The position numbers and the translations under genes were made by a program. Under the pieces are notes generated by a model. It was not told where the DNA came from and made no database searches. It worked only from the letters and a program-made list of their open reading frames with translations. Positions 1-39,547 of a stretch of 39,547 nucleotides of DNA are shown here, piece by piece (the first letter of the stretch is position 1; each line of letters starts with the position of its first letter). Source of the DNA: a virus; IMG/VR virus record IMGVR_UViG_3300033153_004576, positions 1 to 39,547 of that record; one strand, given 5' to 3'.

Positions 1-52
1 CTTCCATGTTCGCTCTTTTCTGCGTCAATGTTTTTGAATTTAAGGGGGGAGT

Positions 53-81
53 TTGACGGACTCGGTTTATACCCTTATAGA
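53..81 (+). promoter_or_regulatory. Candidate sigma70 promoter, rightward
   Basis: TTGACG (53-58) and TATAGA (76-81) are separated by 17 bases, which predicts a transcription start near 88. It points right, against the late operon that ends at 349. The -35 hexamer lies inside the left arm of an 11-bp inverted repeat, so a repressor could cover it. This is seen in sequence only; no experiment is implied. Confidence 0.5.
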
Positions 82-100
82 TGAGAGTGGAGTCCGTCAA
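53..100. repeat. 11-bp perfect inverted repeat flanking the left-edge promoter
   Basis: TTGACGGACTC (53-63) is the exact reverse complement of GAGTCCGTCAA (90-100), with a 26-base spacer. The arms cover the -35 box and the expected start region of the rightward promoter. An operator binding two repressor units is one reading. Because both arms begin with a -35-like TTGACG when read outward to inward, weak bidirectional promoter activity is another. Confidence 0.6.
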
Positions 101-114
101 GAAGGCACTCTCAT
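81..114. repeat. 9-bp perfect inverted repeat interlocked with the previous one
   Basis: ATGAGAGTG (81-89) pairs with CACTCTCAT (106-114). Its left arm directly abuts the right arm of the 53-100 repeat, and the two repeats overlap in pseudoknot topology. As RNA the two stems would compete or form a strained pseudoknot. As DNA they could be two operator sites. The right arm contains the ATG of the first mini-ORF. Confidence 0.5.
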
Positions 115-157
115 GTATAAAAATACAAAGGAGTTAATCAATCATAACCAAAGTTAA
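113..157 (+). CDS. Mini-ORF 1 (14 aa), possible leader peptide
   Basis: ATG at 113 is preceded by AGAAGG seven bases upstream and opens a 14-codon frame ending in TAA at 155-157. The peptide (MYKNTKELINHNQS) resembles no family I know. The ATG is inside the right arm of an inverted repeat, so translation could be controlled by structure. It could be a leader peptide or chance; the short length gives little coding evidence. Confidence 0.2.
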   Translation: MYKNTKELINHNQS

Positions 158-197
158 GATCGAATAACATCGTTAGTGTAACATAAAAATCATATAA

Positions 198-237
198 AGT
201 AAAGACTTATGCGATTTGAGGGACATAAGCCTTTACT
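198..237 (+). promoter_or_regulatory. Strong stem-loop in the rightward leader
   Basis: AGTAAAG-A-CTTATG (198-211) pairs with CATAAG-C-CTTTACT (224-237): 13 base pairs interrupted by one A-C mismatch, closed by a 12-base loop. No T-run follows, so it is not a terminator. A second small hairpin, TACTC/GAGTA (237-241 with 248-252), starts at its base and would bury the GGAG of the next mini-ORF. This looks like a structured leader. Confidence 0.5.
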
Positions 238-254
238 ACTCTGAAAGGAGTAAT

Positions 255-296
255 ATGAAACGAGAAAGTAACCTCACTTATTGGTATGGGGTATAA
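255..296 (+). CDS. Mini-ORF 2 (13 aa) behind a sequestrable ribosome site
   Basis: ATG at 255 has AAAGGAG four bases upstream, a strong Shine-Dalgarno sequence. The frame encodes MKRESNLTYWYGV and stops at 294-296. The Shine-Dalgarno can pair in a 5-bp hairpin (237-252), and the end of the frame overlaps another stem (273-301). This arrangement is typical of regulatory leader peptides. It could also be a remnant start of a lost gene. Confidence 0.3.
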   Translation: MKRESNLTYWYGV

Positions 297-324
297 GTGG
301 GCTTCACATTATAGCGTGTTTTTT
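273..324 (+). terminator. Stem-loop with delayed T-run at the convergent end (weak terminator)
   Basis: CTCACTTAT (273-281) pairs with ATAAGTGGG (293-301), nine pairs with one wobble. A run of six T (319-324) follows only about 18 bases later, so this is not a canonical intrinsic terminator. It lies between the rightward leader and the 3' end of the tail-fibre gene and may limit convergent transcription. On the minus strand no T-run follows the stem. Confidence 0.25.
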
Positions 325-348
325 ATTATTGTGGTGTTATTGCGATAC

Positions 349-2010
349 TCATCCTACTTTCCTTATTCTTATTTGGGTATATATATTTTCTCCCCATGTT
401 TGGCTTGAGCCAAAACCAGTAGTTGATCTTGTACTTTTACATCTATGCCTAATTTCAAATACCTTCTCATCACTAATAGTAATTATACCATCTATAATAC
501 TAACATTTCCTACTGAACTACCATCAGATGCTTTCTGTACCGATCCTACTATTTCATTTGCTGAGTCAGTTATATTGTATAATAAAGAACTGTGTTCATC
601 TACTTGTAGTGCTGGTACAGTAGCATAAACCTCATACTCTCCTTCGGGTAAAGTAATTTGATTAGACGATAAAGAAGCACCTTCTATTTCATTATATTGC
701 TCTGTGTTTAAATCCCTTGTTCTCCATGCACTAGAGGTAAATGTTCCCCCGTCTACCCCTGAAGCCTTAGTGTCATTTATTACAAGAACTGCATTTGGCA
801 GGATAGGCATAATGTCTATTATGTTTTTCAATTCATAAAATTTCCCTGTAGCATCTACCACCATTACCTTTTCTGCATCTTCTACAACTAAAGAGGGAGG
901 GTAGGTATCATAAATGTTTCTATACCCTAATGTTTCTGTGTCGTCTGCATACCCACAAAGATATTGCATGATAACAGGTGTTTGGGTTTTAAAGGCGGTA
1001 GCTATAAGCCCTAATTCAAGCTGTATCTCTTCTTCTGCCAAGGGTACTTCTATTTCCCAATCCCCGGAAGCTGGTGAAGTCTTACCTATAGGAGTTTCAA
1101 GATCTTTATAGGATAGTATGTAGGCTGTATCTGCGACAAAAGTACCCTCTTCAAGAGTTTGCTTTATATTTGTGCCACTCTTTTGCCATCGATCATAACC
1201 CCATTCATCATCAAGAAGCCCTCCCCAATCACCGTCAAACTCTCTGTTGTTTATTACAAAGTCACCATTTAGGATAATGTTTACTTCTGCTGATCTTGCA
1301 GCATCAACATAGCCTTTATATACAAGATCTCTTTCGTCTTCCGGGGTGAACGCCTCTTCAAGTGGGATAGATCCGTCTTTTCTAAGGAACGATGTAAGTT
1401 CCGGCTCGTGGTTCTCTACAAATTCTTTTGTAGCAATGTCCTTGTCTTCCTCCGGTGTATAGTCTGAGTCCATTTGTACGGACCCGTCTGAATAGATAAC
1501 ACTCGAGTCAATAGTAACTGCTGCCCCGAATAATGTTACCTGATCATCAAGAGAGGCTGCTACAAGTAATCTTATAGTGTTGTCTGGTATTACGGTGTAA
1601 TCATCTGTTTCCGTAAGCAATAGCCCCTCATGGTAAACTAAAGTGTTTGAGTCTACGTCTCTTGTTGCCACAAAGTCTGTTTGTGCATACTCTGCTGTGA
1701 AGTCTTCCCTCCATGCTGAATAGTCGCCAAGTCCTACAGGTACAAAGTTCTCTACACTCCATATAACTTGATCGTCTGCATCTTTAAATACGATATCGTA
1801 CTCACCAGAGGCTAAAAAGATATCTGCCTTCCCTGTAGCGGTTAAGATAACAGGGTGTGTGTTCTCTATCTCTAAACCACTTTCTTTATAAGTGATTATT
1901 GGCGATCCTGTGAAAACATCCGTGAAGTAAAGTTTCCCGTATGGTACTACTAACCCCTCGTTGTCTATTCCTTGGAAGTGACCAAGTGTAAATTGTGCGC
2001 CTAATGACAT
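349..2010 (-). CDS. Tail fibre / receptor-binding protein
   Basis: This 553-aa protein is the last gene of the leftward late operon. Its first ~90 residues look like the N-terminal virion-binding domain of podovirus fibres and tailspikes (VPYGKLYFTDVFTG, SGEYDIVFKDADDQVIWSV). Two similar segments (DYTPEEDKDIATKEFV and AFTPEDERDLVYKGYVDAA) follow at about 183-240. From about residue 415 the protein matches the jelly-roll tip common in phage fibres (GGTFTSSAWRTRDLNTE, GASLSSNQITLPEGEYEVYA). That tip would contact the host surface. ATG at 2010 has AAGGAG six bases upstream. No enzymatic tailspike motif is evident. The domain assignments are by recognition, not by a search. Confidence 0.85.
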   Translation of the reverse strand: MSLGAQFTLGHFQGIDNEGLVVPYGKLYFTDVFTGSPIITYKESGLEIENTHPVILTATGKADIFLASGEYDIVFKDADDQVIWSVENFVPVGLGDYSAWREDFTAEYAQTDFVATRDVDSNTLVYHEGLLLTETDDYTVIPDNTIRLLVAASLDDQVTLFGAAVTIDSSVIYSDGSVQMDSDYTPEEDKDIATKEFVENHEPELTSFLRKDGSIPLEEAFTPEDERDLVYKGYVDAARSAEVNIILNGDFVINNREFDGDWGGLLDDEWGYDRWQKSGTNIKQTLEEGTFVADTAYILSYKDLETPIGKTSPASGDWEIEVPLAEEEIQLELGLIATAFKTQTPVIMQYLCGYADDTETLGYRNIYDTYPPSLVVEDAEKVMVVDATGKFYELKNIIDIMPILPNAVLVINDTKASGVDGGTFTSSAWRTRDLNTEQYNEIEGASLSSNQITLPEGEYEVYATVPALQVDEHSSLLYNITDSANEIVGSVQKASDGSSVGNVSIIDGIITISDEKVFEIRHRCKSTRSTTGFGSSQTWGENIYTQIRIRKVG

Positions 2011-2020
2011 CTGTTACTCC

Positions 2021-5000
2021 TTAATTATTTTTCTTGCGTTTATACGCATCTTCGCCGATCTTACGCCAACGCTTGATCTCCTCTAGGTTGTCTTTTCTGA
2101 TCTCATAATACTCTTTTGCGCTTATTTTTCCTTGCTTCATGTCTTTTCTGGCTTGGGAAACCTTGCGCTTAAATTTGAGTATTCTTTTCCCTGCATCAAG
2201 TTTGGCTTGTTTTGCTGCCCATTCTTTCCATGATGCAAGCTCTTTAGCTGTGTATACATAAGTGTTGATACCTACCCACCTTGGTAATTCTGGGTGCCTT
2301 GTCTCTTTTAAGCTGTATATTTTTGTAAGCGTTCCAGGGGCCAACTGTTTAGCGATATATTTTGCTGAGTCCTTGTATTTTTCAAGATCATCATGTTCAT
2401 AATATATTTCCTTCCCTGAGAAAGCATCACGGTTAGTAAGAAAACCTCCTATGATGTGGACTGGTGTTCCTGCAAGCCCAATATTTGAAGCACCCTTTAT
2501 AGGATCTCCTTTAGCCGTAGAATATAATGCAGATAATAATGATCCAAAAGGAACTACATAACTTATATCTGTAAAGGTTACATCGATATCTCGGCCTCTT
2601 TTCTCCATGTCCACTCTGATAAGTGGGTTATCTGCCATCCATTCCGGGATATCATTCATGATCTTGTCATATCTCTTATGCCCTATTTCGTCTCTATCAT
2701 CATCGGTAGCACCATTCACAAGCATTACAAGTGCAGCACTTATCATAGCAAGTGTTACAGGGCGGTTGATAATAGTATCATACACATAGGCTATTGTTTT
2801 ATGGGTGTAGGTAGGGAAGAGTGTTCCTATTAATTTTAACCAAGCTGCTTTGGTCATATCCGGATCTCTCATTCCTCGAATAAGGTCATAGGTTAAAGCA
2901 TAGTCATAGTGTGTATCTTGTGCCTTTTCTACTGCTTCCTCTTCGCTCATCCTTTCTATTTCCATAGCATATCTCATGCGCGCTATTTTTGCCACATCAT
3001 CAATAACACCGTATAAGTCTCCGATCTGCTCCATTTTCTTTAGTATCCATTTTTTAACTACGTGCTCATCAGATAGTTCTTCTGAGATACTTCGTAGCGC
3101 GTCATTAACCTCCATAGTGATCATGTTTGTATGAAGCACACCGCTTTCTACTGCCATTCTGTACCATCTATCTTGTTTTCTCATACTACGTGCTGCGGAA
3201 GCGTATCGAGTAAAGAACTGTGTAGGATCTGCCCCACTCATCCCCCATTGGAAGAAGTTTGATTGGAAGTTTCTTGGATATGCAAAGATATTCGCGGGTA
3301 CCTTAGCCCATTTAAAATAAACCAAAAACTTTTTACCTATGTTGTCTATCTTTTCTTTCATCATAACAGGGTTATTCACAACATTAAATTGAGACTTAAC
3401 CAAGCTTGCCGCGTCTGCTGTCATTTTAACCCCTGCGATAGCGCCATATCTTTTATCGTCTGGTATCTCTGCAAGTCCTTCAACACTATTTATGATCGCG
3501 TCTTTGGCTCCCTCTATCTGGTCCTCGATTTCTTCTTTTCTCTCAATAAGGAATGTGATCTCATCTGCGTCCATATTTTCATCAAGTCTATTGATCATAT
3601 CTTCGATGTATGGAAGTGCTGTTTTTTCTGCATAGATCGGGCTGAACATCATAGGAAGGTTAGCAACCCTGTCTGATAGTGCCACAAGCATATCTGTATC
3701 AATTATGTGTGATCTCTCTGTTATGCCCCTAAAGAACTCTTCTATACCTATATTCCCTTGTGTCTTAGCAATAGTCATTTTTATCATCATGCTTGGATCA
3801 AGAATAGCACCAAGTCTCTCTGCTTCTTCCGGGAACTCTTCTAAATAGTCGATAATGCTTTCTATCTTTCTATTCTTTTTGTTCTCATACATTTTAATGC
3901 CGCTTGATACTTTCGCAGCGATATCCGGCTTTTGGATAGATAGATACAATCTTGATAGATATCTCCCCTCCCATTTTGCATATTGGCTTGGTAGGATGAT
4001 CCCTTTCTCCATAGCCTCTAAGCTTATTCTGTCAATGTATTCTCTTACTATGTCAAGATGTTCTGCAAGCTCTGGGTACTCTTCTGATATCGCCTCTCTT
4101 GCTTCTGGGTTTTCTAAGTACCTAATAGATAGTGTGTTAAAAAGATCATCACTTAGCTGCCCTCTACTGTCCTCTATAAGTTGTGCTTTGTCTTTTGCGC
4201 TAACGTCTGCCTTTGCAAGTTTCGCCTGTAGTCTTCTAAAGTGTCTTACAAAGTCCGTCTCTTGCTCTCTGGTAAGACTTCCAAGACCTGCCATACTTGT
4301 CCCTCCATACTTTCGTAAGAAGGTGTCAAATTTTGTGCCTTTTATTTTGCCTGTTACATTTTGAAACACTATGTTATCAAGTTTGTTCTTGGCTGTGTTT
4401 ATGGCTCCTGTATATGTGAATGGACTGAGTAGATCAAGTGTTGCAAACCCTGGGCGCATAGGAGTAGTTACGTCTTCTGTGTCTGGGGCTTGATCTTCTT
4501 TTTTAACCTCTGCCTCTATATTGGATATTGCTTCTGCCTGTTCTGTTTTAGCTGCTTTGTATTCATCCCATTTACTGAATTCTTGTGAGAGTTGCTTGTT
4601 TACCCCTATAATGCTCTCTTTGGCTTCCTGTAGGTCTTCTTTTATCTTCTCTTGCACTACCTCGTATCTTTGAAGTTCATTTAATAATCTTGTACCAATA
4701 CCGGACGGCTTTTGCTTAAAGAAGTCTAGGATTAGTTTTCTCTCTACTTCACCATTTAAAAAGATAGTAGATATCCCCATATCTTGATCATGTGCTATTG
4801 ATATCTCTATATTCCCAACACTCCCGATCACTTTAGGTTTTAATCCTTTTGCTTGGACGTACTTATCAAGTATCTTGTAGATTGCTTCACCTAGTTCACC
4901 AGGCTTCTCAAATGTTTTCTTGTTGATCTTCACTTCATTGGTCTTGATCTGCTCTATATCTTTACTGTAGTTGTCTATCGTCTCCGGTAAAGTCTTTTCT

Positions 5001-8000
5001 TCAAACTCAAATTGCTGCAGCTTACTTCTTTGTACTGCTTGATTAGTCTCATATCCTCTTTTCATAGCTTCAAGCTTCTTCACCTTCTTATCTGCTTTGA
5101 TCTTATCAATCAAGAAAGGGTTTCCACTTGCTTCGGCCTTCATGCGTTCCGCTAGTTCACTATTACTTTCTTCTTCAATATCAACTTCACTTGCAACGCC
5201 ACTCATAAAGTCTTGTATAAACTTGGCCTTGTTCTCCAATATTTGCCATTTTACACCGTCAAGGGTTTTCTTTGTTGCATAATAAAAGATATCTATTTTA
5301 AAGTCTGGGTTAGCTGCTAGTATCGTGTTACCTTGTCTGATAATCCTACCATTACGCTGTTCAAGTTCTGCCGGAGTGTATGGGATATCGATATGATGTA
5401 CTGCTGTAAGCTTCTTTTGTACGTTCATCCCTGTGCCTAATTTCTTGGTACTCCCAAGTACGAAACGTATCTCCCCACTATTTACCTTCTCTGATAGTTC
5501 CGCTTTCTTTTGTTTTGTTCCATAGTCGTGTATAAATGCGATCTCTTTCGCTGGTACACCACCCTTGATAAGCTTACTTCTTATGTCCTCGTATATGCTG
5601 AACTTTGATCCTGTTAAGATATCTTGTATCTCTGCATCGGTCCATTCGTTTGCTAAAGTCTTTTGAGCTTCCGTATCTCCGCTTTCTGCACTTGTGATAA
5701 GTTCTTCAAGCTTTGCTTTTGCCTTGCCTCTGCCCTTTGGAGTTCCAATATCACTAAATATAAGTTGTGTTCCTCTTTCTTTAGCAAACTGCTTATGCTT
5801 CTTTAGTGCCTCGAAAACAACTGAATTAACTTTAGAGGTGCTTTCATCTGCGTATGTTGGGCTGATTAGGCGCATATCCATAGCCATCTTAACCGCATCA
5901 CCAAATATTGCTAAGTGGTTATCTGGGTTATCTTTCTGGCTTACTGTTGCAAGTCTATCAATCAAGGTCTTTGTAAAGTCAAGCTGTGATTTGCTCGGCT
6001 CAATGAAGATCGTCTTAGGTTTCCCGCCTTCAAGTTCTGGAAGTTTAAAGTTAGGATCAGATTTTTTGATATCTGCATTGGTTACTGTGTCAATGATCTG
6101 CCCGGCTGTCTCCATAAGCATAGGAATATTTTTAAAACTCTTCATTCTGGTAACTTCTTTAAAGCCGCCTGTCGGTGTCATTTCTATATCTGTTGTAGGA
6201 TCCGCGTAATTCTTCGCCCAAGCATCAAACTGGTTAAGCCCTTGTTCTGCTAGTGTGTCCTCCTGCAAGTATTTCTGAATTAGAAATAGTTCGGGTAGTG
6301 TATTGGTTATCGGGGTACCTGTCATAAACACTAAGTTATTGTTTTTCTTTAAGATCGCTTTTGTTTTAACGTATAGATCAAATGCTCTAAGGCTTCCATC
6401 TGTGCTTGGCATACCTTTTATACTTCCCATTGAAGTAGCGTAAGCAAGCTTCTTAAATTGGTGACTCTCATCTACGATCATGCCATCGATCCCCAACTTC
6501 TCAAAAGAAAGGATATCGGTATCTTTCGCACCTGTTGTTAATTTTTCATAACGCGCTTCAAGTTTCTCAATAGCCGTCTCTAAGTCTCTTACTGTGAACC
6601 GATCATCTTCTTCTTTAGCATCAAGTAAGGCTTCCTCTGCCTGTGCTATCTCATCCTCGATAAGCTGCTTCTGTAGCTCGTAAGGGTTTTGAAGTTTAGT
6701 AAGTTGTTCATGTGATAAAACAATAGCATCATAATCACCTGTAGCAATAGAAGATAAAAATCTCTTCCGGTTAGCTGTGTTAAAATCATTATCATTAGGT
6801 AGCAACACTTTAGCGTTAGGATATGCCTCTTTAAATTCTCTGGTAAACTGTTCTACTGTTGACTTAAGTGCTATTATCAAAGGTTTGTTTGCTTTGCCTA
6901 GTCTTCTCCACTCCATAGCGATCATTTGAGAGGTTAAGGTTTTCCCACTTCCTACGGTATGATTAAGAAGTAGAGGGCTATTCCCAAATACTGCGCGATA
7001 TACTGCTTTTGTCTGGTGCTGTCTAGGCTCAAAGAATTTTAGATTAGGGATCTTGTACTCTTCTGCCTTTCCTTCATGGTCCATCTGGTTGTATCTATTG
7101 TAAAGATCATTATATAAAGGTACTAGCTCGTTACGTCTACTCTCTTTAGAGAATATCCAGTTAGCAAAGTCTTCACGTAACTCTTCTACTTTTGCATTTG
7201 CTAAGGTTGTTGCTTCCTCATCTACATAGCTTCTCTTCACCCCTCCTACTGTCTCGCTTCTTCTTATGATGATCTTTTTATTATTGAGTGCGCTTGATAG
7301 TATCTCTGTATCACCCGCCCCACCACTAAAAGGAAAATCGTAAGAGTGATTACTTGTAGGTACACTCCACTTGCTTGTAACTCTGTTGTATCCAAGCTTA
7401 GGATATCTGAACCCTAGTTTCTCTTTCATGTATTGTTCATGTATTTGTGGGCTGATCCATGACGCGCCTATGTCTGCGGTGATCTCATGCGCCTCTTTAT
7501 CAATAGGGATTACTTTTAAAAGTTCTTTCCTAGCGTCTTCATCGATAGTCTCTTCTAGTTTTGTTTTAACATCACCAGATAAGAATACGTCTTTAGTAAC
7601 ATATCCCTGCTTATTGTCTTTGAAGATCTTACCTTTAAGGTCTTTTATAACAATCTCTTTAGTCTTCCCTGTGACTTCTATAATATACGGGATATCTACA
7701 ATACCTTTTCTATAGACTGATAAAAGTAGGGCTTCGCTTGTGTTCTCTGTTTTAACTTCTGTAAGAGGTTTTATTGTTCTCTTGGTGAGGATATCCGCCT
7801 TTTCTCCGCTTTCTTCTTGTGGTGCAGTATCTCTTTGCTTTGCCTGTTTGTCTGATATTTTCCTTTGATAGTTCTCTTCAAGGCCTAATACTGTGTAGCC
7901 GCTTTTGTCTTGTACTACTATATTTCTATTCGCGGTGTTGTTTAGATATCCGTGTCTTCTAAAGAAATGATTATACGCTGCGTTAAGCGCTGTTCTGTTC

Positions 8001-11000
8001 TTTTCTAACTCTTTTTCTGTGATAGAGGTGTCGAGTTGCATATCTATGACTTTATTCGTAAGATCCCTTACTTTGATAAAGTCCATCACTCTCTCTCTTT
8101 TACCTTTGATAAGCTGCGGTTCTAATGCTTCACCTGTCTTGATGTTCACATAGTATTCACCGTCTTTTTCATAAATAACACTTGCTGGCATAGTATCGTC
8201 TGCACCACTTATGTCGGCCTGTTTCGTGATATTGTCGGCTTTATTCATAATAGAAGCGGGTAACTTCGCTTTTACTTGTGCTATCTTGGTGCTGATATCT
8301 CCATCGGTTGCTATAAGTTCACCACCTCGATACCCTTTGCGCCATTCTCCAAGCAGCATATCCGGGTTGTTGATAAAGTATTTGTTGATCTTTGCCTCAT
8401 TGAGTAGGCCTGTCTCCCCCCACTCTTCAAGGTTTCCTTTTTCTCCGTCTTGTAGTTTCTGGAATATAACGATATCTGTAGTTACTTTTGTTCCTGCACT
8501 CGCAAACACATTATTAGGTAAACGTATGGCGCCTATAAGCTTCGCTCTCTTATTGATCTCAAACTTTGCCTTATTGGTCATGCTGTCCAGGAAAGAAGAG
8601 GTGATAACAAAGTTTAGGATCCCCCCATCTTTTAGGCTGTCAATAGACTTCGCTACAAAATAATCATGTATTGTAAGGCCGCTTAGTGCTTTGTTGTTCT
8701 TGTCCACGATCTTTATTTGTTTGGCATAAGGCGGGTTCCCCAATATAAGTTCATGTACGTCTTTATATTCTGTTTCCTGAAAACCTTTATTTCTACCATT
8801 GACTTTATAAAGCGCTGTTGCGATCTTGTATGTTGTAGGATCAAGCTCTACCCCATTAAATGCTGTATTTGATTTGAATTTGTCTGGTGTAAGTCCTATA
8901 AATCTGCCTGTACCCATAGAAGGTTCTAGGACCATACCACCATTAAAGCCTAAGTGTTCAGAAATATCCCACATAGCTTTCACGGTTTCTATTGGAGTAT
9001 AGTACGCATCAAGTACACCACTTCTTGCTTCTTTGTACTCTTCTGGCGTTAGGGATTGTCTTAGTTTTGTAGCTCTCTCTTCCCACCCCTTAGCATAGCC
9101 GCCCTTTGGCTGCTCAAAGGCTTTTTGAAGTCCTCCCCACCCTGTATATCGGGATAGAGTTTTTTTCTCTTCTAGTGTGTATCTAGACTTATTCTCTTTT
9201 AGTAGCCTGATTGCCTTAGTATTGTCATTGTATCTTGATATCTCACCACTTGCTACGGCCTCGAGTTGTTCAAGGATGAAAGGGTTATCTTCTACGCTTC
9301 CACTATATGATGTGAGATCACTATCTCTTTGGCTTCTGCTATCTGCTGCTTGCTTGGGGTGTCCTGCGGTAGTAGTGTCTTCAACTCGTCCATCATCAAG
9401 TCTACTGTAGGCTTCACCTTCGCTAGTTTCGGAAACTGTATCTCCACCATCTCGGAGAATTGGTTTCTTAGGTTGTTCTCCTCTTTTGCGTTCATATTCA
9501 TCTTGTGATCCTTTCTCTTCCCCTATTGTAGCATCTTTTATATGGGTGAGTGTGTTTACTTTTACGTCTCTTCTCATCCCACCTTCAAGTTCTATTGTTA
9601 TATGCCCCACTTTCCCGCTTGCGTCTCCAATAACAAGAACCTCTTGATAGCCTTCTCTTTTAAGGTCTTTCTTATAGCCTATTTTCTTTTGAGTTGCTGC
9701 GTAATCATCTACTATCTTGTCTGCTTCAAGTTGTGGAGATAATATTTCATCAACTATTATAGGTGTAGGCTTATCTTTAAACTCTTCAAGCCTCTTGGTC
9801 CTACGCTCTATCGCTTCCCATAGTGCCGGAGTAGGGCTTTTCTTGTGAGTTTCAAGAAGGTTTGATATGGTTGTAGCTTCACGATCATACTCTGCTTGAT
9901 CCTTGACAGGTCTACTTGCAAGCTCTTTGGCTTCTTTTATCCAAGATAGAGTTTCATCTTTTTTAGGCGCTGCATCCTCTTTAGCCTCTGGTACTGTGTC
10001 GGGTACTTGTTCCGTCTCTTTCGTCTCTGTTTGCTTAGCTTGTAAATCTTCTAACCTCCATTCTTCATCTTGTGTGAGTTCGCCTTCTGGCTTCTCTTCT
10101 AGTTGTGATAACTCATATTGCTCTGACTCGTTAAGCCCCTCTGGTTCGACTGTTGCTGGTTCTTCTATTTCGCTTAACTCGTTTTCAAAGATTTGAGTTT
10201 GCTCATCGGTCGCTTCAAGGTCTTCTTTGCTCATACCTGCGTATGTCTGTTCTTCTGTAGGTAGGACCTTCTTCTTGTCTGGTACTTTCATATAAGCGTT
10301 TATCTTGTCTTCGTCACCATCTGGGAATAGTTTTTCTGCAAGTTCTCTTTTCTCTCCTGCTCTTTCCCTGGCTGCCTTTTGTTGTGAGCTGACTTTTGGG
10401 ATAAATTGTTTTTTGCTCTCTTCTTCAAAGAAGTCACCTACCTCTTCAAGTGCTACGGCTTCTTCGGCTTTCTGCTTTTTCTCTTCTTGCACGATCTCTG
10501 CATAGGTAGGTTCTTTTTCCCCTAATGCTTCCTCTGCTCCTGCTTCTAAGTTCTCGTACTCTTTTAGTATTCTTTCTTGTAGGTCGATATCCTCCATGAC
10601 TTCCGTAGGGAAGGTAACATCCCCATTATCTTTAACAAGTGCGGAAAAGCTCTGCTGTATTCCCGTGATCCTTTGCTCTTCTGCCTGGTATTCTTCTCTT
10701 TGCTCTGGCGTAAGACTGTCAAATACCATATTTTCAAGACCGGCTTTAATCTTCTGTTGCTCTTCGTTTAGTGAAGTAAAGTTCATTCCAGATAGTTGCG
10801 CTTTAAGCTTTTGCTGATCTGGTGTTAATGAAGTGAAGGTGAAAGATAAAGCTCTTTTTCTTAGTGCCTGTGATCTTACGGCTGCCTGCTTGTTCTCTGT
10901 GTAGCCTTGGTATAGTTCTGCCCCTGTTGCTGTTGCTGTGGCCATTCCTCCACCCATTACACCGCCTGCTAGTGCTGCAAACGCTCCACGCTTGAACATT

Positions 11001-11929
11001 TCCCCTGGATCTAGTTCTTTATCGGTTCCTATCGCTTCACCTGTGGCCTCGATAAGTCCTTCCTGTACCGCTTCGGTTCCTGCTTCTTTTACTGTTGCTG
11101 CGCCTACTGCCTTAAGGACTGTTTCGGTTCCTGCTTTCCATCCCTTCTCAATGATATCTTTTCCGATATTGTTTACAACGTCGGAAGTCATAGCCTTAAG
11201 CCCTAACCTATCAAGCCATACGCTTCCAAGGACGAAAGGCGCTGCTATTGCCATATCTTCCAGGTCGCCTTCTTTTCTCCCGCTATTCTTTGCTCTGTCG
11301 TCGGCCATTTCTTTAGTTCTTGAAAAAATGTATAAAGGCAGTTGTGTAACCATCGCGCCCATATCTGGGATTGATTTGATACCCTGCTCATATCCATAAA
11401 GTAAACCCTCTTGAATTGTGTCTATGTCAAGTAGCCCGCCTTTTTCAAATGCTTCCGTGATCCCCTCTTCTGTGTGGGTAGGCTTGTAGCCCATTGTACC
11501 CTTTGCCCACTCTGCAGCCTTCTTAAACATTTTAGTATTGCCTGTACCAAATTGCTTCTGTGAATAATCGACGATCGACTGTGCGCCTTCGAGAGTATTA
11601 ACTACAAGCTCGTTACCTCTTTCGACTAGCCCTTTTGCTACATTATAGCTTGGTGCTTCTGGGTTTTCGTAGTCTTCACCTTCACCAAATGCGATCTTGC
11701 TAACTGTCAAGCGATCATCAAGGCCTTGCGCTTCCGCCATTTTTGCGGTTCTCTCTCTGGCAGCGTCTCTATGTTCTTGATCGCTTATAGCTCTCTCTTC
11801 TGCTGTAGGCTCTGTATCTATTGTAAGAGAGTCCTCAAAGCTCAAACCTGCTTCAAAGTCATTCTTTGGCTCGCTGTCTTCTATTGTTAAACTATCTTCA
11901 AAATTTAAACTCTCTTCAAACTTAGACAC
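2021..11929 (-). CDS. Giant polyvalent protein: DNA methyltransferase-like plus SNF2-type helicase, DarB-like
   Basis: A single 3302-codon frame with a GTG start, preceded by AAAGGAT. Visible order: FEDSL repeats (2-40); a Gly/Ala-rich hydrophobic stretch (about 310-335); three ~19-aa repeats (about 360-425); a long acidic, charged region (430-760); YTGWGGL, then adenine-methyltransferase motif I (EPSMGTGRF, ~1000) and NPPY (~1064). A superfamily 2 helicase follows: GSGKT (~1660), DESH (~1818), TGTPITN (~1870), RNGRIIRQG (~2195). A helical C-terminal region with hydrophobic patches ends in a Lys-rich tail. Methyltransferase-helicase giants of this kind are known as phage polyvalent proteins, including P1 DarB, which is packaged and protects incoming DNA from restriction. 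Its place beside the ejection proteins suggests co-injection. Enzyme activity is inferred. Confidence 0.85.
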   Translation of the reverse strand: MSKFEESLNFEDSLTIEDSEPKNDFEAGLSFEDSLTIDTEPTAEERAISDQEHRDAARERTAKMAEAQGLDDRLTVSKIAFGEGEDYENPEAPSYNVAKGLVERGNELVVNTLEGAQSIVDYSQKQFGTGNTKMFKKAAEWAKGTMGYKPTHTEEGITEAFEKGGLLDIDTIQEGLLYGYEQGIKSIPDMGAMVTQLPLYIFSRTKEMADDRAKNSGRKEGDLEDMAIAAPFVLGSVWLDRLGLKAMTSDVVNNIGKDIIEKGWKAGTETVLKAVGAATVKEAGTEAVQEGLIEATGEAIGTDKELDPGEMFKRGAFAALAGGVMGGGMATATATGAELYQGYTENKQAAVRSQALRKRALSFTFTSLTPDQQKLKAQLSGMNFTSLNEEQQKIKAGLENMVFDSLTPEQREEYQAEEQRITGIQQSFSALVKDNGDVTFPTEVMEDIDLQERILKEYENLEAGAEEALGEKEPTYAEIVQEEKKQKAEEAVALEEVGDFFEEESKKQFIPKVSSQQKAARERAGEKRELAEKLFPDGDEDKINAYMKVPDKKKVLPTEEQTYAGMSKEDLEATDEQTQIFENELSEIEEPATVEPEGLNESEQYELSQLEEKPEGELTQDEEWRLEDLQAKQTETKETEQVPDTVPEAKEDAAPKKDETLSWIKEAKELASRPVKDQAEYDREATTISNLLETHKKSPTPALWEAIERRTKRLEEFKDKPTPIIVDEILSPQLEADKIVDDYAATQKKIGYKKDLKREGYQEVLVIGDASGKVGHITIELEGGMRRDVKVNTLTHIKDATIGEEKGSQDEYERKRGEQPKKPILRDGGDTVSETSEGEAYSRLDDGRVEDTTTAGHPKQAADSRSQRDSDLTSYSGSVEDNPFILEQLEAVASGEISRYNDNTKAIRLLKENKSRYTLEEKKTLSRYTGWGGLQKAFEQPKGGYAKGWEERATKLRQSLTPEEYKEARSGVLDAYYTPIETVKAMWDISEHLGFNGGMVLEPSMGTGRFIGLTPDKFKSNTAFNGVELDPTTYKIATALYKVNGRNKGFQETEYKDVHELILGNPPYAKQIKIVDKNNKALSGLTIHDYFVAKSIDSLKDGGILNFVITSSFLDSMTNKAKFEINKRAKLIGAIRLPNNVFASAGTKVTTDIVIFQKLQDGEKGNLEEWGETGLLNEAKINKYFINNPDMLLGEWRKGYRGGELIATDGDISTKIAQVKAKLPASIMNKADNITKQADISGADDTMPASVIYEKDGEYYVNIKTGEALEPQLIKGKRERVMDFIKVRDLTNKVIDMQLDTSITEKELEKNRTALNAAYNHFFRRHGYLNNTANRNIVVQDKSGYTVLGLEENYQRKISDKQAKQRDTAPQEESGEKADILTKRTIKPLTEVKTENTSEALLLSVYRKGIVDIPYIIEVTGKTKEIVIKDLKGKIFKDNKQGYVTKDVFLSGDVKTKLEETIDEDARKELLKVIPIDKEAHEITADIGASWISPQIHEQYMKEKLGFRYPKLGYNRVTSKWSVPTSNHSYDFPFSGGAGDTEILSSALNNKKIIIRRSETVGGVKRSYVDEEATTLANAKVEELREDFANWIFSKESRRNELVPLYNDLYNRYNQMDHEGKAEEYKIPNLKFFEPRQHQTKAVYRAVFGNSPLLLNHTVGSGKTLTSQMIAMEWRRLGKANKPLIIALKSTVEQFTREFKEAYPNAKVLLPNDNDFNTANRKRFLSSIATGDYDAIVLSHEQLTKLQNPYELQKQLIEDEIAQAEEALLDAKEEDDRFTVRDLETAIEKLEARYEKLTTGAKDTDILSFEKLGIDGMIVDESHQFKKLAYATSMGSIKGMPSTDGSLRAFDLYVKTKAILKKNNNLVFMTGTPITNTLPELFLIQKYLQEDTLAEQGLNQFDAWAKNYADPTTDIEMTPTGGFKEVTRMKSFKNIPMLMETAGQIIDTVTNADIKKSDPNFKLPELEGGKPKTIFIEPSKSQLDFTKTLIDRLATVSQKDNPDNHLAIFGDAVKMAMDMRLISPTYADESTSKVNSVVFEALKKHKQFAKERGTQLIFSDIGTPKGRGKAKAKLEELITSAESGDTEAQKTLANEWTDAEIQDILTGSKFSIYEDIRSKLIKGGVPAKEIAFIHDYGTKQKKAELSEKVNSGEIRFVLGSTKKLGTGMNVQKKLTAVHHIDIPYTPAELEQRNGRIIRQGNTILAANPDFKIDIFYYATKKTLDGVKWQILENKAKFIQDFMSGVASEVDIEEESNSELAERMKAEASGNPFLIDKIKADKKVKKLEAMKRGYETNQAVQRSKLQQFEFEEKTLPETIDNYSKDIEQIKTNEVKINKKTFEKPGELGEAIYKILDKYVQAKGLKPKVIGSVGNIEISIAHDQDMGISTIFLNGEVERKLILDFFKQKPSGIGTRLLNELQRYEVVQEKIKEDLQEAKESIIGVNKQLSQEFSKWDEYKAAKTEQAEAISNIEAEVKKEDQAPDTEDVTTPMRPGFATLDLLSPFTYTGAINTAKNKLDNIVFQNVTGKIKGTKFDTFLRKYGGTSMAGLGSLTREQETDFVRHFRRLQAKLAKADVSAKDKAQLIEDSRGQLSDDLFNTLSIRYLENPEAREAISEEYPELAEHLDIVREYIDRISLEAMEKGIILPSQYAKWEGRYLSRLYLSIQKPDIAAKVSSGIKMYENKKNRKIESIIDYLEEFPEEAERLGAILDPSMMIKMTIAKTQGNIGIEEFFRGITERSHIIDTDMLVALSDRVANLPMMFSPIYAEKTALPYIEDMINRLDENMDADEITFLIERKEEIEDQIEGAKDAIINSVEGLAEIPDDKRYGAIAGVKMTADAASLVKSQFNVVNNPVMMKEKIDNIGKKFLVYFKWAKVPANIFAYPRNFQSNFFQWGMSGADPTQFFTRYASAARSMRKQDRWYRMAVESGVLHTNMITMEVNDALRSISEELSDEHVVKKWILKKMEQIGDLYGVIDDVAKIARMRYAMEIERMSEEEAVEKAQDTHYDYALTYDLIRGMRDPDMTKAAWLKLIGTLFPTYTHKTIAYVYDTIINRPVTLAMISAALVMLVNGATDDDRDEIGHKRYDKIMNDIPEWMADNPLIRVDMEKRGRDIDVTFTDISYVVPFGSLLSALYSTAKGDPIKGASNIGLAGTPVHIIGGFLTNRDAFSGKEIYYEHDDLEKYKDSAKYIAKQLAPGTLTKIYSLKETRHPELPRWVGINTYVYTAKELASWKEWAAKQAKLDAGKRILKFKRKVSQARKDMKQGKISAKEYYEIRKDNLEEIKRWRKIGEDAYKRKKNN
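9292..9501 (-). CDS. Candidate overprinted small gene inside the giant gene (69 aa)
   Basis: This frame lies on the same strand as the giant gene, in a different frame, over residues ~810-880. ATG at 9501 has AAAGGA seven bases upstream, a better ribosome site than many accepted genes here. The product is balanced and helix-like (VEIQFPKLAKVKPTVDLM, DTPSKQQIAEAKEIVISHH). The giant frame over the same bases is unusually rich in Gly, Ser, Asp and Arg, as if it were the overprinted partner. It may be a real internal gene, or a relic of a frameshift that joined two genes. No family recognised. Confidence 0.35.
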   Translation of the reverse strand: MNMNAKEENNLRNQFSEMVEIQFPKLAKVKPTVDLMMDELKTLLPQDTPSKQQIAEAKEIVISHHIVEA

Positions 11930-11940
11930 AATTATCCTTT

Positions 11941-13146
11941 CTATTTATCTTCTACCCATTGGCCATTCTTAACGATCACTTTTGTACCGTCACTTGTTGT
12001 TGCTTTAGTTCCGTTTTTATGTTTAGCGCTGGCCTTTTGTGGCTTAAATGTGGTTGCTTTTGCTTGCTTTTTAGCCGGCTTATCATCCTCTCCCCCAAAG
12101 AAGTTTTTAATCTTTTGGCTTATTGTCTTCTCGTCCCCTGCAAGATCCATATCAGCATCTTCCATTTCCTTGATAACTTCCTTGATGATCCCGTCTTCAT
12201 TTTGTTTCATCCCGCTTTTCTTCCATCGTTTAACAACTTCTTCTTTGATCTTTAGTGCCATTTCTGGATTGTCAATATCTTTAAAGTAGTGATTAACCTT
12301 CTTGGATATAGCATTAACTTTCGCTGTTTGTTGCGGATATGTAGGCTGATTGACTCCACCTGGTGTTTCCGCTTTGAGTTCTGCCTCTGTCTTCTTCATG
12401 TAGTCTTTCATCGTTTTAGCACTCTTGATGAGTTTTGAACTTGAAGCGATTGTCATAGCCGTCCATTGTGGATCATAGTCTTCTGGGATCTTTGTCATAG
12501 CTTCTTGCATGAGCTTAGGATCTTTAATACTCTTGATCTTCTCATTTCTGTACTTGGACCATGTGGCTTGTTGCTGCATTGGATCTTTCATTGTACTTAT
12601 CGTGTGAAGCTTTGCTCCGTCTGCAGATACTTGTTTGGTGATAGCGTCCACTTGTTGTGTGGTTTTAGCGTCTGAGATATGCTTAAGCACTTTTGTATAG
12701 TCTTTTGTTTTAATCTTCGCATACGCCTTTACTTGATCATCTGGCATATCTGGGTTTTCTGCCTTGATTATCGTTTGCATGAAAGTTTCTGCTTCTTCGG
12801 ATGATTTAGCAGTTAAATTCGCCTTATAGTTTGCCGTCTCTCTTTGCTTATTGTGAGAGAAAGAAATTCTTGATAGAGCGTTTCTATGAGTACGTGTTTG
12901 ATTCTCTACTTTTTCTTTTCTGCCTCTCTCGTGCCTAAACTCTTCCGGGTTGAGTGCTTCACTTTCAATGTCTGCTTCTAGCATATTAGGGTATTGTTTT
13001 CTGAGTCTTCGCTTCCTGTTCTCGATCCCTGCCTCGTCTGATTTGCCTTCTCTTTCCATCTTCCCACGCTTTAGCTTGTTTATAGCTATATCGTCTTTTG
13101 CTTTTAGTATATTATCAAGTCTAATGCCGTATTGATTTGCTATCAT
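11941..13146 (-). CDS. Probable internal virion / ejection protein
   Basis: 401 aa, highly charged and mostly predicted helical, with no signal peptide or membrane segment. It starts at an ATG with AAGGGG six bases upstream. Lys/Arg/Glu-rich stretches at 20-110 and a basic C-terminus (KPAKKQAKATTFKPQ, near residue 355) suggest nucleic-acid contact. It sits between the gp7-like protein and the giant polyvalent protein, the position of P22 ejection genes 7-20-16. No recognisable family motif was seen, so the role rests on position and composition. Confidence 0.55.
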   Translation of the reverse strand: MIANQYGIRLDNILKAKDDIAINKLKRGKMEREGKSDEAGIENRKRRLRKQYPNMLEADIESEALNPEEFRHERGRKEKVENQTRTHRNALSRISFSHNKQRETANYKANLTAKSSEEAETFMQTIIKAENPDMPDDQVKAYAKIKTKDYTKVLKHISDAKTTQQVDAITKQVSADGAKLHTISTMKDPMQQQATWSKYRNEKIKSIKDPKLMQEAMTKIPEDYDPQWTAMTIASSSKLIKSAKTMKDYMKKTEAELKAETPGGVNQPTYPQQTAKVNAISKKVNHYFKDIDNPEMALKIKEEVVKRWKKSGMKQNEDGIIKEVIKEMEDADMDLAGDEKTISQKIKNFFGGEDDKPAKKQAKATTFKPQKASAKHKNGTKATTSDGTKVIVKNGQWVEDK

Positions 13147-13159
13147 AATTATCCCCTTG

Positions 13160-13861
13160 TTACATTAATAAGTAGTTACCAATACCCTGATTGATAGCTG
13201 TTGCTGCACCTGTGTAGGCTCCGGCTGTTGCTTCTCCTGCTGCAAGATAAGCATTTGAAGCAGATCGCCCCGCTGCCATTGTATTCGCGCTTGAAGTTGC
13301 TGCCATGTTTGTGCCTGCTGCTCCAACTCCTGCGGCGGCTGCTTGTCCTTGACCAGATAAAAACTGGTCTTGTTGTGTATTGGTGTTGTATGTGCCAAGT
13401 TCCCTGCCATATCGGTTACTCTCTTCACTTTGCCATCTATTAAATGCGTTAGAATATTCTTGTGAGGCCATATCTCCTGCATATCCGGCTATTGCTTTAC
13501 CTTGTGCGCCACTTTGAGTTCTACCTCTCGAGGCTGCACTTTGATCTAATGCGTCAATACCTTCTTGAAGTCGGAATTGATATCCTGGATCTGCCATAAA
13601 TTCAAACTCTTGTGCGTTAAATTTGAAGTCTGGTTGATCTTCAAGCCTTTTTATTGCGTTTTCCCCTGCTACCATCCAAGGCATCATATCCTCTCTGCCC
13701 TGCTCGTACATTTCCTTAGTGAGTGCGTTTGACTCTCTTGATGTTGTAAGTGTTGCGTCTGCGGATTGTCCTGCTGCGTCTATTTGTGCTTCCCCTGCTA
13801 AATAAGCGCCTCCTACTCCGATTACTGCTGATCCTATCACCGCTGTTGCTATAAAACTCAT
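13160..13861 (-). CDS. gp7-like DNA ejection (transfer) protein
   Basis: 233 aa with an N-terminal glycine/alanine-rich hydrophobic segment (residues 4-24). It then has a motif common in podovirus DNA-transfer proteins (DPGYQFRLQEGIDALDQSAA, followed by SRGRTQSG and NRWQ). The C-terminal third is Ala/Gly/Ser-rich. P22 gp7 and relatives are carried in the capsid and injected to help DNA cross the envelope. ATG at 13861 overlaps the upstream TGA (ATGA), so translation is probably coupled. The family call is by recognition of the repeat-like core. Confidence 0.65.
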   Translation of the reverse strand: MSFIATAVIGSAVIGVGGAYLAGEAQIDAAGQSADATLTTSRESNALTKEMYEQGREDMMPWMVAGENAIKRLEDQPDFKFNAQEFEFMADPGYQFRLQEGIDALDQSAASRGRTQSGAQGKAIAGYAGDMASQEYSNAFNRWQSEESNRYGRELGTYNTNTQQDQFLSGQGQAAAAGVGAAGTNMAATSSANTMAAGRSASNAYLAAGEATAGAYTGAATAINQGIGNYLLM

Positions 13862-14277
13862 GATAACTCCTTTTTTCTTTTTTCATGCTCGATATACACT
13901 TCACTCTTTTCGATAAGCATATCTTCTAACTTTTGAATGTCTGTCTCTTCTGTGTTGAACACATTTATGAATACAACATCCTCTAAGCATATTGCTATTT
14001 TCTGTGTGCCTGGATCAGTATGAAAAGTGAAAGGTGCAGTTATCTCTTTGCCTTCATCCTCTAAAGATCTTTTTAAAAGCATTTTCCCTTGTGCAAGTAT
14101 GTTTAAGCATGATCTCTTGTGCTTGTGGCCTAGAAGTAATACGCCTTTTGGTGCTCTGATCTCTCTCGCATAGATACCAGGAGAGAAAGAGTGAATAACT
14201 GGGATAGATACTTGCTCCTCTTCCAACATAAGCTTTTCAAGGCCTGATATGCTTTTTACTTCTATATCTTTAGACAC
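13858..14277 (-). CDS. Cupin-like phage protein
   Basis: 139 aa. Its core (YAREIRAPKGVLLLGHKHKR, NILAQGKMLLKR, TFHTDPGTQKIAICLEDVVF, INVF) has the alternating strands and Gly turns of a small cupin-type barrel. Similar proteins occur beside neck and ejection genes in other podoviruses, with no role known to me. The start is GTG with AGGA five bases upstream. The initiation region is almost identical to that of the giant gene. The C-terminus is a charged helix that overlaps the next gene by four bases. Confidence 0.5.
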   Translation of the reverse strand: MSKDIEVKSISGLEKLMLEEEQVSIPVIHSFSPGIYAREIRAPKGVLLLGHKHKRSCLNILAQGKMLLKRSLEDEGKEITAPFTFHTDPGTQKIAICLEDVVFINVFNTEETDIQKLEDMLIEKSEVYIEHEKRKKELS

Positions 14278-14304
14278 AATGATCCTTTCGCATAGTATAT
14301 CATG

Positions 14305-14448
14305 TTATGGAGTCAATACTACTATTTGGGCTTCTGCTGCTGCCAATCTCTTTTCAAGATCTACAAGGTATCTTACTATTGCTTGTGTGGGCCTACCTTC
14401 TTTATCTACTATCTGTGAGTGTATTGGTAGTGGTGTTTTGGTGGCCAT
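14305..14448 (-). CDS. Small conserved-type structural accessory protein (47 aa)
   Basis: ATG at 14448 has AAGGAG eight bases upstream, and the frame ends in TAA at 14305. The protein (MATKTPLPIHSQIVDKEGRP, then TQAIVRYLVDLEKRLAAAEA) ends in an amphipathic helix likely to form a coiled coil. Short proteins of this shape often lie next to neck and tail genes in phages. It starts inside the stop region of the gp10-like gene. Function unknown. Confidence 0.55.
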   Translation of the reverse strand: MATKTPLPIHSQIVDKEGRPTQAIVRYLVDLEKRLAAAEAQIVVLTP

Positions 14449-14449
14449 A

Positions 14450-15835
14450 CTATGATCTCCTTATGTGAAGTGATAATATCTTAAATGGAACTGGTGAAGA
14501 GGACGAGAACTTGGCTACAATGTTTCTATGTTGTCCTAATCTTCTCCATTTAACCCTAGATCTGCTTTCACCTGTTGCGCCTGTCTTTGAAAAGTTCTTA
14601 CTGCTCCATGATCTGCCCGCATCATTAGATATCTGTAGTGCTATTTCTGCCTCTTCATTAAGGGCTACTTCCATATCCAATTCTAGTTCACTTATGCGTA
14701 CTCTGTTTACTGTGTCGTTTAGAGGTAAAGAAACAATCTCTCTTAAAATGTTTTTATCATCTTCTTGGTAGAGATCTTCTGAGACTAGATAAAGATAGTT
14801 AGTTGAATACCCATAGTTAAGGCCATCCGCATAATTATTGTAGATACCTTCCATCTTCCATCTTCCTATATCATCACTCTTTCTTGTATGCCATAACGAT
14901 GTTTGCATATCATAAACATAGGTATGATCTCCTCCAAGGGTAAGAGCATAGAACCATCTTCCCCTTTCATGGAAAGAAAAGGCCTTCATATTTTCAGAAC
15001 ACGCCTTGCAAGTCTCTGATATTTGAAACTCTATCGCTTGTGAGCTGATAGGTATAAGAGAGTACCCATTTGTTCTATATACTTTTAGATCATTCCCTAT
15101 GAAGACAATCGTATCAAGTGCCTTAGATACAGTTCTGTAATTAATGCACCCTACGTCTATTACTGCCCCTGGTATTCTTGTGAAAGGGAATAAAGGATCT
15201 CCGCTGTCATACCATACCTCAGAGGTGTGTTCCCCAATGATCCATAATTGCCTGTTTGCTACAGCTACCGCTAAAGTATCATCTGGCGCAGCTTCACCAG
15301 TCGCCCAATCGATAGCGTCAAGCTCTGTGCTGAATAGTTTAGAAATAAAGAATTGTCCTGTTTCGTTCCGGTTAAAGATGAAATATCCATCAAGATAGCC
15401 TACTGTGTTAGAAGGGTACCATCCTGACTCATCCTCCATGTTTTTAAGCGTGTCTGTTGTTGGGTTATATGCGTACCCTCCCCCTGAAACAAAAACCATT
15501 TCGGTGCCATTGTCTGCGAAAGATACTTTATCTTCAAGCTCAACATTCCCCACCGTCTCTATGGTGAATTCTGACATTACACCTGTAGGCACTACTCGGT
15601 ACAGTTTACTCTTTGTTACTGCATACAGTACGTTTTTGAACGAATAGAACCCTAGTATCGGATAGTCAAATACTGCTATCCTCTCCGATCCTGGTGTATG
15701 AAGCAGAAGAGACTTTGATTTGCTTCCTGCATCTTCTAAGTGAATGTATAGATTAATGAGTTCAGAAGCGTTACTCTTCTTTGATCTCCCGGAAGAGGAT
15801 GATATCACCAAGGGAATGTTTGTAAGATTTGGCAT
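14450..15835 (-). CDS. gp10-like packaged-DNA stabilisation / tail hub protein
   Basis: 461 aa, close to the ~472 aa of P22 gp10. The N-terminus (ASELINLYIHLEDAGSKSKS, LLHTPGSERI) and the repeated WIIGEHTSEVWYDSG / GAVIDVGCINYRTV style match the phage stabilisation protein family. In P22 this protein forms the tail hub below gp4 and closes the portal channel after packaging. It starts at ATG 15835 with AAGGGG five bases upstream, one base after the gp4-like gene ends. Gene order gp4-gp10 is as in P22. Confidence 0.85.
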   Translation of the reverse strand: MPNLTNIPLVISSSSGRSKKSNASELINLYIHLEDAGSKSKSLLLHTPGSERIAVFDYPILGFYSFKNVLYAVTKSKLYRVVPTGVMSEFTIETVGNVELEDKVSFADNGTEMVFVSGGGYAYNPTTDTLKNMEDESGWYPSNTVGYLDGYFIFNRNETGQFFISKLFSTELDAIDWATGEAAPDDTLAVAVANRQLWIIGEHTSEVWYDSGDPLFPFTRIPGAVIDVGCINYRTVSKALDTIVFIGNDLKVYRTNGYSLIPISSQAIEFQISETCKACSENMKAFSFHERGRWFYALTLGGDHTYVYDMQTSLWHTRKSDDIGRWKMEGIYNNYADGLNYGYSTNYLYLVSEDLYQEDDKNILREIVSLPLNDTVNRVRISELELDMEVALNEEAEIALQISNDAGRSWSSKNFSKTGATGESRSRVKWRRLGQHRNIVAKFSSSSPVPFKILSLHIRRS

Positions 15836-15836
15836 T

Positions 15837-16541
15837 TTATCCCCTTGCTCTATTTCTTCGTGATCCTGATCTTTTAAATGCGCGTCCTCTACTTAGTGTT
15901 GAAGGCTTATAGCTGTACGTCTTTACGTTGTCCTCTGCTTCTAATGCTTTACCTAATAGCATTTGTGAAGGCACCACTTCATAAGTAGGGCATAACTCGA
16001 GAGCAAGCCTTCCTAAAAGCATCTTTTCTACACCAAAGCTGAATACTATATCATCAGTCGCTTTGAATTTAGCTCCGCTATTTATTGGCATCTTACACAT
16101 AAGGTGAAGTGTTAGATCATCTTGTGGGATCACATCAAAGTATATATTTAGTCCGTTTTCATCTATAGCATGGCGATAGTATCTTGACGGTATTGACTTT
16201 ACACTTTTAACCGCTATCTTGGACCATGTGTTACCTGCCATCATGGTAAGTGGGTAATCAGTCTCATCTTGCCGGAAGAAGGCATTATCAACAAAAGAAG
16301 GTGCAACACCATCAAACTGTAGCCCTGCGCCTATTGTGATAGGAGAGGTCCACTCTGTGTCTGGCATTTCATACTCTATGTCTTGAAGGTATGAAGTGAT
16401 TAGGTTTTGAGTGTTGTATAGATCAATGATCCTGTTAAGCGTTCTTAGTGCGAAAGCGTGATCTTCTGGCGCAGCTTCATCTATTGCGGATAAAACACCT
16501 ATTTCTATAAGTGCATCATTTATAAGGGTAGATATTATCAT
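15837..16541 (-). CDS. gp4-like tail accessory factor / head-completion protein
   Basis: 234 aa, longer than P22 gp4 (166 aa). Start region ISTLINDALIEIGVLSA, then RTLNRIIDLYNTQN, are typical of the P22 tail-accessory family. The C-terminus is Arg/Ser-rich (RGRAFKRSGSRRNRARG). It should dock under the portal ring and bind the gp10-like hub encoded next. The start has GGAGG with a five-base spacer. P22 gp4 also has peptidoglycan hydrolase activity; no such catalytic motif is obvious here. Confidence 0.8.
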   Translation of the reverse strand: MIISTLINDALIEIGVLSAIDEAAPEDHAFALRTLNRIIDLYNTQNLITSYLQDIEYEMPDTEWTSPITIGAGLQFDGVAPSFVDNAFFRQDETDYPLTMMAGNTWSKIAVKSVKSIPSRYYRHAIDENGLNIYFDVIPQDDLTLHLMCKMPINSGAKFKATDDIVFSFGVEKMLLGRLALELCPTYEVVPSQMLLGKALEAEDNVKTYSYKPSTLSRGRAFKRSGSRRNRARG

Positions 16542-16587
16542 GTTGACCTCCTGTTATCTTCTCATTGTAGCGAAATATGTAGTAATA

Positions 16588-16938
16588 TCACCACCTAGCT
16601 TTTTTCTTTCTAACATCTATATGTGTGAACTTACTATACCTACCAATACCATACTTCTTTTTGTATTTCTTGGTTAGGTATTGATGCACTCTATGTGGCG
16701 CTATTCCTGAGACAATAATATCTGAGGCAGTACCAAGTTTGTGTTTTGATCCTTTAGCCCCACCTACTGCTTTATTGTGAGCCTTGCATCTATACCCACT
16801 CATAATCGTAACAGGTCTTCCAAAATGTAGTCTTACATCTTCTAGGACTTCAAGTAACTCTTGTGGCGGCTTGATTAGCTCGCATTTGCCACAATGACAC
16901 TTGAATTCGTAGCTATTAAAGTGTTCACTTAGTTTCAT
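16588..16938 (-). CDS. M15 family peptidase, endolysin
   Basis: 116 aa single-domain peptidase of the D-Ala-D-Ala carboxypeptidase / L-Ala-D-Glu endopeptidase type. The signature SGYRC (47-51), HN (54-55), SKHKLGTASD (64-73) and THIDVR (105-110) gives likely zinc ligands His66, Asp73 and His106. There is no signal peptide, so release through a holin is expected. ATG at 16938 is preferred over the GTG three bases upstream, because GAGGAG sits five bases before the ATG. It follows the DUF1353 and holin-candidate genes, which completes a lysis cluster. Confidence 0.9.
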   Translation of the reverse strand: MKLSEHFNSYEFKCHCGKCELIKPPQELLEVLEDVRLHFGRPVTIMSGYRCKAHNKAVGGAKGSKHKLGTASDIIVSGIAPHRVHQYLTKKYKKKYGIGRYSKFTHIDVRKKKARW

Positions 16939-17039
16939 CACTTCTCCTCAAATATTTCTTTCAAAACCAAATATAGTTTTTTGGCGTCTTTTCTCGATAC
17001 TGGTATGTCTTTGCCTGCTACTGGTAGTATTATGTTCAC
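16938..17039 (-). CDS. Short coupled ORF (33 aa) before the endolysin
   Basis: GTG at 17039 overlaps the TAG of the DUF1353 gene, and the TGA at 16938 overlaps the endolysin ATG. GAGG lies eight bases upstream of the GTG. The product (MNIILPVAGKDIPVSRKDAK, then KLYLVLKEIFEEK) is a short strand and helix with no family I know. Tight coupling at both ends supports translation. The small size and GTG start keep confidence moderate. Confidence 0.45.
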   Translation of the reverse strand: MNIILPVAGKDIPVSRKDAKKLYLVLKEIFEEK

Positions 17040-17377
17040 TAACTGCGCCTCAACCACTTTGTATAAAATCTTATACCTGCAACAATGGTCTTACGCTTCC
17101 ACTTTGATACCTTAGAGGCGATAAGTATCTCTTCCATATAGTTGTCTGCCTTAACGTATTGTTCAAGCTCACAGAGGTAGTCATGTACAACTACCGCAGG
17201 GAACACCATAGGATCATTAGGGGGTATCAATCTCCATAGCACTCTTGGTATATTTGCACCATTAGTATAGTATCCATGGGAAATAGTTATATCCCTGTAG
17301 ACTATTATCTTGGTTGTGATCCACCCATTGTCTACTGGATGAACTACTACATCCTCATACTTTAGATTATGTATCAT
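17039..17377 (-). CDS. DUF1353-family phage protein
   Basis: 112 aa. The pattern GYYTNGANIPRVLWRLIPP followed by FPAVVVHDYLCE and a later Asp is diagnostic of DUF1353, a family common beside phage lysis genes. Its conserved His-Asp pair suggests an enzyme, but no reaction is established to my knowledge. ATG at 17377 has AAGGAT five bases upstream. It sits between the tiny membrane protein and the endolysin, so a lysis-related role is inferred from position. Confidence 0.75.
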   Translation of the reverse strand: MIHNLKYEDVVVHPVDNGWITTKIIVYRDITISHGYYTNGANIPRVLWRLIPPNDPMVFPAVVVHDYLCELEQYVKADNYMEEILIASKVSKWKRKTIVAGIRFYTKWLRRS

Positions 17378-17387
17378 TTTTTATCCT

Positions 17388-17498
17388 TTACATACGAGTA
17401 CATGATTTTAACACCTCAAGTAAACAAATAAATACACCTATTGCACACCCGGTAATAAGCCAAAGCTTTCCCCGTTCTTCTTTATTTCTTGGTAACAT
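17388..17498 (-). CDS. Tiny single-pass membrane protein (36 aa) in the lysis cluster
   Basis: ATG at 17498 has GGAGGT five bases upstream and lies inside the end of the holin-candidate gene, 17 bases overlapping in another frame. The product has a charged N-terminus (MLPRNKEERGK), one hydrophobic helix (LWLITGCAIGVFICLLEVL) and a short basic end. The likely topology is N-in with one membrane pass. It could be a second holin component, an antiholin or a spanin substitute. No lipobox was seen. Confidence 0.65.
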   Translation of the reverse strand: MLPRNKEERGKLWLITGCAIGVFICLLEVLKSCTRM

Positions 17499-17823
17499 TT
17501 TTTACCTCCAAATATTTCGAGAGTTTTTCCTTAAAAGCCATAGGCATTAAAGTTAATAATATAGCTAGTGCCTCCATACTTATTAACGAACTTAAGGCAT
17601 ATAAGGCTACTGCTATTTTACTGTCTTCGCTAATCCCCAGTATTTCAACTACCGGAGCTACCACATACATAGCTACAAAAACGCTAGAAGCTATAATTGT
17701 TACGGCTATTTTTGCAGTCTTATTGTTCCCAAGAAAGAACTGCAAGAACATACCAAAAATAATAGCTGTCATTATTTGAGACTCGTGTATAGCCTCTGAT
17801 AATTCATGTAGTTTACTGTGCAT
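17482..17823 (-). CDS. Putative holin, three membrane segments
   Basis: 113 aa with hydrophobic segments at about 15-35 (IMTAIIFGMFLQFFLG), 37-62 (AKIAVTIIASSVFVAMYVVA) and 70-93 (ALYALSSLISMEALAILLTL). The ends are charged, with a Lys-rich C-terminus. Length, topology and position two genes before an M15 endolysin fit a class I-type holin. No sequence family was recognised, so the call is contextual. ATG at 17823 has AAGGG with a six-base spacer. Confidence 0.6.
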   Translation of the reverse strand: MHSKLHELSEAIHESQIMTAIIFGMFLQFFLGNNKTAKIAVTIIASSVFVAMYVVAPVVEILGISEDSKIAVALYALSSLISMEALAILLTLMPMAFKEKLSKYLEVKNVTKK

Positions 17824-17832
17824 TTATTTCCC

Positions 17833-18225
17833 TTAAAATCTAAATACTACATTAGTAGTTAAAACGTCTTGCTTGTGTTTATACACCACCTCAAAGCCCA
17901 CTTTGCCAATCTGATACCCTAAACCAAAGTTAGCATTGTGATATTTCTTAATAGAGTTGATGGGTTGCTCAAAGCCAATAAGCCCGTAAGCATCTTTGTA
18001 TATTCTAAGTTTAGCGTACAAGTTAGCATACTGATCATCGCCTCTCGCAGTATGTGAGTATCTACCCTCTACAGCAAACTTATCATTGACTTGATAGCCT
18101 GCAAGTGCTACAACATATGCCCTGCACCCCTCATCTTTATTTGTGAACGTACCTCCAAAACCAAAGTATGGCTCTGCGTGTAGTAGCGTGCTTAGTGTTG
18201 CGATTAGTGTTAGTAACTTTTTCAT
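17833..18225 (-). CDS. Outer-membrane beta-barrel protein with signal peptide (Lom-like)
   Basis: 130 aa. The N-terminus MKKLLTLIATLSTLLHA, followed by EPYFGFGG, is a textbook Sec signal peptide with cleavage after HA. The mature part alternates polar and hydrophobic residues in strand-sized blocks rich in Gly and Tyr (YVVALAGYQVNDKFAVEGRY, FGLGYQIGKVGFEVVYKH). It ends in NVVFRF; a terminal Phe is the usual barrel-assembly signal. A small OmpA/OmpX-type barrel made by a phage suggests surface change of the infected cell, as with lambda Lom, or help in lysis. Its place next to the holin candidate is noted. Confidence 0.75.
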   Translation of the reverse strand: MKKLLTLIATLSTLLHAEPYFGFGGTFTNKDEGCRAYVVALAGYQVNDKFAVEGRYSHTARGDDQYANLYAKLRIYKDAYGLIGFEQPINSIKKYHNANFGLGYQIGKVGFEVVYKHKQDVLTTNVVFRF

Positions 18226-18228
18226 CTA

Positions 18229-18669
18229 TTAACCTTCTCTGCTTACGGTTAACTGTGCGTCTTTAATTGTCATGACACTTCCCCCGTCTATAGAGGACTG
18301 ATACAGGGAAATAACTGCATTTGCAGACAATGTGTGTAATCCCTCAATACTGACAGAACCGATATCTCCACCTGTTCCCATTTTCCTAATAGCTTTGTAC
18401 CCAGTAGGGGAACCATCTATATATACTTCAACTTCAAAAGTCTTTGATAAAGACGCACTAAAGCTGAGTTGTGCAGATATGTTGTAATCACCAGCGTCGG
18501 TTATAGTCACATCGTTTGTAGACGTTGAACTTGAAGCCCTATCCCCTGAGGGGCAAGTAGCCCCCCACGCTACTATCTTTCTAGGTGTTGCATCGACTGT
18601 TGGTTCTGCTGTTACATTACTTGTAACGTGTAATCCTCCGTAGTTGTTCCATTGTTTCATTGACGGCAT
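18229..18669 (-). CDS. Jelly-roll-like virion surface protein (TNF/C1q type)
   Basis: 146 aa with the feel of a phage jelly-roll adhesin: VTITDAGDYNISAQLSFSAS, FEVEVYIDGSP, GLHTLSANAVISLYQSS. It closely resembles the fold pattern of the fibre tip encoded at 349-2010. It follows the 689-aa carbohydrate-binding-like protein by nine bases, so both may decorate the virion or act in attachment. ATG at 18669 has AAGGAG with a six-base spacer. The fold is inferred from pattern only. Confidence 0.55.
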   Translation of the reverse strand: MPSMKQWNNYGGLHVTSNVTAEPTVDATPRKIVAWGATCPSGDRASSSTSTNDVTITDAGDYNISAQLSFSASLSKTFEVEVYIDGSPTGYKAIRKMGTGGDIGSVSIEGLHTLSANAVISLYQSSIDGGSVMTIKDAQLTVSREG

Positions 18670-18678
18670 AGTGTCTCC

Positions 18679-20748
18679 TTATGGTAATATGTAAAGAATG
18701 TCACCATTCTCATCTGTAAGCTCGTCCTCGTTTTCATCGGTTAGAGCATAGAATTGTTCATAGTAAGCCTGATCTAAAGCTTGTGACTCAGCAATAGTGA
18801 TACTTTCAAATAATACTCTTGCAGCATCATGGTGAAGCGTGATATCATCCTGATATCCTATAGCTGGCAACTCTTTCCATTTTATTGTTTCTGTTGGGTC
18901 TGGTCTTGCTGGTATGTAGGATTGCTCTACATCGTCAATACGATAGCTTTCGGTTACTGCTGTATCATCCCAAGTATGTTCTCCTTTTTCTGTGCGTTGG
19001 GTTGTGGTAGTGAGTTCTTGGTAGTTTAGCTCTATCTCTTGTGCTGCACCTCTATTATCTCCATTAACACCCGTAACATGAATTTTTATATACTTGTATG
19101 CTTTCGAGGATGCTATTTCACGCAAAGGTAGCCACTCAAAAAGTTCTGACGTATCCCCATTTGTAACATTCTCAAGCACATCCCAATTACTGTTGTCATT
19201 TGACCCCTCGACTGTGTATACCGTGAATATTCTAGTTGGTACAGGGTCGCCAGAGTCGCTACAAGGCACATGAAACCTATAGGTATTTAATACTATTGCA
19301 TCAGTAAAGGTGTAGAGTATTGAAAAGTTAGTATCTAGTGAGGTTTGAAACCTATCCATGATACCTAATGATTGGTCAAACGCTTTATATATAGCGTGCA
19401 ATACACTAGCATCTGTGGTCACTGTTCCACTCGTAGCTGTAGCAGAAGTGTGAGCATCTGTTGTTCTTTCTGTGCCAAAATTCTGCAATAACCCACTAAT
19501 TCTCTGCGTAATAGTCTGAGCATCACCATTAGGCTTAAGCCCGGTATCAATATATTTACCGCCCTCATCCACCGCCATAGTGTTTGCATCCACATTAGCT
19601 GTAATCATTCCGTTAGTGTCTTGCACGAATGGCAGGTTAGATACACCTTCTTTTTCGTTTTGGTATGTGGTTCTACATGATGCTTGGTATGAGTCTATTT
19701 CTACAGCACCTTCATACACAGTTACTGCTGTCGTGCCTGTAGGTATATAGTCAGTAAGCTCACCCTCTTCAAACTGAAATCCCCATACATAGGCTCCATC
19801 TATACTGTTTGGAGTATTATTAAAGTCTACATCAAACTCCCCTGTAGTGTCACTTAGTACTGTCCATGTTATAGATGCTCTATACCAACCACCACCAACA
19901 TCTTCAAGTGTCCTATTGTCCAACACACTACCTATAACACCGACCCATTCAGGAACACTCAAATCTATTTGTTGGTCTGTATTAAATCCCCAACCACTAA
20001 GACCAAACCCAACCAAGCCACTATTTTGAGCCTTAAAATACACAGATGCCGTATACTGTGTATTAGCTGTAACTCCACCTAATGAACTATTTGTTGCGTC
20101 TAATCTTGAATTTGTTGCCCCTGTTTGTGGAACCATCAGGGTTGCTGTCATTGTATTGTCTGGTGCGGTTATTGCATTTGCCGTAGCCACAATGGGTATT
20201 GTCCCTGCATTAGTAAAAACATCTGCTCCACTCCCAAGAACTTCACTCCCCTTAGCTAGGTTTGTCCGAGAGGAGAAAATATCTAACAAATCATAAATTA
20301 ACTCTCCCCCTCGTTCACCTTCAGTAGCAGCCCAACACCTTTGCATATCATTAATATCAAAACTTAGGTCTGTGTGAGATGTATCACCTTTAGCCATTTG
20401 GATAAGTGCTTCTGGAAACTCATTGATATACGCTAAGTCTGCTGTAGATATTGATTTGCCACCCTTAAGAGGTACAAAACATGAATGTGATACAGACATA
20501 ACTTTAGTCGCTGCACTTGCTGTGAATTTAACAAAAGCCAAGGTTGCTACATCAAAATAGGTGTAATCGCTTCCGCTTACTGTTGTGTATTCTGCACTAG
20601 AATTGCCGTGAGATGCTCCAAGTGCTACAGCATTACAGCCGAATGCACCTTGTTCAAATGCTGGCGATACGCCCTCTGCCTCATTAGCCATAAATCTTTC
20701 ATTGAGAGGATGCCTAGCTTCATATATGTCTTTGGCTGCGTCAGTCAT
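18679..20748 (-). CDS. Multidomain virion protein with two carbohydrate-binding-like domains
   Basis: 689 aa. Residues 1-155 have no recognised domain. From about 165 to 325 there is a CBM-type sandwich (ANTQYTASVYFKAQNSGLVG, WYRASITWT). From about 455 to 580 there is a discoidin (F5/8 type C)-like domain (TYRFHVPCSDSG, TVEGSNDNSNWDVLENV, YKYIKIHVTGVNGDNRGAAQ). The C-terminus repeats LTDENEDELTDENGDILYIL. Such modules bind sugars. The position after the coat and head genes suggests a capsid or neck decoration that holds the phage near host or biofilm surfaces. ATG overlaps the preceding TGA. Domain calls are by eye. Confidence 0.6.
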   Translation of the reverse strand: MTDAAKDIYEARHPLNERFMANEAEGVSPAFEQGAFGCNAVALGASHGNSSAEYTTVSGSDYTYFDVATLAFVKFTASAATKVMSVSHSCFVPLKGGKSISTADLAYINEFPEALIQMAKGDTSHTDLSFDINDMQRCWAATEGERGGELIYDLLDIFSSRTNLAKGSEVLGSGADVFTNAGTIPIVATANAITAPDNTMTATLMVPQTGATNSRLDATNSSLGGVTANTQYTASVYFKAQNSGLVGFGLSGWGFNTDQQIDLSVPEWVGVIGSVLDNRTLEDVGGGWYRASITWTVLSDTTGEFDVDFNNTPNSIDGAYVWGFQFEEGELTDYIPTGTTAVTVYEGAVEIDSYQASCRTTYQNEKEGVSNLPFVQDTNGMITANVDANTMAVDEGGKYIDTGLKPNGDAQTITQRISGLLQNFGTERTTDAHTSATATSGTVTTDASVLHAIYKAFDQSLGIMDRFQTSLDTNFSILYTFTDAIVLNTYRFHVPCSDSGDPVPTRIFTVYTVEGSNDNSNWDVLENVTNGDTSELFEWLPLREIASSKAYKYIKIHVTGVNGDNRGAAQEIELNYQELTTTTQRTEKGEHTWDDTAVTESYRIDDVEQSYIPARPDPTETIKWKELPAIGYQDDITLHHDAARVLFESITIAESQALDQAYYEQFYALTDENEDELTDENGDILYILP

Positions 20749-20966
20749 TTGCTATCCCTTCTAGCGTTCTTTAGTATCTCTTTCTCTAGCTTCTTTTTAG
20801 CTTTGCGGATATCTCTATCCTCTTGAAGCTTTTTCTCTTTTTCTTTGAGTTCTTTCTTTAGGTCGTTATTGCCTGGATTGGCTTCTACTTGCTTTTTAAT
20901 CTTTTTAATCTCTTTGAGTTGTGGTCTTTCTAGTAGTAGAATTTCTCTGTCAAATAGTGGTATCAT
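20745..20966 (-). CDS. Small Lys/Glu-rich coiled-coil protein
   Basis: 73 aa, almost entirely charged heptad-like helix (LKEIKKIKKQVEANPG, LKKELKEKEKKLQEDRDI, KAKKKLEKEILKNARR). No membrane segment or known domain. ATG overlaps the TGA of the upstream gene and its own stop overlaps the 689-aa gene, so it is translationally coupled on both sides. Possibly an assembly chaperone or linker for the adjacent virion proteins; function unknown. Confidence 0.6.
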   Translation of the reverse strand: MIPLFDREILLLERPQLKEIKKIKKQVEANPGNNDLKKELKEKEKKLQEDRDIRKAKKKLEKEILKNARRDSK

Positions 20967-21418
20967 ACTGCCGTCCCCCTGAATACTGCTGAGAAGCTGC
21001 CCAAGTATGGTTCAACTGGTACTGATTGTATATTAAAGCACCCCTTGGTCTCATCAACTCCAATAGCTTGTGCTAAAGTTAAGTCTGAGAATACATAGGC
21101 TGTCTCTGAGGCGTCCCACAACGCAATGTTTCCGTCTGGTATAGATGGGTGTGTAACAAGTACATGTTTTACGTTTGTGAGTTCTAGTGTACCATCATCA
21201 AAAGAGAGTATGAACTCACCCGTTACAACATCCCAAGTAAACTCAAATATGTCTTCCCCTCCGTATGAAGCGTTAGGAGAGATTGCACCGATTGAACCTT
21301 CAATGTATCCACGTTTATCGCCTGACGTTCCTATGGTTGTTACACAAATGTTGGCAACTAATGAACCTAAGAGAAGATCTTTATTCTTCCCTAATACTCT
21401 GCGTATTCGTACTCGCAT
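20963..21418 (-). CDS. Head-region protein of unknown function (151 aa)
   Basis: Mostly beta-like sequence with Gly and aromatic turns (FEFTWDVVTGEFILSFDDGT, ALWDASETAYVFSDLTL) and no catalytic motif. It begins at ATG 21418, four bases after the previous gene, without a clear ribosome site, so coupling is likely. A minor head or decoration protein is plausible from its position four genes after the coat. No family recognised. Confidence 0.55.
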   Translation of the reverse strand: MRVRIRRVLGKNKDLLLGSLVANICVTTIGTSGDKRGYIEGSIGAISPNASYGGEDIFEFTWDVVTGEFILSFDDGTLELTNVKHVLVTHPSIPDGNIALWDASETAYVFSDLTLAQAIGVDETKGCFNIQSVPVEPYLGSFSAVFRGTAV

Positions 21419-21422
21419 AATC

Positions 21423-21701
21423 TTATACCCAAGCTAAATTGAATACACCAGAAGATATTTTAATCGATTTACAGTCTATAGGGTTTACCCATCCAGAAGT
21501 AAACTCAATATCTTCCGTTGATCCATCAAGCCAAGTTACTTCGATCGTACCATCTTCATAACACTCTACTACATTAGGAGCTTTATTGTTGTTGTCTGTT
21601 CCGAATACTCCATCACCTTTAACGCCGTCTGTACTTGTTTTTCTTGCGCCCATTTGTGTAAGTGTTGCACCTTGTAGTGTGCCGCCCTGTCCTGTAATCA
21701 T
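21423..21701 (-). CDS. Head-region protein of unknown function (92 aa)
   Basis: The N-terminus is Gly/Thr-rich (MITGQGGTLQGATLTQMG) and the rest is acidic beta-like (VVECYEDGTIEVTWLDGSTE). GGAGG lies six bases before ATG 21701. The end of the frame (GVFNLAWV) is followed at once by the 151-aa gene. Size and place suggest a capsid decoration or head-completion protein. No family recognised. Confidence 0.55.
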   Translation of the reverse strand: MITGQGGTLQGATLTQMGARKTSTDGVKGDGVFGTDNNNKAPNVVECYEDGTIEVTWLDGSTEDIEFTSGWVNPIDCKSIKISSGVFNLAWV

Positions 21702-21702
21702 C

Positions 21703-22197
21703 TTAGACCTCCATTATTTTTGTAATAAGTGTTTCTCTCTTCATTGAACCATAACCAGGTATTTTCATTTCTTTTGCGATAGCTTTAAGCTCTTTATCTG
21801 TTTGATCACTAAGTACGACCTCCGTTTCTTCTTTGATGTGCTTGTCTGCTCTTTCCTCTTCTTCTTCTACAAGTTCATAAGTGCTTTCAAAAGTTTCTTC
21901 TGGAATACGCCATCTGTCGGAAGGATCACCTTCATTCTGAACATAAAGATCACCGTTATCAAAAGTACCAACAACTTCAATAACTGCAGTCTTCCTAAAC
22001 TTATAGATAAGATGATCATCAAACATTAAAGGAACGCCTGTATCACCTACATTAAGATCGCCAGTCTCTACAAGAACATCTGTAATTTGTGGAGTCATAC
22101 CTCTTTTGATTGCTTCATCCCATTCTTTTGAGCCTTCTACAAATAGTGTATAGTTGCCCTCTTTGTCGTATAGGTGCCTTTTAACTTCTTTCTTCAT
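21703..22197 (-). CDS. Head-region protein with SAP/Rho-N-like C-terminus
   Basis: 164 aa. The middle alternates short strands (GDTGVPLMFDDHLIYKF, TAVIEVVGTFDNGDLYVQN). The last 35 residues (TDKELKAIAKEMKIPGYGSM, then KRETLITKIMEV) look like the small helix-extended-helix or Rho N-terminal fold that phages often append to head and neck proteins. It follows the coat gene after a stem-loop. AAAGG is placed six bases before ATG 22197. Exact role unknown. Confidence 0.55.
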   Translation of the reverse strand: MKKEVKRHLYDKEGNYTLFVEGSKEWDEAIKRGMTPQITDVLVETGDLNVGDTGVPLMFDDHLIYKFRKTAVIEVVGTFDNGDLYVQNEGDPSDRWRIPEETFESTYELVEEEEERADKHIKEETEVVLSDQTDKELKAIAKEMKIPGYGSMKRETLITKIMEV

Positions 22198-22223
22198 GAT
22201 AAACCTTTCTTAGTGTGATAACT

Positions 22224-22254
22224 AATGAGAGTAGAGATTTTCACTCTACTCATT
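22224..22254 (-). other. Stem-loop after the coat gene
   Basis: On the minus strand AATGAGTAGAG is followed by a 7-base loop and CTCTACTCTCATT, giving about 11 pairs with a two-base bulge. No T-run follows, so it is not a classical terminator. It lies in the 64-base gap after the coat stop. It may protect or process the abundant coat mRNA, or partly attenuate downstream genes. Confidence 0.5.
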
Positions 22255-22261
22255 TAATCAT

Positions 22262-23512
22262 CTACCCGATCTTTTGGTTTGTCGCTCTAAAGATAAGGTC
22301 TGGGCGAACCATCTTAACCCCATATAGAATATCCATTCTAAGGTTATTCTGGTTCTCGTCACCATTGAAATATTCACTTACAGAAATATTAAGCCCTGTT
22401 TGCTTATCACTCGCTCTTGATCCGTGTCCAGATGAAGGAAGATCAAGGAATACCATTGCCATAGCTACCGCGTCACGGTGCATGATGTAGTTTTCTTGAT
22501 ATAGCCCACCTGATAGACCAATAAATGTGATTACTGGATCTGTTGCTCCGTCAGAGATAACATTCTGATCCATAGCAGTTGTGATATTGTCACCATTACC
22601 ATCTACTGTTGTACCACCGCCCTTATTGATCGTTGGTGAGATTGTGAGCGTTGTTGTTGCTCCTGCTGCTGTACCGGCTAGAATAGAGAACACTTGTAGT
22701 CTTCCTGTTCGCTGCTTAGTAATAGGGTTGATCTCATCAACACCTGCGATAGTAAATCTGTCACCTACTGCACCTGCACCAGCTTGTGAAGTTTTAATAT
22801 CAAGAGACGCGCCGTTTCCGACTACTCCGTCAACTACTTCATTACCTGTGTGTGTACCTACCTCATGTTTGATAAGGTTCTGTGAATAGAACGAGTTAAA
22901 TCCTGCAATTTCACCCGCATAACCCTTCTGGATTGCATCTTTAACAAGTTGTTGTTGTTGCAGCCCTGAGATAGCATTAGAAATGTTTGCGCGATCAATC
23001 GTGTTTGTGATCAGTCTACAAAGATTATCAGTAGGGATTGCTACGTCTTGTGCGTATGCTTGCCCAAGTGCTACATCAGTATATGAAAGTGCACTACCTA
23101 ATGTACCAAACTGGAAGTATGCCTTACGCATTTCTGTGGCAATAGAGATATCCACAATGTTTGCCAATCTGTTAGCTGCAGGTTCCAAATATCTTTCACC
23201 AAATTGAAGGATAGACAATTTCTTATCTTTCATTCCCCAAGTGAATTTAACGTTTTTCTGTGTATCTACTACTAATGCAACTGTTTTGTCGTTAAGTGGT
23301 GTTGTTGTGGTTGCTGTACTACCATCATTTACGATCACGTTGTTAGGTAGTTTAATATTGATAGTATCACCGATTTCCCCGAATTGTCCTTCGAGATCAC
23401 GATATACCGACTTTGTAAGAACTAAGTTATTCTTCCATCTTGCCAACATATCATTGGCTACTTTGCTTGTGGTAAGGAGTGCGTTACCTGTACCTGTTAA
23501 TAGTGGTGCCAT
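22262..23512 (-). CDS. Major coat protein, P22 gp5-like
   Basis: 416 aa, close to P22 coat (430 aa). The N-terminus (ANDMLARWKNNLVLTKSVYR, GDTINIKLPN) and the conserved FGERYLEPAANRLANIVD stretch match the P22 coat family, which forms a T=7 HK97-fold shell. The central part carries Gly/Thr-rich loops, likely the inserted domain. It follows the scaffold gene by 20 bases, and its ATG has AAGGG six bases upstream. The gap after the stop contains a stem-loop. Confidence 0.88.
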   Translation of the reverse strand: MAPLLTGTGNALLTTSKVANDMLARWKNNLVLTKSVYRDLEGQFGEIGDTINIKLPNNVIVNDGSTATTTTPLNDKTVALVVDTQKNVKFTWGMKDKKLSILQFGERYLEPAANRLANIVDISIATEMRKAYFQFGTLGSALSYTDVALGQAYAQDVAIPTDNLCRLITNTIDRANISNAISGLQQQQLVKDAIQKGYAGEIAGFNSFYSQNLIKHEVGTHTGNEVVDGVVGNGASLDIKTSQAGAGAVGDRFTIAGVDEINPITKQRTGRLQVFSILAGTAAGATTTLTISPTINKGGGTTVDGNGDNITTAMDQNVISDGATDPVITFIGLSGGLYQENYIMHRDAVAMAMVFLDLPSSGHGSRASDKQTGLNISVSEYFNGDENQNNLRMDILYGVKMVRPDLIFRATNQKIG

Positions 23513-23532
23513 TTTGTACCCTTAATTGTGTT

Positions 23533-24375
23533 TTATAAAAACCCGCCGGCAGAGGCTTGTTGTCTTGAGTTCAATAATGCTTCATGCTCTTCGTATGACA
23601 AATCATCATCATTAAGAGTCTTCTGCTCTGAACTATTACCCCCGCCTACTGGCTTAATTGGTTCTGGTGCTTTTGTTGTACGCACCGCTTTTGCTGGTTT
23701 GTTTTCTAGTTCGATCTCTATACGCATAAGTGCTTTAGCAAGCCCCTTCTCGTCCATCTGTGCTATCTCTTGTGCTTTATCTAGGTGTGTACCTAAATAA
23801 TATGCAAGATCCGCAGAAACGTCCGATTGAGTGATAGCCTCTAAAACTGTTTCGGTCAATGGAAAATCTGGGTTAGTTAAGACTTCTTCAAAGTTGTCAT
23901 AGTCTTCTATCCCGTCCTCTCTCATGTCTGAAATACGCGTATTAAGTTCTTCTGATTTTTTACCTTCTGGCTTTGTAGCTTCTGCTTTGGACTTAGCTAC
24001 TTCCTCCGCTTTGTCTAACGCCTCTTTGTAACTGTCATAGTTTTCAAAATCATCTACATTGATCTCGGCTACATCAATTACGCCTTTAACTTCGATCTCT
24101 TCTTTATCCTTTTTAGGATTAGACTCTTGATCTCTTTGCTCTTTAAGTTCTTTAATCTCTCTGGCTTGTCTCTCGATTTTGCGTTGTGCTCTTGATTTCT
24201 TCTTTGGTTTCTCGCCCTCTTCTTTAGCTTCTGGTATAGCAGCTGTTCCCTCTGCTTCTTCATCTGGCTTAGACTCTGGTACATCGATACCTAGATTTCT
24301 CATATCGTCTTCAACGCTCTCTACAACTATGCCTGTTTCTTCTACTTTTTCTTCTGTCGGATTTTTTTGATCCAT
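23533..24375 (-). CDS. Scaffolding protein
   Basis: 280 aa, highly acidic and Lys/Glu-rich, with long helices (SRAQRKIERQAREIKELKEQ, YKEALDKAEEVAKSKAEATK). It ends in a Gln/Ala tail (NSRQQASAGGFL). Length (P22 gp8 is 303 aa), charge and position directly before the coat gene fit a P22-type internal scaffold. It starts at ATG 24375 with AAGGGG six bases upstream and appears to have its own extended -10 promoter. No sequence family beyond that was recognised. Confidence 0.75.
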   Translation of the reverse strand: MDQKNPTEEKVEETGIVVESVEDDMRNLGIDVPESKPDEEAEGTAAIPEAKEEGEKPKKKSRAQRKIERQAREIKELKEQRDQESNPKKDKEEIEVKGVIDVAEINVDDFENYDSYKEALDKAEEVAKSKAEATKPEGKKSEELNTRISDMREDGIEDYDNFEEVLTNPDFPLTETVLEAITQSDVSADLAYYLGTHLDKAQEIAQMDEKGLAKALMRIEIELENKPAKAVRTTKAPEPIKPVGGGNSSEQKTLNDDDLSYEEHEALLNSRQQASAGGFL

Positions 24376-24417
24376 TCGGTTCCCCTTTTAAGGTCGATTT
24401 AGCTAAATGCTGTGATT

Positions 24418-24426
24418 ATTATAGCA
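24418..24426 (-). promoter_or_regulatory. Extended -10 promoter for scaffold and coat
   Basis: Reading leftward, TGC directly precedes TATAAT (24423-24418), an extended -10 element. The -35 position (24446-24441, AATCAG) is poor. The predicted start near 24411 leaves a ~36-base leader to the scaffold ATG. The same TGC-TATAAT core occurs upstream of TerS, so both may belong to one late class. Confidence 0.55.
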
Positions 24427-24430
24427 CATT

Positions 24431-24445
24431 ATCAGTAAAACTGAT
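24431..24445. promoter_or_regulatory. Perfect palindrome between divergent promoters (candidate operator)
   Basis: ATCAGT and ACTGAT flank AAA, a 6-3-6 inverted repeat. It covers the spacer and the edge of the -35 of the leftward scaffold promoter. It lies about 43 bases upstream of the rightward -10 box. A repressor or activator site serving one or both promoters is plausible; the short length leaves chance possible. Confidence 0.35.
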
Positions 24446-24487
24446 TAACTTCATCAATTTAATTTATTTTCTATTGTTTTCACTATT

Positions 24488-24496
24488 TGTTATAAT
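24488..24496 (+). promoter_or_regulatory. Extended -10 promoter for the rightward RNA cassette
   Basis: TGT directly precedes TATAAT (24491-24496). The -35 position (24468-24473) is T-rich without a match. The predicted start is 24503 or 24504, which is exactly where the left strand of the RNA's closing helix begins. This agreement supports both calls. Confidence 0.6.
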
Positions 24497-24502
24497 GCTC
24501 TT

Positions 24503-24778
24503 AGTGAGGTGGTGCGGTGTGGAAAGCAGACACACAAAAGGCAATAGGTTTAGGTAAACGGAAAGGAACATCACTACCACAAGTGTTCGCCCACACCTGT
24601 AAGTGTCAGAAATACAAAAACACTCCCTAGACTATGTGGATAGCAGGTTAGCAACTGTCACCACTTCACAAAGAGCTTTTACAAAGCACACAATAATTAA
24701 TAAGATGTTTTAAATAAAAGATTGTTAGTAAATTGCATATCAAAAAGGTATGCTCTAAGGTGTTATTGTGTGTTTTTT
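24503..24778 (+). ncRNA. Structured non-coding RNA of unknown family
   Basis: No ORF fills this stretch. An 11-bp helix, GTGAGGTGGTG (24504-24514) with CACCACTTCAC (24659-24669), closes a ~166-base core. Inside, GGTGTGG (24516-24522) pairs with CCACACC (24591-24597), and AGTGTT (24582-24587) pairs with AACACT (24619-24624), crossing the former as a pseudoknot. Small hairpins are at 24548-24559 and 24632-24643. A long-range terminator-like helix ends at 24778. An extended -10 promoter fits the 5' end. I match it to no tmRNA, 6S, RNase P, group I intron or other named class. It could act alone, as an RNA partner for the 101-aa protein, or as a long regulatory leader. Confidence 0.6.
24683..24778 (+). 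terminator. Long-range terminator-like helix between RNA and 101-aa gene
   Basis: AAAGCACACAATAA (24683-24696) pairs with TTATTGTGTGTTTT (24763-24776), 14 pairs with one wobble, ending in a run of six T (24773-24778). The enclosed 66 bases hold a hairpin, GCATATC/GGTATGC (24735-24753). The large loop would make it a leaky terminator, leaving part of the transcription to reach the downstream gene. Confidence 0.5.
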
Positions 24779-24791
24779 AAAGGAATAGTTA

Positions 24792-25097
24792 ATGGAAGAG
24801 TTAATAAATAAGATTAAGCTACACACAGAGGCAGGAAGTATCCTTGAACATATGGAACTGTTTGATGAAATAGCTAGTTTAATAAAAGAAGATATATTTA
24901 TTGGTACTTGGAGGGGTGAAGATGTTTATTTGAGTGGGGTAAGTGATGCAGATACAGCAGAAGTAGCTACTCGTTTACGTTTTGAAGATAGAGAGCTACC
25001 TGTAGGCAAATATGAGTTTGATGAGTTTGGAAAATTAGTCAAGAAAGATGAGAAAATTAAGTGGACGTGGCAGAAGGGATTACTCCCTTTTTTCTAG
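24792..25097 (+). CDS. Rightward 101-aa acidic protein of unknown function
   Basis: The only well-supported plus-strand gene in the window. ATG at 24792 has AAAGGA seven bases upstream. The N-terminal ~35 residues look helical (MEELINKIKLHTEAGSILEH) and the rest strand-rich (EDIFIGTWRGEDVYLSGV, RFEDRELPVGKYEFDE). It ends in a hydrophobic LLPFF whose codons form the terminator. It has no signal peptide or membrane segment, is net acidic, and matches no family I know. The cassette has its own promoter and terminator against the surrounding operon, the layout of a phage moron. It could be a toxin, an inhibitor of host defence or a virion-assembly factor; none is shown. Confidence 0.8.
   Translation: MEELINKIKLHTEAGSILEHMELFDEIASLIKEDIFIGTWRGEDVYLSGVSDADTAEVATRLRFEDRELPVGKYEFDEFGKLVKKDEKIKWTWQKGLLPFF
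25074..25093 (+). terminator. Intrinsic terminator overlapping the 3' end of the 101-aa gene
   Basis: AAGGGA (25074-25079), loop TTAC, TCCCTT (25084-25089), then TTTT to 25093. The stem lies within the last codons and the stop codon follows at 25095-25097. It works only for rightward transcription, since no T-run follows on the minus strand. It protects the convergent gp49-family gene from read-through. Confidence 0.75.
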
Positions 25098-25102
25098 CCC
25101 TC

Positions 25103-25669
25103 TTATTCTTCTGATACTACCCCTAATGCTGAAAGGTAATTTAAAGCTTCGTCTCCTGTCACGCCTTTTATGCGTCTTATAATATGATTATTTGTTAGGT
25201 TTTGTTTTTTTGTGCTATCAAATAGACTTACAATATAACGCTTTGTTTCGTCACTATCAAAAGTTAAATTAACTAATAGTATTTCTTCCATGTGCTCATG
25301 ACTATAAGTTGACTCAAGATCTACCCTTAATACCAAAGATGCCTTCTTTACAGGTTCACTTGTCTCTTCTCCTGCAAATAATCTCTGCTTCAATAGATAC
25401 CCTTCAAGCATCCAAATCTTTTGCTTGGCGTTCTCTCTGGCTATCTTCTGCCCTAATGCTTCATCAAAATTCTCTAAAGAAACAGAAGAGGACTCTCCTG
25501 TAACCTTAAACCCATTTTTTAAAATAAGCATACATACCGTCATTGAAGTACCAGGGAATACATGATAATACTCTTCTTCAATAGTGTCCTCTATCATCTG
25601 AGGGTTAAGCCTTGGTGCATTGAGTCCTTTTGCTTGGATCATCTTCTCTGTTTCTTCATCGTTTTTCAT
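25103..25669 (-). CDS. gp49-family phage protein
   Basis: 188 aa. Residues 10-100 carry the family signature: IQAKGLNAPRLNPQMIEDTI, YYHVFPGTSMTVCMLILKNG, FKVTGESSSVSLENFDEALG, ENAKQKIWMLEGYLLKQRLF. This family is widespread in phages, with no established function known to me. The C-terminal ~80 residues (LRVDLESTYSHEHMEEILLV onward) look like an extra domain not usual for the family. ATG overlaps the portal stop (ATGA), with AAGGA eight bases upstream. It ends six bases from the converging cassette. Confidence 0.75.
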   Translation of the reverse strand: MKNDEETEKMIQAKGLNAPRLNPQMIEDTIEEEYYHVFPGTSMTVCMLILKNGFKVTGESSSVSLENFDEALGQKIARENAKQKIWMLEGYLLKQRLFAGEETSEPVKKASLVLRVDLESTYSHEHMEEILLVNLTFDSDETKRYIVSLFDSTKKQNLTNNHIIRRIKGVTGDEALNYLSALGVVSEE

Positions 25670-27777
25670 TTTTCCGTTCCTTTATTCTTGTGTAAATTGG
25701 CTGCTATATCCTTAGCAAGCTGATCTTTTCTCGTTTCTTCTCTATCTTTTTGCCCCTCTTCTCCTTCTCTGATTTTATTCCCTGCTTCTATCTTGGCTTT
25801 ATCAAGGTTGATCTGTGCAGTTTGCATCTTGATACGCTCCAACTCTACCTTCGACTCGAGCTCAAACCTTTTAAGGTCTGTTTCTACTTTTAACTTCTCT
25901 TGCTCTGCTTGTGCTTTGACTTGTTCTGCACTTGGTTGAGGCTCCGGCATACCATCCTCTTTAAGCTTCTCTTGCTTCTCTTTGCTTAGTAGGTGCATTG
26001 GTATTGTCTTGGAAAGTCTCTCGGCCAATACATCACTATCACTAAAGTCAAGGTTTTTAACAAGAAGGTCAACTCCTACTTCTGCAACTTTAGGGCTTTT
26101 CCCCATAAGATCAAGGATCTGCTGCGCGTTCTCGTCCTGTTTAGTCTCATAGCTTGCCCCTGAGCTTATCACTACGGTATGTGATCCACCTTCTATAGAG
26201 TTCAAAAGCTTATCTTCGCCGGTTTGGTTGTCATTCTCTATCTTGTTGAGTTCGATAGTCTCTGTAGTGTTATCGATCTTACGAATTTGAATAATACGTT
26301 CTGTATCATATATCTTTGGGATCAGTTCGGTAATCAATATTCCTGTTCTTCTGATTGCATTTTGGTAGTTGTCTATAAATTCGTATGTTCCGGTATCTGC
26401 TTCACCTGCTCTTGCCTTTATTGCTTTACCGCTTATCTCATTGCTTGCTTTACCTACTGAGGCATCCTGCATACCTATAGAGTCTTTCATGTCTACATCA
26501 AGCACTCCTGCTGCCTGTAGCTCTGCAACTGGCATAGTCGCCCCTTGATCTCTATAGGGTTTGTCTTCCCCTTTTTTGTACGTGAGTGTAGAAAATCTGA
26601 TAGAGTTTGCATTTGCCCATTGTTCTTCGTAGCCTTCAATGGCCTTATCTGTTGTGATCCATGGTGCAATAGGTGAGTTGTCTATCCTCTCAACGGCTGA
26701 CGATCTCATAAGGTTAAGCGCTCTTTGTGCGTCTCTTGCATCATAGATAAGCCCTTTTGTGGCTCTTTTACCTCTAAGGTCCGTCTCTCTACCAATCATT
26801 GGAATAATTGGAATAGTAGAAGTAGGGAACTCGATTTCTTCTTCTAGTATATCACCTTGTGATATCTTGCACCATATTACTTTGTGGCTTGGTACTTTTC
26901 TAGTCTTGACAACTGTTATACCCTTCTCTTCGAGTTTCTGCGCTACCTCTACATCTTTTATGTCCTTTGAGTCCACCACTTCGCCAGTAGAAAGTAATGA
27001 TATTTCTTTTGTGGTAGGTTCTCTTCTAAAGTATTCCGATATGGTGACTGTCTTATCGTCTCCCCAAAAAGTAGTTGGTGTTTGATCTGTTCCAGGTAAT
27101 GCCTCTTTACTCTTCCCTGGGTAACGTTTATTGAACTCGTCCTCTGTGATCTTCTCTGAGATAATAGCCCAGTTCATATCGCTCTTGTCTGACTCTACCG
27201 CGTCGGGATCGATAATAACACTCCATCTATCCCTAATCGCTTTGATCTCAATATCAAGGTCAAATCCATCATCTTGGTACTTAGTAAGAACTCTTATCCA
27301 TCCAAAACCACCTTCTACTGCGTGCTTAAATGCTGTCTTGTACTCTGCTACTGCGTTTGATTGGTATTCTATGTCTCTGATTAGGTCCGTAAGTACTTCT
27401 GACAGTTTAAGCTTCTTTCCTCCTGTAGTTATGAGTTCCGGCTCTGATATCCCTATTGAGCTTCCAGAAGGTGAAACGTTTATAGTCTGAACAGAAGATC
27501 GCTGTTTCCCTATAACCCTATTGACAAACTGAGGCAGCTTATTGAATGTGAGTGCTAACCTGTTATCATCTTCCATATCGTTTAGTTCTTCTTGTCCGTA
27601 TTGCTCTCCAAAGATAAAGTGAACGTCCTCTTCTGCCCGGTCCATGTTCCCTTTGTGTGCCTCATATCCTAGTGTGGCCCTCTCTACTGCCTCCTTAATG
27701 ATATCATTCTTTGAATTGCCTTCTCTAACCTGTACCGGTTCTTTTGCTATTCCTGTTCCTGCTGCGTTCTTTTTCAT
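25666..27777 (-). CDS. Portal protein, P22 gp1-like
   Basis: 703 aa, near P22 portal (725 aa). Typical features are AEEDVHFIFGEQY and NRLALTFNKLPQFVNRVIGK near the N-terminus, then SPIAPWITTDKAIEGYEEQW and KASNEISGKAIKARAGEADT. The last ~120 residues form a long charged helix (AEQVKAQAEQEKLKVETDLK, onward), the barrel of P22-type portals that reaches into the capsid. The dodecameric portal is the DNA gate. ATG overlaps the TerL stop with GGAGG upstream. Confidence 0.9.
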   Translation of the reverse strand: MKKNAAGTGIAKEPVQVREGNSKNDIIKEAVERATLGYEAHKGNMDRAEEDVHFIFGEQYGQEELNDMEDDNRLALTFNKLPQFVNRVIGKQRSSVQTINVSPSGSSIGISEPELITTGGKKLKLSEVLTDLIRDIEYQSNAVAEYKTAFKHAVEGGFGWIRVLTKYQDDGFDLDIEIKAIRDRWSVIIDPDAVESDKSDMNWAIISEKITEDEFNKRYPGKSKEALPGTDQTPTTFWGDDKTVTISEYFRREPTTKEISLLSTGEVVDSKDIKDVEVAQKLEEKGITVVKTRKVPSHKVIWCKISQGDILEEEIEFPTSTIPIIPMIGRETDLRGKRATKGLIYDARDAQRALNLMRSSAVERIDNSPIAPWITTDKAIEGYEEQWANANSIRFSTLTYKKGEDKPYRDQGATMPVAELQAAGVLDVDMKDSIGMQDASVGKASNEISGKAIKARAGEADTGTYEFIDNYQNAIRRTGILITELIPKIYDTERIIQIRKIDNTTETIELNKIENDNQTGEDKLLNSIEGGSHTVVISSGASYETKQDENAQQILDLMGKSPKVAEVGVDLLVKNLDFSDSDVLAERLSKTIPMHLLSKEKQEKLKEDGMPEPQPSAEQVKAQAEQEKLKVETDLKRFELESKVELERIKMQTAQINLDKAKIEAGNKIREGEEGQKDREETRKDQLAKDIAANLHKNKGTEK

Positions 27778-29078
27778 CTTCTAAACCTCCGTGAATTTCG
27801 TGATTTTTGTGCATACATTTTCTTTTGTATGTCTCCTACGTTTGCCCTGTCTATTCGCACTTCGCTAAAGAAATGAAGTGCTACAGAGTCTCCTTTGTCT
27901 GGTGATCTGCCTAGCAGATCTCTAATCTCGTCTTTTGATTGTATCATTATTTTACCATTAGCGTTACTAAACTCATATCTTATCACTAGCAGTTCTTCTT
28001 TAAGCTCATCATCTTTTGGGAGCTTTCCCCCTCTTCTGACAAAATCTCTTAAATTGAAGTACATTTCTGCGCGCTTATTATAATATAAATCTGTTTTGTC
28101 TGCCCTCATTGATACGTTTGCTTCTATGCACCTATGCCCTTTTTCTTCAAGCCTATCATATACACCTGCTCCTACCCCTATTGTATCTACGAATATTGCT
28201 TTAGGCTTATCGTTCTCCTCTTCTGAATATTCCATACTCACAACATTAGCAAGCTCCATAGTAGAATATTTAGCAAATTGTTTCATCCCATATATCTGAT
28301 ATCCTGTTCTTTTTGAAAGCACACTACTATCACTCCCATATCTTGCTACGTCTACCGCGTAAGAGAATACGCCTGTTTTGTCCACGCCTTCAAGATTATT
28401 GTTCATAGCCTCCTCTATCTCTGCATATGTGAATAATGCTTTATCGTCACCTTCTCTTACTTTCCCAAGATAGATATGTTCATACTCGTCATAATCTTCT
28501 TCTTTGGCTTCATCAATAACTCTCTTCATTGTTTCCGGCAAGAAAGGGTTTTCATCATAATTGATCATTCTTGTAACTGTATCTTTGTGTGGGTGTTCTA
28601 CAAAACGTTGCCAAACAAAATCCGTTCTGTTGGCTGGGTTAAATATGAGCCATATCTCAGAGGACTCTTTTCTTATTGTTGGGTTTATAACATCCCATTG
28701 TTCATTTGTTAAAGCGTGTGCCTCTTCAAGCCAACATATATCAATACCTTCTGTTGATTTTATCTCATCTATATTTCTTGCAATTCCAAGGAACCTATAT
28801 TTAGATCCTGTTACTTTATGTCTGATCTCAGAGAGAGTGAACTCATATTCGTCTTGGAGTTCAAGACTGTATATTTTGTCTTTGACGAGTGTAAAAACAG
28901 ATTGAGAGATAGAGTTTTGGTATTGACGAACACATAATACTTGTATATTGCATATTCTTGTAAGTTTTATTGATTGGAGAGCTGCATCATGAGACTTGCT
29001 TGATGCCCTTCCCCCATATAGGACCTTGTATCTTGATTGTTGTTCCCAAAACTCTTTAAGGGCTGGGTTCATTATCAT
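27774..29078 (-). CDS. terL: Terminase large subunit, PBSX type
   Basis: 434 aa. Walker A GGRASSKS (22-29), Walker B ICWLEEA (114-120), and a C-terminal RNase H-like nuclease region starting VDVARYGSDSSV and IFVDTIGVGAGVYDRL. This is the PBSX/Terminase_3 class, which cuts and pumps DNA into the procapsid through the portal. ATG at 29078 overlaps the TerS stop (ATGA) and has no good ribosome site, so translation is probably coupled to TerS. The second ATG at codon 3 is an alternative start. Confidence 0.92.
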   Translation of the reverse strand: MIMNPALKEFWEQQSRYKVLYGGRASSKSHDAALQSIKLTRICNIQVLCVRQYQNSISQSVFTLVKDKIYSLELQDEYEFTLSEIRHKVTGSKYRFLGIARNIDEIKSTEGIDICWLEEAHALTNEQWDVINPTIRKESSEIWLIFNPANRTDFVWQRFVEHPHKDTVTRMINYDENPFLPETMKRVIDEAKEEDYDEYEHIYLGKVREGDDKALFTYAEIEEAMNNNLEGVDKTGVFSYAVDVARYGSDSSVLSKRTGYQIYGMKQFAKYSTMELANVVSMEYSEEENDKPKAIFVDTIGVGAGVYDRLEEKGHRCIEANVSMRADKTDLYYNKRAEMYFNLRDFVRRGGKLPKDDELKEELLVIRYEFSNANGKIMIQSKDEIRDLLGRSPDKGDSVALHFFSEVRIDRANVGDIQKKMYAQKSRNSRRFRR

Positions 29079-29620
29079 TTATTTACTTTTTTATAATAAT
29101 CGTCCAGTCCTAGTTTTATTTCTGGTTTAAGCTGCTTATTGTCTTTCTCGTAGTAGCCCACGTGTTTAGCTAACTTGTCAAGACTTTGCCCTTTGTCGTT
29201 TAACTTAACCTCAATAACGTCATAAGGTTCTTTGTCTTTACCCCTTCCGACATACTTCGTAGTAACTTTAATTGAAGATATTGCTTTGGCTGCTGTTTCG
29301 TCTAATTTACTTATTGTTTTAAGCGCTCCGTGTTCATCAAAGATAGTTCTGATATCAAAGAAGGCTATCCTTGCAAGTTCATCTGTTATTTCTTTGTGGG
29401 TTATTTGGCTATTTTTTTGTGCTTCTGCTTGAAGTTCTTTGAGCCTTATAATAATCTTATCTGTGTTTGCAAGCTTTGAGGCTCTTACATCTACTGTGTT
29501 ATCTGTCCACTTCCTAGACAGCGTATACACTTTCCTGTAAGCAATTCTTTGTGAGTCTCCCCCAAACAGGAGTAATGTGAATTTTTCTTCTTTGGGTGTA
29601 GGTTTTTTTATTTTGGCCAT
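29075..29620 (-). CDS. terS: Terminase small subunit
   Basis: 181 aa with the Terminase_2 pattern: an N-terminal helix-turn-helix region (TPKEEKFTLLLFGGDSQRIA, then YTLSRKWTDNTVDVRASKLA), followed by ITDELARIAFFDIRTIFDE and a Lys-rich tail. It recognises the packaging site and activates TerL, which is encoded next with a four-base overlap. ATG at 29620 has AAGGGG twelve bases upstream, a long spacer. The gene follows an extended -10 promoter and opens the late operon. Confidence 0.85.
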   Translation of the reverse strand: MAKIKKPTPKEEKFTLLLFGGDSQRIAYRKVYTLSRKWTDNTVDVRASKLANTDKIIIRLKELQAEAQKNSQITHKEITDELARIAFFDIRTIFDEHGALKTISKLDETAAKAISSIKVTTKYVGRGKDKEPYDVIEVKLNDKGQSLDKLAKHVGYYEKDNKQLKPEIKLGLDDYYKKVNK

Positions 29621-29656
29621 AAAATCTAAGTACCCCTTTCATGTTTCGTGTTAGAA

Positions 29657-29665
29657 ATTATAGCA
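29657..29665 (-). promoter_or_regulatory. Extended -10 late promoter upstream of TerS
   Basis: TGC directly precedes TATAAT (29662-29657) on the minus strand. There is no good -35. The predicted start near 29650 gives a ~30-base leader to TerS. The same TGC-TATAAT core precedes the scaffold gene. The upstream part of the promoter overlaps the end of the 129-aa gene, and no terminator separates the two operons. Confidence 0.6.
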
Positions 29666-29670
29666 TAATG

Positions 29671-30060
29671 TTAAAATAGTGGTTTTTTCTTTCTTTTTTT
29701 ATTAAGTAAATGAAAATATGACGGACTCATACCTTTAGGTACATGTACCTTCTTAGGTTCAAGTGCCTTGGTAACATCAACACATGAAATACTATCTATT
29801 GAAAACTCTTCCCCTGACTGAGGGATGATATTTACATTTGCATTATTCCCGTGTAGCCTATATGAGATCTCATATACCTTTCCTTTTTCAAGATGTGGCG
29901 AGAACATATCACATAGATACATATCATGAGCCGATCTTGGATCTAATGCTCCAAATGGCTCTAAGCACCATCCTATATCATGATCTCTTTCAATAAGTGA
30001 AATTTTACATTGTTCAACTTCTTTATTTTTTATGGGTTCTAGTTTGTTATTCCCTTCCAT
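29671..30060 (-). CDS. Unknown early-operon protein (129 aa)
   Basis: Mixed strand and helix, with three spread Cys and a strongly basic end (LLNKKRKKKPLF). Features such as HDIGWCLEPFGALDPRSAHD and GKVYEISYRLHGNNANVNII match no family I know. ATG at 30060 overlaps the upstream gene by 14 bases and has AAGG six bases upstream. It is the last gene before the late promoter. Confidence 0.6.
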   Translation of the reverse strand: MEGNNKLEPIKNKEVEQCKISLIERDHDIGWCLEPFGALDPRSAHDMYLCDMFSPHLEKGKVYEISYRLHGNNANVNIIPQSGEEFSIDSISCVDVTKALEPKKVHVPKGMSPSYFHLLNKKRKKKPLF

Positions 30061-30328
30061 GATCTGCCTTTTTTAATTTTCTCACAAACTTATTACACCC
30101 ATCACCTTTTACGACTGTTGCATTACTATCATACGCAAACGCATCCGGATTATCACATTTTCTTTTATTTTTTGCCCAGTACCAGCAGTTATCACACACT
30201 CTGCTTTCAAAGTCGTCGTGGATTTCATTTATTAAATCGTTAACGTCTCCAAAATATATTCCTCTGCTTCCGTAATCCTCTGCGGCTGGTAAAGCATCTG
30301 CTTTTTTAAGTGTTTCTCCTCTATTCAT
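30047..30328 (-). CDS. Small Cys-rich, probable metal-binding protein (93 aa)
   Basis: ATG at 30328 is chosen over the in-frame ATG 36 bases upstream, because AAGGAG lies five bases before it and the longer form would overlap the previous gene. The second half has CDNCWYWAKNKRKCDN, then GCNKF: four or five Cys spaced like a small zinc-binding fold seen in many short phage proteins. Function unknown. Confidence 0.65.
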   Translation of the reverse strand: MNRGETLKKADALPAAEDYGSRGIYFGDVNDLINEIHDDFESRVCDNCWYWAKNKRKCDNPDAFAYDSNATVVKGDGCNKFVRKLKKADHGRE

Positions 30329-30338
30329 ATCGTCTCCT

Positions 30339-30533
30339 TTATAAAAATACTTTACACCGAACAAAATGCTCCGGTGGTGATCTAAGCTCCTCTTTTGTAG
30401 CGCGATATACTTCTCTGGTCTTTGGGTTTATAAGCATCTGCTTAGGTTCTCCACAATAAGCGGCTTGATGGCCTACCCCTTCTATCCACAAAATAACACC
30501 GCCCTTTCTTTTAAACTGATTAATCTTTGTCAT
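30339..30533 (-). CDS. Unknown small protein (64 aa)
   Basis: A compact, basic product (MTKINQFKRKGGVILWIEGV, later EVYRATKEELRSPPEHFVRC) with no family I recognise. ATG overlaps the upstream TGA (ATGA), with AAAGAG five bases before it. Coupled translation within the recombination operon supports it as real. Confidence 0.6.
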   Translation of the reverse strand: MTKINQFKRKGGVILWIEGVGHQAAYCGEPKQMLINPKTREVYRATKEELRSPPEHFVRCKVFL

Positions 30534-31018
30534 ATCGTCTCTTTACTCGCCTTGATCCTCTCCATAAGCCCTATCTTCTTCTCTTCTACTATTCCAAGCC
30601 TTTCATTGATGAGGTTCATTAGGTACTCTACAATCTCTTTTGTTCTGGCTTCTATCTCTGCAGCATCACTTTTCTTCATAGGCTTTGCCCACTTGCCCAT
30701 AATACCCTTATTGAGTCCGTATTGCTTGCCTAGTGCTTTGGTGTCTCTCTCTAAGAGTCTTAGGATCATGTTGCTTGCTTCAATAGTGTAGGCTTCTTTA
30801 GAGAAGTGATCTATTGTTGCGAACCAAAGTTCTTTTCCAATGTCTACCGCTACTTTGACTTTATCTACCCTATGCTTCTTGATCTGTCCATTAAAGCCTT
30901 TTTGTACTCTGGCTTCGATCTTCTTATGTATGGCTGTCTTCTCTTTGTCTTCGTAACTGTGGAGTAATGATCCTATCACTCTTGCGATAATGATAGTCTT
31001 TTTTTGTTCTACCCTCAT
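30530..31018 (-). CDS. Unknown helical protein in the recombination operon (162 aa)
   Basis: Basic and helical, without membrane segments. The centre (DKVKVAVDIGKELWFATIDH) and the later YGLNKGIMGKWAKPMKKSDA might form a DNA-binding region, but I match no family. It overlaps both neighbours by four bases (ATGA), so it is part of the coupled chain of small genes downstream of bet. Confidence 0.6.
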   Translation of the reverse strand: MRVEQKKTIIIARVIGSLLHSYEDKEKTAIHKKIEARVQKGFNGQIKKHRVDKVKVAVDIGKELWFATIDHFSKEAYTIEASNMILRLLERDTKALGKQYGLNKGIMGKWAKPMKKSDAAEIEARTKEIVEYLMNLINERLGIVEEKKIGLMERIKASKETI

Positions 31019-31128
31019 AAAAAACTCCCTATAATTGCCGGAACTCCCACCTCTTTAAGTATCACCAGTATAATAATAACTACCATAACCGCTACTGCTA
31101 CCGCCTGTATTTCTATTTTTGCTTTCAT
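31015..31128 (-). CDS. 37-aa single-pass membrane peptide
   Basis: ATG at 31128 and TGA at 31015 overlap both neighbours by four bases. The peptide has a short basic start (MKAKIEIQ), one long hydrophobic helix (AVAVAVMVVIIILVIL) and a short polar tail. It is probably an inner-membrane peptide. No family recognised; the coupling and the clean hydrophobic profile support a real gene. Confidence 0.6.
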   Translation of the reverse strand: MKAKIEIQAVAVAVMVVIIILVILKEVGVPAIIGSFL

Positions 31129-31334
31129 ACTATTCCTTTGCTTTGTTCCTCGATATAATCATCAAGTTCTTTAAATGTAATGCCGTACTTTCTGGAAATC
31201 CAAGCTATCTGCCTTCTTATCGCATTGTTTTCCAGTTCATGCTTTGATCTGTCGAATATGTGGTTCTGGTTGAGTTTAGGCATTGGTGCTGCCGCGTACT
31301 CTTCAAATGCCCTCTCTATTGGTGACTTGTTCAT
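31125..31334 (-). CDS. Unknown small soluble protein (69 aa)
   Basis: ATG at 31334 overlaps the upstream TGA (ATGA). This start is preferred over an in-frame ATG 33 bases upstream that would read through the previous gene. The product (NKSPIERAFEEYAAAP, RRQIAWISRKYGITFKELDD) is charged and helical, perhaps with a helix-turn-helix near its end. No family recognised. Confidence 0.6.
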   Translation of the reverse strand: MNKSPIERAFEEYAAAPMPKLNQNHIFDRSKHELENNAIRRQIAWISRKYGITFKELDDYIEEQSKGIV

Positions 31335-31492
31335 AGCCCAAACACCACAGCCATAATCACAATACAAAGAAACAATACCACGATCACAACGTCTGCCAAA
31401 AACTTGTTACGCTCATTCTTTATGGCTTTCTCTGTATCGACACGCTCTTGCTCTTCATCGTTTAGTCTTTTAATGTCTTGTAGGTTTGTCAT
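31331..31492 (-). CDS. 53-aa C-terminally anchored membrane protein
   Basis: Overlaps both neighbours by four bases. The first ~32 residues are a charged helix (IKRLNDEEQERVDTEKAIKN) and the rest is one membrane segment (VVIVVLFLCIVIMAVVFGL) ending the protein, so a tail-anchored topology is likely. No family recognised. It sits in a chain of three small membrane genes. Confidence 0.65.
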   Translation of the reverse strand: MTNLQDIKRLNDEEQERVDTEKAIKNERNKFLADVVIVVLFLCIVIMAVVFGL

Positions 31493-31686
31493 TGGTTATC
31501 CTTAAATATCGTTTTATCTTTAGCCATTATATATGTTGCCGCTATATAAAAAGTAGCCCCTACTATCAATAGCCTTATTTGCTCTCCTGTCACCTCCCAG
31601 TTCACAAACATCGTAAGAATGGAGGAAAACATCATTATTATCCCAATACCAGTAATCATTAGAGTTATAAATTCTTTGCTTGTCAT
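31489..31686 (-). CDS. 65-aa membrane protein, two segments
   Basis: Two hydrophobic segments (about 7-28, LMITGIGIIMMFSSILTMFV; about 38-55, IRLLIVGATFYIAATYIM) joined by a short acidic loop, with a Lys/Asp tail. Starts and stops overlap neighbours by four bases. It resembles small phage membrane proteins of unknown role. An early-expressed holin-like or superinfection-exclusion role is possible but not shown. Confidence 0.65.
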   Translation of the reverse strand: MTSKEFITLMITGIGIIMMFSSILTMFVNWEVTGEQIRLLIVGATFYIAATYIMAKDKTIFKDNQ

Positions 31687-31862
31687 TTCGACTCCTCAAT
31701 GTCCTTAATCAATCTCTTAATGGCTAAATCTATCAACTTGGCACGTGGAACACCCTTAACCTTTGATATCTTATCAAGCTTATTCACATCGTGCATATTT
31801 AGCTTAACGCTATACGGCTTCTTGGTGCCTTCCATGTTTTCTATTTCTTTTTTTAGGTCCAT
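31683..31862 (-). CDS. Ribbon-helix-helix type DNA-binding protein (59 aa)
   Basis: ATG at 31862 has GAGGAGTAGAGG just upstream, at the end of bet. After a short charged start, KPYSVKLNMHDVNKLDKISK and GVPRAKLIDLAIKRLIKD show the strand-helix-helix pattern of Arc/CopG repressors. It may act as a local transcription regulator, for example at the palindromic promoter near 34.7 kb; that target is a guess. The stop overlaps the next ATG. Confidence 0.7.
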   Translation of the reverse strand: MDLKKEIENMEGTKKPYSVKLNMHDVNKLDKISKVKGVPRAKLIDLAIKRLIKDIEESK

Positions 31863-31865
31863 CCT

Positions 31866-32666
31866 CTACTCCTCATCTATATCAATGATCGTTTGCTTAG
31901 GCTCTTCTTTTAGTGAAGCCTTCATATCTTCCAGGTCTTTGCCCTCTATAACTATTTCTTGGCCTCCACCCTTTCCTACTATATGTAGCTCTTTGCTGTC
32001 TCCTATTGTTACCGTGTCACCTATTTCAATATCAGAAATTGTGTTTTCTGGTGCATTTAGTCCTACCTTTTGCTCTTTTATGCCTCTAGGGGTTGCTTTA
32101 ACCTCTTCTACTTCTATTATAGGGAGTTCGTCCTCTGCATATACCCCAGAGATACTAAAGGCTTTTCTTAGGGCTTGTGACTCTGCTACCTTCTTTAGCA
32201 TGGTTGGGCCTTTTTCTTTCCAGAACTTTGTAGTTACTCCCTCTTTTGTTTTTTGGACATACTCATTATACGCTACCTCTACGATAAAAGGCCTATCTGT
32301 GTCTGTTCTGTAAACCTTACACGTTGCTACAAGATCTTTCTTTTCTTCCCATTCTCCATTAACTAACTTGTATGTGGGCTTTAGTTCTGTAGTGGTTTCC
32401 ATACCTGCAAACTTGCCTGAGCTGTGCGCTATCTTTAGGAACGCGTCTCTACCTACAAGAGGTTCTATCTTGTCAATCCATACATTGCTGACTTTCGAAC
32501 TTCTTTTCACAAAGTAAATCTCTTTAAGAATAGGGTTAAGTCCTAAGCTTGTAGCTACGTTCATACAAAAGCGCTGCTCTGCCTCTGACGTTCCTTCCGG
32601 GAAGAACTGTCTTATAATTACATTCTTCTCTTCTGTGGTAAATGCTATTAGTGCGTTGGTTTTCAT
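31866..32666 (-). CDS. bet: Single-strand annealing protein, Bet/RecT family
   Basis: 266 aa. The core matches lambda Bet-type annealases: CMNVATSLGLNPILKEIYFV, EPLVGRDAFLKIAH, VATCKVYRTD, KGPTMLKKVAESQALRKAFS, then GVYAEDELP. The C-terminus is acidic (TIIDIDEE), similar to SSB-type tails. It anneals single strands made by the exonuclease encoded just upstream, for recombination and repair of phage DNA. AGGAG lies seven bases before the ATG. Confidence 0.9.
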   Translation of the reverse strand: MKTNALIAFTTEEKNVIIRQFFPEGTSEAEQRFCMNVATSLGLNPILKEIYFVKRSSKVSNVWIDKIEPLVGRDAFLKIAHSSGKFAGMETTTELKPTYKLVNGEWEEKKDLVATCKVYRTDTDRPFIVEVAYNEYVQKTKEGVTTKFWKEKGPTMLKKVAESQALRKAFSISGVYAEDELPIIEVEEVKATPRGIKEQKVGLNAPENTISDIEIGDTVTIGDSKELHIVGKGGGQEIVIEGKDLEDMKASLKEEPKQTIIDIDEE

Positions 32667-32667
32667 A

Positions 32668-33402
32668 TTATCTCTCCTTTAAAAAATAAGGTAGCCCCAT
32701 TTCCATGAATGAAGCCTCCTTGTTGTTGGACTTTAAAAAGTCGCTGTACCCATCAAGTAAGTAAGAGTATTGACCTCTTCCCTCTTCGATCAGTTCTTTG
32801 GTTACTACATACGCGTAAGGCTCATAAGGACTTATGCTTGGTGTTACCAGGAACGCGAAATGATTTGCTTTCATGCCCCTTAATTTAAGTGTGTCGAGAT
32901 AAAAGGCTGCTTGGATGTGATACCCTAATTCGTATGCGTCTCTCTCAAAGGCTTTAGGGCTTGCGTGTCTTGTTGACTTAACATCGTAAGCAATTCCCTT
33001 CACTCTGTCATAAGCATCTACACGGATTTTTCTCTTAAACCCGCTTTGCTGATCATCACATAAGATACTCATTTCGTTTGAAGTGTGTTCCAGGATATAC
33101 CCAAACATCACATTAGTATTGTTAATCATACACCTAAGCGCGTTTACTTGTGCAGCCGTTAAGTCTGTGTAAGTATCAATGTCAAACTTCTCTGGTTCGA
33201 GTACCGCCTCATGTAATGCTGTTCCCATGTCAAGAGCGGGGCTGTAGCTTCTAAGTAGTGATTGCTTCACATAATAGAGTCTAAATGATTTGGCCATCAT
33301 CTTTAGGCCTGACGCGCTTACTGCATCTATCTTGTGATACTCTTCATTTGATAGATAGTCAAGCTCCTCTGTTGGTTTTAGTTCTTCGTCCAGGTCAAAC
33401 AT
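32668..33402 (-). CDS. RecE-like PD-(D/E)XK exonuclease
   Basis: 244 aa with the RecB/RecE-type nuclease motifs in order: LDMGTALHEAVL (His64), IRVDAYD (Asp129), YDVKST (Asp140 and Lys142) and QAAFYLD (Gln164, Tyr168). The N-terminal LSNEEYHKIDAVSASGLKMM is typical of the phage family. It should resect double-strand ends 5' to 3' and load Bet, encoded two bases downstream. GGAGG lies before ATG 33402, which overlaps the YopX stop. Confidence 0.88.
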   Translation of the reverse strand: MFDLDEELKPTEELDYLSNEEYHKIDAVSASGLKMMAKSFRLYYVKQSLLRSYSPALDMGTALHEAVLEPEKFDIDTYTDLTAAQVNALRCMINNTNVMFGYILEHTSNEMSILCDDQQSGFKRKIRVDAYDRVKGIAYDVKSTRHASPKAFERDAYELGYHIQAAFYLDTLKLRGMKANHFAFLVTPSISPYEPYAYVVTKELIEEGRGQYSYLLDGYSDFLKSNNKEASFMEMGLPYFLKER

Positions 33403-33745
33403 TACTTTCCTCCAAGAGTTCGGAGTTCTCGTGTATGTTTCCGATTACTTCAATGTCTTTTTGAACATTTAACGACTGAAGTCCTATCCTGAAAGCACCA
33501 TACTCAAATGATATTTTATTTATTCTTGTGTCCCCACTAAGTATCTCGCTCTTTACAATATCATTTTCATAAATCTCTACATCGTTTTCGTCTTTGCGTC
33601 CTGTATATTCCTCTAGTACTAAAAGATTACCACCATCAACACATTTCTGACAATACGCAAAAAACAATGATAAATTTTCAAAATCTTTCGAGTATGTATA
33701 TACTGCATTGAATTTATCCCATACTCTAAATTTATGCTCTCTCAT
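33395..33745 (-). CDS. YopX-family protein
   Basis: 116 aa. KFRVWDKFNAVYTYSKDF at the start, LEEYTGRKDENDVEIYENDI in the middle, and EVIGNIHENSELLEE at the end are the YopX signature. This is a common small phage and plasmid protein whose function is not known to me. It overlaps the DUF1351-like stop (TAATG) and the next start, so it is a coupled member of the recombination operon. Confidence 0.85.
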   Translation of the reverse strand: MREHKFRVWDKFNAVYTYSKDFENLSLFFAYCQKCVDGGNLLVLEEYTGRKDENDVEIYENDIVKSEILSGDTRINKISFEYGAFRIGLQSLNVQKDIEVIGNIHENSELLEESNV

Positions 33746-34593
33746 TACTCTATCTCAACCACAAGGTGTGAAGATGGTTGTATCTTCCCTGCCTGTATCA
33801 TAGGTAATATTTTTGCATAAAGCTTGTCTGCGTCTGCTCCGCTTTGTGCTGCAAATTCATACTCTAGCTTTAATCTGTAAACACTCTTGCCTTTTGGTGC
33901 TGGTTCTGCTGGCTTTGGTTCTGGTTGTGGCTCTTCTACTGCTTTACCCTCTTTTTGTCTTGCCTGCTCTTCTTTTAGCGCCTCTTCTCTTGCTTGTGCT
34001 TTAGCTTGTGCTATTTCCTGTTCTCTCTGTGCCTTCTCTGCTACCCTTTTAGCTTCTGCCTGTGCTTCTGCAAGTTCGTCTTGTTGTTGAAGCTGAAAGA
34101 TATTACCAATCAGTAGGTCTACTTGGTCTTTAGTCTTCTTGTTCAACTCCCCCTTGGAAGTTAAAGAGGTGAGTGTTACCGCTGGTGAGATATCAACTCT
34201 GTCTTTATAGCTTTCCTTAACGCCTTTAAGATCACACGCATTGTCAAAGTATTCTATGATCTTCCCTCTTGCTTCAAGTCTTCGCGCATCTTCAAACACT
34301 TTACATTGTTTAAGTATGCCTTGCCTTGCATCTTCACACAACTGAGCTAACTCTTTGATCTTCTCTTTAAACTCTTTGATAGGTTTCTCATGAAGATCTG
34401 CTGAACTTTTACCAAGCTCTTTAATGCTCTTTTGTACTTTATTGATCTCTGTAGCTGCTGTCTTTGCTTCTTGGATATTCTCTACCGTTACATCGATCTC
34501 GTACTTTTTAAGCTGTTCTGTTAAAGCTGTCTTAACTTCTCCAAAGTTTGCGTGTATTACTGGTAGTATCGATTTTTGTATTACTAATTCCAT
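33745..34593 (-). CDS. DUF1351-like recombination-associated protein
   Basis: 282 aa. The N-terminal half (VENIQEAKTAATEINKVQKS, IKELGKSSADLHEKPIKEF) is the DUF1351 pattern often found next to phage RecT and SSB genes. A long Ala/Glu/Gln coiled coil (about 165-215), a Pro/Glu linker (EEPQPEPKPAEPAPKG) and a C-terminal fold (VYRLKLEYEFAAQSG, then SSHLVVEIE) follow. Function is unknown; context says DNA recombination. Confidence 0.75.
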   Translation of the reverse strand: MELVIQKSILPVIHANFGEVKTALTEQLKKYEIDVTVENIQEAKTAATEINKVQKSIKELGKSSADLHEKPIKEFKEKIKELAQLCEDARQGILKQCKVFEDARRLEARGKIIEYFDNACDLKGVKESYKDRVDISPAVTLTSLTSKGELNKKTKDQVDLLIGNIFQLQQQDELAEAQAEAKRVAEKAQREQEIAQAKAQAREEALKEEQARQKEGKAVEEPQPEPKPAEPAPKGKSVYRLKLEYEFAAQSGADADKLYAKILPMIQAGKIQPSSHLVVEIE

Positions 34594-34596
34594 AGG

Positions 34597-34686
34597 TTAC
34601 TTCTCTCTTTTTATGTATTTTGCTAGATCTGAGGCTGTCTTTGCCCCGGCCGCTGCTGCTCTGTAAATCATTTGTGTGTTTCTCAT
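34597..34686 (-). CDS. First gene of the recombination operon, 29-aa peptide
   Basis: ATG at 34686 has AAAGG seven bases upstream and lies about 19 bases after the expected start of the strong promoter. The product (MRNTQMIYRAAAAGAKTASD, then LAKYIKREK) is a small basic helix. It ends three bases before the next ATG. It may be a real short protein or a translated leader. No family recognised. Confidence 0.5.
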   Translation of the reverse strand: MRNTQMIYRAAAAGAKTASDLAKYIKREK

Positions 34687-34711
34687 ATCTACCTTTCAAT
34701 TTAGATACCAT

Positions 34712-34740
34712 ACTATACCTAAAGTATATACTAATGTCAA
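34712..34740 (-). promoter_or_regulatory. Near-consensus sigma70 promoter for the recombination operon
   Basis: TTGACA (34740-34735) and TATAGT (34717-34712) on the minus strand are separated by exactly 17 bases. It sits in the 63-base gap after ninG. Expected start is near 34705. It drives the 29-aa ORF, DUF1351-like, YopX, exonuclease and bet genes. Confidence 0.8.
34723..34732. promoter_or_regulatory. Palindromic candidate operator within the promoter spacer
   Basis: AGTATATACT is a perfect 10-bp palindrome lying between the -35 and -10 boxes. A repressor bound here would block the promoter. The ribbon-helix-helix protein encoded in the same operon is a possible binder. This is inference from position only. 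Confidence 0.4.
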
Positions 34741-34742
34741 GT

Positions 34743-34758
34743 AATTATTTAAATAATT
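34743..34758. repeat. 16-bp perfect palindrome at the ninG stop
   Basis: AATTATTTAAATAATT is fully self-complementary. It contains the ninG TAA and ends two bases upstream of the -35 box. It may be an AT-rich UP-like or protein-binding element. AT-rich palindromes also arise by chance, so confidence is low. Confidence 0.35.
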
Positions 34759-35333
34759 TGCTCTTTTTTATATTTGTAGTGCTTTGCGATCTCTCTCAAA
34801 TCGTCTTCGCAGTATTTCCTTGGTACATTATTGCTTTCCAAGGCTTCTACTTTATCGATCCCTATTCTTTTTATTAGATTTGGTCTGTACCCTGGGTGAA
34901 GTCCTCCCCCTTTGAACATATTACATTGATCACATTGAAGATGAATATTGTCTTCATTGTATCTTATGTCCGGTCTTTCTCCTACTGATTTGTAATGTCC
35001 TGCGTGTTGTGCCCTTCCTGAGTTTGGAGTAGCCCAAATATAGCCACAAGAGATACAGGGGTATCCTTGATCCCTTTTTAAGATATAAGGGTTACAAGAG
35101 GCTTCTGCGCGCTTTTTTAACTTTGCTATAGTATTTTGTTTTGACTCTGTGGCTGCTTTGCGTTTTTCTTTGGCTATTACTTCTCTGGCAAAAGGGATCG
35201 CGCACTCTGCTTTCATACAAATTGGCTGCCCCTCGTTCTCTGGTCTAAACCATGTGCTACACGTTTTGCATTTTCTTTTTCTGTAGCGCTTAGTATTTAG
35301 CTGATCCGATTTACTTATTCCTATTTTTTTCAT
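34749..35333 (-). CDS. ninG: NinG/Rap-like recombination protein
   Basis: 194 aa with the NinG pattern: CKTCSTWFRPENEGQPICM at the start, a Lys-rich central helix, then YPCISCGYIWATPNSGRAQH and AGHYKSVGERPDIRYNEDNI, ending with LQCDQCNMFKGG. Lambda NinG (Rap) is a Holliday-junction endonuclease that supports Red recombination. Conserved Cys pairs suggest zinc. ATG overlaps the zinc-ribbon gene stop; the gene ends within a palindrome. Confidence 0.9.
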   Translation of the reverse strand: MKKIGISKSDQLNTKRYRKRKCKTCSTWFRPENEGQPICMKAECAIPFAREVIAKEKRKAATESKQNTIAKLKKRAEASCNPYILKRDQGYPCISCGYIWATPNSGRAQHAGHYKSVGERPDIRYNEDNIHLQCDQCNMFKGGGLHPGYRPNLIKRIGIDKVEALESNNVPRKYCEDDLREIAKHYKYKKEQII

Positions 35334-35548
35334 CTTTTGATCCCTGTTGCGTCTTTACACTCTTTGCATAATCTTGTCATTCCTTCTTCTGTTGCAAGTT
35401 TATGACACCTTCTACACTTCTTTTCTGTCGTGGGGATCGGTCTTGGCTTGTTGTTGAATTTTGTTTGGCACACATCACAGCGTATTGTCGTGTAGTGAGG
35501 AAGATGGATCATGCTAAAACAGTCTTTGCATAGTGTGATTAATTTCAT
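35330..35548 (-). CDS. Small zinc-ribbon protein (72 aa)
   Basis: Several CxxC knuckles: LCKDCF, RCDVCQ, KKCRRCH and LCKECK, enough for two zinc ribbons in a 72-aa basic protein. AGGAGG lies five bases before ATG 35548. Its place between ssb and ninG suggests a nucleic-acid role. No named family recognised. Confidence 0.7.
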   Translation of the reverse strand: MKLITLCKDCFSMIHLPHYTTIRCDVCQTKFNNKPRPIPTTEKKCRRCHKLATEEGMTRLCKECKDATGIKR

Positions 35549-35557
35549 GTCTTCCTC

Positions 35558-36013
35558 CTAAAACGGAATTTCATCTTCGTTTATGTCGATCTCTGGGATG
35601 TTCGATGCTGCAGGCTGTGAAGGTCTTGAAGCGTGTCCGTTTTGTGCGGGTTCGCTGTATGAAGGCGCGGCTTGTGCTGCGCCTTCCTCTTTGTTCCCTA
35701 ACATTTGTAAATTCTCAACGGTCACACTATGCTTACTTCTCTTTGTTCCATCCTGGGCCGTCCATTGATCAAGCTTTAATCTTCCATCGACTAAAACCTT
35801 AGATCCTTTTCTAAGATACTGGTTTGCGATCTCTGCTGTACGGCCAAAGAAAGTTAAGTCTACAAAAAGAGTTTCTTCTTTCTGTTCTCCTGTCTGTGAT
35901 TTAAACTTTCTTGTAGTTGCTATGGCGGTGTTTCCTATTGCTGATCCACCCTGTGTGTATCTTACCTCGATATCTCTTGTTAAATTTCCTGCTAGTATTA
36001 TTTTGTTATACAT
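35558..36013 (-). CDS. ssb: Single-stranded DNA-binding protein
   Basis: 151 aa. OB-fold start NKIILAGNLTRDIEVRYTQG, then LFVDLTFFGRTAEIANQYLR and KVLVDGRLKLDQWTAQDGTK. A Pro/Ser/Gln/Ala linker precedes the acidic tail INEDEIPF, the typical partner-binding tip. It coats single strands in phage replication and recombination. AGGAG lies eight bases before the ATG, directly after the 57-aa gene. Confidence 0.95.
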   Translation of the reverse strand: MYNKIILAGNLTRDIEVRYTQGGSAIGNTAIATTRKFKSQTGEQKEETLFVDLTFFGRTAEIANQYLRKGSKVLVDGRLKLDQWTAQDGTKRSKHSVTVENLQMLGNKEEGAAQAAPSYSEPAQNGHASRPSQPAASNIPEIDINEDEIPF

Positions 36014-36187
36014 TTATCTTCTCCTATTTGATATTGATCCGCGACTCTTGGCCCAGTCCGGTATCACAATCTTTCTTTGTGAATGCACTTTCTCTTGTAG
36101 CCCAGGCACCTTAGCTTTCAATATTTCTATCTCTTTTTTAAGCATCGCGATTTCGCCTTTTAGTTTTCTGCAGTTGTTACAGTTCAT
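36014..36187 (-). CDS. Small Cys-pair coiled-coil protein (57 aa)
   Basis: ATG at 36187 overlaps the upstream TGA (ATGA) and TAA at 36014 directly abuts the ssb ATG. The product starts MNCNNCRKLKGEIAMLKKEI, a CxxC motif leading into a Leu/Ile heptad helix (EILKAKVPGLQEKV), and ends in an Arg-rich tail. Dimerisation is likely. Function unknown. Confidence 0.65.
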   Translation of the reverse strand: MNCNNCRKLKGEIAMLKKEIEILKAKVPGLQEKVHSQRKIVIPDWAKSRGSISNRRR

Positions 36188-36519
36188 TGCTTATCCTTTA
36201 TCACATCATAATGATACGACTCGCAAATACAATTTAATATTGTTGCTACCTGTTCAGTTCTAGCCGTTTCAATCCAATCAATTATATTCTCACTATTCAC
36301 ATCCTCATCAACTCTTCTCATGAGACATTTTTGAAAGCTTCCAGTTTGCTGATCTATGCTTTCCATGTCAAATACCCCATCACATTCCCCGCTAGCTGAA
36401 AGTTCACCAAGTATATAGCACATCTTGTCGTCACCGTTGTCATTTAGACATTCTGTGCAAACTTCCTCTTCAAATATCATTAATTCTGATACTCTTAATT
36501 TTGCTTTTTTAATTTTCAT
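36184..36519 (-). CDS. Unknown acidic protein with CxxC (111 aa)
   Basis: EEVCTECLNDNGDDKMC and later Cys residues (GECDG, FQKC, LNCICES) suggest metal or disulfide chemistry, though not an ordered known motif. The protein is acidic. AAGG lies seven bases before the ATG. No family recognised. It is coupled to the 57-aa gene by ATGA. Confidence 0.6.
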   Translation of the reverse strand: MKIKKAKLRVSELMIFEEEVCTECLNDNGDDKMCYILGELSASGECDGVFDMESIDQQTGSFQKCLMRRVDEDVNSENIIDWIETARTEQVATILNCICESYHYDVIKDKQ

Positions 36520-36522
36520 TGA

Positions 36523-37116
36523 TTAACCTTCACTCCATTTACTAAAAACTATTTGTTTAACCTTCCTGCAGGTCACGTCTTTTTTAAAATCAAGATATGA
36601 GTCATAATCTCCTGGGTTAAACTCTTTGTATGCTTCTAATATTGCTTTATTCCTATTCTTTGCCTTAAATATACCGTCTAAGTACCAAAATTCATCAACA
36701 TACTCTTTAGCTTTAACGTGATATTCATCTTTGCTTGTAACTATTTTTGACATTTCGTATATCTTGCTTGGGAAATAAAGTCCAAAATATGCACTTTTAT
36801 AGGTTTTATATTGAAGATCATATTTTGTTATCCCAAGTGCTTTTCTTATCTCCCCAGTATTTGGTAGTATTGAAAATGTCTCCATATCGAAGTCGTTATA
36901 TACCCCACTAACTGTTTTAATAAGATTATCAATAATATGTTTTTCAATATATAAAATACCCTCATCGAGTTTTGTTTTGTCCTCTTTATATATTCCTGCA
37001 CGATCTATCATTTGACAATATCCATTATTATTTGGACTCCATAAGGTGAAGATGTTGTCCTCACAATAAGTCCACTTTGTAGATATTATGTAAAACTCTT
37101 TGTTTTCCGTTTTCAT
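36523..37116 (-). CDS. Unknown early protein (197 aa)
   Basis: Soluble, rich in Tyr, Lys and Asp, with no membrane segment. Segments such as FYIISTKWTYCEDNIFTLWS and YDSYLDFKKDVTCRKVKQIV recall no family I can name. AGGAGGGG is just before ATG 37116, which overlaps the upstream stop. The position between the helicase loader and ssb suggests an early role. Confidence 0.6.
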   Translation of the reverse strand: MKTENKEFYIISTKWTYCEDNIFTLWSPNNNGYCQMIDRAGIYKEDKTKLDEGILYIEKHIIDNLIKTVSGVYNDFDMETFSILPNTGEIRKALGITKYDLQYKTYKSAYFGLYFPSKIYEMSKIVTSKDEYHVKAKEYVDEFWYLDGIFKAKNRNKAILEAYKEFNPGDYDSYLDFKKDVTCRKVKQIVFSKWSEG

Positions 37117-37472
37117 TTCACCCCTCCTATCATCTTCATTACTTTTTTACCAAAATAGCTAATTCTGCGTTTCATTTTCCCAAAATCAGATTTAGCAGAG
37201 GCTAAATCATTAACTTTGATACTATATGCTTCTTTGCAGTAATCACAATATTCTTCTCCGTTGTATAAAATCTCATCATATGTATAATAGGCTTGTTCCT
37301 CATTATTTAGTGCAACCATATCCTTGTGTGCCTGCACTAAACATAAGTCTACATCATGAGTAGGATTATACATTGTGCATTTAGCTATTAAATATCTTCT
37401 ATTTTTATCTATCCTAGAAACTTCTTGTCTTGCTTGTTCATATTTTAAAATTAGTTCTTCACATTCATTCAT
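37113..37472 (-). CDS. Unknown early protein with CDYC motif (119 aa)
   Basis: Two helical halves around EEYCDYCKEAYSIK. The first half is coiled-coil-like (ELILKYEQARQEVSRIDKNR) and the C-terminus is basic (KMKRRISYFGKKVMKMIGG). Overlaps both neighbours by four bases. No family recognised. Confidence 0.6.
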   Translation of the reverse strand: MNECEELILKYEQARQEVSRIDKNRRYLIAKCTMYNPTHDVDLCLVQAHKDMVALNNEEQAYYTYDEILYNGEEYCDYCKEAYSIKVNDLASAKSDFGKMKRRISYFGKKVMKMIGGVK

Positions 37473-38020
37473 CTTTTTTCACCTCTCATGCTTTCCCCTG
37501 TAAGGGAAACTCTTATCACGGAGTTATCACGCATCCTGTCGCTCACCCTATCGCCAACAAACGCTTTAAACTCTTTCGTATTTAAGTTTGTAATGAAGAT
37601 AGTCGGTAGCATTTCATTGTATCTGTAGCTTATGAGTTCTTCAATTTGTATCTTTTGCCAATCAACGAGCTCACGTTTTCCAAGCTCATCAATGACTAAA
37701 AACTTAGCTTGCCTGAACCCGTCGAATTTTATATATTCTTTTCTGAAATAAAGTTCTAGTAGTTCATACTCTGTGGCATATCTACAATACACTCCTGCCT
37801 TAATTAAAGTGTTTAGCGCACCTATGACAACATAAGTCTTGCCTGTACCTACCGAGCCAACAATAAGCATATCGCTCACATCTCCAATGGGTTTGCCAGA
37901 TACATTTTCTCTTATGGCAGCAACTAGCTCTTTTTGATTATCATTTTTTGCTTCAAACTTTGCATCTTTGTATCTAAGAGGAATATTCGCGTGCTGCCGT
38001 ATGTGCTCAATATCACTCAT
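37469..38020 (-). CDS. DnaC-like AAA+ helicase loader
   Basis: 183 aa from the ATG at 38020. Walker A GSVGTGKT (55-62) and Walker B FLVIDE (107-112), with a later sensor-like IFITNLNTKEF and arginines in RVSDRMRD. This start is chosen because GAGGAG lies seven bases upstream and the upstream gene stops just before it. The longer in-frame start at 38053 would overlap that gene by 32 bases. It should load the replicative helicase at the phage origin, with the initiator encoded next to it. Confidence 0.85.
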   Translation of the reverse strand: MSDIEHIRQHANIPLRYKDAKFEAKNDNQKELVAAIRENVSGKPIGDVSDMLIVGSVGTGKTYVVIGALNTLIKAGVYCRYATEYELLELYFRKEYIKFDGFRQAKFLVIDELGKRELVDWQKIQIEELISYRYNEMLPTIFITNLNTKEFKAFVGDRVSDRMRDNSVIRVSLTGESMRGEKR

Positions 38021-38021
38021 A

Positions 38022-38618
38022 CTAGAACTCCTCATTATCATATTTTTTATCACCTAGATTAAAAGTGTCTTGTGTAGTAACCTCGTTCAAGTAGGAGTCA
38101 AACTTAGTACCAAATAAGGTTTCTGGTCTTATGAAGACACTCATCTTCTTATCTTTGCTCCAAGCAAGTGTCTTTTTGGATATAACAGATTTAAAATCTT
38201 CTAATGAGTATCCTTCTTTTAATCTAGCATTTATATGTGATGTTGTGGTTTTACTATTTGCTTTGAAGTTTTTATTTGCTTTGGTGTTTAAAAAAGAAAT
38301 GATCTCGACAATAGTATTATCCCTTTCCTTATCCTTATCCTTATCCTTTTCCTCAAGAGGTGAGGGCTTAGACTTTGATTTAGGTTTGTTTTTCTTTTGA
38401 TTTGGTTTTGATTTTGCTTGACCTGCTTTTGCTCTGCTTTTGCTTGTGTCTAGGTTTGGTTTTGTTAGTAACCAAAAACCCATTAGATGCCCTTGTAGCT
38501 GTGGTTCTTCGCCCGTGAACATGTAGTCCATTATCAGTTTATAAAACTGTGCTTGATCTTTGTCGCTTAAGTGTTGAGCTGACTCATAGTAGCTCTTAAA
38601 GAATGTAAATCCATCCAT
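38022..38618 (-). CDS. Phage replication-initiation protein (DUF6291 plus Phg_2220_C)
   Basis: 198 aa. Residues 1-65 (FFKSYYESAQHLSDKDQAQF, then LMGFWLLTKPNLDTS) match the DUF6291 pattern. A Lys/Asp-rich linker (EEKDKDKDKERD) follows, and the C-terminal half (IISFLNTKANKNFKANSKTT, INARLKEGYSLEDFKSVI, RPETLFGTKFDSYLN) is the Phg_2220_C domain of phage replisome organisers. It probably binds the origin and recruits the loader encoded next. The linker DNA is a short repeat of TTATCC units (38326-38349). Confidence 0.8.
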   Translation of the reverse strand: MDGFTFFKSYYESAQHLSDKDQAQFYKLIMDYMFTGEEPQLQGHLMGFWLLTKPNLDTSKSRAKAGQAKSKPNQKKNKPKSKSKPSPLEEKDKDKDKERDNTIVEIISFLNTKANKNFKANSKTTTSHINARLKEGYSLEDFKSVISKKTLAWSKDKKMSVFIRPETLFGTKFDSYLNEVTTQDTFNLGDKKYDNEEF

Positions 38619-39277
38619 TATGATGCCTCAATTCTCTCAAACTCATACACAAACACATAAGGGTTATCTTCCCATTTGTAGCCGTCTTTTGATGTGGAGT
38701 TCCAAAGCTTTTGGAAATCTGATTTTACTTTTAAATTCATGCAATATAAATCATTATTACACTTTTTGGCATATTCTTTATTGTATTCAATACCCTCTTT
38801 AAAATAACCATCGTAGTGATTTTTTGCACTATTTATGTCCTGCAACCTCTCAACCCTAACATCAGTAACTTTTAGGAAGATACGAGCGTATTTTTTTGGC
38901 ATGTGGATTGAGGGTCTCCAAGGTGTTTTTAGCCCATCATCAGGCTCCTTCCATTCTTTGCCTTCATCTGCTCTAAATAACACTATATCTTTTTCGTTTT
39001 CTGTACCCATGTCTAAGACAGCAGGACAGAACGTCTCTCTCACATAGAGAATATCACCTTTTTTGTATTGTGGGTATTCTCTAATTGGAGTTGCTGCATA
39101 ATTTTGACAACCTCCGGCACCTTGGAATGTGGCATAGTCCCCATCAAAAAAAGATAAATCAACTTCATTATGAGTAATATTTTTTACAACTCTCCTAGTC
39201 TGTGTCTTACGTCCATCCAAAATAGCTTTTACCATTTGAGTGTTGAGTAGTATTGGTTTCATTTTTAATTTGTTCAT
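38618..39277 (-). CDS. ASCH-domain phage protein
   Basis: 219 aa. [20 protein letters not shown] followed by [18 protein letters not shown], and [20 protein letters not shown] are the hallmarks of the phage ASCH-type proteins, a PUA-like RNA-binding fold of unproven role. ATG at 39277 has AAAGGG six bases upstream and overlaps the HNH stop by four bases; its own stop overlaps the next start (TAATG). Confidence 0.85.
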
Positions 39278-39546
39278 AGTAAACCCTTTATTCTATAATA
39301 TGATGCTCTGGAAATGCCAAATTTTTTAATTGTGTCTTTTGGGGATAATTTTGATCTCTTAATTTCTTTTTTTGTCTTGTTGCTAATACTATTGTGTGTT
39401 TTTTGGTTCCTGTGCAATGTATGTGCGTGCAAATTGTTTTCTGAGGACGTTACCCATTCTAGATTATTAAGCTTGTTGTTTAATTTGTCCCCGTCAATAT
39501 GATTTACTTGTGGCTTATTTTTTGGGTTAGGGATAAAATATTTTGC
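39274..39546 (-). CDS. HNH homing-type endonuclease, C-terminal part (truncated by window edge)
   Basis: Only the last 90 residues are in the window. [20 protein letters not shown] followed by SSENNLHAH is the HNH core of the phage HNH/NUMOD family. The C-terminus ([20 protein letters not shown]) looks like a helix-turn-helix for DNA binding. Such genes are usually free-standing selfish endonucleases. The start and N-terminal NUMOD, if any, lie to the right of the window. Confidence 0.85.
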
Positions 39547-39547
39547 G

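Follow-up and report, generated by a model that had tools for sequence, protein, structure and literature searches.

What kind of protein fills 25% of a small P22-like genome, and what might it do there? The question is raised by an IMG/VR virus record of 39,547 bases (hereafter the window, meaning the whole stretch analysed), in which one minus-strand gene (2021..11929) encodes a giant of 3302 aa and about 372 kDa. Judged by its sequence, the giant is a DarB-like polyvalent protein, a divergent example of a kind already known, short-tailed phages included.

Gene structure and enzymatic core

The giant gene is a single 3302-codon frame with no internal stop, exactly where an earlier note on this DNA had placed one open frame; that note gave no strand, which we find to be the minus strand, as for all window coordinates below. 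In 20 shuffles of the window the longest open frame reached 204 codons, so that a chance origin of the frame is excluded, and the intact frame together with the shuffles likewise rules out a split gene or a frameshift. A Shine-Dalgarno sequence, AAAGGA, recognised by eye, lies ahead of the GTG start (11935..11940). Within residues 1-40 (11810-11929) a short repeat, LNFEDSLTIED ... LSFEDSLTIDT, is seen by eye only; it might contribute to a capsid-targeting signal.

Residues 627-2506 match phrog_10089, annotated 'DarB-like antirestriction', with E=0. The giant matches 114 phage records, the best at 34% over about 1700 aa, and its residues ~880-2490 are 33-38% identical to phage giants; with that identity at best, it adds a divergent example to the giant injected antirestriction proteins. 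An IMG/VR search with the whole giant as one sequence found no relative, and a search with the family alignment found 268. The LPD36-methyltransferase-SNF2 order is that of the 'DNA methylase-helicase dyad' of polyvalent proteins, whose archetype is P1 DarB (PMC5512222).

The LPD36-type GxGG motif, as defined in PMC5512222, is found as YTGWGG at residues 928-933 (9131..9148), N-terminal to the methyltransferase, and GxG[GAS] is present in all 168 relatives having a residue at that site. The methyltransferase domain itself, of the gamma class of N6-adenine enzymes with TP and NPP(Y/F), spans approximately residues 970-1300 (8030..9022) and was assigned through a Pfam match of Eco57I type and the TaqI family in the PDB. 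It contains a motif X-like YYTPIETV (8981..9004), motif I, LEPSMGTG (8906..8929), and motif IV, ILGNPPY (8726..8746), with NPPY at residues 1065-1068. C-terminal to it in the same chain lies an SF2/SNF2-type helicase or translocase (approximately residues 1633-2300; 5030..7033), matched in Pfam by ResIII, SNF2-rel_dom and Helicase_C; the PDB chains matched by the giant's family profile are those of TaqI and SNF2. The SF2/SNF2 set is complete at residues 1657-2201, with Walker A (HTVGSGKT, 6938..6961), DESH (in motif II, MIVDESHQFK, 6452..6481), TGTP, motif V and QRNGRIIRQG; motif VI, ELEQRNGRIIRQGN, lies at 5327..5368.

Both the NPPY methyltransferase and the complete helicase motifs read from the DNA in the earlier note are thus located and intact. 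Mutated catalytic motifs in relatives, which that note held would speak against its reading, were looked for and are absent: of the about 170 relatives compared, only two lack NPPF or NVPF at motif IV, the Walker A sequence reads G-x-GK[TS], and helicase motifs III and VI are retained with conservative changes.

The methyltransferase-SNF2 core is also common in Firmicutes genomes (L094-L173, genome contigs), and half of the relatives fetched have NVPF instead of NPPF at the catalytic motif. Two public phage records carry giants that their annotation misses or divides. In Pseudomonas phage Itty13 (L003, NC_070969.1) a 4112-codon frame at 6865-19200 on the plus strand matches the DarB-like core and is unannotated, and three large minus-strand CDSs annotated opposite it look spurious. 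In Sinorhizobium phage PBC5 (L010, NC_003324.1) the annotation splits the DarB-like giant at 2060-17808 into two genes separated by a gap; the homologous match begins before the second gene, possibly owing to a frameshift or an error in sequencing.

The ejection-protein slot

The minus strand of the window carries a P22-like structural module in the order terS, terL, portal, scaffold, coat ... Ad3-like, Hc3, with P22-type portal, coat, scaffold, Hc3 and DNA ejection genes in sequence. Hc3 is followed by a tail adhesin-like gene, the DNA ejection gene, a gene for a 401-aa protein, the giant gene and a tail fibre gene. The portal protein (25666..27777) has its closest relatives in VvAW1, BA3, Shewanella phage X14 and Vibrio podoviruses. 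Beyond it lie the Ad3-like head-tail adaptor (15837..16541), the P22 gp10-like head closure Hc3 (14450..15835), the DNA ejection protein in the slot of P22 gp7 (phrog_598; 13160..13861), the 401-aa protein (11941..13146) and, directly downstream of the giant, the tail fibre protein in the slot of the P22 tailspike (349..2010).

Because the P22 genes run 10, 26, 14, 7, 20, 16, with the tailspike further on, we assign the giant to the gp16 slot and the 401-aa protein to that of gp20. The equivalence of the giant with gp16 is positional only: single-sequence profile alignment detected no homology to P22 gp7, gp20 or gp16, gp16-family homology included, and the gp7 link of the ejection protein runs through phrog_598 only. 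For the 401-aa protein no relative was detected in 50,697 phage records, whereas its neighbours have some.

The order ejection protein, middle protein, giant and tail fibre recurs in BA3, X14, D478 and several IMG/VR contigs, and VvAW1 shares it only up to the giant. VvAW1 is a Vibrio phage and P22-like podovirus of 38.7 kb, similar in genome size to the window, and its genes between head closure and giant are arranged in the same order; its DarB-like gp1 (3640 aa) has a core 34% identical to ours over about 1800 aa. It differs in that its C-terminus is confirmed LPD38, its N-terminal module has strongly diverged, and its gp2 is not detectably related to the window's 401-aa protein. The earlier note took the giant for a DarB-like component of a P22-like virion, encoded at the end of the ejection cluster, and this accords with these data: the core falls in the DarB-like PHROG, the synteny with VvAW1 and with IMG/VR contigs is exact, and the gene ends the cluster and adjoins virion genes.

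The giants of Bcep22-like podoviruses (JC1 gp69, 4515 aa; Pavtok gp27, 5007 aa; SopranoGao gp06) have the same LPD36-methyltransferase-SNF2 core but are longer, include a lytic transglycosylase in their N-terminal portion and belong to genomes of about 60 kb. P1 DarB (2255 aa) likewise combines a methyltransferase with an SNF2 motor; its identity to the giant is patchy, at 22-26%, it has NVPF where the giant has NPPY, and we found no terminal modules common to the two.

Terminal regions and proposed exchange of the enzymatic middle

The N-terminal module (residues 83-480; 10490..11683) is common to the giants of the P22-like marine podoviruses BA3, X14 and D478, with 43-48% identity over 160-210 aa, and a similar module occurs in L014, L016, L033 and L034. 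It matches just 16 of 50,697 phage records, all from Vibrio, Thalassomonas or Shewanella phages, and shows no similarity to the N-termini of Bcep22-like giants, save a marginal stretch in POI1126. AlphaFold models of the N-terminal region (mean pLDDT 45) and of the C-terminal region (mean pLDDT 38) were too poor for fold searches.

In BA3, in Shewanella phage X14 and in Vibrio phage D478 the same slot holds giants of 2631-2741 aa (L174:1851-9746 (-), L175:1-8223 and L176:12394-20619, respectively) that share this N-terminal module but have a different central methyltransferase, no SNF2 helicase and an LPD38 C-terminus. The VvAW1 giant combines the core of the window's giant with an LPD38 end and a weakly similar N-terminal module. 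Since these combinations differ, ends and middle assort independently in one slot, and the BA3, X14 and D478 giants compared with that of the window give the appearance of cargo exchange at a single genomic position. We therefore propose, tentatively, that the gp16 slot of P22-like podoviruses may hold a modular giant with constant ends for packaging and ejection and an exchangeable enzymatic middle. The terminal regions would then act as delivery modules. Being shared by giants with different enzymes, the N-terminal module is a candidate protein-injection signal and, if the proposal is true, a transferable delivery signal for chains of over 300 kDa.

The C-terminal region (residues 2500-3302; 2024..4432) is a remote relative of the C-termini of a second group of giants, the L083 family. 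The earlier note had pointed to this region as one in which domains should be sought; no usable direct domain emerged, but the L083-family relation did. Queried directly with the C-terminal 800 residues, Pfam, PHROG, tblastn (phage) and IMG/VR gave nothing usable, and a match to an Alt-like ADP-ribosyltransferase (E=0.005) was judged a chance helical match. The giant's C-terminus matches the L083 giant and its IMG/VR relatives by BLAST with E=6e-4, and it scores 62 against the L083-family profile, where the best of 60 shuffles scores 32. The L083 family in turn matches LPD38-containing C-termini with a profile probability of 94% one way and 62% the other way. By this two-step profile link the region is possibly LPD38-like. 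The giant's own C-terminus had no direct match to the LPD38 family profile, nor to the LPD38 Pfam model (PF18857) at E<=10, and for this reason we do not claim LPD38 membership.

Probable packaging and injection, and competing explanations

The giant is probably a packaged virion protein that is injected before restriction by the host sets in, a reading that is well supported by homology, as its relative in JC1 is virion-borne, N4 ejects a 3500-aa polymerase and the VvAW1 gene order is equal. Mass spectrometry of CsCl-purified virions identified JC1 gp69, from a Burkholderia podovirus, by 51 unique peptides (PMC9144972). In P1, DarB belongs to the head and protects DNA in cis (PMC5512222, PMC9024508), and its N-terminal 30 residues suffice for capsid targeting (PMC9024508). 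Presence in the virion is thus known only for the relatives in JC1 and P1, and protection in cis only for that in P1.

The earlier note considered a chain of this size unusual in a podovirus, an opinion that does not survive comparison with giants already described. Podovirus giants of 4515-5007 aa with the same core are known, and one of them, Pavtok gp27, has been discussed in a P22 ejection-protein paper as a putative ejection protein, which would have to be at least partly unfolded for its passage (PMC8402733). The N4 virion RNA polymerase, of 3500 aa and present in about 4 copies, is likewise a giant packed in and ejected from a podovirus with its enzyme in mid-chain (PMC12633501), although it is an RNA polymerase and not an antirestriction protein.

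We consider it likely that the DarB-like giant is packaged in a P22-like head, ejected, and protects incoming DNA in cis. Synthesised late, like the virion proteins, it would enter the head of the short-tailed phage and later be ejected together with the DNA or before it, probably in a partly unfolded state, to refold in the cytoplasm; packaging or ejection in the gp16 slot would be served by the N-terminal module and perhaps also by the C-terminal region. In the new cell the SNF2-type motor would travel along the incoming duplex, and either the N6-adenine methyltransferase would modify that DNA or the complex would sterically block restriction enzymes, giving cis protection during the first minutes. 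We infer injection, methylation, protection and the role of the terminal modules in two ways: the first steps, from synthesis to ejection, from homologues, and the last steps from the published DarB model together with the intact motifs. Against this explanation stand the facts that the phage is uncultured, that the similarity to P1 DarB is weak and patchy, and that the terminal regions are poorly modelled. The P1 system needs the partners DarA, Ddr and Hdf; by annotation only, none of them is found among the genes examined.

The main rival explanation is that the giant is chiefly an ejection or genome-translocation machine equivalent to P22 gp16, its helicase pulling DNA in and methylation being secondary. 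The gp16 slot fits such a role, as does the sharing of N- or C-terminal modules by giants in that slot whatever their enzyme. Similarity to the sequence of P22 gp16 is absent, however, the giants that BA3, X14 and D478 carry in this slot lack an SNF2 module, so that a motor is not needed there, and SNF2-type motors are widely coupled to adenine methyltransferases (PMC5512222); we regard this explanation as unlikely.

Cis protection after injection also has to be weighed against two accounts that dispense with injection. A giant that remained where it was made and worked late in infection, for instance by methylating progeny DNA before packaging, would suit a gene in a late structural operon, and methyltransferase function is independent of injection; yet its relatives in JC1 and P1 are virion-borne and the gene sits in the ejection cluster, which makes such a role improbable. 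Least probable is a structural or tape-like protein whose enzyme domains are catalytically dead fossils; only the size of the giant and its position in the cluster speak for this, whereas every methyltransferase and helicase signature is intact both in the window's giant and in its relatives of 33-38% identity.
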